Below, in pieces: positions 1 to 57,817 of a DNA stretch of 57,817 bases. A model generated the notes under the pieces. The model was not told the origin of the DNA. It saw only the letters and a program-made list of their open reading frames with translations, and did no database searches. The translations under genes were made by a program, and so were the position numbers. Source of the stretch: Candidatus Omnitrophota bacterium (GTDB taxonomy: Bacteria > Omnitrophota > Gorgyraeia > JABMRN01 > RBG-13-46-9); the NCBI GenBank assembly GCA_024542975.1, contig JAMXCZ010000003.1, forward strand, positions 1-57,817, written 5' to 3'. Position 1 is the first letter of the stretch; every line of letters starts with the position of its first letter.

Positions 1-366
1 CCAAGCTCAATAGATTATACCTTGACGTTTACGCCGCCAGAGGGATTTGAAGGAACAACGTTGGAGGTAACCACTATAGTTACAAGTATAAATGACTATG
101 ATGGAGTGAGTGGGCTGCACTATGATGCGGGTCAGGTGCTAGTAGAGGAAACTCAAGAAATAGCTCTTGGGACCGACAACACCTTAGACTATAGTTACGC
201 ACCATCTGTGGATTTAATTGGCGGTATGGTAATAGGCAGTGTTAGTTTGTTTGCTGAGTTATCTATTATCATCACAGACCCAGAGAGCGGATTGAGTTAT
301 ACGATAGTTTACGACGATCAGTTGTTTATATACAGACTTGGTAGCTCTTTGCCTACCGAATGGTAA
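1..366 (+). CDS. C-terminal part of hypothetical (probably secreted, beta-rich) protein, truncated by window start
   Basis: Open frame continues upstream of the TTG at 22 to base 1 (PSSIDYTLTFTPPEGFEG...); stop at 364-366. Confidence 0.6.
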   Translation, partial: PSSIDYTLTFTPPEGFEGTTLEVTTIVTSINDYDGVSGLHYDAGQVLVEETQEIALGTDNTLDYSYAPSVDLIGGMVIGSVSLFAELSIIITDPESGLSYTIVYDDQLFIYRLGSSLPTEW

Positions 367-437
367 AGTAGGGACGCTTCTTACAACAGGAAGTGCACAT
401 AACTTCCATATCAAAGTTAAGAGACGTCCCTTCTTTT
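366..437. repeat. REP/MITE-like nested inverted repeat, possibly acting as terminator
   Basis: Outer arms AGGGACG (370-376)/CGTCCCT (425-431), inner arms GGAAGT (389-394)/ACTTCC (402-407), followed by a T-rich run. Confidence 0.5.
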
Positions 438-522
438 TTGCCTACATACTTTTGTAATTTTTTTCCATAAACAAACTAGACCCTATTTGGACACAAGCCC
501 TAAAGCTTAAATACTTCATGAT

Positions 523-551
523 TTGACATTTCTCATAAGTCCTTGTATAAT
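523..551 (+). promoter_or_regulatory. Sigma70-type promoter of the original tRNA locus
   Basis: TTGACA (523-528) - 17 bp - TATAAT (546-551), consensus, upstream of the tRNA 5'-half remnant. Confidence 0.8.
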
Positions 552-633
552 ATAGCACTAATAATCATGGGGCCATCCCATCCGGAAGACACGGAGTGGG
601 ATAAGGCCCTGGCAGGTAGATTTTCATAGTAGA

Positions 634-673
634 GGGGCCATAGCTCAATTTGGTTAGAGCATCTGACTCATAA
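634..673 (+). repeat. attL: 5'-half tRNA remnant
   Basis: Identical to 24184-24223, then diverges right after the anticodon loop (CTCATAA). Confidence 0.9.
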
Positions 674-796
674 AGCGAAAAGGGCCATTTTTGTAACCTC
701 AATAAAACCAACCTATTGCGTTACTATATAAAGACTTATGGAAAAATGACTTTCGTGTAGTTTTGTGTATCTTGGGGTATTTTAGGGTATAGAGTA

Positions 797-815
797 GTCA
801 CAAATTGGTCACAAG
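797..815 (+). promoter_or_regulatory. Putative integrase arm-type binding site, left
   Basis: GTCACAAATTGGTCACAAG; 18/19 match to 24093-24111; internal direct repeat of GTCACAA. Confidence 0.55.
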
Positions 816-975
816 ATGCCATTCCTAAACTACTGGTGCAGCCTTCCTCATCGTACGTCTTTTTTCAAGTTTAGAATTTTATTTCGAAATTCTTCAGTTT
901 TTTTAGTGTGTTAAGGTATAATATAAGGGCGTTTATTTTGACGGCCGATGGGCGCCAAACAGAAAAAAAGCATAG

Positions 976-1623
976 ATGAAACCATACGTAAATAAAATGA
1001 ATAAAGAAATAGTAGTTGGAACATGGCTGTGGGCAGGATTTGAGCATTTTTTTGTAGGGTTTCTGCTCGAAGAACAAAATTGGAATATTCATAGTACTTT
1101 TTTTTGTTGTATGGGACTGGAATGTTTTTGTAAAGCGTATATATTAGCATGTCGATCAACTGATTATGAACACCTAAACTTTAATGAAGCCAAAGGTAAA
1201 ATAGACAATATTGCGAGAAGTTTGTCTCACAAACTTCGAGAGATGCTTATGAAAATGGATGAGCTTAATAAAGATATTGAAATAGCGAGTACTTTTAAGC
1301 AGGATTTTGATGGATATAAAGGTGAGCAGCTAGTAGATGTTTTGGAAGCTGCGTATAATGAATCTCGGTACCCCGTTTCAAGCTCAATAAGTTCAAAATA
1401 TCCAATGAGTGGCACAGAGCTTTTTCTAAACCCTCTAAGATCTAGCGGAATCGCTAAATTTTCATATTCTATCGGAAGGCAAATTTTATTAGCACTAAAA
1501 AATAAATATACCGTTGGAATAACTGAAAAAGTTATAAATGTTCGAACACTGAGTAGAGGAGAAGGCAACAGGTTCTGCAATTTATTTTTTGCTAATGAAA
1601 TGGACAAATATGTAATGCACTAA
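976..1623 (+). CDS. Hypothetical protein, possibly HEPN-like
   Basis: 215 aa ORF; helical with SLSHKLREML motif; no firm family assignment. Confidence 0.6.
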   Translation: MKPYVNKMNKEIVVGTWLWAGFEHFFVGFLLEEQNWNIHSTFFCCMGLECFCKAYILACRSTDYEHLNFNEAKGKIDNIARSLSHKLREMLMKMDELNKDIEIASTFKQDFDGYKGEQLVDVLEAAYNESRYPVSSSISSKYPMSGTELFLNPLRSSGIAKFSYSIGRQILLALKNKYTVGITEKVINVRTLSRGEGNRFCNLFFANEMDKYVMH

Positions 1624-1938
1624 CTAAACTCATAGCATAAATGGGTGCCCTAGAACCATGAGATGTTTACAAACAGGATGATACCAAGAACGATATGGAA
1701 CTTATGTCTCAATGATGTTCATCCAAAAGCTGTATGCATACCAAATAAACCTCCCCTCGGAAATACGCTATTTCTCCCATTTATGGTTGCTTAACAAACA
1801 AACGAACGATTGTTTGAATATTAAATGCCATACCCAGACTATCGGTACAGTCCGTCTCATCGCATATTCCTTTTTAGAATTTACAGTGGCATAATATAGT
1901 GCTAAAATACAATCATAATGCAGAAAAGGAGGTGTTGT

Positions 1939-2238
1939 ATGTCAGGACGGCCGAAATTAGATCTTAAAACATATATTGCTATTGTTATGGCGATATTTGC
2001 TTCCGTTAGTGCGTGGTCTGCTCATATTAGTGCCACAAAAGTTCATCAACCGATATATGACGTTAAAGAAATGTCATATTGTGAAAAAGATGACGAAGCA
2101 AACAAGACGGCATTCAAAACAGAGTTGTCAAAAGGAGGATACACCATTTTGGATTTTTATATAGCGGACATAAACGTAACTCCTGCAAATCCAAAGGGAG
2201 ATAAGTATACGTTCTTTCTTGGCAAATTAACAAAATAA
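1939..2238 (+). CDS. Small membrane-anchored hypothetical protein
   Basis: ORF with strong Shine-Dalgarno AAAGGAGGTG before ATG at 1939; N-terminal TM segment. Confidence 0.55.
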   Translation: MSGRPKLDLKTYIAIVMAIFASVSAWSAHISATKVHQPIYDVKEMSYCEKDDEANKTAFKTELSKGGYTILDFYIADINVTPANPKGDKYTFFLGKLTK

Positions 2239-2322
2239 GCGTTAGTTGTTAAGCATTAGGTTCCTGCCAACGCCGATATTATGAGTATTAGCAATATTTA
2301 GCATTGAGCAAGTTGGGAAAAT

Positions 2323-2994
2323 ATGGATTTAGACAAACTATTTTCAATTACGGAAAAGCTCCGAATACAAGCAATTGGTGATCCTGTCTGGATTCCAGAG
2401 AAAAAAGTTTTTGAATACAGTAATCAAAGTATAAACGTTGTTGTTGTTCTTAAAGCTATTAGAGCAGCTCAAGGCATTAAATCATTGTATCTCTTATGTA
2501 GGAATGGGTTGTTTATTGATATGGGCGCCATTTATCGCTGTGTCAGCGATTGCTCGGAAGAGATATATTTTCTACTTGAGCAATATCCAATAGCTTCGGA
2601 TAATGTCAAAAAATTCGTTAAGGCATTCTTTGAAACAACAATTGATGGTCATTTGAATGCGAAAACGGAGCATGTACCAACTGGGAAAATTCATAGCGCA
2701 ATGGTTAGAACATTAACTGGTTCTAAACAAGATGAGAAGATTCGTACCAGTATAAATAATATTCACAAGACTTTTTCTGGTTATACGCACGCAAATTATT
2801 CTCATATAATGCAGGCTTACGGTGGTACTCCATCTAATTTTAATCTCTCGGGCGTGTCCTCTGTCCAGCAACGGGAGATGCATATGCAGCTTGTAGAGCA
2901 GGCATACTATTCGGTGTTATGTTCGATTGGGTTTGCAGCTAACAAATTTGGTTTAGCTGAGCTCTTTCGCGAAGTCGTTCAATGTTGCGAATAG
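2323..2994 (+). CDS. Hypothetical protein, helical
   Basis: 223 aa ORF; contains GYTHANYSHIMQAYGG. Confidence 0.6.
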   Translation: MDLDKLFSITEKLRIQAIGDPVWIPEKKVFEYSNQSINVVVVLKAIRAAQGIKSLYLLCRNGLFIDMGAIYRCVSDCSEEIYFLLEQYPIASDNVKKFVKAFFETTIDGHLNAKTEHVPTGKIHSAMVRTLTGSKQDEKIRTSINNIHKTFSGYTHANYSHIMQAYGGTPSNFNLSGVSSVQQREMHMQLVEQAYYSVLCSIGFAANKFGLAELFREVVQCCE

Positions 2995-3060
2995 AAATGA
3001 GTAAACAACCGACCGATTGTGTGAATTAAGGATCGTCTCATTCCACTTGACTTGCTCTAC

Positions 3061-3080
3061 AAAGTGTTATAAAGTGTTAT
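3061..3080. promoter_or_regulatory. Tandem 10-bp operator-like repeat at promoter of HTH gene
   Basis: AAAGTGTTAT x2 directly upstream of ATG 3084; plausible -35 TTGACT (3047-3052) / -10 TAAAGT (3070-3075). Confidence 0.5.
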
Positions 3081-3083
3081 ATT

Positions 3084-3257
3084 ATGACCCTCATACAAGA
3101 ACTCGAAAAATACCGGCTCGAGCATAAAATTACGCAGGAACAGCTTGCAAAGGACTTGGGCGTTGCATTCGCTACTGTTAATCGCTGGATTAATGGTAGA
3201 TATAAGCCGAGAAAGATTCAGCAGTATCATATTGAAAAGTATTTAAGAAAAAAGTGA
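3084..3257 (+). CDS. Small XRE-type HTH regulator (controller-like), 57 aa
   Basis: Hand-translated ORF absent from the track: MTLIQELEKYRLEHKITQEQLAKDLGVAFATVNRWINGRYKPRKIQQYHIEKYLRKK. Confidence 0.8.
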   Translation: MTLIQELEKYRLEHKITQEQLAKDLGVAFATVNRWINGRYKPRKIQQYHIEKYLRKK

Positions 3258-3272
3258 AAAGAAAAGATATTT

Positions 3273-4379
3273 ATGGAAAAACACTCGGTTGTTAGTTTAT
3301 TTTCAGGATGTGGTGGGCTTGATTTTGGTTTCTACCAGGCTGGATTTAATCTAGTCTGGGCTAATGAAATTAGCGAAGATGCTGCGCAGTCCTATTCTAG
3401 CCTTTTAGGGCATAATGTTGTTACTGATGATATTTGGAGAGTAATTGAACAGGTGCCGCATAGCGATGTGGTTATTGGCGGTCCCCCTTGTCAGTCTTTT
3501 TCTCTAGTTGGCAAACGCCTAGAAACAGATCCGCGAGGAAAACTTGTTTTTGCTTATGAGCAAGTCATTAAAAACGCTAAACCACTAGCTTTTGTAATGG
3601 AAAATGTGCCTGGCTTGATGTCCTCCCATATTGATGGCACGCGATTGCATCTTTATTTAGCGGATCAATTTATGAAGTTGGGATACAAAGTTTCTATCTT
3701 AAAGTTGATAGCTACTGATTTTTTTGTTCCACAAAAAAGACGGCGAGTATTCATGATTGGTCACCGCATAGATGGAAAATCATTTGATCTTATTGATGCC
3801 GATGCCTTTGCAAAAATTCTTGGAGAACCTAATTTAAAATCCCCAGTTACTGTTTCAGATGCACTTGATGATTTACCGAATCCACTGCGCAAAGGCAACA
3901 AGGCTTCGGTAGCCTATAAATCATCACCACATTCGGCTTATTCTCAATTGATGCGTCAGAATGGCCCACAGGAAATTGAATTACAGACAATGCCAACTAT
4001 GTCAGAACTTGATCGAGAGTTTGTTAAGCATATCCCACCTGGCGGGAACTATAATAATATTCCCGATTCGATATCTACCAAGAGAATATTGTCCTTCAAG
4101 AAATCGGGTGGAAGAACCACAACATATGGTCGTTTACATCAAGACGCACCAGCTTATACGATCAACACATATTTTAATCGACCAAATGTGGGAGCAAACT
4201 ATCATCATGAAGAAGAGAGACTAATTACTGTTCGTGAAGCATTGCGTCTTCAGTCTTTTCCTGATTACTTTACTCCATATTATTCGAACCAAAGAAGTCT
4301 TCATATGCAGATAGGTAATGCTGTTCCGCCTCTCATGGCCAGAGCTGTTGCAGAATCTCTTAAAAGATTGCTCGCATGA
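3273..4379 (+). CDS. DNA (cytosine-5) methyltransferase
   Basis: SLFSGCGGLDFGFYQAG (motif I), GGPPCQSFS (motif IV), ENVPG (motif VI), IGNAVPP (motif X). Confidence 0.95.
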   Translation: MEKHSVVSLFSGCGGLDFGFYQAGFNLVWANEISEDAAQSYSSLLGHNVVTDDIWRVIEQVPHSDVVIGGPPCQSFSLVGKRLETDPRGKLVFAYEQVIKNAKPLAFVMENVPGLMSSHIDGTRLHLYLADQFMKLGYKVSILKLIATDFFVPQKRRRVFMIGHRIDGKSFDLIDADAFAKILGEPNLKSPVTVSDALDDLPNPLRKGNKASVAYKSSPHSAYSQLMRQNGPQEIELQTMPTMSELDREFVKHIPPGGNYNNIPDSISTKRILSFKKSGGRTTTYGRLHQDAPAYTINTYFNRPNVGANYHHEEERLITVREALRLQSFPDYFTPYYSNQRSLHMQIGNAVPPLMARAVAESLKRLLA

Positions 4380-5713
4380 TACAACAAGAAGTTATTAAAA
4401 AAGGTGAATTAGGACAGGTTTGGACTCCTAGCGATGTAGCTTGCGAAATGGCTAAAGAAGTATTAGCTGTAAACCCGCGTGCAAAGCATGTGCTTGATCC
4501 TGCTTGTGGTCCAGCAACTTTTTCAACTGCATTTGATAGCGCCGGAGCTAAAAATATAGATCTTGTTTGCTATGACGTTGATGAAACCATGAAGAAGTTT
4601 ACCGCCAAAACGAATCGGAAACTTGGGTTCAAGAGTAAAACTAGATTAGCTGACTACTTAGCAGATACTAGCTTAGAGGGAACTTTTGACACAATTATAA
4701 TGAATCCTCCGTATATTCGTCAAGAAGACATAGCAAAAGTTAACAAGGATAAATACCATCAGTATTTATCTCAAAATTTTAGAGAAAAAATTGACAAGAG
4801 GACTAACCTGTTTGCTCTGTTTCTGTTAAAAGGAACACTTGACCTAAAGCCTAATGGTGTAATGTGTGCAATTGTCTATGATGCCATTAGTCAAACCGAG
4901 TATGGGAAGAAGACGCTTAAACTTATGGATCGCCATGCTAAAATGTTATCTAGCAAACACGTTAAAATGCCTTTTGATGATGTTTTAGTTGACGCTCAAA
5001 TCCTACTATTTCGTAAAAGACAACATATATTGGAAGCGAGCGAATCCTACAAAGAAAGATGCGACGACAAGCTAACAACTCTTGAAAAGTTGCTTGATAC
5101 CCGTAGAGGAACTTGTTTCCCATTACGAAAGCTATTTATTGCTACCCGAAATGATCCATATTTTAGTTCTACGAGCCCTCTTTTTATTAAACAGCGCAAC
5201 ATTACAGGACTTGTAGTTAAGCCAGATCAGAGGGCGTATCTAGCTAATAAACCTCTTCGCGCTGAGATTTTTAAATGGCTGCATAAACGATCTGACAATC
5301 AGTTTCCATTATCAAAGATGGCCGTGCGCGGCATTAAAGGCCCCATTGTTTTCAATTACTATATGCGTAAAGCACCTCGCCATTTATGGAATCCAAAAAA
5401 CATTGCTGTAACAGACAATTTCTATGTTTCAACCCCAAGAAATGATTTTCCAAGTGAAATAGCTTGGTTTCTTTTGAATAGTGACCTCTATATATCTAAA
5501 CTTCTAAGGGCTGCTCGGAATCAGGGTAATGGGTTGTTAAAGCTGCAATTATTCGAATACAAAAATGTGCGAATGCCTGATTGGAATCGGATTCCAAAAA
5601 GGGAAATAGCAGCTTTGTCAAAAGTCGCGAAAGAGTTGATCAAAGATAATGCTAGTTACGAAACTATCAGGAAAATTGCTGATAAAGCAACAAAGGGGTT
5701 GTTTAATGCCTAG
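4376..5713 (+). CDS. N-6 adenine-type DNA methyltransferase
   Basis: VLDPACGPATF motif I, IIMNPPYIRQED motif IV; 4-bp ATGA overlap with upstream gene. Confidence 0.9.
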   Translation: MIQQEVIKKGELGQVWTPSDVACEMAKEVLAVNPRAKHVLDPACGPATFSTAFDSAGAKNIDLVCYDVDETMKKFTAKTNRKLGFKSKTRLADYLADTSLEGTFDTIIMNPPYIRQEDIAKVNKDKYHQYLSQNFREKIDKRTNLFALFLLKGTLDLKPNGVMCAIVYDAISQTEYGKKTLKLMDRHAKMLSSKHVKMPFDDVLVDAQILLFRKRQHILEASESYKERCDDKLTTLEKLLDTRRGTCFPLRKLFIATRNDPYFSSTSPLFIKQRNITGLVVKPDQRAYLANKPLRAEIFKWLHKRSDNQFPLSKMAVRGIKGPIVFNYYMRKAPRHLWNPKNIAVTDNFYVSTPRNDFPSEIAWFLLNSDLYISKLLRAARNQGNGLLKLQLFEYKNVRMPDWNRIPKREIAALSKVAKELIKDNASYETIRKIADKATKGLFNA

Positions 5714-8306
5714 GCCAATTTTGCCATCATATTCATCACCCGAAAATACAGTGTTTCATCCAGCTTTTAAATATGCTGTTGAAGAAGCAATTGCTCGCAA
5801 AGGGCTTACTGGAACCATTGATATTAAGGGGCAATATCCTACTCCGACTGGACCTGCAGATTTCGCGTTGTTCAACAATTCAACTCAAAGAGTATTAATG
5901 CCGATAGAGATAAAGAGAACTCAAGGAAGTGCCAGAGGACCTGGAAGACGACAAGCTCGTGATTATTGGGTGAATTTAGGGCGCGCAACGCCATTTTATT
6001 GCGTATCGAATTTAGAGTTAACGGAGCTATTCAGAAATGATACTCTTCGTCCAAGGACATCTGCTCAGCTCTTAAAATTATCCAATGCACATGCTGGTCA
6101 ATTAGGTGTTACACAGCCAAACGACCTATATGACAATCTTATTTTATGCATGGAAGAGATACTTGATCTATTGCTTGGCATATCCAGTCCAGTTTACGTA
6201 ACTGGGCTTGTCGAATTTCAGGCGCATATAGAGAATGTAATAGGCAATGCGTCGGCTTGGCACAAAATATTCATACCGGCATGCTATGAATACATTAGAG
6301 GTGCCGCGTCACTAGGCGGCCCACTTTCTACTCTAATTGCGTCTTGGAGAGCAGCAGATTTCTTTAAAAACAATCCCCAGCGGCTTAATCAACTTGGTAG
6401 TGCTGTTGACTTTGAACATATATTCAAAATTCCAGACCCAGATCCCAATGACCCGATTGCTTTTGCTCAAATAGTATTGAAAGAATTGTATGAGAGCGGT
6501 AAGGCGCTTGGCCAGGGAGATGATATAGCAGAGCTTGTTAATGAAGCCTTAGCGCCAGCTGGGTTGGGAATAATCGAAACTGATGTTGAACTGGCTCAAT
6601 TATTATCTGTTGTAGCAAGAGTTGCATTAGGCAGAGACTTGAAACCAAATGAAGAAGTGGTTGATCCTGCGGCTGGAAGCGGTCGTATCTTAACGGCGCT
6701 GTTACTAACCGCATTTCCAGGGCTAACTCCACGCCAAGTTAGAGCCATTGAGAAGGAACAGCTTTTTGCAGAATCTTTAAGTCTTCGCTTGGGTTTGGCA
6801 TTTGCTCCAGTGATCTCTGCAGCTAACTCTCCAACGGTAACTATTTCACCCATTGAGTCAATAAATCCATCCGAATTTGAAAACGTCCGTATTGTTTCCA
6901 TGAATCCTCCTTTTATGTCTGGCGTTCAGGCTGCTAGCTTGAAAGGGTCATTTGTTAGTCGCATTAGAGCCGTTTCTGGCAGACCGTCTGTATTAAGCAG
7001 TGGTCAGATAGCTCTTGAGGCTTTATTTCTTGAGCTTATTTGGCATTTGGTTAAGCCAGAAACAATCATTGCTACAGTTTTTCCTTTCCAACATTTATCG
7101 AGAAGATCGGATGAGGTAGTTGCTTTACGGCGTTTTCTTGCTGAAACTTTTGCTTTAACACATATCGTAGTTTATCCAAGCGCAGGTCTTTTTCAAGAAG
7201 TTATTAAACAGACCGTTTTGCTCGTTGGGAAAAAAGGAGCGACTGAAGAAGATGTAAAGGTTGTCGAAATACAAAAGCGAGTTGCAGATGTTGATTTTTC
7301 TGAAATGCTTAACCAAATGCTCAGTGGTAGTTTAAACCCAACGCATGGTGTTTTAATAAAATCTGTGCCACGATGTGATCTTATGTCTAGTATTTCTGAC
7401 GGCTGGAAGGGAATATTTGGTTCAGGAGCATTGAGCCAAGCATTTCTGCAAAAATATATGAGCAGTTTTTCTTCAATTGAAGACCTTGGATCTGCCAATG
7501 TCACCAGGGGGTCTGTAGGAAATCATGGTAACACAAAATTAACAGTTTTTAATTCACCCAACCCGAGGTATCTTAGCGTTTTCAACTTAATTCCACCTCT
7601 TTGGTTAAAGCCAGTTCTTAACAAAACAGTAAATATGCCTAGAGACCTAACCCCTACTAATGCGCCACAGATGTCATTTGTACCGCCACCTTCTGCTTAC
7701 CAAGCAGGAACAGCAGAAAATCAAACATTGCGGTCAATCGTTCAGAAATATCTGTTGGTATATGTTCCACCGCGAGGAAGTCAAACGCGCAGGGTTAAGA
7801 CAGAGGATGAAATTATAAGTGATCTACAGGCAGACCAGAGAGTTCCTGGCTCCGGGTGGGTGCTAATCCAACGGGCTTCAAGAACACAGGGAGAAATTGG
7901 CTTACTAGAGCATAATGGTATTTTGTTGTCGACAAATGTTCCTATGGTTAAACTTCCTACAGATAGAGAAAGAAAGCTACTGGCCTCCTGGGTTCTTTCG
8001 GTTTTTGGACAGATGCAGCTTAATATTCTTGGAACATCTCAAGAAGGTATGCGTAAGCTAGAGATATCTTCCATTAAAGGGCTATTGTATCCGGATTTTT
8101 CTGTTATTTCTGCAGCTATTGCAGCAACATTGCTTTCAACCCTTATGACTGAACCGGCTTTGTCCTTTAACCAAATTCAGCAACGGTCGTCGGACCAACT
8201 TTGGGCAGAAGTGGTTGATCCTGCTGATTCTACCACGTGTCTAGTTCAAGCATTTGAAATCTTTCAACAGCAAGTTGAAGAGCTGCAAAATTTTGGGAAT
8301 ACATAA
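5706..8306 (+). CDS. Type IIG-like fusion: N-terminal PD-(D/E)XK-like nuclease plus N6/N4 methyltransferase
   Basis: N-terminal PADFALFNN..VLMPIEIKR nuclease-like motif; VVDPAAGSGRIL motif I; SMNPPF motif IV; ATG at 5706 overlaps upstream stop by 8 nt. Confidence 0.8.
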   Translation: MPRPILPSYSSPENTVFHPAFKYAVEEAIARKGLTGTIDIKGQYPTPTGPADFALFNNSTQRVLMPIEIKRTQGSARGPGRRQARDYWVNLGRATPFYCVSNLELTELFRNDTLRPRTSAQLLKLSNAHAGQLGVTQPNDLYDNLILCMEEILDLLLGISSPVYVTGLVEFQAHIENVIGNASAWHKIFIPACYEYIRGAASLGGPLSTLIASWRAADFFKNNPQRLNQLGSAVDFEHIFKIPDPDPNDPIAFAQIVLKELYESGKALGQGDDIAELVNEALAPAGLGIIETDVELAQLLSVVARVALGRDLKPNEEVVDPAAGSGRILTALLLTAFPGLTPRQVRAIEKEQLFAESLSLRLGLAFAPVISAANSPTVTISPIESINPSEFENVRIVSMNPPFMSGVQAASLKGSFVSRIRAVSGRPSVLSSGQIALEALFLELIWHLVKPETIIATVFPFQHLSRRSDEVVALRRFLAETFALTHIVVYPSAGLFQEVIKQTVLLVGKKGATEEDVKVVEIQKRVADVDFSEMLNQMLSGSLNPTHGVLIKSVPRCDLMSSISDGWKGIFGSGALSQAFLQKYMSSFSSIEDLGSANVTRGSVGNHGNTKLTVFNSPNPRYLSVFNLIPPLWLKPVLNKTVNMPRDLTPTNAPQMSFVPPPSAYQAGTAENQTLRSIVQKYLLVYVPPRGSQTRRVKTEDEIISDLQADQRVPGSGWVLIQRASRTQGEIGLLEHNGILLSTNVPMVKLPTDRERKLLASWVLSVFGQMQLNILGTSQEGMRKLEISSIKGLLYPDFSVISAAIAATLLSTLMTEPALSFNQIQQRSSDQLWAEVVDPADSTTCLVQAFEIFQQQVEELQNFGNT

Positions 8307-8529
8307 AATAATACTTTGACGGTGCGATGTAAGCAACGCTTAATTAAAAAAACTATTTGACCAGTTTCAATTCAATGGTGTCTTGCTATAAACAAGAAAG
8401 GCCACCTCAATAAAAATAAATGGTGTAAATACAAACAATCGATTGATTGTTTAATACCACTTTTTATACAAGAGAAGTTCCCGATTTTACAGGGGAGGAT
8501 TATTAGATAGCTTATGGAAAGCGCAGATA

Positions 8530-8811
8530 ATGAATAAGATCATCGTATTAGCATTAGCACTCTGCTTATTCGCTACAACCGTCTATGCCGGGTATGTCCG
8601 AGGTTATACGCGCAAAGACGGTACGTATGTCCAAGGATATAACCGATCTGAACCCAATGACACCGTAAGAGACAACTACAATTATAAAGACAACACAAAC
8701 CCCTACACAGGCGAAACTGGAACGAATTACTACCGTGATAACAAAACAAGCGAATATTACGACCCATACTACGATTCCTCTGATAGCTACGATTCCGATT
8801 GGGATTGGTAG
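8530..8811 (+). CDS. Small secreted Tyr/Asp-rich protein
   Basis: Signal peptide MNKIIVLALALCLFATTVYA, then GYVRGYTRKDGTYVQGYNRS repeat-like mature region. Confidence 0.75.
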   Translation: MNKIIVLALALCLFATTVYAGYVRGYTRKDGTYVQGYNRSEPNDTVRDNYNYKDNTNPYTGETGTNYYRDNKTSEYYDPYYDSSDSYDSDWDW

Positions 8812-8908
8812 ATAGTACGTAAATCCAATTTTACGACGCTTGCCAATCCCCCGCCCCGGTGCTACAATAAGCGTATGAAAACAAAAATGATTATAAAGGA
8901 GATATATT

Positions 8909-9346
8909 ATGCAGATTGAGAGCGTGCTTTTAAAAACATGGTATTGTGAAGAAAGAAAAAAATTGGAAGATTCGCAAGCTTTTAAAAGAGAAGCATATCT
9001 AAAAGCCATTGATGTGAGGTCTGAGATTATTAATAAAATTCAAAAAGAAGATTTACAAAATCTAAAAGAAAAAGGGTATATTTCTAAGGAAGTTAAACTA
9101 ACCCTTTTATCCGATAGGGGTAAAGAACTATCTATGAAAAACGGTATAATAAATATGGGAATAAGTGACAGTAAAGAGTTACCAAAAACATGGGAAGAAA
9201 TATCCGCAATAGAAAGTGGACGTAAAAATATCTATGTACAATATTTCTATCAATTAAAGAAAGTAAATAAAATTGAAGAAGAACTAAAAAAACGAAAACT
9301 TAACTTCGAAAAAATATATGAAGAATATAAAAAGAATATAACATAA
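8909..9346 (+). CDS. Hypothetical coiled-coil protein
   Basis: 145 aa Lys/Glu-rich ORF, RBS AAAGGAGA upstream. Confidence 0.65.
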   Translation: MQIESVLLKTWYCEERKKLEDSQAFKREAYLKAIDVRSEIINKIQKEDLQNLKEKGYISKEVKLTLLSDRGKELSMKNGIINMGISDSKELPKTWEEISAIESGRKNIYVQYFYQLKKVNKIEEELKKRKLNFEKIYEEYKKNIT

Positions 9347-9349
9347 ACA

Positions 9350-9709
9350 ATGAAATACATATTCTTAATGTTAAGTTTATGTCTTTTTAATTCCCTCGCC
9401 CTCGCCGAAACGCACATCGACGCAAAGTTTAAATTCCCCTACGAACAGAAAAATACCGTTCTCGAACAATATGACGCCAATACTACAACAAAAGCATACT
9501 CAAAACTATCCCTCGAAGACAGGATCCGGCTGATACAAGACATCCTTGAGCGATACCGCAAGACCGGCGTTCAGACCAAGTATACAGCCGCAGAATACAT
9601 ATACGCTATCGATAATGTGCTTAAGAAGAACCCGGATTATACAACCGTGCCATTGGGGCAGATTATTAAGATGATACTGGAGGAAGAGGGTAAGGTTAAG
9701 GGGGAATGA
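9350..9709 (+). CDS. Hypothetical secreted protein
   Basis: Signal peptide MKYIFLMLSLCLFNSLALA. Confidence 0.65.
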   Translation: MKYIFLMLSLCLFNSLALAETHIDAKFKFPYEQKNTVLEQYDANTTTKAYSKLSLEDRIRLIQDILERYRKTGVQTKYTAAEYIYAIDNVLKKNPDYTTVPLGQIIKMILEEEGKVKGE

Positions 9710-10047
9710 TGGAGAAAAAATGGTCATGGGGTGTCAATGCGTTCGCCATATTAGTTCTATCTTTTGGAATATTTTTTCTTATCGATGATATAAAAATGAG
9801 AAACCTTAGCTTGATGGGAACAACATTTATTACGGTAATACCTGGTTTATTGGCTATGGGAATCATGCTGAGACGACAAATGGCTCGAAGGATATGCATG
9901 GCGTATTTTTGGGGAGTAGGTATCTTTGCAATCTTTGCCTCATGTTTTAAGGCTATTAATGGTAAAGCCATATTTAGCATAACGATTATCCTTCTAGCAA
10001 TCACTTGGTACCTCACCCGTCCAAAGGTAAAGGAGCTTTTTAAATAG
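9706..10047 (+). CDS. Small multi-TM protein
   Basis: 113 aa hydrophobic ORF ending LTRPKVKELFK; overlaps upstream stop. Confidence 0.65.
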   Translation: MMEKKWSWGVNAFAILVLSFGIFFLIDDIKMRNLSLMGTTFITVIPGLLAMGIMLRRQMARRICMAYFWGVGIFAIFASCFKAINGKAIFSITIILLAITWYLTRPKVKELFK

Positions 10048-10055
10048 GAGAAGCT

Positions 10056-10475
10056 ATGAATAAGAAGTGGTACTCGGGAATCATATTACTAGCAGTATTA
10101 CTTATACTAGGGTCAATTGACCAATTAAGAGATGGCGTGAGAATTGAATCATACCGATTACTTGCGCACCCATTACCAGAATTATATGTGATTATTCGTT
10201 ATGCTGTAGCTAAAATTTTCATATTTTTAGGACTCATTACAGCTATTGGTCTGTTTTTTAGAAGAAACATATCTAGAGTATTTGCAATTATTATAGGCAT
10301 TTACTTATCGGTGTTTTATTATTTAATAGAAGGTCCCCTGGCCGTAAAGAATTTGATAAGTTATGGGGTTGATATAAATGGTGCGGTTATACTTAAAATG
10401 ATAGGTGAATTTAGTTTTGGATTAAGTTTAATTTTATTTTTCACCCGGCCAAAAGTAAAGGAGATGTTTAGGTGA
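10056..10475 (+). CDS. Small multi-TM protein, related to 9706-10047
   Basis: Shares KKW N-terminus and FTRPKVKEMFR C-terminus with preceding ORF. Confidence 0.65.
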   Translation: MNKKWYSGIILLAVLLILGSIDQLRDGVRIESYRLLAHPLPELYVIIRYAVAKIFIFLGLITAIGLFFRRNISRVFAIIIGIYLSVFYYLIEGPLAVKNLISYGVDINGAVILKMIGEFSFGLSLILFFTRPKVKEMFR

Positions 10476-10720
10476 TAATTCTAGACATCATTGTCCTGAC
10501 CGCAGGATTTGGCTTATTAATATATGGCGCTTGGCAGCTTTACAATTTCAAGATGAAGGCCTATTTACTCATGGATTATACGTGGCATAGACTAGTCAAG
10601 AAGGATTGGTCAGGGCAAGATGATGAAGAAGCTCGGCATTACTTTAAGAGGGGGATTGTGGCGCTTATCGTGGGGATTATTCTTCTTTTGATAGCCTTTA
10701 AAATGTCAAATAGCCTATAG
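10472..10720 (+). CDS. Small two-TM protein
   Basis: 82 aa, hydrophobic N- and C-termini; overlaps upstream stop. Confidence 0.55.
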   Translation: MIILDIIVLTAGFGLLIYGAWQLYNFKMKAYLLMDYTWHRLVKKDWSGQDDEEARHYFKRGIVALIVGIILLLIAFKMSNSL

Positions 10721-10775
10721 TAAATAAAAAAGGAGACATTAACGCTTTTCCCACCTGCACAGAAAAGGAGTAAAA

Positions 10776-11096
10776 ATGTATATCCACCCTGACTTCAAGA
10801 ATTATATCAGCGATTTACTTTGTGCACGATGCAAGGAAACCAGAAAAGACTGTTCTGGTTGCCTACGGGATCTTTATGTTTCTTCTAATCTCGTAGAGCT
10901 TGCAAACGAGGATCTTGAGAAGTTTGTCGAAGATAAAGCGGCCTTTGTAGAATATTGCCGTTCTCGTTGCGTTCACTGTGATCAAAAAGTTAAAGACTGC
11001 GAGAAAGAAAAGTGGGCAGACTGCTTAAAAAGTTACGAGGGAGAGTTATTGGATAGGTTTGAGTTTGTGAATCATCAGGCTTTATGTTTGGCGTAG
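10776..11096 (+). CDS. Cys-rich (putative metal-binding) hypothetical protein
   Basis: CARCKETRKDCSGC ... CRSRCVHCDQKVKDC; RBS AAAGGAG. Confidence 0.65.
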   Translation: MYIHPDFKNYISDLLCARCKETRKDCSGCLRDLYVSSNLVELANEDLEKFVEDKAAFVEYCRSRCVHCDQKVKDCEKEKWADCLKSYEGELLDRFEFVNHQALCLA

Positions 11097-11182
11097 ATGA
11101 TCAATGGTGATGTAGTGTGGGTGGGAAAACTTATTGGATATGAAGAAGAAACAACCTGCCTCAAAGTAAAGGAACGGTTTAA

Positions 11183-11485
11183 GTGAATACAATAGAATGG
11201 ATAGTATGGATGATTTTTGCATTTATCACTGTTTTTGCAGGTATCATGTGGTTTATTCAAGATAAAAAGCATCCAACGGGGCAACGTTATGATACAAATG
11301 TTGTAGTTACGTTGCTTGCTTTACCAAGAATCGTTTTTTGGCAAATTCTTATATTAGTTCTATTTATTTTTGTAGATTTCAATAAACTAAATTTACTGTG
11401 GATTTATCCATTAGTCTGGTTTGGCATTTCGATAAAATGGGCTAAGCATGTCGATAAAAAAGATAAAGAAGGACTAAATAAATGA
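11183..11485 (+). CDS. Small membrane protein
   Basis: 100 aa with hydrophobic segments. Confidence 0.5.
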   Translation: MNTIEWIVWMIFAFITVFAGIMWFIQDKKHPTGQRYDTNVVVTLLALPRIVFWQILILVLFIFVDFNKLNLLWIYPLVWFGISIKWAKHVDKKDKEGLNK

Positions 11486-11967
11486 CCCTCTTCGCAAAAC
11501 GAATAATGATAGTACTTGTGCTGATTTTTGCCTCATCACAGATCTATGCCCTCCAGGATGAATATACTCAAAAGGTTGAAGAGGGCGGCATTGAAGACTT
11601 GTATCTTGAGCAGGGCATGGTAAACGGTGAGTTTTGGAACAACATGAGCAATCAAGATAAATTTTCATACCTTCTTGGATATCAAGATGGGCTTATGGCA
11701 ACAACGGCACATTTTGTATCGGGCGAAGCAGAAAAAACAAAAGCAATGAGCAGTTTTCCAAAAGGAGTGTTTAATCAACTTATACCGCAGATAGATGAAT
11801 TTTACGCAGAAGAAAAGAATATGGACATCCCAATAAGCTATGTCCTAACGATAATACGAAATCGACAAAAAGGTACTGATGAGACAAAGATACAGAACTA
11901 CACAGAATATCTCCGGGATAGTCAGGGTAAAGATTTGAGGAAATCTATTGAGGGGGAGCAAGAATGA
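11482..11967 (+). CDS. Hypothetical secreted protein
   Basis: Signal peptide MTLFAKRIMIVLVLIFASSQIYA. Confidence 0.65.
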   Translation: MTLFAKRIMIVLVLIFASSQIYALQDEYTQKVEEGGIEDLYLEQGMVNGEFWNNMSNQDKFSYLLGYQDGLMATTAHFVSGEAEKTKAMSSFPKGVFNQLIPQIDEFYAEEKNMDIPISYVLTIIRNRQKGTDETKIQNYTEYLRDSQGKDLRKSIEGEQE

Positions 11968-12317
11968 CCCTCTCCGCAAAACAAAAGATAATACTATGGA
12001 TAACGATTGGGCTTATTGTTCTGCTAGTCGGGCTTAATGCGGAGCGTGACCAACGTTATACCAAGGATATAATCAACACAGATAAGATTAAAATGTATGG
12101 GTTGGTTTCTGTCGATACAGTTAAATTTTTTGGATTAAACATAGGCTCTTCGACAATTACTGTAGAGCCGTCCAAGGTCAAGAAGAATAAATCGATTTTT
12201 AGCGATTCAAGCAAAGGTTTCTGGTGGCTATGGCTCCTAGCATACTACAAATACCAGCTCATAGTAGCAACCCTTCTGATCGGGTTGATGTTGTTTATAA
12301 CGCTAAGGAAGAAGTGA
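11964..12317 (+). CDS. Small two-TM protein
   Basis: ATGA overlap with previous gene; N- and C-terminal TM segments. Confidence 0.6.
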   Translation: MTLSAKQKIILWITIGLIVLLVGLNAERDQRYTKDIINTDKIKMYGLVSVDTVKFFGLNIGSSTITVEPSKVKKNKSIFSDSSKGFWWLWLLAYYKYQLIVATLLIGLMLFITLRKK

Positions 12318-12682
12318 GCAAAAAACTACTACTCTCTGTTTCAGTCTTTTTATGTATTTTTTTATGTGGTTGTGCTGCAGTAGAGAGACAATTAAACCCT
12401 CGCTCTTACTGGAAGAAAGAAATCAATAGAAGCGAAGCTTATCTCACCGCTTTAAAACAATTTGAAATAGATACTCTTCTTGAAATAAAGAAAAAACGGA
12501 TTACAATGCCAATCGAAATAAGGCAAGCTATAAATTTGGGCATTGATAGAGAGATGGCAACAGAAATGAGAAGGTTAGAATTGAAAGAAAACATTGAGCT
12601 TCTAAAAGAATTACGTAAGGATATAAAAGAAATACAGGAGAAACTAAATCAGGCTAAATATGAACTTAGTAAATATGAATAA
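12314..12682 (+). CDS. Putative lipoprotein
   Basis: GTG start overlapping upstream stop (GTGA); lipobox LCGC in KLLLSVSVFLCIFLCGCAAV. Confidence 0.6.
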   Translation: MSKKLLLSVSVFLCIFLCGCAAVERQLNPRSYWKKEINRSEAYLTALKQFEIDTLLEIKKKRITMPIEIRQAINLGIDREMATEMRRLELKENIELLKELRKDIKEIQEKLNQAKYELSKYE

Positions 12683-12947
12683 ACCCATCAAAAAAATCAT
12701 AGCCAGAGAAGGGCTTGTAATTATCGGAATACTTCTAATATCTCTTATACTTTATGTCTACGCAAAATTTTTAGGACAAGGAGCAGGATATCGTGGTCTT
12801 GATGGAGCGATATTTATTTTAAGGCGACAAAAAAGCATCTTCCTTTTATCAAGTTTAATTCTTCTGTTTGGCTATCCTGTCCGCTGGTTACTCCATTATC
12901 CTATCCATTTTATCCTTTGGGCAATTAGAATATTAAGGGCGAAATGA
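12660..12947 (+). CDS. Small membrane protein
   Basis: 95 aa, two hydrophobic segments. Confidence 0.5.
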   Translation: MNLVNMNKPIKKIIAREGLVIIGILLISLILYVYAKFLGQGAGYRGLDGAIFILRRQKSIFLLSSLILLFGYPVRWLLHYPIHFILWAIRILRAK

Positions 12948-13027
12948 TATGAAGATCTCCCTTACCCCTAAAGAAAAAAAGATAATACCCCTAGAGAATG
13001 TACGAAAGAGGCTCTAAAGAATAGATC

Positions 13028-13594
13028 ATGAAAATAATATGTTCCAGCTGCAAGAAAGTTTTAGGCATTCAAAAACCTTTTAATGATAATTCCGAAGTTC
13101 CAGCCAAATGTCCTGATTGCTTCCAGAAAGAAAAGGAAGAGGCTTCAAAGTTGCCGCCATTGCCAGCACCTGGTGAGCGAAAGGATATTACATTCGGAAG
13201 CGGTCTCAAGGGTTTTCTTACGGTCGCAGGCACTAATACTGCAAAACTTCCCCTGTGGTATTTGATAGTTTCCGGGAAGAAGATATTTTGTGCCAAGGAT
13301 CACAGAGAGAGTTTTCAGGAATACCTAGAAATGAGAGACAGCGATCAGGTAGATGTGACTTTCGTATATTCTTCATCTATTAAGATTTTGCCAGGAGATC
13401 GCAGAAGAAAAAAACAACCCATTAAGAAAGAGAAGCCCCAATCGATTGATTATAATTGTACTGTAACGGTTCCCAAGGGTTACGCGCTTATGATGTTTGA
13501 TAGCGTGGCGGAGCAGCACGAGCGGTTTATGGGTGTAGTTATTGAGGGAATGGCTAAAGCATGGAAGGATAGCAGGCTCGGCTTATCGGTGTAA
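13028..13594 (+). CDS. Zinc-ribbon hypothetical protein
   Basis: CSSCKKV...KCPDC N-terminal motif. Confidence 0.65.
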   Translation: MKIICSSCKKVLGIQKPFNDNSEVPAKCPDCFQKEKEEASKLPPLPAPGERKDITFGSGLKGFLTVAGTNTAKLPLWYLIVSGKKIFCAKDHRESFQEYLEMRDSDQVDVTFVYSSSIKILPGDRRRKKQPIKKEKPQSIDYNCTVTVPKGYALMMFDSVAEQHERFMGVVIEGMAKAWKDSRLGLSV

Positions 13595-13610
13595 AAGAAG
13601 TTTAGGAGAG

Positions 13611-13877
13611 TTAAGCTTTTCCTTTGAAATTAAGCAGTTTTGAAAGGCTTATACGAAAGGCATTAGCGAGCTTTTCTAGCGTATCTATCGTGGCTCCGGA
13701 GGGATTTTTACCTTCCAATAGTTGAATGTGTTTATAGTCTACCCCGGATAATTCCGATAACTTTTCTTGGGTATAACCCCGCTTCTTACGCAATTCTCTT
13801 AATCTTACCGCAAGCTTGAGCTTAGTTCCCATGTTCATAACGACACAATTATCACATACTTTGCTAGTCGTTGACAC
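13611..13877 (-). CDS. XRE-family HTH repressor
   Basis: VRLRELRKKRGYTQEKLSELSGVDYKHIQLLEGKNPSGATIDTLEKLANAF; only convincing minus-strand gene in the element; true start may be the internal MNMGTK. Confidence 0.88.
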   Translation of the reverse strand: MSTTSKVCDNCVVMNMGTKLKLAVRLRELRKKRGYTQEKLSELSGVDYKHIQLLEGKNPSGATIDTLEKLANAFRISLSKLLNFKGKA

Positions 13878-13899
13878 CGTAAGAATACGGTGATATACT
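13871..13899 (+). promoter_or_regulatory. Sigma70 promoter with palindromic operator in the spacer
   Basis: TTGACA (13871-13876) N17 TATACT (13894-13899); CACCGTA-AGAA-TACGGTG perfect inverted repeat at 13875-13892. Confidence 0.8.
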
Positions 13900-13956
13900 T
13901 AAATGGGAAGGTGAAAAAATGAAACACCAAATTCCATATAGTAGGGTGCAAATTAA

Positions 13957-14160
13957 ATGAGTCCTACAGATAAAATCCTATTTTTTTTAATTGTAACTAT
14001 CGAGAAAAGCCGGAGAAGGCTACTCGTTTGGCTAAAGCAAAAGCCATTTCTCTGTGGGGCTGTTGTAGTTTTTATCTCAAGTTTCATAATACCCCGCTAT
14101 TTCATACAAGCTCTTGTTTTGGCTATGGCTTTGTTTGTGATGCAGTTAAAGACAAGGTGA
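13957..14160 (+). CDS. Small membrane protein
   Basis: 67 aa, hydrophobic core; first ORF after promoter at 13871. Confidence 0.45.
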   Translation: MSPTDKILFFLIVTIEKSRRRLLVWLKQKPFLCGAVVVFISSFIIPRYFIQALVLAMALFVMQLKTR

Positions 14161-14165
14161 AGAAT

Positions 14166-14384
14166 ATGGACAAGCCGATATTGCTAGACCGGGGAGAGGC
14201 AGAGAGGATCGCTGGTGAAATACTAGACAAGCTCGAGCCAGAGAATTACCCGAAGATACTGGCCCTAACAAGGGAATCAGCAATCAGGGGGATCGTGGAT
14301 GGCGCGGCCGTGGGGAACGACCAGTACCGGGAAGGGTTCCTGACGAACACGGTGTTAGTGATGGAAGCCGACTTGTCGTATTAG
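14166..14384 (+). CDS. Hypothetical MDKPILL-family small protein, copy 1
   Basis: MDKPILLDRGEAERIAGEILDKLEPENYPKILALTRESAIRGIVDGAAV; paralog at 15076. Confidence 0.7.
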   Translation: MDKPILLDRGEAERIAGEILDKLEPENYPKILALTRESAIRGIVDGAAVGNDQYREGFLTNTVLVMEADLSY

Positions 14385-14476
14385 CGCTCCTAGATACTAG
14401 ACATAGAAATGCTCACCCTTTTTAATTGTGAATACCAACAAACAATTAAGTACAAGTTAAGAAAGGATCATGGTTA

Positions 14477-15058
14477 ATGGTTGCCGGATTCTCACCAACA
14501 GATGAAGGAAATGAGGTCGTTTGTACCTTTTGTGGAGAAGAATTTAAAAAAAAGGATTTAATTAAATTAGACGATGGCGAATGGGGCTGCCAGAATTGCA
14601 TTGAAGAGGGGGCGTCTATTATAAAGCAAGTCATTGCTCAACGACGAGATGGGAGAGCAGCTAATCAGGATAGAACGAAGCCCAAGAATGAAGAGAACGG
14701 GAAGAGTTTAAAAGAAAAGACGCAGGGGAAACCAAGCTTGAAAAGGTTACAAGAGTTGGTGAGGTGGAGACATATGGTGACATTGATGAAACAGTTTATA
14801 GAAGGGCAGTCTGACAAAATGAACAAACTGGTTTTGTATATCGTTCTTTGGCTAATAATTGTTATTACCGCGTACTCGTTTTTGATTCCGAAGTATTACT
14901 TTACCACAAATTATGGTGTGCCATATTACCGTTGCAATAGAGTAACCGGCGTTATCGAAAATGTTTTGGATGAAGCGGATGAAGCGGATGACGCGCGTGA
15001 TAAGGCTGAAGAGCCAAAGCTTTTGTGGTTTAAAAACCTCTTCAGAAGGAACAAATAG
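14477..15058 (+). CDS. Zinc-finger plus TM hypothetical protein
   Basis: CTFCGEEF...GCQNC motif and internal TM LVLYIVLWLIIVITAYSFLI. Confidence 0.6.
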   Translation: MVAGFSPTDEGNEVVCTFCGEEFKKKDLIKLDDGEWGCQNCIEEGASIIKQVIAQRRDGRAANQDRTKPKNEENGKSLKEKTQGKPSLKRLQELVRWRHMVTLMKQFIEGQSDKMNKLVLYIVLWLIIVITAYSFLIPKYYFTTNYGVPYYRCNRVTGVIENVLDEADEADDARDKAEEPKLLWFKNLFRRNK

Positions 15059-15075
15059 AAAAGAAGGTGAATAAT

Positions 15076-15294
15076 ATGGACAAGCCGATACTACTAAACC
15101 GAGAGCAGGCCGAGAAGATCGCAAGCGAGATATTGAACGAGCTCGAGCCGGAGAACTACCCGAAGCTCCTGGCGTTAAACCGGGAATCAGCGATAAGGCG
15201 GATCGTAGACGGCGCGGCGGTGAGCAAAGACCAATACGAGGAAGGCTTCCTGACGAACGCCGTGTTGACGAACGAGAGCGACCTGTCCCGTTAG
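15076..15294 (+). CDS. Hypothetical MDKPILL-family small protein, copy 2
   Basis: MDKPILLNREQAEKIASEILNELEPENYPKLLALNRESAIRRIVDGAAV. Confidence 0.7.
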   Translation: MDKPILLNREQAEKIASEILNELEPENYPKLLALNRESAIRRIVDGAAVSKDQYEEGFLTNAVLTNESDLSR

Positions 15295-15386
15295 ACGAAC
15301 CTGTAAGTCCTCAAAAATCCTACCGAACTTCCGTAGAAGATTCCGAAGGTATTATACGAAGCTGGGAAGCTAACAAATAAAATGGC

Positions 15387-16046
15387 TTGAGTAGCCTGCG
15401 AAGTAGCGTTACAATAAAACAGCAATCAAAGATGGAAAGGAGTCAAACAAAAATGAGAATATTAGAGCTCGATTTAGATGCTGGCATTAGCCCCATAAAT
15501 ATTACAAAAACTGAAGAACTCAAAAGACTTGGGAATCGCGCTAAAAAAAGAGAATTATCGCATGAACTTCAAAGCGAAGGAAGAAAAATTAGGAAAAAAT
15601 TTGATCTTCCAATTAATGGAATAAAAAAATTTCCAAGGGGCAAAAAGTTATCAGAATCAGAAAAAAAGCAGCATAAAGAAAAAAATAAACCTTTCAATTT
15701 AATTCTATTATCTCTACTCTATGATGATGAAGAACTTAAAGAACGGGGCATTGAGGGAAAAAGTCGAAAAAAAGAATATGAAGAGGACATAAGAGAGCTT
15801 CGACGTAAACTTTTTTTGCCAATGGAATTTCAAAAAACGCTAGCCCATTGGTATATACCATATAATAAAATTCCAGCAATTTACACTCATTCGTCCGGGT
15901 GTCAAATATGGCGTAAAGATGTAGACGGTGAAAGAATACTTTTTGTTAGCGTAACCGCCAAGACTAGACACAACGATTACAGACAAGTTTGGAGCTGTAT
16001 AGAAGAACAGCGGGATTTTTATTATAAAAGTGTTATTTTTAAATAA
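15387..16046 (+). CDS. Hypothetical basic protein
   Basis: 219 aa ORF; start may be internal MRILELDLD. Confidence 0.55.
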   Translation: MSSLRSSVTIKQQSKMERSQTKMRILELDLDAGISPINITKTEELKRLGNRAKKRELSHELQSEGRKIRKKFDLPINGIKKFPRGKKLSESEKKQHKEKNKPFNLILLSLLYDDEELKERGIEGKSRKKEYEEDIRELRRKLFLPMEFQKTLAHWYIPYNKIPAIYTHSSGCQIWRKDVDGERILFVSVTAKTRHNDYRQVWSCIEEQRDFYYKSVIFK

Positions 16047-16140
16047 AATGTGATATACTTGAAGCAGTAAAGTTCTTTATAAAAAGTAGTAACACTGGGC
16101 TCAAACCCGCAATCCTATTATAGGTAGGATTCAAAACCGC

Positions 16141-16178
16141 AGCCCCATAATAACTAAAAAGTTATTGTGGGGCTTTTT
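16141..16178 (+). terminator. Rho-independent terminator
   Basis: GCCCCAtAATAAC-taaaaa-GTTATTgTGGGGC followed by T7. Confidence 0.85.
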
Positions 16179-16275
16179 TTATTTGCGAAAAAGGATTCCG
16201 CAATAGCTGAAGCAATTTATATTTCTACAGTGATCCATAAGGTGATGAACGATATAGCTAAAAGAATGAAAAAAA

Positions 16276-17592
16276 GTGAAAGGACTGAAAAAAATGAGAC
16301 AAGCAAAAGAAGAAAATCTACCTACAATACCGCATAACGAAGAAGCCGAACGCGCTTGTTTGGCCTCACTCATACTAGACAAAAACCTCATAAACGAAGC
16401 TATCGAGACTATTGCTCCCGAGCATTTCTACGGCGCTCGAAATAGGACCGTGTATAAAGCCATACTTACCCTTGCAAAAGAAGGAAAGCCGGCAGACCTT
16501 GTAGTCTTAAACGACGTTTTAAAGAATAAGGACGTTCCCGCGTCCTTTTTGGTCGAACTTACTGCCTCAATTCCTACATCCGCAAACTTTCGCCATTACG
16601 CAGAAATACTTAAAGGCCACTATGTCCGGCGCCTGACAATAGAGAAATCATACCGCCATATCGAGGAGGCTCAAACTACCGATGATTATTCCGGACTTCT
16701 CGCTTTAGTAACGCAAGAATTTTCTAAGCTTGCCCAGGAGCAGATTAAAAGCGATATCCTGTCACCAAAGGAGTTGGCTAAGATAGGATTGAAGGATTTC
16801 ACCGATAGGCTTGATAATAAAATTGATTTTACAGGCTTTTCCAGTGGCTATTATCAGCTTGATAGGCTATGCGGAGGCTTTGGTCGAGGCGATCTGGTTA
16901 TCGTGGCTGGCCAGACAAGCATCGGCAAGAGCGCGTTCCTTTTAGATATTGCTTATCGGCAATCGATCCGAGGAGGCCTTAAATGCGCTTATTTTAGCCT
17001 GGAGATGGGTGTTTTTGAGATAGTCTATCGCCTTCTAAGTAAGATGACTTTTTTGGAATCCACCGCTATAAAAGCGCCTAAGCTTTTAAAAGAAGAACAA
17101 ATAAAAAAAGTCATACAGGCTGCAAATGCTCTGCACGATTCCAATTTTTTCCTCGATATCATGCCTATCATCAATCTTGAAAAGCTCTTGGCTAAAGCGC
17201 GAAAGATAAATGCAAAGGAGAATATCGACTTAATTTTTATAGACTACATACAGCTCATATCAACCAGGGTTAAAAATCAGGCAAGACACGAGGTTCTTTC
17301 GGATATAACTAAGGACCTAAAGCAGCTTGCCCGGGAGCTTGAAGTACCGGTAATCGCCGGCGCGCAACTTAACAGATCCACGCTCGAGAAAGCAGAGCCC
17401 AAGTTAAGCCATATCGGGGAAAGCTTTGCGATCGTGCAACATGCCGATTCCGTGATTTTAATTTCAAGAAACGACGCAAATGCAACCCTCAATATAGCCA
17501 AAGCCCGGCAAGCCAAAGGCGGAAAATTCGACTTAAGATTCGATTTTAAAACAGTCTCCTTTGTGGAGCGGGAGGTAGCTAATGATTTATGA
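16276..17592 (+). CDS. dnaB: DnaB-like replicative helicase (phage/element type)
   Basis: IPHNEEAERACLASLIL N-terminus; VAGQTSIGKSAFLLDIA Walker A; FIDYIQLI Walker B. Confidence 0.93.
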   Translation: MKGLKKMRQAKEENLPTIPHNEEAERACLASLILDKNLINEAIETIAPEHFYGARNRTVYKAILTLAKEGKPADLVVLNDVLKNKDVPASFLVELTASIPTSANFRHYAEILKGHYVRRLTIEKSYRHIEEAQTTDDYSGLLALVTQEFSKLAQEQIKSDILSPKELAKIGLKDFTDRLDNKIDFTGFSSGYYQLDRLCGGFGRGDLVIVAGQTSIGKSAFLLDIAYRQSIRGGLKCAYFSLEMGVFEIVYRLLSKMTFLESTAIKAPKLLKEEQIKKVIQAANALHDSNFFLDIMPIINLEKLLAKARKINAKENIDLIFIDYIQLISTRVKNQARHEVLSDITKDLKQLARELEVPVIAGAQLNRSTLEKAEPKLSHIGESFAIVQHADSVILISRNDANATLNIAKARQAKGGKFDLRFDFKTVSFVEREVANDL

Positions 17593-17890
17593 GACTACTG
17601 ATATAAAACTTGGAGCTGCAATCCTCGCTGAAATCCTTGAGACCTTCTTCGTGGGTATTAGCAAAGAGAACTGTGTCGGCACAAAGAGACCTATCAAAAT
17701 AACCTATTCTGAGGAATACGCGGAGACGTTGAAAAAACTAATAGGAGACTACGAGAGAAAAGTTTTAATGGTAAATTTATACGAGTTTAATCGCGCGTTA
17801 TTTCTGATACGCAATGCGCTATTCGGAAGAAGTGGACATAATGGAAACGGATTGAGAGAAAGGAAGGCCGGAGGTGCAACTAGACGATAG
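17582..17890 (+). CDS. Hypothetical protein
   Basis: 102 aa between dnaB and O-like gene; overlaps both. Confidence 0.5.
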   Translation: MIYETTDIKLGAAILAEILETFFVGISKENCVGTKRPIKITYSEEYAETLKKLIGDYERKVLMVNLYEFNRALFLIRNALFGRSGHNGNGLRERKAGGATRR

Positions 17891-18362
17891 AAAGAAGCGA
17901 ACCGTTCGAATCCCTACCGAAATATGGGAAGCCTTAACAAAGGTTAGAATTAGTGGTGAAGAATGGCAATGTTTATGTTTGATTTTAAGAAAAACTTACG
18001 GCTGGCATAAGAGCAAGGATTGGATATCCAATTCACAGTTTGTTAATGCTACCGGGATTAAGAAGCAGAGTGTAAATAGGGCGTTAAAAAAATTGATAGC
18101 GAAAAATATAGTAAGCAAAAAAGCTTACGAAAGTAGGCAGTTTTACGGATTAAACGAAGATCTTCGGAGATGGAAACCGTCAGCAAAAAAGCTTACTAAA
18201 AATGTAAGCAATAAAGCTTCTGGTAGTAAGCCAAAAAGCTTCTCAGATGTAAGCAATAATGCTGCCCACAAAAGCATTATTACAAAAGCATCTATTACAA
18301 AAGAGAAAGAGTTTGAAAAAACATTTGGTAAGAATCCAGAAGAATTTATAAGAAGAGTGTAG
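17874..18362 (+). CDS. Phage replication protein O-like (winged-helix N-terminus)
   Basis: VRIPTEIWEALTKVRISGEEWQCLCLILRKTYGWHKSKDWISNSQFVNATGIKKQSVNRALKKL. Confidence 0.8.
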   Translation: MQLDDRKKRTVRIPTEIWEALTKVRISGEEWQCLCLILRKTYGWHKSKDWISNSQFVNATGIKKQSVNRALKKLIAKNIVSKKAYESRQFYGLNEDLRRWKPSAKKLTKNVSNKASGSKPKSFSDVSNNAAHKSIITKASITKEKEFEKTFGKNPEEFIRRV

Positions 18363-18696
18363 GTAAGAATCTATGGCATATAAGGACAGGATTTTTTGCG
18401 GCATTGTATTTAAAAACCTTAATTTTATGCATAGACCACGGAGGTCTGCGTCTCAGGATTGCTGCAGAAGAAAACTTAATCGGATCAGACCCTATCTCTC
18501 TAAAAAGTGAGCAGGGGTAGTGACTTTTTTTTGAACAGAAATTAACTTCCGATAGTGGAGTTTATGTAAACTACATTTCGATATTCCTAACAGGTTTGAA
18601 TAGGAAAGGGTGCTTGATAATTTGTCAAAAAAACATGAAAAACCAGAAACTCAAAAGGTAGTTTTTAGTCAAAAATGAGATATTAAGAGGCGCAGG

Positions 18697-19137
18697 ATGA
18701 GAGGAAGAAAATTACAGATACCCGGCCAATGGAGCGTTAAGCAGCTAAGATTGCAGCAGATGCTAGCCGATCCGTTTGATAAGCGCGTTTTAGCTGAAAA
18801 AGCCAAAGAGGTAGGTATTAGCGAGCGCGTCCTTTACAAATGGAAAAATATGCCTGGCTGGCAAGATACTGTTTTTGAAATAGCGAAGAAATGGATAGGC
18901 GATGGCGCGCCAAAGGTATTAAGGGCCCTATATCATAAAGCAAAGGATACGGGGGATCCGGTATGTGTAAAGCTGTATTTGGAGATTATCGGTAAATATA
19001 CGCAGAAAACCGAGATGGACATTAGGGCAGGGAGGTTAGAGGAATTGAGCGATGAAGAGCTTAGAGACATTATCGCGAAAGGAGCTGCTTTTCAAAGCGG
19101 AGGCAGCGGGGGAGCTCCAAAGACGCTACCGGGATAA
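18697..19137 (+). CDS. Phage terminase small subunit-like
   Basis: HTH AEKAKEVGISERVLYKWKNMPGWQDTV; directly precedes TerL. Confidence 0.75.
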   Translation: MRGRKLQIPGQWSVKQLRLQQMLADPFDKRVLAEKAKEVGISERVLYKWKNMPGWQDTVFEIAKKWIGDGAPKVLRALYHKAKDTGDPVCVKLYLEIIGKYTQKTEMDIRAGRLEELSDEELRDIIAKGAAFQSGGSGGAPKTLPG

Positions 19138-20488
19138 CAGGATAGCGTATTATAATCCCCATAGGCTGCAGGAAAAGTTCCACAAGAGTCAGGCAATTAT
19201 TCGCCTGTTTCTCGGAGGAAATGGTGCCGGTAAAAGTATTGCTGGCGCTACTGAGACGACTTGGGCCTCCATAGGAAAACACCCTTATTGGAAATATCCC
19301 GTTCCATCAAGGGGTCGAATCGCGACTACATCATTTGATAAAATCGAACAAGTGATAATCCCTCAATTAGAGGCTTGGATTCCCAAAAGACAGGTCAGAG
19401 ACCGGAAGAAGAACAATCTTGGCATATATGCAAAATGGTGGCTTAAAAATGGCACTTTTTTCGATATTCTATCATATCAGCAGGATGTTGAGGAGTATGA
19501 GGGCGTTGATCTTGACTGGTTTTGGAGTGACGAGCCTATGCCTAAAGATAGATACCAAGCGACATTAGCGCGGTTTAGAAGAGTAGGCCGTATATGGATG
19601 ACACTAACGCCTTTAACTGAGCCCTGGATACTTGATGAGCTTGTTAATAACGCTGATGGAGAGTATATAGACGTGATAACAGCAGATATCATGGATAACT
19701 GTGTCGAAAAAGGCGGATACCTAAGCCGGGAAGCTATCGACTTAATGCTCAAGGGCTATGATGATGATGAGAAAGAAGCCCGGGCACATGGCCGTTTTAT
19801 CTTCCTGCAGGGCCTAATATATAAGTCTTTCGATAGAGATGTTCATGTTGTCGAGCCTTTTGATATTCCTAAAGACTGGACAAGGAAATGCATTGTAGAC
19901 CCACATGATCGGAAACCTTTTGCTATTGGGTGGCAAGCAACAAGTCCTACAGGCGACATATATGTGTATGATGAATGGCCGGAGTATGAGTTCCACAAGA
20001 AGAAGAGTTGCGATTTGACAATCGAGGATTATGCTAATGTTATCAAGATAAAAGAAGAAAAGCAGTTTATTGCAAGACGTCTTATCGATCCAAACTTCGG
20101 CAATGCCATAAACGTCCATACTAAGACTACGATAAAGCAAGATCTCGAGAATTACGGACTTGATTTCGAGGACGCTATTAATGATATACAATCTGGCCAT
20201 TTGAAGGTGAAGGAATATCTTAAATACGATAAATTAAAACCTCTGAGTAATACCAATAAGCCGAAGATCTATTTCTTTAAGACATGTCGAAATCATATCC
20301 ATGGAATGAGCCATTATTTATGGGATGAGTTCGCGGATAAGTCACGTTCGCCCAAACAGAAACCAAAAGATGCAAATAAAGACTTTCCCGATGTCGTCAG
20401 GTACGGGCTCATGGACGATTCGGGTTATCAGATTTTTAATGACGATATGTTAGCGTATCTGAAACATTACAAAGGCATGTCGACATGA
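19052..20488 (+). CDS. Phage terminase large subunit
   Basis: FLGGNGAGKSIAGATE Walker A, FWSDEP Walker B, IVDPHDRKPFAIGW and LIDPNFG nuclease motifs, DFPDVVRYGLM C-terminal motif. Confidence 0.92.
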   Translation: MKSLETLSRKELLFKAEAAGELQRRYRDNRIAYYNPHRLQEKFHKSQAIIRLFLGGNGAGKSIAGATETTWASIGKHPYWKYPVPSRGRIATTSFDKIEQVIIPQLEAWIPKRQVRDRKKNNLGIYAKWWLKNGTFFDILSYQQDVEEYEGVDLDWFWSDEPMPKDRYQATLARFRRVGRIWMTLTPLTEPWILDELVNNADGEYIDVITADIMDNCVEKGGYLSREAIDLMLKGYDDDEKEARAHGRFIFLQGLIYKSFDRDVHVVEPFDIPKDWTRKCIVDPHDRKPFAIGWQATSPTGDIYVYDEWPEYEFHKKKSCDLTIEDYANVIKIKEEKQFIARRLIDPNFGNAINVHTKTTIKQDLENYGLDFEDAINDIQSGHLKVKEYLKYDKLKPLSNTNKPKIYFFKTCRNHIHGMSHYLWDEFADKSRSPKQKPKDANKDFPDVVRYGLMDDSGYQIFNDDMLAYLKHYKGMST

Positions 20489-21213
20489 CAGAGCTACTCA
20501 GAGGAAATATTAAAGACGGTCTCGGCGGCAAGGAATTTTACGAGGTGGAAAAAGGGGAGTATACGATTTTAGAAAAGCCGAAACATTCTACTCAATACTT
20601 ATGTTCTGTGTGGCTTTCGCCCGGTATCTATAAGTTTAAAAGCTACATTATGGTTTTTGAGAAGACGCCCGGGGTAATCCGGCAGATTGCGGAATGGGCT
20701 GATATAACTTCACCTTCTCAGATAGAATCCGTGTTTGATAAGCTTGTAAGCTATTACTCTTACGAGACTATGCAAAGAATAATGGTCGGCGTAGGAAGGA
20801 ATACCCGGGGGGGGAATTTGATAAATGCCTTAGCAGGTAACCCAAGAAAACAGTATGACTTGTATAGAGAAAAAACAAGAGATGCTTCGACAGGTGTTAT
20901 GGAGCCGAAGGCGGGCATAATTGATGATGATAAAAACAGAATCGCTTTAATAGACGATTTACAAGAAGCCTTTTCCAATAACAGAATATACCCCTTACCG
21001 GATAGTAATGTAGATGTTCTAAAAAACATCATAGTTGATAAGGAGAAATATACAATCCCCGAGAAATATGAAGCTTATATTTTGTCCTTAGCTGGAGCTT
21101 ATAGGGTGTTTAAAGAGCATCCGCACAGAAAGCCGGTAGATCGCACGAGGATTAAAGCATTAATACAGGAACGGAGACAGAGATTAAACAATCCGTTTAG
21201 GAGATCTACATAG
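20485..21213 (+). CDS. Hypothetical protein coupled to terminase
   Basis: 242 aa, ATGA overlap with TerL; no recognised domain. Confidence 0.65.
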   Translation: MTELLRGNIKDGLGGKEFYEVEKGEYTILEKPKHSTQYLCSVWLSPGIYKFKSYIMVFEKTPGVIRQIAEWADITSPSQIESVFDKLVSYYSYETMQRIMVGVGRNTRGGNLINALAGNPRKQYDLYREKTRDASTGVMEPKAGIIDDDKNRIALIDDLQEAFSNNRIYPLPDSNVDVLKNIIVDKEKYTIPEKYEAYILSLAGAYRVFKEHPHRKPVDRTRIKALIQERRQRLNNPFRRST

Positions 21214-21265
21214 CCAGCGGACGAAAAATGCAAAAAAGTAGAAAGTGAGATAGATAGCGACTCCT

Positions 21266-21457
21266 ATGGAGAAGGTAGAGCAGAGGTATCTAAACGTAAA
21301 GGGCGTGGCAGCGTATTTAGGAACTACGCCGCTTACGATATATGATTGGGTGCGGAAGAGGAAGGTACCGGTTCATAAGCTTAATGGGAGCTTGAAGTTT
21401 GATAAGCTGGAAATAGATAGAATGATGGAAGAAAATCGAGTTAAAGAAATGGATTGA
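21266..21457 (+). CDS. Excisionase-type (MerR-like) HTH protein
   Basis: RYLNVKGVAAYLGTTPLTIYDWVRKRKVPVHKLNGSLKFDKLEIDRMME. Confidence 0.85.
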   Translation: MEKVEQRYLNVKGVAAYLGTTPLTIYDWVRKRKVPVHKLNGSLKFDKLEIDRMMEENRVKEMD

Positions 21458-21482
21458 AATAGAAAGTATATGTGGCTATAAT
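21454..21482 (+). promoter_or_regulatory. Sigma70-type promoter for reverse transcriptase
   Basis: TTGAAA (21454-21459) N17 TATAAT (21477-21482), followed by inverted repeat TTTAAAG-GGTA-CTTTAAA (21487-21504). Confidence 0.7.
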
Positions 21483-21512
21483 AACCTTTAAAGGGTACTT
21501 TAAATTGTAACA

Positions 21513-23099
21513 ATGAAGATAATAAGTTTATTAAAAAAGGGTTATTTTCCGAAAGAGTTACCGCCGGCATTTACAACAGAATATTTTGCTAATAAATATT
21601 CCGCAATAGCAAAAGATTATAGAAAATTAGGTATAAGAGAAAAAAGTGAATCAAAGTGTGTCAATTTTTCGATTTTGAGGCAATTTTATTCCAGAAGGGA
21701 TTTAGGGATCCCGAATCCAATACATCAGTCGAACTTATCGAAATGCATTTGTGACAATTGGGCGCAAATTAATCGGTTTTATAAAAAATCACGAATTTCT
21801 GCAAGCAAACCAATAGTCGATTTATCACACAAACGGGCAGTCAGAACTAATTCATTTGCGGAATTTAAAAAACTTCGTTTACTTAATTCCTACGATAAAA
21901 TTTATGAACTAAAAACAGATATCTCCAGGTTTTACGCAACGCTCTATACTCATGCCATTCCCTGGGCGTTGCATACGAAAGCTGTAGCAAAGAGGCCGCC
22001 AAGGGATCCTAGATTATTGGGCAATGTGTTGGATAAAAGCATACGTGCCTGCCAGGCACGTCAATCGATAGGTATCCCTGTGGGCCCTGATACGTCATTA
22101 ATTATTGCAGAAATAATCAGTTGCGAAATCGATAATATTTTGCAGAATAAATTTAAAGATCTAAGGGGATACAGATATTACGATGATTATTATTTCTTTT
22201 TTTCAAAGCTAGAAGATGCGGAAAAAGTATTAAAAGAATACCAATGCACTTTAACAAGCTTAAATTTGGATATAAACGAAGAAAAGACAGAAATAAGAGA
22301 ACACCCTATACCATCCGATAAGGTTTGGGCAATTGAAATAGGTTCATTCAGGTTTCGCAATTCAGATAAAACACAAGAAAATGATCTAGAAAAATTTTTC
22401 AGCATATCCTTTAAATTTGCAAAAGAGAATCCAAAAGATTCAGTATTAAAATACGCAATTAAAAAAATTGAATATATTAAAATAAGGAACAAGAACTGGC
22501 CTTTTTTTGAGTCATTACTTTTAAAAACTGCGCTTGTTGCGCCTTTAACTTTGCCGGAAGTAACACGAATTTTATATAGTTATTCAAAAAGAGTTGATAA
22601 AAGTAAAGTAAAAAACGTAGTCGAGCAGATAATTGAAAAGCATGTTCTCATGGGGCATTCGTTCGAGGTATCATGGTCTCTATGGCTGGCTAAGACTTTT
22701 CACTTAAAAATCAACGACGATATCGCAAAGCATATTTTTAATTCTAGCGATGTTATCTCTATTTTAATTGCACTTGATCTAAAAAGTATGCGTTTAATCG
22801 ATTCGAAAGTAGACACTAGTAGTCTGCTAAATGAATTAACCGAAAATTCTCTGTACGATGATAAATGGCTATTAACTTACGAATCAATAATTAAAAAATG
22901 GTTGAACCCAACTTCAGATCCAGTTAGTATCGAGCCATATTTCAAAACATTGAAAAAGCATAAAGTTAGATTTTATGACGGCACCAAACAAGTAGAAATT
23001 ATTAAGTTTAAAAAGCGAAGAAGGGCACCAACTCCATTCCCTGGACTAGCAAGACATCTACGAATGTTTTATGCCGATGAAGAACCGGATGAAATCTAA
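21513..23099 (+). CDS. Reverse transcriptase, Abi/DRT-like (unknown group)
   Basis: LKTDISRFYATLYTHAIPWALH (motif A), QSIGIPVGPDTSLIIAEIISCEID (motif B), YRYYDDYYFFF (YxDD catalytic motif); long helical C-terminal region; no maturase/endonuclease motif seen. Confidence 0.85.
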   Translation: MKIISLLKKGYFPKELPPAFTTEYFANKYSAIAKDYRKLGIREKSESKCVNFSILRQFYSRRDLGIPNPIHQSNLSKCICDNWAQINRFYKKSRISASKPIVDLSHKRAVRTNSFAEFKKLRLLNSYDKIYELKTDISRFYATLYTHAIPWALHTKAVAKRPPRDPRLLGNVLDKSIRACQARQSIGIPVGPDTSLIIAEIISCEIDNILQNKFKDLRGYRYYDDYYFFFSKLEDAEKVLKEYQCTLTSLNLDINEEKTEIREHPIPSDKVWAIEIGSFRFRNSDKTQENDLEKFFSISFKFAKENPKDSVLKYAIKKIEYIKIRNKNWPFFESLLLKTALVAPLTLPEVTRILYSYSKRVDKSKVKNVVEQIIEKHVLMGHSFEVSWSLWLAKTFHLKINDDIAKHIFNSSDVISILIALDLKSMRLIDSKVDTSSLLNELTENSLYDDKWLLTYESIIKKWLNPTSDPVSIEPYFKTLKKHKVRFYDGTKQVEIIKFKKRRRAPTPFPGLARHLRMFYADEEPDEI

Positions 23100-24179
23100 A
23101 TGAGCTTATACAAAAGAGAAAAAAACTGGTATATAGATTATCACGCTTATGGAAAGCGCATTAGGGAAGTCATAGGGGCCGACAGAAAGCTTGCTGAAAC
23201 CGTTCTTGCCAAACGAAAGCTTGCCATAACAGAAAACCGTTTTCTTGATATAAAAAAGAAAAGCAGAACAACCTTCAATGAACTGTGCGATCTTTACATA
23301 GAACTTCACGCAAAACCCAATAAGAGGCATTGGCAAAGGTCAGATGCGCTTCACCAGAGGCGCTTAAAAGAGTTTTTTGGCAATCCAAGAATAGCGGCGA
23401 TAGCTCAGGAGCAAGTAGAGCTATATAAGGCAAAGAGGCTTGAAGAAGTGTCGCCTGCAACCGTTAATCGAGAATTAACTTGCCTTAAGCACATGTTTAA
23501 TAAGGCAATCGAGTGGAAGAAGATCGAATATAATCCTGCAGCGAGGGTTAAGAAGCTCAGGGAGAACAATGCCAGAATGCGTTACTTAGAAAAAGAAGAA
23601 ATTAGAACGCTGATAGATAACTGTAATGATACCGTTAGGCCGGTTGTAATTCTTGGACTATATACAGGTATGCGGCAAGGGGAGATGCTTAACCTTAAAT
23701 GGCGAGACATAGATATAGGTAAGGGCATACTGTACATATTAAGGACAAAGAATGACGAACCGAGAGAAATCCCAATGTGTGATATTGTAAAGAGGACTCT
23801 CATAGCAATTCCAAAACACAAAGATAGTCCTTATGTGTTTTGCAAAAAGAATGGTAAGCCTTATGGGAAGCTTAGGAAAAGCTTCTTGCAAGCATTGGAT
23901 AAATCTGGTATACTACATTTTCGTTTTCACGATCTTAGACATACTTTCGCGTCGCAATTTATGATGGCAGGCGGCGAGCTTAATACTTTGAGAGAGCTTT
24001 TGGGCCATAAGGATATTAAGATGACATTAAGGTATTCTCACTTGTCAAGAGACCATAAACGCAGGGCAATGGAGAATTTTGACCGGCAGATGGTCACAAA
24101 TCGGTCACAAGCGCCGGAAACAAACTTTTTAGATAGTTTACGCGATTCTCATAACATCTTTGAAAATAAAGAGTTATAG
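23100..24179 (+). CDS. int: Tyrosine recombinase / integrase
   Basis: GLYTGMRQGEMLNLKWRDID (Arg), HFRFHDLRHTFASQ (HxLRH), LGHKDIKMTLRYSHLS (Tyr). Confidence 0.96.
   Translation: MSLYKREKNWYIDYHAYGKRIREVIGADRKLAETVLAKRKLAITENRFLDIKKKSRTTFNELCDLYIELHAKPNKRHWQRSDALHQRRLKEFFGNPRIAAIAQEQVELYKAKRLEEVSPATVNRELTCLKHMFNKAIEWKKIEYNPAARVKKLRENNARMRYLEKEEIRTLIDNCNDTVRPVVILGLYTGMRQGEMLNLKWRDIDIGKGILYILRTKNDEPREIPMCDIVKRTLIAIPKHKDSPYVFCKKNGKPYGKLRKSFLQALDKSGILHFRFHDLRHTFASQFMMAGGELNTLRELLGHKDIKMTLRYSHLSRDHKRRAMENFDRQMVTNRSQAPETNFLDSLRDSHNIFENKEL
24093..24111 (+). promoter_or_regulatory. Putative integrase arm-type binding site, right (inside int 3' end)
   Basis: GTCACAAATCGGTCACAAG; 18/19 match to 797-815. 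Confidence 0.55.
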
Positions 24180-24183
24180 CACT

Positions 24184-24261
24184 GGGGCCATAGCTCAATT
24201 TGGTTAGAGCATCTGACTCATAATCAGGTGGTTCCTGGTTCAAGTCCAGGTGGCCCCACCA
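24184..24261 (+). tRNA. tRNA with CAT anticodon (Met, or Ile2 if lysidine-modified); 5' half supplied by the element
   Basis: Acceptor GGGGCCA/TGGCCCC-A-CCA, anticodon loop CTCATAA, T arm GGTTCAAGTCC. Confidence 0.92.
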
Positions 24262-24311
24262 CTTTTTGTTATTGGGTAAGAAATATAGCGAGAGAGCGAG
24301 GGATGGCTAAA

Positions 24312-24388
24312 AGGGCACATGGCTTAGCTGGTTAAAGCGCTGCGTTCACATCGCAGAGATCAAAGGTTCGAATCCTTTTGTGCCCACC
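24312..24388 (+). tRNA. tRNA-Val(CAC)
   Basis: Acceptor GGGCACA/TGTGCCC-A-CCA; anticodon stem-loop CTGCG-TTCACAT-CGCAG; T arm GGTTCGAATCC. Confidence 0.92.
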
Positions 24389-24396
24389 ACTTAATT

Positions 24397-25113
24397 ATGA
24401 AAGAGATAAACATGAAAGAGCAGATGAAAATGTTGGTTGAGCTGCAGAAGCTTGATGCGGAGATCTTTGACAGAAAGAAGATATTGGAGGAAGTGCCGGT
24501 CAGGATAAAAGAGCTGGAGAATGGGTTGGAGGCAAAATCAACGCACCTGAAGAGCCTGGAAGAGGACCTGAAGAAGCTCAAGGTCAGCCAGAAACAAAGG
24601 GAAATGGACCTGGAAACAAAGGAGCAGGGGATAAAAAAACATCAGGGGCAGCTTCATCAGATCAAGACAAACAAGGAGTATGCGGCTTTGGAAAAGGAGA
24701 TCGCGAGCCTTAAGGCCGATAATTCCCTGCTGGAGGAAGAAATCATCAATTTGCTTGACCAAAGCGACGAGATGCAGAAGGCCGTGTCCGGCGAGAAGAA
24801 AGTCCTGGAAGACGAAAATAAAAAGTCAGTGGAAGAAAAGAAAAAGATCGAGGCTGAAAAGAATAAAAGCGAAGCGGAATTGAACAATTTAAACGCCAAG
24901 CGCCTGGAATTCGCAAAAAATATAGATCAGGGTATTTTGCCAAAGTATGAAAGAATTTTGCACAACAAAGCGGGGCATGCCGTAGTTTCCATAGCGGGAA
25001 ACGCCTGCGGCGGCTGCAATATGAGTTTACCGCCCCAGGTGATAAATGAGGTTAAGCTTCGGGCTTCACTTATTTTCTGTGAGAACTGCGCAAGAATACT
25101 CCACGCGGAATAA
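24397..25113 (+). CDS. C4-type zinc-ribbon, coiled-coil protein
   Basis: Long coiled coil and C-terminal CGGCNMSLPPQVINEVK...CENCARIL. Confidence 0.85.
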   Translation: MKEINMKEQMKMLVELQKLDAEIFDRKKILEEVPVRIKELENGLEAKSTHLKSLEEDLKKLKVSQKQREMDLETKEQGIKKHQGQLHQIKTNKEYAALEKEIASLKADNSLLEEEIINLLDQSDEMQKAVSGEKKVLEDENKKSVEEKKKIEAEKNKSEAELNNLNAKRLEFAKNIDQGILPKYERILHNKAGHAVVSIAGNACGGCNMSLPPQVINEVKLRASLIFCENCARILHAE

Positions 25114-25523
25114 TGAAAAAACTATCTGTTTATGTGGATGGCGGATCGCGGGGAAACCCCGGTCCGGCAGGCATAGGGGCCGTGATATTGAACGAAAAGG
25201 GAACGGTGATCCGGGAGTACAACAAGTATATAGGTATTACGACAAACAATGTCGCAGAATATAATGCGGTTATCTATGGCCTGCAGGAGGCCCTGATAGA
25301 GAAGGCGGATGCGATTGAACTTCATCTGGACAGCGAATTGGTCGCTCAGCAGTTAAAAGGGGAATATAAAGTAAAAAATGCGAATATACGCCCATTATTT
25401 GAACAGGCATTGCATCTCATATCCGGATTCAAAAAATGCACTATAACCCGTATTGGCAGAGAAAAAAATAAATTAGCAGATAAACTTGTTAATAAAGCAA
25501 TAAATTTAGGCGGTCTTTTATAA
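25113..25523 (+). CDS. rnhA: Ribonuclease HI family protein
   Basis: VYVDGGSRGNPGPAGIGAVI, TNNVAEYNAVIYGL, LHLDSELVAQQLKGEYKVK. Confidence 0.9.
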   Translation: MKKLSVYVDGGSRGNPGPAGIGAVILNEKGTVIREYNKYIGITTNNVAEYNAVIYGLQEALIEKADAIELHLDSELVAQQLKGEYKVKNANIRPLFEQALHLISGFKKCTITRIGREKNKLADKLVNKAINLGGLL

Positions 25524-25882
25524 AGCGGAATAGATCGGATGGCCGCCTTGCCCGAAAGGGCGGGGAGGAAAGTCCGAGCTCCGGAGAGCAGCGTAGCGGC
25601 TAACGGCCGCCTTCGGCGCTAAGCTTATGAAGTTAGTGTCGGAAGGATTAGAGCCACAGAGACGAGTAAGTACACTACTGGTGTATGGAAGTGAAACGCG
25701 GCAATCTCTACGTGGAGCAAGGTCAAATAGTTCCCGATCAAGGAACTGCTCGTTTCTACCGTGACTTATCGGTATCGGGAAGGGTAGGCTGCACGAGGTT
25801 GTCAGTAATGGCAGCCCAAGATAGATGGTCATCGGCGCGCGCAAGCGCGCTTACAGAACTCGGCTTACAGGTCTATTCCGCT
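25524..25882 (+). ncRNA. rnpB: RNase P RNA (bacterial class A)
   Basis: GGAGGAAAGTCCGAGCTCC, GTGAAACGCGGCAATCTC, AAGATAGATGGTCATC, ACAGAACTCGGCTTACAG; P1 closed by AGCGGAATAGATC / GGTCTATTCCGCT. Confidence 0.95.
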
Positions 25883-25889
25883 ATTTAGA

Positions 25890-25939
25890 GGCGTTGTTGT
25901 TCCGCACAGCTTTGTGTGGAGCAACAACGCCCTTTTTTT
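25890..25939 (+). terminator. Rho-independent terminator after rnpB
   Basis: GGCGTTGTTGTTCCGCACA-gctttg-TGTGGAGCAACAACGCC followed by T7. Confidence 0.9.
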
Positions 25940-26066
25940 ATCTTTTTCTGCATACGCCTAACACCCCAAAACCCGCATATTTTGTGGTTAATTTCTTTGC
26001 ATTCCCTATATGTAGTGCCGTCGGGATACCCACCTGATACGCCAAAAAAAGTTAGAATGTAATGTC

Positions 26067-26135
26067 TTGACAAGCAAAGTTACATGGTGTATAGTTGCTG
26101 TTGATGTGGAACAGAGTGGAGTAAAGTGGAGTAAA
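26067..26135 (+). promoter_or_regulatory. mraZ promoter with three MraZ-box-like repeats
   Basis: TTGACA (26067-26072) N17 TATAGT (26090-26095); GTGGA-N5 x3 at 26106, 26116, 26126 with 10-bp period. Confidence 0.8.
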
Positions 26136-26138
26136 TAA

Positions 26139-26579
26139 ATGTTCTACGGCGAATTTGAACATAAGCTGGACAAAAAGGGACGGATCATAATCCCGTCGGC
26201 ATTCCGCGAAGCGAGTAAGGAAAACTATATCGAAAAGTTTTTCGTTACGAGGGGATTGGATAAGTGCCTTTTTATGTTTTCGGAAGAAGAATGGAAGCAG
26301 CAGGAAGTAAAATTCAGGAATCTTTCTTTTACGAAAAAAGAGGCAAGACAGTTCAACCGGCTTTTTTTCTCGGGCGCTCAGCCGATAGTGCCTGACAAGC
26401 AGGGGAGGATCCTGGTGCCGTCATATCTCAAGGAATACGCAGGTATACGAAAAGAGATAATGCTCATAGGTGTTTCAAGCAGGATCGAAATCTGGAACAA
26501 AGAAAGCTGGAAGGCATTCTACGCGGAAACAAAAGAGACGTTTGAGGACATAGCCGAAAAATTGATAGACCTTGAATGA
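26139..26579 (+). CDS. mraZ: Transcriptional regulator MraZ
   Basis: FYGEFEHKLDKKGRIIIPSAFRE; first gene of dcw cluster. Confidence 0.95.
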   Translation: MFYGEFEHKLDKKGRIIIPSAFREASKENYIEKFFVTRGLDKCLFMFSEEEWKQQEVKFRNLSFTKKEARQFNRLFFSGAQPIVPDKQGRILVPSYLKEYAGIRKEIMLIGVSSRIEIWNKESWKAFYAETKETFEDIAEKLIDLE

Positions 26580-26604
26580 TTGACTCGAAAAGGGGGTGAA
26601 GAAA

Positions 26605-26775
26605 ATGTTAAAAGATCTATTTAACTTTTATGCAATTAAAAAAATGTGCGAAAATAATCGTCCGAGAGAAGACCGGTTCATGATCGAGCGGATCAGAAAA
26701 GAAAGAACGCTTGCTTCGTGCCACGTAAACCAGAATCGAAAGAAAGCTAAAAAATATAATTCCTACTATCAATGA
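26605..26775 (+). CDS. Small basic protein between mraZ and rsmH (56 aa)
   Basis: Hand-translated; missing from track: MLKDLFNFYAIKKMCENNRPREDRFMIERIRKERTLASCHVNQNRKKAKKYNSYYQ; SD AGGGGGTG; ATGA overlap with rsmH. Confidence 0.65.
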   Translation: MLKDLFNFYAIKKMCENNRPREDRFMIERIRKERTLASCHVNQNRKKAKKYNSYYQ

Positions 26776-27671
26776 ATAACTCGGTTTTTCATAAGCCGGT
26801 AATGGCCAGAGAAGTAATCGAGTCTCTTTCTCTGAAAAATGGATACAAAATTTTGGATGCAACAATTGGCCTGGGAGGGCATGCGCGGCATATTCTGGAA
26901 AGAATACTTCCGGATGGTTTTCTGATAGGCGTAGATTGCGATGAGAATGCGCTCAAATTTGCAAAAGATCAATTGGCCGGATTCGGCAGTAAAACGCATA
27001 CGTTGTTGCACGGCAATTTCAGAAACATAGATGAGATTTTGTCGGGTCTCGCAATCGAGGCGATTGACGGAGCGCTCTTTGATTTAGGTATCTCAAGCTA
27101 TCAACTGAATGATGCAGGCCGCGGGTTTGGATTTGGAGGGGACGGGGCGCTTGATATGCGGATGGACCCTTCGCGCGGCCGCTCGGCATACGATATTGTC
27201 AATCGTTTGAAGAGGGATGAGCTCGAGAATATTATTCGTGACTTCGGCCAGGAGCGCTATTTCAGGAGGATTGCGGGATTTATCATAACGAGAAGGAAGG
27301 ATGGCCCGATTGAATCCACCGGAGAACTTGCGGCCCTTATTGGGAAGGCAGTCGGGAGGCGCTATCGATCCCAGAGGATACATCCGGCAACGCGGACCTT
27401 TCAGGCAATACGCATCGCTGTAAACGAGGAACTGGCAAATCTGGAAGAAGGCCTGTCCAGAGTGGTGGATTTTGTCAGGCCCCGCCGTAGAATTTGCGTC
27501 ATCTCTTTTCATTCTCTTGAAGACAGGATAGTCAAATTTAAGTTCAGGGAGCTTGCCAAAAGCGGCAAAGGCCGTGTGATTACAAAGAAACCGCTTACGC
27601 CTACGATTGAAGAAAAACGCGAAAATCCACGTTCACGCAGCGCAAAAATGCGCACCCTTGAGAAAATATGA
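26772..27671 (+). CDS. rsmH: 16S rRNA m4C1402 methyltransferase
   Basis: HKPVMAREVIESL, LDATIGLGGHA, FDLGISSYQL, CVISFHSLEDRIVK. Confidence 0.95.
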   Translation: MNNSVFHKPVMAREVIESLSLKNGYKILDATIGLGGHARHILERILPDGFLIGVDCDENALKFAKDQLAGFGSKTHTLLHGNFRNIDEILSGLAIEAIDGALFDLGISSYQLNDAGRGFGFGGDGALDMRMDPSRGRSAYDIVNRLKRDELENIIRDFGQERYFRRIAGFIITRRKDGPIESTGELAALIGKAVGRRYRSQRIHPATRTFQAIRIAVNEELANLEEGLSRVVDFVRPRRRICVISFHSLEDRIVKFKFRELAKSGKGRVITKKPLTPTIEEKRENPRSRSAKMRTLEKI

Positions 27672-28051
27672 ATAAAAGAAAATTTTTAAAGTCCATAGCA
27701 GGTATATCGTTATGTGCCATCCTGGCGTTGGGTTATGTGCATCAGGAGGTAGAAATCGTAAAAACTGGCTTTTTAATTAACAAACACCGCAGTGAGGTCT
27801 CCTTCCAGCTTGACCAATACCGCTCTTTGGTATATAATCTTTCCAGACTGGAATCGCCAAAGAGGGTAGAGGCTATTCTTTGCATGAATGACATTGCGCT
27901 TTGCATGCCGAAAGTGAAGAATAAACGGCGTTTCAGCCAGATAGCGCGCACTTATGATGAAGAAAAGCCCCGAATGAAAAAGAGCGAATCCCTTCTGGCG
28001 TACGTATTAGATCGATTTTCCACAAACGCAGAAGCTAAGGTTGCAGAGTGA
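27668..28051 (+). CDS. FtsL-like protein
   Basis: Single N-terminal TM, short, located between rsmH and ftsI. Confidence 0.55.
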   Translation: MNKRKFLKSIAGISLCAILALGYVHQEVEIVKTGFLINKHRSEVSFQLDQYRSLVYNLSRLESPKRVEAILCMNDIALCMPKVKNKRRFSQIARTYDEEKPRMKKSESLLAYVLDRFSTNAEAKVAE

Positions 28052-28104
28052 GCTATGGGCTTCGCCTTGCGTTCATAGCGCACGGCGCATAGCTTATAGC
28101 CCCT

Positions 28105-29796
28105 ATGCATATTAATTTTAACAAAACCCGCCAATTACTCATCACGAGCGTCGTTTTTGCTCTGTTTGCAACAGTCTTAACGCGCCTGTTTTATATCCAG
28201 ATAATACGCCATGAATTCTTCACGGGCTTGGCAAATAAACAGCATAAGTCTTTTGTCAAATTGCCGCCAAAAAGGGGTACGATATACGATAGCGCGGACA
28301 GGATAGTGGCAATTCATTTGGATACACCTTCCGTATATGCGGCGCCGAGGGAGATAAGTGATCCGGAAATGGTTTCCGGTATCCTGGCCGAAGAACTGGG
28401 GCTTGACGCGTTTTCGCTCCGGAAAAAACTCGCAAAAAACAGTAATTTCACGTGGATAAAAAGAAAAGCCGATCGCGCTCTCGGAGAAAAAATTAAAAAG
28501 CTCAACTTAAGGGGAGTGTATGTGGCCTCTGAAGGGAAAAGATTCTATCCGGGAGGAGAGCTATTCTCTCATGTGCTGGGGATTACGGGAATGGACCAGA
28601 CTGGGCTGGAGGGCCTGGAGTTCTATTACGACAGGCAGCTTACCGGGGAATATGGCTTCAGACGCTCTTACAGGGATGCCAAAAGAAGAGAGATCGTTTC
28701 TTCCCGGAACGATGTTTTGCCCGCGCGTAACGGAATAAACATCGTTCTCACCGCGGATGCTGTTATTCAGCACATAATAGAGAAGGAAATCGGCAATATC
28801 GCGGAACTCTACCGCCCGAAGGCAATTTCCTGCATTGCCATGGATCCCGGGACCGGTGAAATATTGGGCATGGCGAATTACCCCTCATTTAATCCCAACG
28901 CATTTTCCGGCATAAATCCCGGCTTTTTAAGGAACAGGGCCGTGACTGATTCATTTGAGCCGGGGAGCGTATTCAAGATGGTAACAGCGAGCGCCGCTCT
29001 GGAGGAAGGCGTGGTTGACTTTGAAAGCGAATTCTTTTGCGAAGAGGGAGCTATAAAAATCGGCAATCGGGTATTGCATGATTACAGGCCCCATGGTATC
29101 CTGAAATTCAGGGAGATAATAGAGAAATCAAGTAATATAGGCGTATACAAGGTCGCGGGGAGGCTCGGAAAAGAAAAGTTGTCCGCTTACATAAAGAAGT
29201 TTAACTTCGGGAGCAAAACCGGTATTGATTTACCGGGAGAAGCGCCCGGTATCCTGCGCGATGTTTCGGAATGGACTACTGCGGATATGGCTTCGGTGCC
29301 AATGGGCCATGGCATTACGGTCACGGTGCTTCAGCTTGTTTCGTGTGTTTCGGCAATTGCGAACGGCGGGGTTCTAATGAAGCCATACATTGCCAAAAAG
29401 CTGCTTAACGAAGAAGGAGCCCTAATACGGGAAAATAAGCCAACGCCAATAAGAAGAGTTATTTCGAAAGAAACAGCCGCCAAGGTCAAAGAACTGCTAG
29501 AGGGTGTTGTCGAGCGCGGCACGGGGAAACCGTCCAGGATCGATGACTTCAGGGTATGCGGCAAAACCGGAACTGCCCAGAAAGTCAACCCGAAAGGTGG
29601 CTATTACGATGACAGATATATCAGTTCTTTTGTAGGGTTTGCGCCTTACGACAGGCCGCGCGTTGCGTTGGCCGTGTGCGTGGATGAACCGCGCGGTAAA
29701 CATCTCGCAAGCCAGGTTTGCGCGCCGGCATTTAAGAACATGATGGAAGAGATTTTGTCTTACCTGGAAGCCGAAAGTGATAAAAATGAAGCTTAG
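28105..29796 (+). CDS. ftsI: Penicillin-binding protein / FtsI family transpeptidase
   Basis: RGTIYDSADR, EPGSVFKM (SxxK), KSSNIG (SxN), GKTGTAQK (KTG). Confidence 0.93.
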   Translation: MHINFNKTRQLLITSVVFALFATVLTRLFYIQIIRHEFFTGLANKQHKSFVKLPPKRGTIYDSADRIVAIHLDTPSVYAAPREISDPEMVSGILAEELGLDAFSLRKKLAKNSNFTWIKRKADRALGEKIKKLNLRGVYVASEGKRFYPGGELFSHVLGITGMDQTGLEGLEFYYDRQLTGEYGFRRSYRDAKRREIVSSRNDVLPARNGINIVLTADAVIQHIIEKEIGNIAELYRPKAISCIAMDPGTGEILGMANYPSFNPNAFSGINPGFLRNRAVTDSFEPGSVFKMVTASAALEEGVVDFESEFFCEEGAIKIGNRVLHDYRPHGILKFREIIEKSSNIGVYKVAGRLGKEKLSAYIKKFNFGSKTGIDLPGEAPGILRDVSEWTTADMASVPMGHGITVTVLQLVSCVSAIANGGVLMKPYIAKKLLNEEGALIRENKPTPIRRVISKETAAKVKELLEGVVERGTGKPSRIDDFRVCGKTGTAQKVNPKGGYYDDRYISSFVGFAPYDRPRVALAVCVDEPRGKHLASQVCAPAFKNMMEEILSYLEAESDKNEA

Positions 29797-31261
29797 AAAA
29801 CTCATTGAGGGTTCAGGCGCCGGGCGTATCGCTCACCTCCCGGAAATCGACATAAAAGCGGTCTCAACGAATTCAAAGGCCATAAAGAAGGGGAGCCTCT
29901 TTGTTGCGATCAAAGGTTTCAAAATGGACGGGCGCAATTTTTTAAAAGAGGCGTTCCTGCATGGGGCCGAGGCGGCGGTTGTCCAGGGCAAAATAAAGAA
30001 GCCGGGGAATAGCCGGAACATTATTACCGTTCGTGACGCCAGGAAGGCGGTTTCTGTTATTGCAAAAAACTTTTATAAGTCACCGTCCGAAAGGCTCAAG
30101 ACCGTCGGGATAACCGGAACAAACGGCAAGACTACGATAGCCCTGCTCGTAGAAAGCATGTTAAGGGGGTGCGGTGTCCCGTGCGGCATTATAGGCACGA
30201 TCGAGTACCGGTTTGGAAGGGATCGCATATCGGCTGAGAGGACTACGCCGGATGCCCTGCTTCTCAACAGTTTGCTTGATAGAATGCTGAAGCAGAAAGC
30301 TGAAGCTGTCGTTATGGAGGTTTCCAGCCACGCTCTTTGCCAGGGGCGGGTGGATAACATTTTTTTTGATGCCGCCATCTTTACAAACCTTACGCGCGAA
30401 CACCTGGACTACCACGGCAATATTGAAAACTATTTCAAAAGCAAAATGAGGATTTTCAGGCGCCTCAAGAAAAATGGCATAGCGATAATTAATGCGGATG
30501 ATAAAAAAGCAGTACGCATGGAAAAAATCCTGAAATGCAAAAAAATTACCTATGGCCTGAAAAAAAGAGCCGCCCTTACGGGCATTGTCAAAAAATTGGA
30601 TGTGAACGGCTCATCCTTTGATGTAAGATTGCGCAAAAAGTATGTTTTTTCAATCGATACGAAACTGGTTGGATTGCATAACATATCGAATATTCTTGCG
30701 GCCTCGGCGCTCGGCCTGTCTTTCGGGCTGGATCCGCTTTCCATAAAAGAAGGGATCGAACGCGTAAAGGCCGTAAGGGGCAGGCTCGAGCCGGTTGGCA
30801 CAGGGGGTCGGGATTTTAGTGTATTTGTGGACTATGCGCATACGCACGATGCCCTGGAGAATGTCCTCAAATTTTTAAACCATGCCGGAACAGGGAAGAT
30901 TATTACTGTGTTTGGCTGCGGCGGAGAGAGGGATAGGGGTAAAAGGCCGCTTATGGGGCGCATTGCGCAGGATCTTTCGGACTTTAGCGTAATAACAAAT
31001 GATAACCCGCGCGGAGAAAGCCCGGAAAAAATCGTCCGCGAAATTGAAAAAGGTATGGATAGAAAAAAGCGGAACTACACCGTGGCCCTGAATAGAAAAA
31101 AAGCCATAGAAATTGCCTTAAAAAAAGCGGGAAAAGATGATATAGTGTTGCTTGCGGGCAAGGGGCATGAGACAGAACAGGTTTTGCGCAGGCGGAAAAT
31201 ATTTTTCAATGATAAAAAAACGGCGGAGGATATACTGGCAGGGCCGTATTTTAGGAAATAA
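29777..31261 (+). CDS. murE: UDP-MurNAc-tripeptide synthetase
   Basis: GITGTNGKTTIALLVESML; DNPRGESPEKIV. Confidence 0.93.
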   Translation: MIKMKLRKLIEGSGAGRIAHLPEIDIKAVSTNSKAIKKGSLFVAIKGFKMDGRNFLKEAFLHGAEAAVVQGKIKKPGNSRNIITVRDARKAVSVIAKNFYKSPSERLKTVGITGTNGKTTIALLVESMLRGCGVPCGIIGTIEYRFGRDRISAERTTPDALLLNSLLDRMLKQKAEAVVMEVSSHALCQGRVDNIFFDAAIFTNLTREHLDYHGNIENYFKSKMRIFRRLKKNGIAIINADDKKAVRMEKILKCKKITYGLKKRAALTGIVKKLDVNGSSFDVRLRKKYVFSIDTKLVGLHNISNILAASALGLSFGLDPLSIKEGIERVKAVRGRLEPVGTGGRDFSVFVDYAHTHDALENVLKFLNHAGTGKIITVFGCGGERDRGKRPLMGRIAQDLSDFSVITNDNPRGESPEKIVREIEKGMDRKKRNYTVALNRKKAIEIALKKAGKDDIVLLAGKGHETEQVLRRRKIFFNDKKTAEDILAGPYFRK

Positions 31262-31262
31262 T

Positions 31263-32597
31263 ATGAAATTAGAGGATTTGGCAAAAAACCCGGAATTAAT
31301 ATCGATAGATTCCCGGGTTATAAAGCGCGGCGGGATTTTTATCGCAATAAAAGGCGCGAGGTTCGACGGGCACGACTTTGTGAAAGAGGTATTTAAAAAA
31401 GGCGCTTCATATGCCGTAGTTTCAAAAGAGATGGCGCTCGCCGCTTCGGATAGGAAAAGAATTATCAAAGTGAAAGATACGGTTTGGGCGCTGGGGGAGA
31501 TTGCGAAATTCCACAGGCAGCGGTTTAATATCCCTGTTGTGGCCGTTACCGGAAGTAATGGCAAGACAACGGTAAAGAACATGGTTGCCTTTGTTCTGTC
31601 GGCCGGGTATAACGTTTTAAAAAATGAGGCGTCTCGAAATAACCTCATAGGGCTTCCGCTTACGTTGCTTGGGCTCAGGAAAAAACACCGGGTTGCGGTG
31701 CTGGAAATGGGTATGAATCGCTTGGGAGAGATCGACAGATTGAGTGGCATAGCACTACCCCGGATAGGGGTAATAACAAATATCGGGCCATCGCATCTTG
31801 AATTTTTAGGTACGCTTACAAATGTGTTGAAAGCCAAGTCAGAGCTTTTAAAGAGGCTGTCCGGAAGTGCCACGGCAATTCTAAATGCGGACGACGCATA
31901 TTTAGGTAAAATCAGGGGGCTTAAGTGTAGGACGGTTTATTTCGGGATAGAGAAAAAATGTGAATTTCAGGCAAAGGATTTGCAGTATAAGAACAATAAA
32001 TGGTATTTTTCCCTGGGAAAGGGAAAAAATTTTGAAATACCCATTCTGGGGAGGCATAACGTATATAACGCCCTGATCGCGATTGCGGTTGGGAGGCAAT
32101 TTGGGTTGAGCTTTTCTACAATTGCCAAAAGAATCAGGCAGTACAGGCAGCCGTCCTCTATGAGGCTGGAAGCCGAAAGTGTTCTCGGCGTAAAAATTTT
32201 AAACGACACTTATAACTCCAATCCCATATCCATGGAGTGCGCAATTGCAGCGCTTGCCAGGTACGAAACCCGCGGAAAGCGGATAGTGCTCTGTGGGGAT
32301 ATGATGGAGCTGGGCGAGCATGCGCAGGCCTGGCATGAGGCTGTCGGCAGACTGATAGCGAAGCATCCGATCGATGCCCTTGTAACGCTGGGTAAGTTCT
32401 CAAAATTTACAAGTGACGCGGCAAAAAAGATGGGCATAGAAATACTTTGTCATGCGGAGTCAGGGCGCGAGGCGGAAAAATTTCTGAAAAAGATCACAAA
32501 GCCCGGGGACGTAGTCCTGGTAAAGGGCTCGCGCGCGATGAAAATGGAAAAAGTCATCGAAAGGTTGAGAAAGAAACAACCAAAAAAAGGAACATAA
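31263..32597 (+). CDS. murF: UDP-MurNAc-tripeptide-D-Ala-D-Ala ligase
   Basis: VTGSNGKTTVKNM; ILNDTYNSNPISM; VKGSRAMKME. Confidence 0.93.
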   Translation: MKLEDLAKNPELISIDSRVIKRGGIFIAIKGARFDGHDFVKEVFKKGASYAVVSKEMALAASDRKRIIKVKDTVWALGEIAKFHRQRFNIPVVAVTGSNGKTTVKNMVAFVLSAGYNVLKNEASRNNLIGLPLTLLGLRKKHRVAVLEMGMNRLGEIDRLSGIALPRIGVITNIGPSHLEFLGTLTNVLKAKSELLKRLSGSATAILNADDAYLGKIRGLKCRTVYFGIEKKCEFQAKDLQYKNNKWYFSLGKGKNFEIPILGRHNVYNALIAIAVGRQFGLSFSTIAKRIRQYRQPSSMRLEAESVLGVKILNDTYNSNPISMECAIAALARYETRGKRIVLCGDMMELGEHAQAWHEAVGRLIAKHPIDALVTLGKFSKFTSDAAKKMGIEILCHAESGREAEKFLKKITKPGDVVLVKGSRAMKMEKVIERLRKKQPKKGT

Positions 32598-32598
32598 C

Positions 32599-33687
32599 AT
32601 GCTATATCATTTGCTTTACCCCCTGCGAGACCTGTGGTTCGGCTTTAACGTATTCAAATATATTACCTTCCGGGCCGCCATGGCAAGTATCACAGCTTTT
32701 CTTCTGAGCGTTATTCTGGGGCCCATAATTATTAAAATGTTGTCGCGCCTTAAGGTCGGAGAATTACCGCGAAGATCTTACGTCGAACCACTTTACCAGT
32801 TGCACAAACACAAAACCGGAACGCCTACGATGGGAGGCTTAATTATAATCGTTTCTGTGCTCATCTCTGCGCTACTTTGGTCGCGGCTTGACAATTCCTT
32901 CGTAATCCTCTGCCTCATAAGTATGCTATGGCTTGCCCTGGTCGGCTTCGTCGATGATTACATAAAACTGATCAAACCGGGGTCGCTGGGCTTAAGCGCT
33001 ACAACGAAGTTTGTGGGGCAGTTGCTTCTTGCCTTCGGGGTTGCGCTCTACCTATTTTTTACCCTGAACATGTCAACCGAGCTTTATCTACCGTTTGTGA
33101 AGAACGCGGTGGTTAATCTCGGCATATTCTATATCCTGTTCATGGTCCTTGTGATTGTCGGGGCCAGTAATGCGGTAAATATAACCGACGGCCTGGATGG
33201 GCTGGCGATAGGTTGCGTAAGTTTTATAGCGCTTACCTACGGCGTAGTAACCTATCTTACAGGCCACGTAGAATTAAGCAGCTACCTGAATATCTATTAT
33301 CTTGCCGGGTCCAGTGAACTTGCGGTGCTATGCGCGATAATTGCGGGCAGTGGCCTGGGATTTTTGTGGTTTAATTCCTACCCGGCGACGGTTTTTATGG
33401 GCGATACCGGTTCTCTTCCTCTGGGCGGGGCAATAGGCCTTATCAGCGTTTTGGTCAAGAAGGAGTTTCTTCTGCTTATCGTGGGTGGGATATTTGTTTT
33501 TGAAGTATTGAGCGTTATAATACAGGTTGTGTCTTTCAGGGTATTCGGCAGGAGGGTATTTTTGATGGCTCCCATTCATCACCATTTTCAGCTAAAGGGC
33601 TGGCCGGAATCCAAAATTACCGTGCGTTTCTGGATAATAGCGATTAGCCTTGGCCTCTTTGGGCTGGCAACGCTTAAGTTGATGTAA
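32599..33687 (+). CDS. mraY: Phospho-MurNAc-pentapeptide transferase
   Basis: KTGTPTMGGLIII, NITDGLDGLA, FMGDTGSLPLG, MAPIHHHFQLKGWPE. Confidence 0.96.
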   Translation: MLYHLLYPLRDLWFGFNVFKYITFRAAMASITAFLLSVILGPIIIKMLSRLKVGELPRRSYVEPLYQLHKHKTGTPTMGGLIIIVSVLISALLWSRLDNSFVILCLISMLWLALVGFVDDYIKLIKPGSLGLSATTKFVGQLLLAFGVALYLFFTLNMSTELYLPFVKNAVVNLGIFYILFMVLVIVGASNAVNITDGLDGLAIGCVSFIALTYGVVTYLTGHVELSSYLNIYYLAGSSELAVLCAIIAGSGLGFLWFNSYPATVFMGDTGSLPLGGAIGLISVLVKKEFLLLIVGGIFVFEVLSVIIQVVSFRVFGRRVFLMAPIHHHFQLKGWPESKITVRFWIIAISLGLFGLATLKLM

Positions 33688-33689
33688 AA

Positions 33690-35018
33690 ATGGAAATTCG
33701 AAATAAAAAAATTACAGTAGTTGGGCTGGGAAACAGCGGCCTTGAGGCCGGCCTTCTTCTTGTGAAAGAAGGCGTTGGCGTATCGGTTACGGATAGCGGT
33801 GACACTGAAGCCATACGCGAGAATGCCGGGCGTCTTAGGGCAAAGGGAGTGCAAGTGGAGGCTGGATGCCATACGAAGGAATTTCTTGTGGGTACGGAGC
33901 TTCTGGTTGTAAGCCCGGGCGTGGAACCGAGAGCCTTACCGGTGCGTTATGCGGAAAAGGAGAACATTCCGATAATAAGTGAGCTCGAGTTGGGGTATCG
34001 CTTTTGTAAAGGCCGTATAGTGGCTGTTACGGGAACAAACGGGAAATCCACCGTAGTTTCGTTGCTTGGGGAAATTTTGCGGAAAGCGGGCATCCCGGTA
34101 TGTGTCGCAGGCAATATCGGAAATTCTTTATCGGGCGAGGTGCGGAACATAACGAAAGACACAGTGGTTATTCTCGAGGTGAGCTCAGCCCAACTCGAAC
34201 GGGTCGCGTCTTTCAGGCCTGAGATATCCGTCATATTGAATATTACTCCTGACCACCTTGATAGATACACCACTTTTCGGGAATACCGCGATTTCAAGGC
34301 GCGGATATACGAAAATCAAAAGGGCAGCGACACACTTGTCTTAAACGCCGACGATGAAAATATAAAGAACCTGGTGAAGTTCAAGGCTCCTTCCGCGAAG
34401 GTTCTTTACTTTAGCGCCCGGGGGAAAAGTAACCTAAAAAGTTTATTCGAACTTGGAAATACCGGGCTGAAAGGCGGGCATAACCTTGAAAATGTTCTGG
34501 CAGCCGGCATGATTGCGGGGCTCCTTGGTATCGGAGAAAGTTCGGTGAAGCGCGCCATAGAGAGCTTTGTGCCGCTCCGTCACAGATTTGAACGCATCGC
34601 AACGGTCGGCGGGATAGATTTTATCGATGACTCCAAGGCCACAAATATAGATTCAACTTACCGCGCCCTTAGTTCGCTCGATAGGCCCACTGTGCTCATA
34701 GCGGGCGGCAAGGACAAAAATATTTCATATGAAAAAATCCTGCCGCTCGTAGAAAAATCCGTAAAGAAAATCGTTCTTATCGGCGAGACGAGGCAAAAGA
34801 TGCGCGGCATTTTTAAGGGCAATGTGGCGCTTGAAGAAAAAGATTCGCTTGAGGGCGCGGTCCGTGCCGCCTTTAAGTCCGCCTCCTCCGGAGAATCCGT
34901 CCTTCTTTCTCCCATGTGCTCAAGTTTCGACATGTTCAGGGACTACAAACACAGAGGCGAAGTTTTTAAAAAAGCAGTTGAAAGATTAAAAAAAAGGGGA
35001 CGTCCTACTTTGCCGTAA
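33690..35018 (+). CDS. murD: UDP-MurNAc-L-Ala-D-Glu ligase
   Basis: VTGTNGKSTVVSLLG; FIDDSKATNIDST; last codons lie in the palindromic repeat. Confidence 0.93.
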   Translation: MEIRNKKITVVGLGNSGLEAGLLLVKEGVGVSVTDSGDTEAIRENAGRLRAKGVQVEAGCHTKEFLVGTELLVVSPGVEPRALPVRYAEKENIPIISELELGYRFCKGRIVAVTGTNGKSTVVSLLGEILRKAGIPVCVAGNIGNSLSGEVRNITKDTVVILEVSSAQLERVASFRPEISVILNITPDHLDRYTTFREYRDFKARIYENQKGSDTLVLNADDENIKNLVKFKAPSAKVLYFSARGKSNLKSLFELGNTGLKGGHNLENVLAAGMIAGLLGIGESSVKRAIESFVPLRHRFERIATVGGIDFIDDSKATNIDSTYRALSSLDRPTVLIAGGKDKNISYEKILPLVEKSVKKIVLIGETRQKMRGIFKGNVALEEKDSLEGAVRAAFKSASSGESVLLSPMCSSFDMFRDYKHRGEVFKKAVERLKKRGRPTLP

Positions 35019-35138
35019 CATATTATACCGCAATACGTTGCAACATGGCATTTTCCACATTATAGTGCTTGAAAACTGGAAAATGACCCATTCTAACGTA
35101 TTGACGGGTAAGGGGTTAGGGGAAAGGGGGACGTCCCC
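34996..35138. repeat. MITE/REP-like nested inverted repeat between murD and ftsW
   Basis: Arms GGGGACGTCC (34996-35005)/GGACGTCCCC (35129-35138); CAATACGTT (35031-35039)/AACGTATTG (35095-35103); CATTTTCCA (35049-35057)/TGGAAAATG (35077-35085). Confidence 0.8.
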
Positions 35139-35142
35139 TTAT

Positions 35143-36231
35143 ATGAGAATGCAAAATACACGAAGGTCTATCTTTATTATAACTATGATCTTAGTCATGC
35201 TCGGGGTTGTGCTTGTTTACAGCTCAAGCGCCATTTACGCGTATGAAAAATTCGGGAACAGCACATTTTTTTTTAAGAAACACATATCATTCCTCCTGTT
35301 GGGGTTTTTGCTCATGGTTTATATTATGTCTCTCGACATTGCCAAGATTGCCGGCGCGTCCCGGGCGCTATTCCTTATTTCGTTACTGTTTTTGGGGCTT
35401 GTTCTCCTGCCGGGCCTGGGAATTTCTGCCGGCGGGGCGCGGCGCTGGCTCAGGGCCGGTTTTTTTAGTTTCCAGCCGTCCGAATTTGCTAAATTTACGC
35501 TTATTACGTACCTGGCCGCTTTACTCGCAAAAAAGGGTTATAGGATAAAGGATCTTGCTTACGGGTACCTTCCGACGGTTTCGGCGATCGCCCTGGTTTC
35601 GGTTTTGATCTTGCTTCAACCGGACCTCGGTACGGCTGTGGCAGTTTTCTTTGTGGGTTTTGTGCTAATTTTTATCGCAGGGGGCAGGTTGAAACATCTC
35701 CTCACGACGGCGCTTCTCGGGGTGCCATTTTTGTATTATCTGATATTCAGCGTTCCTTACAGGCGTAAGCGAATGTTTATTTTTCTGAATCCCTGGCAGG
35801 ATCAGAAGGGGGCCGGATTCCAGATCATACAGTCGTTCCTTGCGCTCGGCTCCGGCGGCCTTCTCGGGGTGGGCCTGGGCCAGTCGAAGCAGAAGCTTTT
35901 CTATTTACCGGAAGCGCATACGGATTTCATATTTTCAATAATAGGGGAAGAACTGGGGTTTTTGGGGGCTGCTTCGGTTTTGGCGCTCTTCGGCGCATTT
36001 GTTTTCCTGGGTTTTCGCGCATTTTTTAATGAAAATCGCCCGTTTAATAAGTTGCTTATATTCGGCATAACAAGTATGATAGCGTTCGAAGCGTTTGTTA
36101 ACATAGGGATAAGCCTGGGCGTTTTTCCGACCAAGGGGTTGCCCCTGCCGTTTGTAAGCTATGGCGGAAGTTCGCTCGTGTTCCATATGGCGGCGGTGGG
36201 CCTTCTGTTAAATGCAATGAGGGAAGCATGA
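35143..36231 (+). CDS. ftsW: SEDS-family FtsW
   Basis: VYSSSAIYAYEKFG, HTDFIFSIIGEELGFLG, GLPLPFVSYGGSSLV. Confidence 0.93.
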   Translation: MRMQNTRRSIFIITMILVMLGVVLVYSSSAIYAYEKFGNSTFFFKKHISFLLLGFLLMVYIMSLDIAKIAGASRALFLISLLFLGLVLLPGLGISAGGARRWLRAGFFSFQPSEFAKFTLITYLAALLAKKGYRIKDLAYGYLPTVSAIALVSVLILLQPDLGTAVAVFFVGFVLIFIAGGRLKHLLTTALLGVPFLYYLIFSVPYRRKRMFIFLNPWQDQKGAGFQIIQSFLALGSGGLLGVGLGQSKQKLFYLPEAHTDFIFSIIGEELGFLGAASVLALFGAFVFLGFRAFFNENRPFNKLLIFGITSMIAFEAFVNIGISLGVFPTKGLPLPFVSYGGSSLVFHMAAVGLLLNAMREA

Positions 36232-37301
36232 GGGTTCTTGTTGCGTCCGGCGGAAGCGGCGGACATATTTTTCCGGCAGTTTCACTTGCAAAAGAACTCG
36301 CCCGGCGGGGAGCGGAGACAATTTTTGTTGCGAGCAGAAGGCGTCTGGACAAAAAAATTCTACAAAACGCGCCGTATAAGACGATATTTCTTTCGGTTAA
36401 CCCTATGCCGTATAAATTCGGATGGCGTGTAATAGTTTTTTTGATTAAATTAGCCCTTGACAGTTTTCAGGCGATGTATATTCTTGTAAGGTACAGGCCG
36501 GATGCCGTTGTGGGTTTCGGGGGATATACCGCGGGCGCGATAGTCCTTTTGGGATCTATCATGCGCGCCAAGACCATAATACACGAGCAGAACGTAGTCC
36601 CGGGCAGGACAAACAGGTTCCTTGATCGGCTGGTCGGGCAGGTCGCCGTAAGCTTCTCCGAAACACGAAAATATTTTAAAAATAAAAATGTCACTCTTAC
36701 CGGCAATCCTGTGCGTGAGGAGAGCCTGAAGGAATGCCGCGCCTACTCATACGATAAGTTCAATTTGGAAAAGGGCAAGTTTACGATACTTGTCATGGGC
36801 GGCAGCCAGGGGGCAAGTTCGCTCAATAGGTTGGTTTCGGGAGGCTTAAGGCGCCTGCCGCAGGAAGAAAAGGATAAACTTCAGGTTCTTCACATCACAG
36901 GTTCCGGGGATTTTGAGAAGTTTCGCAGCTTCTATTCTGCAAACGGTATAAAGGGGAGGGTATTTGACTTTGTCGAAAATATAAATGAGGTATATAGCGC
37001 CTGCGACCTGGCTGTCAGCCGTTCGGGCGCAGCGGCCATATGCGAACTGGCTTCACACGGAAAGCCCATGGTGCTCATACCATATCCGGCAAGCAGAAAT
37101 AACCAGCGTTTTAACGCGATTTTTCTCCGGGACAAAGGGGCAGCTCTCTATAGAGACCAGGAAAAACTGAGCGAAGGGGAAATAGGAAGCCTGATAAGCG
37201 AATTAATGACTGACTCCGAAAAAAGGAAAGACCTGTCCGGCAATGCGAGGAAGCTCGCCATTGTCGATGGGGCGAGGAGACTGGCGGAAATCGTATTATG
37301 A
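36228..37301 (+). CDS. murG: MurG glycosyltransferase
   Basis: ASGGSGGHIFPAV; HEQNVVPGRTNR; GGSQGASSLN. Confidence 0.95.
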   Translation: MRVLVASGGSGGHIFPAVSLAKELARRGAETIFVASRRRLDKKILQNAPYKTIFLSVNPMPYKFGWRVIVFLIKLALDSFQAMYILVRYRPDAVVGFGGYTAGAIVLLGSIMRAKTIIHEQNVVPGRTNRFLDRLVGQVAVSFSETRKYFKNKNVTLTGNPVREESLKECRAYSYDKFNLEKGKFTILVMGGSQGASSLNRLVSGGLRRLPQEEKDKLQVLHITGSGDFEKFRSFYSANGIKGRVFDFVENINEVYSACDLAVSRSGAAAICELASHGKPMVLIPYPASRNNQRFNAIFLRDKGAALYRDQEKLSEGEIGSLISELMTDSEKRKDLSGNARKLAIVDGARRLAEIVL

Positions 37302-38668
37302 ACTTACATAACAAAAAGATCCATATGATCGGCATAGGCGGCGTAGGTATGAGCGGGCTCGCCTACGTTTTAGCGCGCATGGGATGCGCGGTGAGCGGGT
37401 CGGATATCGAAGAAAACGTAATTACAAAGCGGCTTCGCCGGAAAGGTGTTATCGTGCATATAGGACACTCCGCCAGTCGATTGCACGCGCCCGAGGTGAT
37501 CGTCTACTCATCCAGCATCAGGGCGGATAATTCGGAGCTCGTGGAAGCACGCTTTAAAAAAATTCCAGTGATTTCCCGCATCGAACTTCTCAGGATGGTC
37601 ATGGAAAAGTACAGGAAGACGATCGGAGTCCTGGGAACGCACGGCAAGACCACCACGACGGCGATGGTGTCCTTGCTTACGGAGTATGCGGGCATGGACC
37701 CGACGGTCCTGATAGGCGGGGACTCTCCACATTTCCGGGGGAATGCGAAAATCGGGAAGAGCAAAATGCTTGTTACGGAAATTGACGAAAGCGATGGCAG
37801 ATTTGTCTGTCTTAGGCCCACGCACATCCTTATGCCGAACCTTGAAAGGGAGCATGCCGAATTTTACAGGGATGAAGCGCATCTTGTGAATGTTTTTAAA
37901 CGCTTCATAAGCGCCCAGCCCGAAAGAAGCGCGTTTTTCTACCGCATCGAAGACGCAAATTTGCGGAAACTCGCCAAGGTAAGCAAGGGGAAAGTTTTCA
38001 GTTTTGGATTTTCAAAAGAAGCGGATCTCTATGCCGCCGGCATAAAGATAGAGGCGTATAAAACCGGGTTTGACTGTTTCTCGCGCGGAAGAAAAATAGG
38101 CCGGTTTATTTTGCGTATTCCCGGGATTCATAATGTTATAGACGGATTGGCAGCGCTCTCACTCGGCGTTGAGCTTGGCATCGACTCCGGGACGATGAAG
38201 CGCGCAATGGCGGCCTATAAAAATGTACGCAGAAGATTTGAGGTCATAGGCGATCTAAACGGGGCTAAGGTTGTAGAAGATTACGCGCACCATCCTACGG
38301 AGATACGCGCCACAATTACCGCTGCCTATTCTACGAAACCTAAAAGGATTATAACGGTTTTTCAACCGCACCGATATACAAGGACAAAGGTGTTTTTCAA
38401 GGAGTTTTCCAATTCTTTCGCAGGTTCGGACGAAGTCATCCTGACAGAGGTATATGCCGCGAGTGAAGAACGGCTTCGGGGCGCGGGCGCAAAGCGTATA
38501 TATGACGCGATGCGGCGCACTAGCCATATTCCTGTTAAACTCCTGGGGAAGAATGAAATACCGGGCTATCTTTCGAAGAAGACAAAAAAAGGGGATCTCA
38601 TCCTTGTTCTGGGGGCCGGTGACATAGGCAAGACAGCGCACGAACTTGTGTCGGGGGTAAAAAAGTGA
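37298..38668 (+). CDS. murC: UDP-MurNAc-L-alanine ligase
   Basis: HMIGIGGVGMSGLA; GTHGKTTTTAM; DYAHHPTEI. Confidence 0.95.
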   Translation: MNLHNKKIHMIGIGGVGMSGLAYVLARMGCAVSGSDIEENVITKRLRRKGVIVHIGHSASRLHAPEVIVYSSSIRADNSELVEARFKKIPVISRIELLRMVMEKYRKTIGVLGTHGKTTTTAMVSLLTEYAGMDPTVLIGGDSPHFRGNAKIGKSKMLVTEIDESDGRFVCLRPTHILMPNLEREHAEFYRDEAHLVNVFKRFISAQPERSAFFYRIEDANLRKLAKVSKGKVFSFGFSKEADLYAAGIKIEAYKTGFDCFSRGRKIGRFILRIPGIHNVIDGLAALSLGVELGIDSGTMKRAMAAYKNVRRRFEVIGDLNGAKVVEDYAHHPTEIRATITAAYSTKPKRIITVFQPHRYTRTKVFFKEFSNSFAGSDEVILTEVYAASEERLRGAGAKRIYDAMRRTSHIPVKLLGKNEIPGYLSKKTKKGDLILVLGAGDIGKTAHELVSGVKK

Positions 38669-39555
38669 TTGCCGGAGCGTTTCCGAAAATCAAAGGCAGG
38701 ATCCTTTTCGACGAACCGCTTTCCGGGCATACAACCTTTCGAGTAGGTGGCTCGTGCCGGGTGTGGACCGAGCCTTCTTCCGAGGGGGAGCTTCTCGAAA
38801 TTCTTAGGTACGCGAGGACTGAGAAAAAGAAAGCGTTTATAATCGGGAAGGGGAGCAATATCCTTTTCCGCGATAAAGGCTTTGGCGGCGTGCTCATCCA
38901 TCTTGCGGGGGCGCATTTTAAAAAAATAAAATTTTCCGGCGAAAAAGTCCGAACCGGCGCGGGGGCGGCCCTGGCGCGGGTGGTCAACATGGCGTGCGAG
39001 AAGGGCCTTTCGGGCATAGAGGGGCTCGTGGGTATTCCGGGCACGGTGGGCGGCGCAATTTTTATGAATTCAAGCTACAGGGGGAGTATCTCCGACAGCC
39101 TGGAAGAAGTAAAGGTCATGGATAGGAAAACGGGCGATATGCGGATTATCAAGAGAAAAGAATTTATCTTCGGTTATAGGGACACGGGCTTTCTGCATGA
39201 TTACGTAATACTTGAGGCTACTTTAAAATTGCAAAAACAGAAAAAAACAGTCCTGCTCGCGCGAAAGAAAATATTTTTGGAAACAAAGAAAAAAGAGCAG
39301 CCTATCGGATTTTTCAGCGCGGGCTGTATTTTTAAAAACCCGAAGAGGGCGTTCCCGGCAGCCCGGTACATAGATGAGCTTCGCCTCAAAGGAAAAAAAA
39401 TAGGCGGAGCCCAAATCTCCGAAAAGCACGCAAATTTTATTGTAAATCTGAAGGACGCAAAAGGAAGCGACATATTGCGCCTTATGAAGCTCGTTACGAG
39501 GCGCGTTAAAATGCGCTTTGGCGTAAAGCTGGAACCGGAGATAAAAATAGTTTAA
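38665..39555 (+). CDS. murB: UDP-N-acetylenolpyruvoylglucosamine reductase
   Basis: HTTFRVGG; GKGSNILFRDKGF; GIPGTVGGAIFMNS; SAGCIFKNP. Confidence 0.95.
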   Translation: MIAGAFPKIKGRILFDEPLSGHTTFRVGGSCRVWTEPSSEGELLEILRYARTEKKKAFIIGKGSNILFRDKGFGGVLIHLAGAHFKKIKFSGEKVRTGAGAALARVVNMACEKGLSGIEGLVGIPGTVGGAIFMNSSYRGSISDSLEEVKVMDRKTGDMRIIKRKEFIFGYRDTGFLHDYVILEATLKLQKQKKTVLLARKKIFLETKKKEQPIGFFSAGCIFKNPKRAFPAARYIDELRLKGKKIGGAQISEKHANFIVNLKDAKGSDILRLMKLVTRRVKMRFGVKLEPEIKIV

Positions 39556-39556
39556 C

Positions 39557-40477
39557 ATGACTGATTACGGAAAAATCGCGGTATTTGCAGGCGGCCCTTC
39601 CAGCGAGCGCGAGATAAGCCTCCTCTCCGGGAAGGCGGTTTATGAAGCTCTTAAAAGGAAAAACCTGGACGCGCGCCTTGTCGAAGTCAAAGACGATTTT
39701 TACGAAAAAATAAAACAAATTAAGTGCGATATGGCGTTTCTTGCTTTGCATGGAAAGTTCGGGGAAGACGGGACAGCGCAGGAGATGCTGGAGGGGCTTG
39801 ACATTCCTTACACCGGCTCCGGAGTCCTGTCTTCGAGGCTGGCGATGGATAAGGTTGCTTCAAGAGAAGTGTTTTTGGAAAACGGCCTCAAGGCTCCGTC
39901 TTATAAAGTCGTAAAACGCGGCGCGAATGCCGGGGTCCTGGCAGAAGAATTCGGCTTGCCGTTTGTCGTAAAGCCGCAAAGCGGTGGCTCAAGCATAGGC
40001 CTTTCCGTAGTGAAGGACTTAAGTTTTGCGGAGGAAGCCCTGGAGAAGGCGTCCCGTTACGGCGAGAAGATCATTGTAGAGAGATATATCCACGGCAGGG
40101 AACTTACCGTAGGCATCCTTGAGGAGAGCGCCCTTCCCGTTATAGAAATAGTACCCAAAAACGATGTATATGATTTCGATGCCAAATACGCCGATCACGG
40201 GACAGAATATATTCTTCCGGCCTTGCTTGACGAAGATGCCCGGAGGGGCGTGGTAGATGCCGCGCTCAAGGCAAAAGAGATCCTCGGTTGCAGGGATTTT
40301 TCGCGGGTTGACATGAGGATGGACCGGGAAGGGAATGTCTACATTCTGGAGGTAAATACGATTCCGGGCCTGACTGAACGCAGCCTCTTGCCGAAAGCGG
40401 CCGGCGCGGCGGGCCTTGGCTTCGAAGATCTATGTATAAAAATAATCGATCTTGTTCGCAAACGGGAGGAAGGGTGA
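39557..40477 (+). CDS. ddl: D-alanine-D-alanine ligase
   Basis: GGPSSEREISLLSG; LHGKFGEDGTAQEMLE; VKPQSGGSSIG; LEVNTIPGLT. Confidence 0.95.
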   Translation: MTDYGKIAVFAGGPSSEREISLLSGKAVYEALKRKNLDARLVEVKDDFYEKIKQIKCDMAFLALHGKFGEDGTAQEMLEGLDIPYTGSGVLSSRLAMDKVASREVFLENGLKAPSYKVVKRGANAGVLAEEFGLPFVVKPQSGGSSIGLSVVKDLSFAEEALEKASRYGEKIIVERYIHGRELTVGILEESALPVIEIVPKNDVYDFDAKYADHGTEYILPALLDEDARRGVVDAALKAKEILGCRDFSRVDMRMDREGNVYILEVNTIPGLTERSLLPKAAGAAGLGFEDLCIKIIDLVRKREEG

Positions 40478-40479
40478 GT

Positions 40480-41253
40480 ATGCGTAAGAAAAATCCGGGC
40501 AAAAAAATTAAAAAAGAAAAAAATAAAACTGCGCCGATAAAATTGCCGGTAAAAAAATTCCTGCACTTTGCGCTTATTTTTACCCTGATCACAGTTTCGT
40601 ATTTATCTTTACGAAATTCCAAATATTTCACGTTGACGGACATAAAGGTAATTGATAGGGATGCTATCTCGGGCCTCAGGGCGGAAGACCTCCTGCATCT
40701 CTACAAGGGGAGAAATATTTTTGATATTGATATTGATGCCATCGCATTCCGGACAAAAAAAGATTATCCGCTTACAAAAGAGGTGATTGTACGAAAGGTG
40801 CTTCCCTCGAGCCTCGTTGTAGACATTACCTCGCGCGTTCCCATAGGCAAAATTAAAGCAAACGGATATTTTCCGATTGACCGGACGGGCATGGTGTTGC
40901 CGCCCGGAGGAGATACCGGTGCCCTGCCGGTTATATCGGGGTTTTCCATGTGGCTTAAACCCCGCGTAGGGGAGAGGTTGGATAACAGGCAGCTCAAAAG
41001 TGCATTCCTTTTGATAGATGCTTTGAAAGAAAACACGCTCGCGGGCCCTTTCAGCGTAACGGCTGTTGATGCGGCAAATTACAAAAACCTTTCGTTCTAC
41101 CTGAAAAACGGGATCGAGGTAAAAATAGGCGAGAACGATTTCCCAAAACGGCTTAAGATGCTGAAAACCACGCTTAACAACCGAAAACTGGATAAAAACG
41201 ACATACGGTATATCGATTTAAGGTTCCGGGATGTTGTGATCGGGCCGAAATAA
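40480..41253 (+). CDS. ftsQ: FtsQ/DivIB-like (POTRA)
   Basis: N-terminal basic region and TM, FTLTDIKVID POTRA start; position upstream of ftsA. Confidence 0.8.
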   Translation: MRKKNPGKKIKKEKNKTAPIKLPVKKFLHFALIFTLITVSYLSLRNSKYFTLTDIKVIDRDAISGLRAEDLLHLYKGRNIFDIDIDAIAFRTKKDYPLTKEVIVRKVLPSSLVVDITSRVPIGKIKANGYFPIDRTGMVLPPGGDTGALPVISGFSMWLKPRVGERLDNRQLKSAFLLIDALKENTLAGPFSVTAVDAANYKNLSFYLKNGIEVKIGENDFPKRLKMLKTTLNNRKLDKNDIRYIDLRFRDVVIGPK

Positions 41254-41268
41254 GCCTATCGGACTACG

Positions 41269-42330
41269 ATGCAAAAACCAATTACCGTAATAGACCTGGG
41301 CTCAAATAGGATCGTTGCTGCGACTGCCGGTATAGGGAAAAAGGGCGGGGTAACGCTTCTTGCGATGGAAAACCTTCATTCGCGCGGGATAAACGAAGGC
41401 GAAATAACCGACATCAGTAAAGCCGTAGAGGATATTTCGCTGATTACCGGTAAGCTTAAGGAAAAGTGCGGAAGAAAACCGAAGAACGTTTTTGTGACGA
41501 CAAGAAGCGCCGACATAGAGGTCAGGCCTTCCCGGGGGATGATCCCGCTCTCTAAAACGTCCCGTGAAATTACAAGAAATGATGTAAGGCGTTCTTCGGA
41601 GCTCGCTTCCATGGTGAGGCTCTCTTTAGACCGGGCCATTGTGCAAAAAATCGTGCGGAACTTTCGTATAGACGAAAACGCCGCGGAGGTCAAAAATCCC
41701 GTAGGGCTTTACGGGATGCGCCTCGAGGTTGAATCATTTATTGTTACGGCCAACCGGTCCAAAATTCAAAACATTACAAAATGTATTGACCACGCAGGAT
41801 TTCTCTTGGGAGGCGTATATCTCTCAAGCATAGCTTCGGCCGAGAGCGTTTTGGACTCAAAGGAAAAAGAGAAAGGGGTACTACTTCTGGACATAGGAGA
41901 GGCCCTTACCGAAGGCCTTATTTTTAAAAATGATATGCTTAAAAATTTCTGCGCGATCCGAAAAGGCGCGAGGGCTGTCTATGACGGAAACCGGCATGTG
42001 GACAAACCCGGGCTTACCGCTTTGCTGCTGGACACACTTGCCGCGCTTCCAAATGGGGCATCCGCGTTCTCATCCGTAGTTCTAACGGGAGGCGGAGCTC
42101 TTCTTGACGGCGTGATCGAAGAAGCAGAAAAAGTCTTCAAACTCCCCGTAAAAATCGGTCTCGCAAAAAACCAAAACCAAAGCCTGAACTCGCAGGACGC
42201 CATAATCCATGCCCCAACGATCGGCCTGATAACCCACATCGCCAATGACTACAAAGCCTCCCAAATCCACACTTCGCCTTTCCTCCGCACCCTGCACAAC
42301 CTCCAACACATCTACGAAACCTACTTCTAA
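41269..42330 (+). CDS. ftsA: FtsA-like actin-fold protein, apparently shortened
   Basis: TVIDLGSNRIVAA phosphate-1, 1C-like domain, VVLTGGGALLDGV; phosphate-2 region LLLDIGEALTEG atypical. Confidence 0.8.
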   Translation: MQKPITVIDLGSNRIVAATAGIGKKGGVTLLAMENLHSRGINEGEITDISKAVEDISLITGKLKEKCGRKPKNVFVTTRSADIEVRPSRGMIPLSKTSREITRNDVRRSSELASMVRLSLDRAIVQKIVRNFRIDENAAEVKNPVGLYGMRLEVESFIVTANRSKIQNITKCIDHAGFLLGGVYLSSIASAESVLDSKEKEKGVLLLDIGEALTEGLIFKNDMLKNFCAIRKGARAVYDGNRHVDKPGLTALLLDTLAALPNGASAFSSVVLTGGGALLDGVIEEAEKVFKLPVKIGLAKNQNQSLNSQDAIIHAPTIGLITHIANDYKASQIHTSPFLRTLHNLQHIYETYF

Positions 42331-42332
42331 CC

Positions 42333-42356
42333 AAAAAGGGGTTAGACCCCTTTTTT
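42333..42356 (+). terminator. Rho-independent terminator / REP-like
   Basis: AAAAAGGGG-ttaga-CCCCTTTTTT. Confidence 0.75.
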
Positions 42357-42371
42357 ACGATGGGATTTTGT

Positions 42372-42400
42372 TTGACAGTGAAAATCTTATATGCTACGCT
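42372..42400 (+). promoter_or_regulatory. Promoter for the yggS operon
   Basis: TTGACA (42372-42377) N17 TACGCT (42395-42400). Confidence 0.55.
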
Positions 42401-42427
42401 ATAGCGGAAAAATAGTATTATATATAT

Positions 42428-43090
42428 ATGGTAGGCGAGAATCTTACAAAAGTTCGGGAGCGTATACAGAAGGCGGCCTTGAGGGTGGGGCGGGATCCGC
42501 ACTCAGTAAAGCTTGTAGCCGTTACCAAGAAGGCCGAAATCGACGAGGTACGCGGGGCTATCGAGGCCGGTGTAACCGATATCGGTGAAAATCGGGTAAA
42601 GGACGCGCTTTTGAAGCGCGAGCTTCTGGATTCTCACATTCTCAACTGGCACATGATAGGGCACCTTCAATCGAAGAAGGCGAAGGACGCCGTCAGGATA
42701 TTTTCGGTTATTCATTCGGTTGATACGATAAAATTGGCCCGCGCTATCGATAAAGCGGCAGGATCGAGCGGTAAAGTCCAGGATATTTTCATAGAAGTTA
42801 ACGTTTCGGGTGAGAAAAGCAAGTTCGGCATTGCGCCCGGCGCCCTCGAAGGTTTTCTAAAGGAGGCCGGGCGTTTAAAGAACATCAATATCCCGGGCGT
42901 CATGACAATGGCGCCTTTTGCGGACGATGCTGAGAAGGCGCGGCCTTATTTCCGGGAATTAAAAAAGTTGGCCGATGCGCATAATTTAAAAGAAGTTTCA
43001 ATGGGGATGACACAGGACTTTGAAGTTGCCGTGGAAGAAGGCGCTACGATGGTTCGTATAGGTAGCGCGATATTCAGAGGTGAATTATGA
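42428..43090 (+). CDS. yggS: PLP homeostasis protein YggS/PLPBP
   Basis: LVAVTKKAEIDEVRGAIEAGVTDIGENRVKDAL; WHMIGHLQSKK; SMGMTQDFEVAVEEGATMVRIGSAIF. Confidence 0.95.
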   Translation: MVGENLTKVRERIQKAALRVGRDPHSVKLVAVTKKAEIDEVRGAIEAGVTDIGENRVKDALLKRELLDSHILNWHMIGHLQSKKAKDAVRIFSVIHSVDTIKLARAIDKAAGSSGKVQDIFIEVNVSGEKSKFGIAPGALEGFLKEAGRLKNINIPGVMTMAPFADDAEKARPYFRELKKLADAHNLKEVSMGMTQDFEVAVEEGATMVRIGSAIFRGEL

Positions 43091-43884
43091 AACTCGGCAT
43101 TATCGGTTGCGGAAATATGGGGAGCGCCCTGGCGCGGGGTATTTTATCGACGCGGCTTTTACAATTTAATTCCATCTACATAAGTGATAAGGACTCCGGC
43201 AGGACGCGCGCGCTTTCCAAAAAATTGGGTATGCGTGTCAGCACAAATAAGGAAACCGTAAAGAAAAGTAATTTCATCATCATTGCCGTAAAACCCCAGG
43301 ACGCAAAAAGGCTTCTCGCTTCGATTTCGGAGGATTTGGACCAGTCGAAGCACCTCGTCTCCATTATGGCGGGAGTCAGCATTAAAAAAATCGAGTCATT
43401 TATCAATAAAAAAGTCGCTATTACGCGCGCAATGCCGAATCTAACGGCACTCGCGGGAAAAAGCATAACCTGCTTGAGTCACAACAGGATGGTAAAAAAT
43501 AAGGCGTTCACGCAAAAGATCTTTTCTTCAGTAGGCAGTGTTATCGAGATCGAAGAAAAACATATGGATGCGGTAACCGCGGTAAGCGGAAGCGGCCCGG
43601 CATATTTCCTTTACCTTGCGGAGTGCTTAGCGGAGGCTGCGGTAAAATTGGGCATCAAAAGAGAAAAAGCGGTAGAGCTTGCAGCCGCTACGCTTTTCGG
43701 GAGCGGCGCATTGTTGGAAGCCCTGGATGTTTCCCCCGAGGTTTTACGCAAGCGTATAACATCCAAAAAAGGGACGACGGAAGCGGCGCTCTCCGTCCTA
43801 AAATCAAAGAATTTTAAAGGTGCGGTAATCGAAGCGGTGAAGGCCGCCTCGGCAAGGTCGAAAGAGCTTTCGAAAGGAGCCTGA
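43087..43884 (+). CDS. proC: Pyrroline-5-carboxylate reductase
   Basis: GIIGCGNMGSALARGIL; TRAMPNLTAL; VSGSGPAYFL. Confidence 0.95.
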   Translation: MKLGIIGCGNMGSALARGILSTRLLQFNSIYISDKDSGRTRALSKKLGMRVSTNKETVKKSNFIIIAVKPQDAKRLLASISEDLDQSKHLVSIMAGVSIKKIESFINKKVAITRAMPNLTALAGKSITCLSHNRMVKNKAFTQKIFSSVGSVIEIEEKHMDAVTAVSGSGPAYFLYLAECLAEAAVKLGIKREKAVELAAATLFGSGALLEALDVSPEVLRKRITSKKGTTEAALSVLKSKNFKGAVIEAVKAASARSKELSKGA

Positions 43885-43885
43885 A

Positions 43886-44185
43886 ATGTTTATACTGGGA
43901 CAGTTGCTCGCAAGCCTGGCGTATCTCTTCAACATGATCTTCAACATCCTGTATTTTCTCCTTGTGATCAGAATAATACTTTCGTGGTTTGCCATAAACC
44001 CCTACAATGAGATCGTCCAGATCCTATACCGGATAACCGACCCAATCCTGGCGCCCTTTCGCAGGCTGCCGCTCCGGATGGGCATGATAGATTTTACACC
44101 GATAGTGGCCTTTATGGCGCTCTGGTTTGTGCGTAGTTTCGTCGTAGGCGTTCTAAGCCACTACGCAATGACGCTAATGAGATGA
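43886..44185 (+). CDS. yggT: YggT family membrane protein
   Basis: LVIRIILSWF...DPILAPFRRLPLRMGMIDFTPIVAF. Confidence 0.9.
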   Translation: MFILGQLLASLAYLFNMIFNILYFLLVIRIILSWFAINPYNEIVQILYRITDPILAPFRRLPLRMGMIDFTPIVAFMALWFVRSFVVGVLSHYAMTLMR

Positions 44186-44201
44186 ATGATGGGGAGGTAA
44201 G

Positions 44202-45062
44202 ATGGCAAGGATAGGCATTATAGGCGGTAGCGGATTATACGATATCGAAGGTATCAAGATAAATGAAACGCGTAAAATCAATACGCCGTTTGGGGATCCC
44301 TCGGACGAATATGTAATCGGAACGCTAAGCGGCAAAGAAATAGTGTTTTTGCCCAGGCATGGCAGGGGCCACCGCATAAGCCCTTCCCGGATAAACTATC
44401 GAGCCAACATATTCGGCATGAAAAAACTCGGGGTAGAGCACATTATTTCAGTTTCCGCGTGCGGTTCGCTTAAAGAAAATATTAAACCGCTGGATTTTGT
44501 TCTTCCACTGCAATTTGTCGACAGGACAAATCAGGCGAGGAAGTATACATTTTTTGACGACGGCATTACCGCCCACATAAGTTTTGCGCACCCCGTATGC
44601 GAGGGCCTTGTGAATTTAGTGGCAGAGGAGACCAAAAAAGTAAAACAGGGCGTGCACATTGGCGGGACATATTTAAACATGGAAGGGCCGCAGTTTTCGA
44701 CGCTTGCGGAATCTAATCTTTACAGGGCCTGGGGAATGGACGTGATCGGCATGACTAATATGGCAGAGGCGCGGCTGGCGCGGGAGGCGGAGATCTGTTA
44801 TGCTACGCTGGCAGCCGTTACCGATTATGACTGCTGGTGCGAAAGCGAAGAAGATGTAACCATTGATGCCATAATAGGCAATCTCAGAAAAAACGTAAAA
44901 AACGCAAAAAAAATACTAAAGGGCTCGATCACAAAAATCAGCGACAAACGAACCTGCCCGTGCAAGGATGCGCTAAAATACGCCATCGTAACCGACCCAA
45001 AAGCCATATCGCAGGAGACGAGGGATAGGCTGGGGATCCTGATAGGGAGGCACATAAAGTGA
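44202..45062 (+). CDS. mtnP: S-methyl-5'-thioadenosine phosphorylase
   Basis: IGIIGGSGLYDIEGI; FLPRHGRGHRISPSRINYRANI; MEGPQFSTLAES. Confidence 0.95.
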   Translation: MARIGIIGGSGLYDIEGIKINETRKINTPFGDPSDEYVIGTLSGKEIVFLPRHGRGHRISPSRINYRANIFGMKKLGVEHIISVSACGSLKENIKPLDFVLPLQFVDRTNQARKYTFFDDGITAHISFAHPVCEGLVNLVAEETKKVKQGVHIGGTYLNMEGPQFSTLAESNLYRAWGMDVIGMTNMAEARLAREAEICYATLAAVTDYDCWCESEEDVTIDAIIGNLRKNVKNAKKILKGSITKISDKRTCPCKDALKYAIVTDPKAISQETRDRLGILIGRHIK

Positions 45063-45961
45063 ACCGTATTTTAGTGGTGGGGTCGGTAGCGCTCGATACG
45101 GTAACGACTCCGTTCGGCAAGTGCTCTGACGTTTTAGGCGGTTCGGCGACGTATTTTTCCGTAAGCGCAAGCCACTTTAGCCCTGTCGAGGTCGTTGCCG
45201 TGGTAGGGAGCGACTTCCCTTCCAGGCACATAAAATTTCTGAAATCCAAAAAAATTAATTTAAATGGCCTGAAAACCATAAAGGGCAAAACCTTCCGGTG
45301 GGAAGGCGAATACAGCTGGGATTTCGGGAACCCGAAGACGATAGCTACACACCTCAACGTATTTTCTGATTTTGACCCGGAGGTGCCGCGCGAGTATCGC
45401 GCGAGTAAATATGTATTTTTAGCCAATATCGACCCGCGGTTGCAAAAGAAGGTTTTAAATCAGATGGTAAATCCCAGGATAGTGGCCTGTGACACAATGA
45501 ATTACTGGATAGAAAATAAACGCAATGACCTGATAAGGCTTTTAAAAGAGGTCGATATATTTTTCGTAAATGAATCGGAGGCAAAAGAACTAACCGGCGA
45601 GGTGGGCCTCGTGGCCGCTGCGCGCGCCATGCTCAGTTTTGGCCCAAAAAAAGTTATCATAAAAAAAGGTGAACACGGGAGCCTTTTGTTTTCGAGTGAC
45701 TCGATCTTTAGTACCCCGGCGTTTCTTCTGGAAACAATTTTCGATCCTACCGGCGCCGGCGATACATTCGCGGGTGGGGTCATGGGGTATCTCGCATCCT
45801 CGGGCAGTTTAAGCGAGAAGGCTTTGAGGAAGGCGATTGTTTACGGGAGTGTTATGGCAACGTTTGCGGTTCGCGATTTTAGCCTGAGGCGCCTGGGTGC
45901 TGTAAAAAAGCCGGACATAATGAAGAAATTTAGCGAGTTCAAACAGCTTACGCAATTTTAA
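45059..45961 (+). CDS. PfkB-family sugar/nucleoside kinase
   Basis: VVGSVALDTVTTPFG; FDPTGAGDTFAGGVMGYL. Confidence 0.93.
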   Translation: MNRILVVGSVALDTVTTPFGKCSDVLGGSATYFSVSASHFSPVEVVAVVGSDFPSRHIKFLKSKKINLNGLKTIKGKTFRWEGEYSWDFGNPKTIATHLNVFSDFDPEVPREYRASKYVFLANIDPRLQKKVLNQMVNPRIVACDTMNYWIENKRNDLIRLLKEVDIFFVNESEAKELTGEVGLVAAARAMLSFGPKKVIIKKGEHGSLLFSSDSIFSTPAFLLETIFDPTGAGDTFAGGVMGYLASSGSLSEKALRKAIVYGSVMATFAVRDFSLRRLGAVKKPDIMKKFSEFKQLTQF

Positions 45962-45962
45962 T

Positions 45963-48776
45963 ATGAATTACAAAGACACCCTGAATTTACCGAAAACAAC
46001 GTTTAAGATGAAGGCGAACTTGGTAGCAAAAGAGCCTGCCATGTTCAAGGCCTGGAGCGAAAAAGGTGTCTACCATGCCCTGCGAAAGGAAAGAAAAGGG
46101 AAACCCAAATTCATTCTACATGACGGCCCGCCCTATGCAAACGGCCACATTCATATGGGCCATGTCCTGAATAAGATCCTGAAAGATATCGTTGTAAAAT
46201 TTCACACAATGAAAGGGTGTGACGCGCCATTCGTGCCCGGCTGGGATTGCCACGGGCTTCCGGTGGAACATCAACTGTTCAAGGAACTTAAAATTTCAAA
46301 ATACGATATTGACCGGGTTGAATTCAGAAAGAAGGCGGCGTCCTACGCAATGAAATTTGTCGAAATACAGAAAAAGGAATTTGAGCGGCTCGGTATTTTT
46401 GCCGACTGGGAAAGGCCTTACTTGACTCTGGACCCCAAATACGAAGCGGCGGTTGTCCGTTCCTTCGGGTGCCTCGTAAAAGAGGGATACGTTTATAAAG
46501 GCTTAAAACCCGTAAACTGGTGCACAAGGTGCGAAACTGCGCTTGCGGAAGCAGAGGTAGAATACGAGGAACATTCATCGCCGTCTATTTATGTAAAATT
46601 CAAGGTGAAGGATTTTAAAAATTTTAAACGAAATACGACTCACGGGGCGCGAGATATGCATTTCATAATCTGGACCACTACGCCGTGGACTTTGCTCGGG
46701 AACGTTGCCGTAGCCATTCACCCCGAAAAAGATTATGCAATACTTGAAGCGGACGGGGAAGCGTGGGTGATGCTCGAATCGCTCGCTCGGCCCACAATGC
46801 AAAAACTAAAAAAACCGGTTAAAATCCTGGATAGGGTGAAGGGTAAGGAGCTTCTGGGAATAGAGTGCAAGCACCCGTTTATTGATCGCGCCTCAAAAGT
46901 TGTGCTTGCCGATTATGTTTCATCCCAAGAAGGGACGGGCTGCGTGCATACGGCGCCGGGGCATGGCCAGGAGGATTACCTCACGGGCAAAAAATACAAT
47001 TTACCGATAATAATGCCCGTAGACTCAAAAGGTATTTTTGACAAAACATGCGGCGAGTTTAGCGGATTACATGTCCGCAAAGCCAACGATAGAATAAGTG
47101 AGCGCCTGCAAAAGGATAAAGCGCTTTTATTTTCAGAAAAAATTACGCATTCCTATCCCCATTGCTGGAGGTGCAGGGAGCCTATAATTTTCCGGGCCAC
47201 GGAACAATATTTTGTCAGCATTGATCACAAGAATTTGAGAAAGAAAATGCTGGATGCCGTCAAAAACAAAGTCAAATGGTACCCCGAAAGAGGGGAAGCG
47301 CGGATGTCTTCAATGATAGAAAACCGGCCTGATTGGTGTATATCGCGGCAACGATACTGGGGCGTGCCGATAGTCGCTTTTAAGTGCAAGAAATGCGAAG
47401 AGGCGTTGCTGGACGAAAATGTAATCGAGCACGTTGCGGCTATTATCGAGAGGGAAGGATCTCAGGCCTGGTTTGTAAAGGATGAGAAGGCGCTCGTTCC
47501 CAAAGGGGTCGTTTGTGGGAAGTGCCGCTCGGATGCATTTATCAAGGAGACGGACATTATCGATGTATGGTTTGAGTCGGGCGTAAGTTACCGATCGGTT
47601 CTTAAGGAAAAACTTGGGTCCGAGTTCCCTTGCGAGCTTTACCTGGAAGGATCGGATCAGCACAGGGGGTGGTTTCAGTCGTCCCTTATCGCGTCATCCG
47701 CTATGGAAGGCCGGCCCCCGTATAAAAATGTCCTTACGCATGGTTTTGTCGTTGACGGCGCGGGAAAAAAAATGTCAAAAAGCCTCGGCAACGTTATTTC
47801 TCCGGAAGGCGTCATGAAGAAATACGGAGCGGACATTTTGAGGCTCTGGGTTGCATCCAGTAATTATGCGGATGATGTGAGGCTTTCACCTGAGATTCTC
47901 GACCGGCTGTCGGATGCCTACCGAAAGATCCGCAACACCTTCAGGTATCTTTTGGGAAACACGCATGACTTTGATCCGAAAAAGAACGCCATAGAGGCCG
48001 AACATTTGCTCGAAATCGACCGCTGGATGCTATCAAGGCTTGCCGGTGTCATTTACGAGGCGGATAAAAATTATTCATCCTATTCTTTTTACCGTGTATT
48101 CCGTTCTGTTTATAATTTCTGCGTATATGAAATTTCAAGCCTCTACCTTGATATTTTGAAGGATAGGCTGTATACTTTTGACGGAAACTCAATAGAGCGC
48201 CGCTCCTGCCAAACGGTTATGTATGAGATCCTGACGGCGCTTATTAGGATACTCGCTCCCATTCTCAGTTTTACGGCGGAAGAGGCGCAAGAGTCACTCT
48301 GCCCGGGCGGTAAGTCCGTGCACCGGAGCCTCTGGTGTTGGGATAGCGGCGTTTTAGCCAAATGGGAAAATAAGGCTCTGGATGAGAAGTGGCAGCGCCT
48401 TCTCGGTATACGCGAAGTGGTTTTGAAGGCGATTGAAGAAAAAAGAATTTTGGGCGAAATCAAAAGCTCACTTGAGGTGCGCGTCACTTTGTATAGCGAG
48501 GAGGTTGAGTTTAGGAGATTTCTGGAAGAAAACGCCCAAAATCTACCGTCATTATTTATTACTTCGCAGGTTGAAATTTCGGATAAGAGGCGCGCGGGCG
48601 CAAAGTGCGAAGGGGGGATGCCTCTCTACGTATCCGTAGAAAAAGCAAGGGGCGAAAAATGCAAAAGATGTTGGAATTATAGCGACACAGTCGGCGCCGG
48701 TAAGCAGTTTAACGACCTATGCGCGCGCTGCGCCGAGGCCGTAGAGAGAGGAGCAAAAAATGCCCAAAAAAAGTAA
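45963..48776 (+). CDS. ileS: Isoleucyl-tRNA synthetase
   Basis: HDGPPYANGHIHMGHVLNKILKD; KMSKSLGNV; C-terminal zinc motif CKRCWNYSD...CARC. Confidence 0.97.
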   Translation: MNYKDTLNLPKTTFKMKANLVAKEPAMFKAWSEKGVYHALRKERKGKPKFILHDGPPYANGHIHMGHVLNKILKDIVVKFHTMKGCDAPFVPGWDCHGLPVEHQLFKELKISKYDIDRVEFRKKAASYAMKFVEIQKKEFERLGIFADWERPYLTLDPKYEAAVVRSFGCLVKEGYVYKGLKPVNWCTRCETALAEAEVEYEEHSSPSIYVKFKVKDFKNFKRNTTHGARDMHFIIWTTTPWTLLGNVAVAIHPEKDYAILEADGEAWVMLESLARPTMQKLKKPVKILDRVKGKELLGIECKHPFIDRASKVVLADYVSSQEGTGCVHTAPGHGQEDYLTGKKYNLPIIMPVDSKGIFDKTCGEFSGLHVRKANDRISERLQKDKALLFSEKITHSYPHCWRCREPIIFRATEQYFVSIDHKNLRKKMLDAVKNKVKWYPERGEARMSSMIENRPDWCISRQRYWGVPIVAFKCKKCEEALLDENVIEHVAAIIEREGSQAWFVKDEKALVPKGVVCGKCRSDAFIKETDIIDVWFESGVSYRSVLKEKLGSEFPCELYLEGSDQHRGWFQSSLIASSAMEGRPPYKNVLTHGFVVDGAGKKMSKSLGNVISPEGVMKKYGADILRLWVASSNYADDVRLSPEILDRLSDAYRKIRNTFRYLLGNTHDFDPKKNAIEAEHLLEIDRWMLSRLAGVIYEADKNYSSYSFYRVFRSVYNFCVYEISSLYLDILKDRLYTFDGNSIERRSCQTVMYEILTALIRILAPILSFTAEEAQESLCPGGKSVHRSLWCWDSGVLAKWENKALDEKWQRLLGIREVVLKAIEEKRILGEIKSSLEVRVTLYSEEVEFRRFLEENAQNLPSLFITSQVEISDKRRAGAKCEGGMPLYVSVEKARGEKCKRCWNYSDTVGAGKQFNDLCARCAEAVERGAKNAQKK

Positions 48777-49158
48777 GTATAGCAAGAAAGATATCAAGGT
48801 GTTTAAAAACCTTTTGGTAAAATCAAAGATAACTTTATTACACGGCATAAACCATTTAAAAAACGAGACCCTGAAAAAATCCCAACGGGAGGCTTCGGGA
48901 GACCTCTCCGGCTATGCGTATCACATGGCCGATATGGCAAGCGACGTTTATGAAAAGGACCTGCTTCTGAAGCTTGCATCCGGGGAAATAGAATTTCTGT
49001 TTCAGGTCGACGAGGCGCTAAAGAGGATGGAAGAGGGTGAATACGGATTTTGCCAGGAATGCGAAAAAAAGATCTCTAAGACGCGCCTTAAAGCTATTCC
49101 TTATACTACGCATTGCCGCAATTGCCAGGAAAAAGAAGAAAAAAGAAATAAAAAATAG
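48760..49158 (+). CDS. TraR/DksA-family zinc-finger protein
   Basis: EGEYGFCQECEKKISKTRLKAIPYTTHCRNCQ. Confidence 0.9.
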   Translation: MPKKSKYSKKDIKVFKNLLVKSKITLLHGINHLKNETLKKSQREASGDLSGYAYHMADMASDVYEKDLLLKLASGEIEFLFQVDEALKRMEEGEYGFCQECEKKISKTRLKAIPYTTHCRNCQEKEEKRNKK

Positions 49159-49604
49159 TGAAGGCCTTTGTTTGGGCGCTAGTTACTTTTACCGTTTTAT
49201 CCGACCAGGCCGCGAAATTTCTTGCCTCGCAGAGCCTCACTCCGGGCGCACCACGCGCGGTCGTAGAAGGTTTTTTTTATCTCACCCTTGTGCATAATAC
49301 CGGGGCTGCTTTCGGTGTTTTTCCGAACCAGGCCCTCTTTTTTCTTATTGTTTCGGGCCTTACGGTAATCATGATCGTCATATTCCTGAGAAAAAAATAC
49401 GATATCATTCTACCGAGGGATCTCGGGTTTGCCCTGATACTGGGGGGTGCCGTCGGAAACCTGATCGACAGGGTAAGGCTCGGGTATGTCGTAGATTTTT
49501 TCGACTTCCGAATATGGCCGGTTTTCAACGTTGCAGACTCGGCGATAACGGTAGGCGCGTTCCTCATAATCATAAGCGTGTTCCGTAAGAGGAGAGAAGC
49601 ATAA
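49158..49604 (+). CDS. lspA: Lipoprotein signal peptidase
   Basis: HNTGAAFGVF; GGAVGNLIDRVRLGYVVDFFDF; FNVADSAI. Confidence 0.95.
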   Translation: MKAFVWALVTFTVLSDQAAKFLASQSLTPGAPRAVVEGFFYLTLVHNTGAAFGVFPNQALFFLIVSGLTVIMIVIFLRKKYDIILPRDLGFALILGGAVGNLIDRVRLGYVVDFFDFRIWPVFNVADSAITVGAFLIIISVFRKRREA

Positions 49605-49605
49605 T

Positions 49606-50346
49606 ATGCATCCTGTATTATTTCAAATAGGGCCTCTCGTGATACGAAGCTACGGTGTTTTTGTTGCAACGGCGTTTCTTACGGGATTTTGGCTTCTCTA
49701 TCTGGAGGCAAAAAGGAAAAATTTCTATCCCGATAAGATCCGGGATATGGAGCTTTATATTCTCATATCCGGCATAGTAGGCGCGCGGGCGTTGCATGTC
49801 CTGGTAAATCTCGATTATTACGCTCTCCATGCTTCTGAGATCACAAAGCTCTGGCACGGTGGGTTGGCGATTTACGGCGGGCTTTTATTCGGGATAATCG
49901 CCGGTTGGGTGTTCATAGTGAGGAATGGTATGCCGCTTTTTGCTACGGGAGGCCTGGTTATTCCCTACATTGCCCTTGGACAGTCGATCGGAAGGATCGG
50001 ATGCTTTTTTAATGCGTGCTGTTTCGGAAAAGTGGCGGTAATCCCGGCATTGGGCGTGGTATTCCCGGGCGACTCCGTCGCAAGATACCCGACGCAACTT
50101 TATGCTTCTCTTTTGCTTCTCGCAATATTTGTATTTCTGAAGATCGCCGGGCAAAAAAAACTACGAGGCGGTTTTTTGTTCGCCTCATACCTCTTACTAT
50201 ATGCTGTTCAGCGGTTTGCAATCGATTTTCTACGCGACGATACGCCTCGGTACCTATTCGGCTTTACGGTTTCGCAATTCTTAAGCATTGGTGTTTTTGC
50301 CTTTGCGGGCGCTTTTCTGATCGGACAAAGAAAATGGAAGAACTGA
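49606..50346 (+). CDS. lgt: Prolipoprotein diacylglyceryl transferase
   Basis: IWHGG-like LWHGGLAIYGGLL; GQSIGRIGCFFNACCFG; YPTQLYAS. Confidence 0.95.
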   Translation: MHPVLFQIGPLVIRSYGVFVATAFLTGFWLLYLEAKRKNFYPDKIRDMELYILISGIVGARALHVLVNLDYYALHASEITKLWHGGLAIYGGLLFGIIAGWVFIVRNGMPLFATGGLVIPYIALGQSIGRIGCFFNACCFGKVAVIPALGVVFPGDSVARYPTQLYASLLLLAIFVFLKIAGQKKLRGGFLFASYLLLYAVQRFAIDFLRDDTPRYLFGFTVSQFLSIGVFAFAGAFLIGQRKWKN

Positions 50347-51245
50347 ATTTTAAAGTTGAGAAGGAGAGAGCCGGGGGGAGGCTTGATAAGTTTCTTGTCG
50401 GCGCGCTTCGCGGGCGGTTTTCGCGCTCGTTTATCAAAAAATTAGTAGACGACGCGAATGTAGAGATCGAAGGGAAGGTTGTGTGTGCGCATTACAAGGT
50501 TTGCCCGGGGGATAGCGTTAATTTGAAAATTCCGGATCCAAAGCCCCTTGAGCTTACGCCTGAAAACATTCCGCTTGACGTCGCGTATGAGGACGGAGAC
50601 CTTTTAGTCATAAATAAACAGCCAGGCCTTACAGTTCATCCCGCAGGGCCGCAACTTACAGGCACGCTTGTAAACGCCCTTCTTTACCATTGCAAGGATC
50701 TTTCAGGCATAGGCGGTGTTCTGCGGCCGGGTATTGTCCACCGCCTGGACAAAGATACTTCAGGCTTTTTGGTTGTGGCAAAAAATGACAAAACACACTT
50801 AAACCTGTCGGGACAATTCAAAAACCGCACGGCAAAGAGAAAATACATAGCACTCGTAAAAGGAATCGTGCAGCTTGACAGGGGGCGAATAGAACTGCCT
50901 ATTGCGAGGCGCAAAAAAGATATAAATAAAATGGGGATATCTTTTGCGGATACCAAAAAGAAAAATGCTATTACAAATTACCTGGTCCTTAAGCGTTTCA
51001 AGGATTTTACGATGCTTGAAGTTGCGCTCGAAACGGGGAGGACCCATCAAATCAGAGTCCATCTTTCGCATATGGGGCATGCGATTCTGGGGGACAGGAT
51101 GTATGGTTCGCAAAGGGGGATCGCCCGCCAGGCTCTTCACGCAAAGACGCTCGGTTTTTTTCACCCCGCAACAAAAAAATTCATGGAATTTGATAGCGCG
51201 ATCCCACGCGATATGCAGGACTTGATAGACAGGGGAAAGGTGTGA
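50334..51245 (+). CDS. rluD: RluD-family pseudouridine synthase
   Basis: HRLDKDTSGFLVVAKND; TGRTHQIRVHLSHMGHAILGD; start set at ATG 50334. Confidence 0.93.
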   Translation: MEELNFKVEKERAGGRLDKFLVGALRGRFSRSFIKKLVDDANVEIEGKVVCAHYKVCPGDSVNLKIPDPKPLELTPENIPLDVAYEDGDLLVINKQPGLTVHPAGPQLTGTLVNALLYHCKDLSGIGGVLRPGIVHRLDKDTSGFLVVAKNDKTHLNLSGQFKNRTAKRKYIALVKGIVQLDRGRIELPIARRKKDINKMGISFADTKKKNAITNYLVLKRFKDFTMLEVALETGRTHQIRVHLSHMGHAILGDRMYGSQRGIARQALHAKTLGFFHPATKKFMEFDSAIPRDMQDLIDRGKV

Positions 51246-51258
51246 TACACTAAAAACT

Positions 51259-52539
51259 ATGAATAAAACAATAAAACCCATAAATTACTTGCGTGGTGAA
51301 ATAAGCCTCCCGGGCGACAAATCTATTTCGCACAGGGCCGTCCTTATCGGAGGAATTTCAAGCGGTAAAACCAGAGCCCGGAATTTTTTAGAGGCCATAG
51401 ACTCCATGCATACCGTCTCCGCTTTTCGCGAAATGGGAGTTGACGTAAAAGTTAGCAAAAAAGAGGTTATTGTATTCGGCAGCGGCCTCCGGGGCCTCGC
51501 GAAACCCGCTCGTAAATTATATCTCGGCAATTCCGGGACCACCATGCGGATTCTTCCCGGACTGCTCGCCGGACAAAATTTCGAAGCGACCCTTACGGGA
51601 GACCCGTCACTTTCTAAGCGTCCGATGAAAAGAATTACAGAGCCGCTTCGTGAAATGGGCGTAGACATTTCCGCCGGAGGTGGCGACACACCGCCACTCG
51701 TCATTCGGGGAGGCCGCGTAAACGCAATAAAATATTCTACAAAGGTAGCCAGTGCCCAGGTCAAGTCCTGCATTCTTCTTGCGGGCCTTTATGCCGATGG
51801 CGTAACTTGTGTCACAGAACCCTTTACTTCGCGGGACCATACCGAGCGAATGCTGGAATTTTTCGGCGCAAAAATTTCGAAAAGTAACGGCACAGTCTCC
51901 GTCGTGGGCAAGGCCGAACTTCGGGGAAGCGAATTTTTTGTGCCGGGGGATATTTCAAGCGCTGCATTTTTTATTGCAGGGGCTGCGCTTCTCGAGGGCT
52001 CGGACCTCACTGTACGCGAAGTAGGGCTAAATCCGACGCGGATGGGATTTATTGACGTACTTTTAAGGATGGGCGCGAATATTAAGGTAACGACAAAAAT
52101 TGACGCACTTGAACCGTACGGCGATATAAAAGTAAAGTTTGCATCCTTAAAATCCGTTGTTATCGAAAAGTCCGAAGTGCCGCTTCTCATCGATGAGGTT
52201 CCGATCCTTTCTGTCCTTGCCGCGCAGGCTCGCGGCCAAACTATCATAAAGGGCATATCGGAACTTAGGGTCAAAGAGACGGACCGGATTTTTTCAATAA
52301 CCGAAAACCTGAAGCGGATGGGCGTAGAAATCAGAGCGGAAAATGAAAACCTTGTTATTTCGGGAAGCAAAAAAAGATTTGAGAAAGCGGTTTTGGACAG
52401 CTTCAAAGATCACAGGACAGCGATGGCGATGGCGATCGCAGCGCTTTTTTCAAAAGGTGAGTGCATTGTGCGCGATACAGAATGCATAAGCACATCTTTT
52501 CCGGAATTTTTCACGATGCTGGAAACTTTGCAGACGTAA
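51259..52539 (+). CDS. aroA: 3-phosphoshikimate 1-carboxyvinyltransferase
   Basis: LPGDKSISHRAVLIG; LGNSGTTMRILPGLLAG; LRVKETDRI. Confidence 0.96.
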   Translation: MNKTIKPINYLRGEISLPGDKSISHRAVLIGGISSGKTRARNFLEAIDSMHTVSAFREMGVDVKVSKKEVIVFGSGLRGLAKPARKLYLGNSGTTMRILPGLLAGQNFEATLTGDPSLSKRPMKRITEPLREMGVDISAGGGDTPPLVIRGGRVNAIKYSTKVASAQVKSCILLAGLYADGVTCVTEPFTSRDHTERMLEFFGAKISKSNGTVSVVGKAELRGSEFFVPGDISSAAFFIAGAALLEGSDLTVREVGLNPTRMGFIDVLLRMGANIKVTTKIDALEPYGDIKVKFASLKSVVIEKSEVPLLIDEVPILSVLAAQARGQTIIKGISELRVKETDRIFSITENLKRMGVEIRAENENLVISGSKKRFEKAVLDSFKDHRTAMAMAIAALFSKGECIVRDTECISTSFPEFFTMLETLQT

Positions 52540-52562
52540 AAGTTAAGAAAAAAAAATATAAT

Positions 52563-52591
52563 TTGACAAACGATATATGCTCTGATATTAT
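52563..52591 (+). promoter_or_regulatory. mreB promoter
   Basis: TTGACA (52563-52568) N17 TATTAT (52586-52591). Confidence 0.75.
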
Positions 52592-52614
52592 TAGATAGTA
52601 ATCTACGGAGGAAT

Positions 52615-53688
52615 ATGACTATTTCTAATCTGCGCGAACTGTTTTCAAAGGGCCTCAACAATGTGTTGGGATTTTTTTCCAATGACATGGGTATAGATCT
52701 CGGCACCGCAAGCACCCTCGTTTATATCAAGAACCAGGGAATCGTGCTCTGCGAACCTTCCGTTGTCGCTATTCAGGCCGGCACGTCAAATGTCCTGGCT
52801 GTGGGGGACGAAGCCAAAAGAATGCTTGGCAGAACCCCGGGCAACATAATCGCTATCCGCCCGATGCGGAACGGTGTAATAGCCGATTTCGAAATTACAG
52901 AGGCGATGTTGCGCTACTTTATAAAGAAGGTGCACAATTCCCGCCGGCTTGTCCGGCCGAGAATGGTAATCGCAATTCCATCCGGGATAACCGAAGTTGA
53001 AAAACGAGCCGTAAAGGATTCCGCTCTTCACGCCGGCGCGCGGGAGGTGTACATGGTCGAAGAGCCCGTAGCGGCTGCGATCGGAGTGGGATTGCCGATC
53101 CAGGAGCCTTCGGGGAGCATGATCATAGACATCGGAGGCGGGACTACGGAGATGGCGGTCATATCTTTGGCGGGTATAGTCTTTTCCAAATCTATACGTA
53201 CCGCCGGCGATGAAATGGATGAGGCCATCATCAACTACCTGAAAAAGACTTATAATCTTATGATAGGGGAACGCACCGCCGAGGAGATAAAGGTGAAGAT
53301 CGGTTCTGCTTATCCCCTCGATGAGGAGCTTAGCATGGACGTGAGAGGGCGGGACCTGGTAGCGGGCTTGCCCAAAATGATAACTGTCTCGAGCGAAGAA
53401 GTCAGAGAATCGCTTGCAGAGCCGGTTGCTCAGATCGTAGAGGCGATAAGAATAACCCTTGAAAGGACACCGCCGGAGCTTTCGGCGGACCTTATGGAAA
53501 AAGGTTTGATTCTCGCGGGCGGCGGGTCGCTACTCCGGGGATTGGACAAACTTATTTCCGAGGAGACAGGCCTGCCGGTCCATATTGCGGAAGACCCGCT
53601 TACGGCCGTTGCGCTAGGTACGGGCAAAGTATTGAGTGAACTCAAATATCTCAAGAGGCTGGCCGTAAATACTAGAGTAGACAGATAA
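52615..53688 (+). CDS. mreB: Rod-shape protein MreB
   Basis: [44 protein letters not shown]. Confidence 0.97.
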
Positions 53689-53702
53689 ACTCATGTTTCA
53701 CG

Positions 53703-54485
53703 TTGCAAACCTATAGAATACGAAAATTTCCCTCCAAGCTATTTATCCTTATTATTGTCTTTATCGTTATCGCGTCGAGCCAGAAGATCAGGCTCACAAT
53801 TAAAAACTTTGCCTTTGAAATCCTTGTAAAACCCTTCCGTGTTGCCTCCGGTGTGAAAACCTATTTTACCGGCGTCAAAAATATTTCCGAAGAAAATCTG
53901 TTTTTGAAACAACGCATTGCGATGCTGTCCCTGGAACTTGCGCGGACGAAAACCGTCACATCGGAAAACAAGAGGCTAAAGGCGCTCTTAAATTTTAGAA
54001 AGGGTTTGGATTACAGGGCTATCGCCGCAAAGGTTATAGGGCGCGATTCAACCGACTGGAGGAAGACTGTAATCATCGACAAAGGCAAAAATCAGGGCAT
54101 AAAGGAGCGCATGCCGTGCGCAACGGCTAATGGCCTGGTCGGAAGTGTTGTGGAAGTCGGCTCTGACTCAAGCAAGGTAATGCTCCTTACAGATCCGAAT
54201 TCCAGGGTAGGAGTGCGCCTTGCGCCATCGCGCGAAGCAGGCGTACTTGTCGGTTTTCCGCAGGGTAAATGCAAAGTCATATATCTTTCGCTTGACGGGG
54301 ATATCAGGGAAGGCGAAGCCGTTTTGACGGCATCTTTCAGCGCTTTTTTCCCTCAAGGGCTCGTAGTTGGCAGGGTTACGGAAGTCGCGAACGAGAAAGC
54401 CAACCTCTATAGATACGCCTTTGTCCGCCTCACAGAAGACATGAATAAGATAGAAGAGGTTATTTGTATCGATGCGGATAAATGA
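53703..54485 (+). CDS. mreC: Rod-shape protein MreC
   Basis: VIGRDSTDWRKTVIIDKGKNQGIKERMPCATANGLVG. Confidence 0.93.
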   Translation: MQTYRIRKFPSKLFILIIVFIVIASSQKIRLTIKNFAFEILVKPFRVASGVKTYFTGVKNISEENLFLKQRIAMLSLELARTKTVTSENKRLKALLNFRKGLDYRAIAAKVIGRDSTDWRKTVIIDKGKNQGIKERMPCATANGLVGSVVEVGSDSSKVMLLTDPNSRVGVRLAPSREAGVLVGFPQGKCKVIYLSLDGDIREGEAVLTASFSAFFPQGLVVGRVTEVANEKANLYRYAFVRLTEDMNKIEEVICIDADK

Positions 54486-54963
54486 CAGAATCGCGTGCTA
54501 CGCGGTTATCATTATTTTATTTTTCCTGGAGGCGACGGTTTTTAACAGGTTTGAGGTTTTGGGCGTACGGCCGGAGCTCTTGCTGATCGCGACTATTTTT
54601 TTTGCATTTAATTTTGGGCCGGTGGGCGGCCTTGAGGTAGGATTTGCATCCGGCGTATTGAAAGATACATTCAGCACAACGGCATTCGGGGTGAACGCGT
54701 TCTCATTTTTGCTTGTAGGCCTTTTGTCCGGATTTCTTAAAAATAGATTGTTTAAGGAAAATTTCATTCTGCAGTTTTTAACCGTAAATGCCGGAGTATA
54801 CCTCGCCTCCGGTATTTATTTTTTATATTTGAAAGAGGCGCTTTCCTGCGAAATAGGTATCGGGTTATGGAAGGCAAGTGCCTACAAGGGCTTGTATACG
54901 GGGCTCGCGGGGCTTGGCCTATTTTTTGTTCTCGGTAAGATCTTTAAACCTAAAACAACATAA
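54472..54963 (+). CDS. mreD: Rod-shape protein MreD
   Basis: Multi-TM small protein between mreC and pbp2; FGPVGGLEVGFASGVLKD. Confidence 0.88.
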   Translation: MRINDRIACYAVIIILFFLEATVFNRFEVLGVRPELLLIATIFFAFNFGPVGGLEVGFASGVLKDTFSTTAFGVNAFSFLLVGLLSGFLKNRLFKENFILQFLTVNAGVYLASGIYFLYLKEALSCEIGIGLWKASAYKGLYTGLAGLGLFFVLGKIFKPKTT

Positions 54964-54966
54964 TTT

Positions 54967-56688
54967 ATGCGGGCAAGAATATTTGCAGGAACAATTTTAT
55001 TTTTGTTTCTCACGCTTGTCCTTGGCCTTTTCTATACGCAGGTATTGAAACACGCTTCTTACCGTCAGCTCTCCGAAAGAAACCGGATCCGCGCAATACC
55101 GCTTGTGGCGCCGCGCGGGAAAATATATGACCGGTCGGGAAGGCTTCTGGTGAGCAGCAGAATTGCCTTTGATATCCAGGTTATTTATCAGGAGATAAAA
55201 GACAAGAAGAAGGTAATTGATACACTGAGCAATATCCTGGAAGTAGATAGGGTCTCATTGTCCAGAAAAATGAAAGAGGCGCGGAAAAGCCCCTTCATCC
55301 CCATCAAAATTGTAGCGGATGTCGACAAGGGTAAGGCAATCCGGGTTGAAGAGGCGAGGCTGGGCCTCGCGGGCGTTATCGTAACGACGAGGCCGCTTAG
55401 AAACTACCTGTACGGAAATACAATTTCGCATGTAACAGGGTACCTCGGAAGAATAAGCGAGTCAGAGTTTACCAAATACAAAAGCTACGGATACCGGGTG
55501 CGGGATTTTGTCGGGAAGGACGGTGTTGAAAAAAGCTATAATGATTATCTTAGAGGCACGGACGGCGGTTTGCAGCTTGAAGTTGACTCGAAAGGCAGGA
55601 CTCAGCGTACGATCGCGATAAAAGAACCGCGTTCGGGAAAAAATATTTACCTTAGCATTGACCTGGAGCTCCAGAAGTTTTGTGATTCGTTGTTGGGAGA
55701 GAAAAAAGGCGCTATCCTTGCCATGAAGCCGGATACAGGAGAAATGCTCGCGTTTGTAAGTCACGCTGATTTTGACCCCAACGCATTTGTTGCGTCATAT
55801 AATACAAAATCCGTATCGGCTATTTTAAGCGATACCAAAGGCCTGCCCCTCTTTGATCGGGCGATAAGCGGCACTTATCCGTCCGGTTCTGTTTTCAAGA
55901 TAGTAATCGCCGCCGCTGCCCTGGATTCCGGAGATTTTAGCGAGAAGGAAACATTTTTTTGCGGTGGCAGCCTCACGTTAGGCAACAGGGTCTTTCATTG
56001 CTGGAACGAGGACGGCCATGGTTCTCAAGCTATTGCGCAGGCGATAAAAAATTCGTGTAACGTATTTTTCTATCAGCTGGGGCTTCTGGTGGGGCCTGAC
56101 GAGATTGCGCGTTACGCGTTTAGGTTCGGATTTGGCAGGCCCACAGGCATAGATCTGCCCGGTGAATTAAGCGGTTTTGTACCAACCACGTCGTGGAAAA
56201 AGAGGAAATTAAAGGAATCCTGGTTCCGGGGCGAAACCGCAAATTACTCCATAGGCCAGGGATATCTTCTGGTAACACCGATCCAGATTCTGCGCCTTAT
56301 CGGAGCTGTTGCGAACGGCGGAAGGCTTGTGACTCCTTTTGTCGTAGGAAGGATAGAAGACATAGCGGTGCGGCATGAGAAAAGCCGGGACACCGGACTG
56401 GAATCGGGCGTGCTTGAGGCCATAAGAAGCGCCCTAAAAAGTGCTATAAATGCCCCGCATAGTACGGGACTTTACGCGCGCTCGAAAGAGATCATCATAT
56501 CCGGAAAAACCGGCACGGCCGAGAACCCGCACGGAGAGTCGCACGCCTGGTTTACCGGTTTTGCTCCGTTTGAGGATCCCGGGATCTCGGTTGTGGTGTT
56601 CATAGAGCACGGGGGCAAGGGCGGCCTTGATCCGGCGCGTTTTGCCAAACAAGTCATAGAAGAAGCAAAAAAACTCGAGCTCTTATAA
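54967..56688 (+). CDS. mrdA: Penicillin-binding protein 2
   Basis: APRGKIYDRSGRLLV; TYPSGSVFKI (SxxK); KNSCNVFF (SxN); SGKTGTAENPHGESHAWF. Confidence 0.95.
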   Translation: MRARIFAGTILFLFLTLVLGLFYTQVLKHASYRQLSERNRIRAIPLVAPRGKIYDRSGRLLVSSRIAFDIQVIYQEIKDKKKVIDTLSNILEVDRVSLSRKMKEARKSPFIPIKIVADVDKGKAIRVEEARLGLAGVIVTTRPLRNYLYGNTISHVTGYLGRISESEFTKYKSYGYRVRDFVGKDGVEKSYNDYLRGTDGGLQLEVDSKGRTQRTIAIKEPRSGKNIYLSIDLELQKFCDSLLGEKKGAILAMKPDTGEMLAFVSHADFDPNAFVASYNTKSVSAILSDTKGLPLFDRAISGTYPSGSVFKIVIAAAALDSGDFSEKETFFCGGSLTLGNRVFHCWNEDGHGSQAIAQAIKNSCNVFFYQLGLLVGPDEIARYAFRFGFGRPTGIDLPGELSGFVPTTSWKKRKLKESWFRGETANYSIGQGYLLVTPIQILRLIGAVANGGRLVTPFVVGRIEDIAVRHEKSRDTGLESGVLEAIRSALKSAINAPHSTGLYARSKEIIISGKTGTAENPHGESHAWFTGFAPFEDPGISVVVFIEHGGKGGLDPARFAKQVIEEAKKLELL

Positions 56689-56733
56689 CTCGAGCGCTTG
56701 ATTCGTATCTCGTGAGTTGTTTCAGGAGGTTAG

Positions 56734-57804
56734 ATGATTAAGTTTGACAAGATTTTACTTTTTGCGGTTCTCGCGATACTTATCATAGGGCTGTTCGCGC
56801 TCTATAGCGCATCAATACGGTATTATTCGCAGACGATTATTTTGCGTCAGGTAACGTGGATGCTTGTCGGTGTTGCTTTTATGGCGGTATCGTTGCGGCT
56901 AGACTATCAGAAAATATTGAATGCCTCCTATGTTTTATATGCCGTAAATATCCTTCTTCTTATTTTTGTATTGTTTTTCGGCAGGTCCAGGGGCGGCGCA
57001 CAGCGTTGGATAGGCATCGGCCCGATCAGCATACAACCTTCAGAAATGGCAAAAATAACATTTATTCTGGCGCTCTCCTCGTATATCGGTTCAAGAAAAA
57101 ATGAAGTTACCAAAATAAGCTTTTTTTTACGAGTTTTATGTTTTGCCTTGCCCGTATTTTTGCTGATTCTCATCGAGCCGGATCTGGGGACGGCACTTCT
57201 CATTATACCCATTACCCTCATCATGCTTTATGTGGCCGGCGCCAGGGCAGGCCACCTTTTCGGTGTTATTTTACTTGGCATAGGTGCGCTTCCGGTTTTC
57301 TGGCAATTCCTGAAAGAGTACCAGAAGCAAAGGCTTTTCGTTTTCATCAACCCGAATATCGACCCTCTCGGATCCGGTTATACGATTATTCAGTCAAAAA
57401 TAGCCGTCGGCTCAGGGGGTATCTTCGGAAAAGGGTGGCTTGGTGGAACCCAGAACCAGCTGAATTTCCTGCCCGAGCGGCACACAGATTTTATATTTTC
57501 GGTAATTGGCGAAGAATGGGGGTTCATAGGCGCGCTAGTTCTTATTTCATTGTATGCCCTGATCGTGATGAGGGGGCTAAAAATCATCGATAGAACCCCG
57601 GATCTAAGCGGAAAACTGATGGCCACAGGCTTCATAGCGCTTTTTGCCATCCAGGCCGTAATCAACATAGGCATGACAATAGGATTCCTGCCCATCGTAG
57701 GCTTAACCTTACCTCTAATAAGCTATGGCGGCTCAAGCCTGGTCGCCACCCTGATCACAATGGGCCTCCTACTAAACATAGGCATGCGCCGCTCCCTGTT
57801 CTGA
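56734..57804 (+). CDS. rodA: SEDS-family RodA
   Basis: HTDFIFSVIGEEWGFIG; GLTLPLISYGGSSLVATL. Confidence 0.95.
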   Translation: MIKFDKILLFAVLAILIIGLFALYSASIRYYSQTIILRQVTWMLVGVAFMAVSLRLDYQKILNASYVLYAVNILLLIFVLFFGRSRGGAQRWIGIGPISIQPSEMAKITFILALSSYIGSRKNEVTKISFFLRVLCFALPVFLLILIEPDLGTALLIIPITLIMLYVAGARAGHLFGVILLGIGALPVFWQFLKEYQKQRLFVFINPNIDPLGSGYTIIQSKIAVGSGGIFGKGWLGGTQNQLNFLPERHTDFIFSVIGEEWGFIGALVLISLYALIVMRGLKIIDRTPDLSGKLMATGFIALFAIQAVINIGMTIGFLPIVGLTLPLISYGGSSLVATLITMGLLLNIGMRRSLF

Positions 57805-57817
57805 GTAGAACAAGGAG

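Follow-up and report, generated by a model that had tools for sequence, protein, structure and literature searches.

In the FtsA proteins of model bacteria the longitudinal filament contact is made between subdomains IIA and IIB (2B), with S252 as its probe residue, while subdomain IC binds FtsN and forms the lateral contacts (PMC7613929). An FtsA from which 2B is deleted no longer binds FtsZ, and the recruitment of FtsQ and FtsN is the work of IC, as PMC4281207 states with reference to earlier work. The FtsZ-independent work of FtsA, the recruitment and activation of the septal wall synthase, has hitherto been hard to separate from the anchoring of FtsZ. In Chlamydia, which divides without FtsZ, a division role is described for MreB in PMC7029139 and for FtsK in PMC11975371. 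For the Omnitrophota the literature conflicts. The absence of FtsZ from Omnitrophica was noted once, in a figure legend of Pende et al. (2021), and Rivas-Marin et al. 2016 (PMC5147048) reported FtsZ in 'Omnitrophica bacterium OLB16', leaving the other two genomes open. High conservation of the dcw genes in Ca. Omnitrophota is stated in a 2025 paper (PMC12283558), and the main text of a large Omnitrophota survey (PMC10066038) is silent on FtsZ and FtsA. OLB16 is now placed in Candidatus Hinthialibacterota (NCBI taxonomy), which removes the 2016 counter-example.

The dcw cluster of the window and its last gene

The window, by which we mean the whole stretch of 57,817 nucleotides analysed here, belongs to Candidatus Omnitrophota and carries a dcw cluster in the order mraZ, rsmH, small ORF, ftsI-type PBP, murE, murF, mraY, murD, ftsW, murG, murC, murB, ddl, ftsQ, ftsA, with murC and murF assigned by position. 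Its features, and those downstream, are as follows.

26139 to 27671, forward strand: mraZ and rsmH (mraW), the start of the dcw cluster (TIGR00242 and TIGR00006, above cut-off)
28105 to 29796, forward strand: ftsI-type transpeptidase (class B PBP) between rsmH and murE, assigned by dcw position
35038 to 36231, forward strand: ftsW (TIGR02614, 395 bits; cut-off 337.5)
40432 to 41253, forward strand: ftsQ (PF03799, 45.8 bits; POTRA_1, 27.7 bits; both above cut-off)
41269 to 42330, forward strand: ftsA, 353 aa, the last dcw gene; the ftsQ-ftsA order is kept in relatives
42331 to 42427, no strand: gap of 97 bp between ftsA and yggS, the expected place of ftsZ, gene-free, with a terminator-like hairpin
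52615 to 53688, forward strand: mreB (TIGR00904, 528.6 bits), followed by mreC, mreD, mrdA (PBP2) and rodA

The open frame of the ftsI-type gene matches class B PBP models, all below cut-off, and the annotated start of ftsQ, with its overlap with the 3' end of ddl, is uncertain. Between rsmH and the ftsI-type gene an ORF of 127 aa (27668-28051) has no family match and, by position only, is probably FtsL. Downstream of ftsA, yggS starts at 42428, 42427 being the last base ahead of it, and is followed by proC, yggT and more genes up to rluD and aroA, after which come mreB and its neighbours, where TIGR03423 and TIGR02210 find matches and MreC and MreD were also identified. A distance of about 11-14 kb between the ftsA end of the dcw cluster and mreB is seen in the window (41269-53688) and in G002, G003, G010, G013, G023, G033, G034, G042, G044 and G047, suggesting that some members of the class keep their division genes linked to those for elongation; this proximity is not present in G007.

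The product of the last dcw gene scores 186.3 bits with the curated FtsA equivalog TIGR01174 (cut-off 175.85) and 55.8 bits with SHS2_FTSA (PF02491; cut-off 25.4), while the Pfam FtsA model PF14450 gives 29.3 bits, below its cut-off of 31.8, and PilM_2 gives 14.1 bits, below a cut-off of 27. The gene lies directly after ftsQ, and its parts, read from the translation, are these.

41287 to 41313, forward strand: phosphate-1 motif VIDLGSNRI, residues 7-15, common to short and long FtsAs
41512 to 41748, forward strand: subdomain IC (SHS2), residues 82-160, matched by PF02491
41881 to 41916, forward strand: phosphate-2 region LLLDIGEALTEG, residues 205-216
41974 to 42066, forward strand: scar of subdomain IIB, residues 236-266, 31 residues against the usual 85 or so, from alignments
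42076 to 42111, forward strand: adenosine motif VVLTGGGALLDG, residues 270-281, conserved
42280 to 42327, forward strand: C-terminal helix FLRTLHNLQHIYETYF with final YF, a putative membrane-targeting sequence

Judged by profile, position and alignment, the window protein is an FtsA orthologue that has lost 2B, and not a canonical FtsZ anchor. The initial annotation had described most of this correctly: the phosphate-1 (VIDLGSN) and LTGGG motifs are there, the stretch between IRKGAR and FSSVVLTGGG, put at about 31 residues, is exactly 31, and ftsZ is absent between ftsA and yggS and, as the genome-wide search that it called for found, from the rest of the genome also. Of the terminator and promoter that it placed in the gap, the first is borne out by a hairpin and T run at about 42326-42356, but a search of the 97 bp for a sigma-70 consensus promoter found none. 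Nor does its view of phosphate-2 as degenerate carry much weight: the window sequence is DIGEALTEG, and since FtsA of S. aureus (3wqt, 3wt0) reads DIGEDVTQ at this place, the argument is weak, Asp-Ile-Gly being retained and the change in the following glycines resembling that of S. aureus. With the nucleotide motifs largely kept and the 2B side of the cleft missing, ATP binding is putative. The terminal YF is found in 63 of 67 Omnitrophota FtsAs, two of the exceptions being cut short by the end of a contig, and the C-terminal helices of these proteins are amphipathic on average compared with shuffled sequences, consistent with a putative membrane-targeting role.

FtsZ and FtsA across the Omnitrophota

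PF00091 has no match in the window genome, where TIGR00065 gives only a 14-bit fragment (E 0.019). In the 59 relatives PF00091, SepF and Tubulin_2 were each found in none; across the phylum PF00091 matched in one of 286 genomes (G217) and TIGR00065 in none above cut-off. Another 33 genomes gave TIGR00065 matches at E values of up to 1, short fragments of 9-16 bits that were taken as noise. The match in G217 (L001, 1012-2295, reverse strand) was set aside as TubZ-like on account of its C-terminal domain; this lysine-rich protein of the tubulin superfamily, whose gene adjoins a phosphoglycerate mutase gene, is the only tubulin-like one above cut-off among the 286 Omnitrophota genomes.

The whole phylum seems to have lost FtsZ. 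The window genome is a MAG of 110 contigs (91.9% complete), most of the other sampled genomes are MAGs too, with masking in places, from which it could be argued that ftsZ dropped out of the assembly or bin and that the deletion in ftsA is an artefact. The likelihood of this is negligible: FtsZ is missing from 286 genomes, single-contig ones included, so that the phylum-wide tallies refute it, and 31 of the 67 FtsA sequences, which come from separate assemblies, have the short form. The positive controls, ribosomal protein S9 and rpoB, were recovered from 54 of 59 and 71 of 73 of these genomes, and together with the single-contig genomes G007 and G033 they mean that incompleteness cannot explain the absence of FtsZ; S9 in 54/59 against FtsZ in 0/59 is a pattern beyond chance. 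That a divergent FtsZ was missed by the profiles is very unlikely. Verrucomicrobial FtsZ is among the most divergent (PMC12283558), showing that FtsZ can drift in the PVC group, but the same search caught the remote TubZ-type protein, was positive in 13 of 14 control genomes, and left nothing FtsZ-like after ftsA in the relatives that were read, which largely refutes this explanation. Where the loci of relatives are long enough, the order murC-(murB)-ddl-ftsQ-ftsA is kept and no ftsZ follows ftsA.

FtsA itself is widely retained. Its specific SHS2 domain is present in 255 of 286 genomes (195/217 among the most complete), so the Omnitrophota do not share the absence of FtsA that marks division of the Chlamydia and Planctomycetes type. 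MreB is found in 274 of the 286 and FtsK in 57 of 59 relatives. SHS2 is undetectable in about 10% of genomes, above all in family f48, and FtsA is thus not indispensable everywhere. Members of f48 (e.g. G193, G199, G217, G219, G224) and f6 (G014, G048) have a weak or undetectable SHS2 and possess MreB, possibly reflecting further loss or divergence of FtsA. In G029 (4 contigs, 95% complete) FtsZ, the FtsA SHS2 domain and MreB are all undetectable and FtsK is present. The suggestion in the initial annotation of an FtsZ-less lineage akin to some PVC bacteria holds for the absence of FtsZ and for the PVC link, the relatives being Candidatus Omnitrophota, but its lineage-specific scope gives way: the comparison with Omnitrophota genomes extends the absence of FtsZ to all 286, with FtsA kept in about 90%, a larger pattern than first thought. 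The conflicting literature on FtsZ in this phylum is thereby corrected.

Two further observations concern rpoB. An open frame of 25,093 aa beside rpoB in G043 turned out to be masked N. In G012, G014, G019, G029, G034, G036, G040, G043, G047, G053, G114 and G217 the rpoB match is split (profile positions of about 4-219 and 297-1237), and most of these genomes have an open frame of about 1133-1158 aa, which suggests a deletion of some 80 residues specific to one clade.

Loss of subdomain 2B and selection on the short FtsA

Aligned to the solved FtsAs, the window protein has no counterpart to E. coli residues 246-295 or so, about 50 residues that make up most of 2B and include the positions of S252 and R286, and the helix after the missing block is recognisable. 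The finding that would have refuted the initial annotation, a normal ftsZ elsewhere in the genome together with an intact FtsA, was not made: the search gave no ftsZ, and 2B is missing by alignment. AlphaFold2 run on a four-sequence input gave a mean pLDDT of 37.7, an unusable model, and the loss of 2B accordingly stands on sequence alignment. The 67 Omnitrophota FtsAs show a bimodal distribution of 2B length: 31 of them have 17-37 residues in this segment, the other 36 have 60-99. On the rpoB tree the short or long state needs about five changes, at least three of which are required by branches with good support, and one group of short FtsAs (f55) falls in another class; on a tree of FtsA with the 2B columns removed the trait again needs five changes. 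A single clade of all short FtsAs is not rejected at 5% on the FtsA gene tree (p-AU 0.06), so the case for multiple losses draws mainly on the rpoB tree. As 2B belongs to the solved FtsAs of other phyla, the direction is taken to be loss and not gain, and by these phylogenies 2B was lost on several separate branches of the Omnitrophota. In the open-licence literature this repeated loss appears to be undescribed.

Where 2B is present its sequence may also have drifted. Three residues that the comparators E. coli, V. maritimus and S. aureus all share in the final helix of 2B, E298, R300 and E303, occur in only 17%, 14% and 31% of the 2B-bearing Omnitrophota FtsAs, against 97% for A254 and 75% for K258. 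R300 lies within a region which we take to be implicated in FtsZ binding, and the low retention of these positions, defined by three comparators, is suggestive of decay of the FtsZ site.

The short FtsAs keep IC, IIA, the nucleotide core and the C-terminal helix ending in YF. Their dN/dS by the Nei-Gojobori method is 0.16 for G001/G007, 0.11 for G038/G076 and 0.29-0.38 in the f55 family (G065 pairs), a signature of purifying selection, which shows that the short form is no pseudogene; the early description of the window gene as degenerate is not upheld, given this range of 0.11-0.38. These values also weigh on the proposal that FtsA has had no essential role since FtsZ was lost and is a relic in the course of decay. 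Such decay would fit the repeated loss of 2B and the weak or absent FtsA of f48, f6, G027 and G029, but a dN/dS well below 1, the conserved ftsQ-ftsA linkage, the near-invariant C-terminus and the occurrence of FtsA across many GTDB families all speak against it, and we think it quite unlikely.

A proposed model for FtsA without FtsZ and comparison with known systems

We propose a model, which we consider probable, in which FtsZ was lost, FtsA persists as an adaptor and activator alongside another scaffold, and 2B was lost under relaxed constraint. In this model the loss of FtsZ would date to the base of the sampled Omnitrophota or earlier, with FtsA, FtsQ, FtsW, FtsI and FtsK retained together with the MreB elongation machinery. 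FtsA would then act as a membrane-bound adaptor and activator, with its C-terminal helix on the membrane and its IA-IC cleft in contact with bitopic divisome proteins through their cytoplasmic tails, and may help to recruit FtsQ-FtsWI and to activate FtsWI for the synthesis of septal wall. Positioning and scaffolding would fall to something else than FtsZ, and the simplest choice, given the chlamydial case, would be MreB and/or FtsK. Once there was no FtsZ tail left to bind, the constraint on 2B would be relaxed and several losses could follow, leaving the family of the window with one minimal FtsA that lacks 2B.

The presence of IC, IA, IIA and the membrane helix in a protein without IIB is what makes a membrane-bound adaptor, placed by another scaffold, the best reading of this FtsA, and we infer the adaptor role, the scaffold and the relaxed constraint as cause. 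The first candidates for the scaffold are MreB and FtsK, as they serve so in FtsZ-less Chlamydia. MreB is retained in most rod-type bacteria anyway, and its presence is therefore no proof of a division role. As many genomes have 2B yet no FtsZ, 2B may also have an FtsZ-independent job, for instance in polymerisation.

FtsA could instead have taken over from FtsZ, forming an actin-like ring or patch of FtsA only, in which the short form polymerises by other contacts such as the lateral one of IC. The presence of FtsA in about 90% of genomes that lack FtsZ, SepF and Tubulin_2, the near-invariant C-terminal YF and the retention of IC, which is the lateral double-filament contact of model FtsA (PMC7613929), would all agree with this. 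The canonical longitudinal contact is IIA-IIB, however, of which IIB is the very part lost by the short FtsAs, and some genomes wholly lack a detectable FtsA; we judge a takeover unlikely. We are similarly doubtful of its fuller form, in which an FtsA-centred divisome is the primary division scaffold of the Omnitrophota, an actin-like anchor replacing the tubulin ring, and the FtsAs without 2B are a new class that assembles differently.

The window protein can be compared with several known systems. It is an orthologue, by profile and dcw position, of the FtsAs of E. coli, V. maritimus, S. aureus and T. maritima (7q6d, 7q6f, 3wqt, 1e4f), with the same IA-IC-IIA order and a conserved C-terminal helix, and keeps phosphate-1, the phosphate-2 Asp and the adenosine motif; it differs from them in the lack of an FtsZ partner in its genome and of about 50 residues of 2B, the S252 and R286 positions among them. 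PilM, which shares the FtsA fold, binds the cytoplasmic tail of the bitopic PilN in its IA-IC cleft with no need of FtsZ (PMC7613929) and is a possible functional analogue, although the window protein scores as FtsA and sits in a dcw cluster, not a pilus operon. The FtsZ-less Chlamydiota and Planctomycetota belong to the same PVC group, lack FtsZ and have MreB and FtsK, but there FtsA is absent too, with few exceptions (PMC8178401; PMC12283558), whereas the Omnitrophota mostly keep FtsA and an otherwise complete dcw cluster. This would add to the PVC group a third kind of FtsZ-less division, one with FtsA, and makes the Omnitrophota FtsAs natural separation-of-function proteins that let one ask what FtsA does alone.
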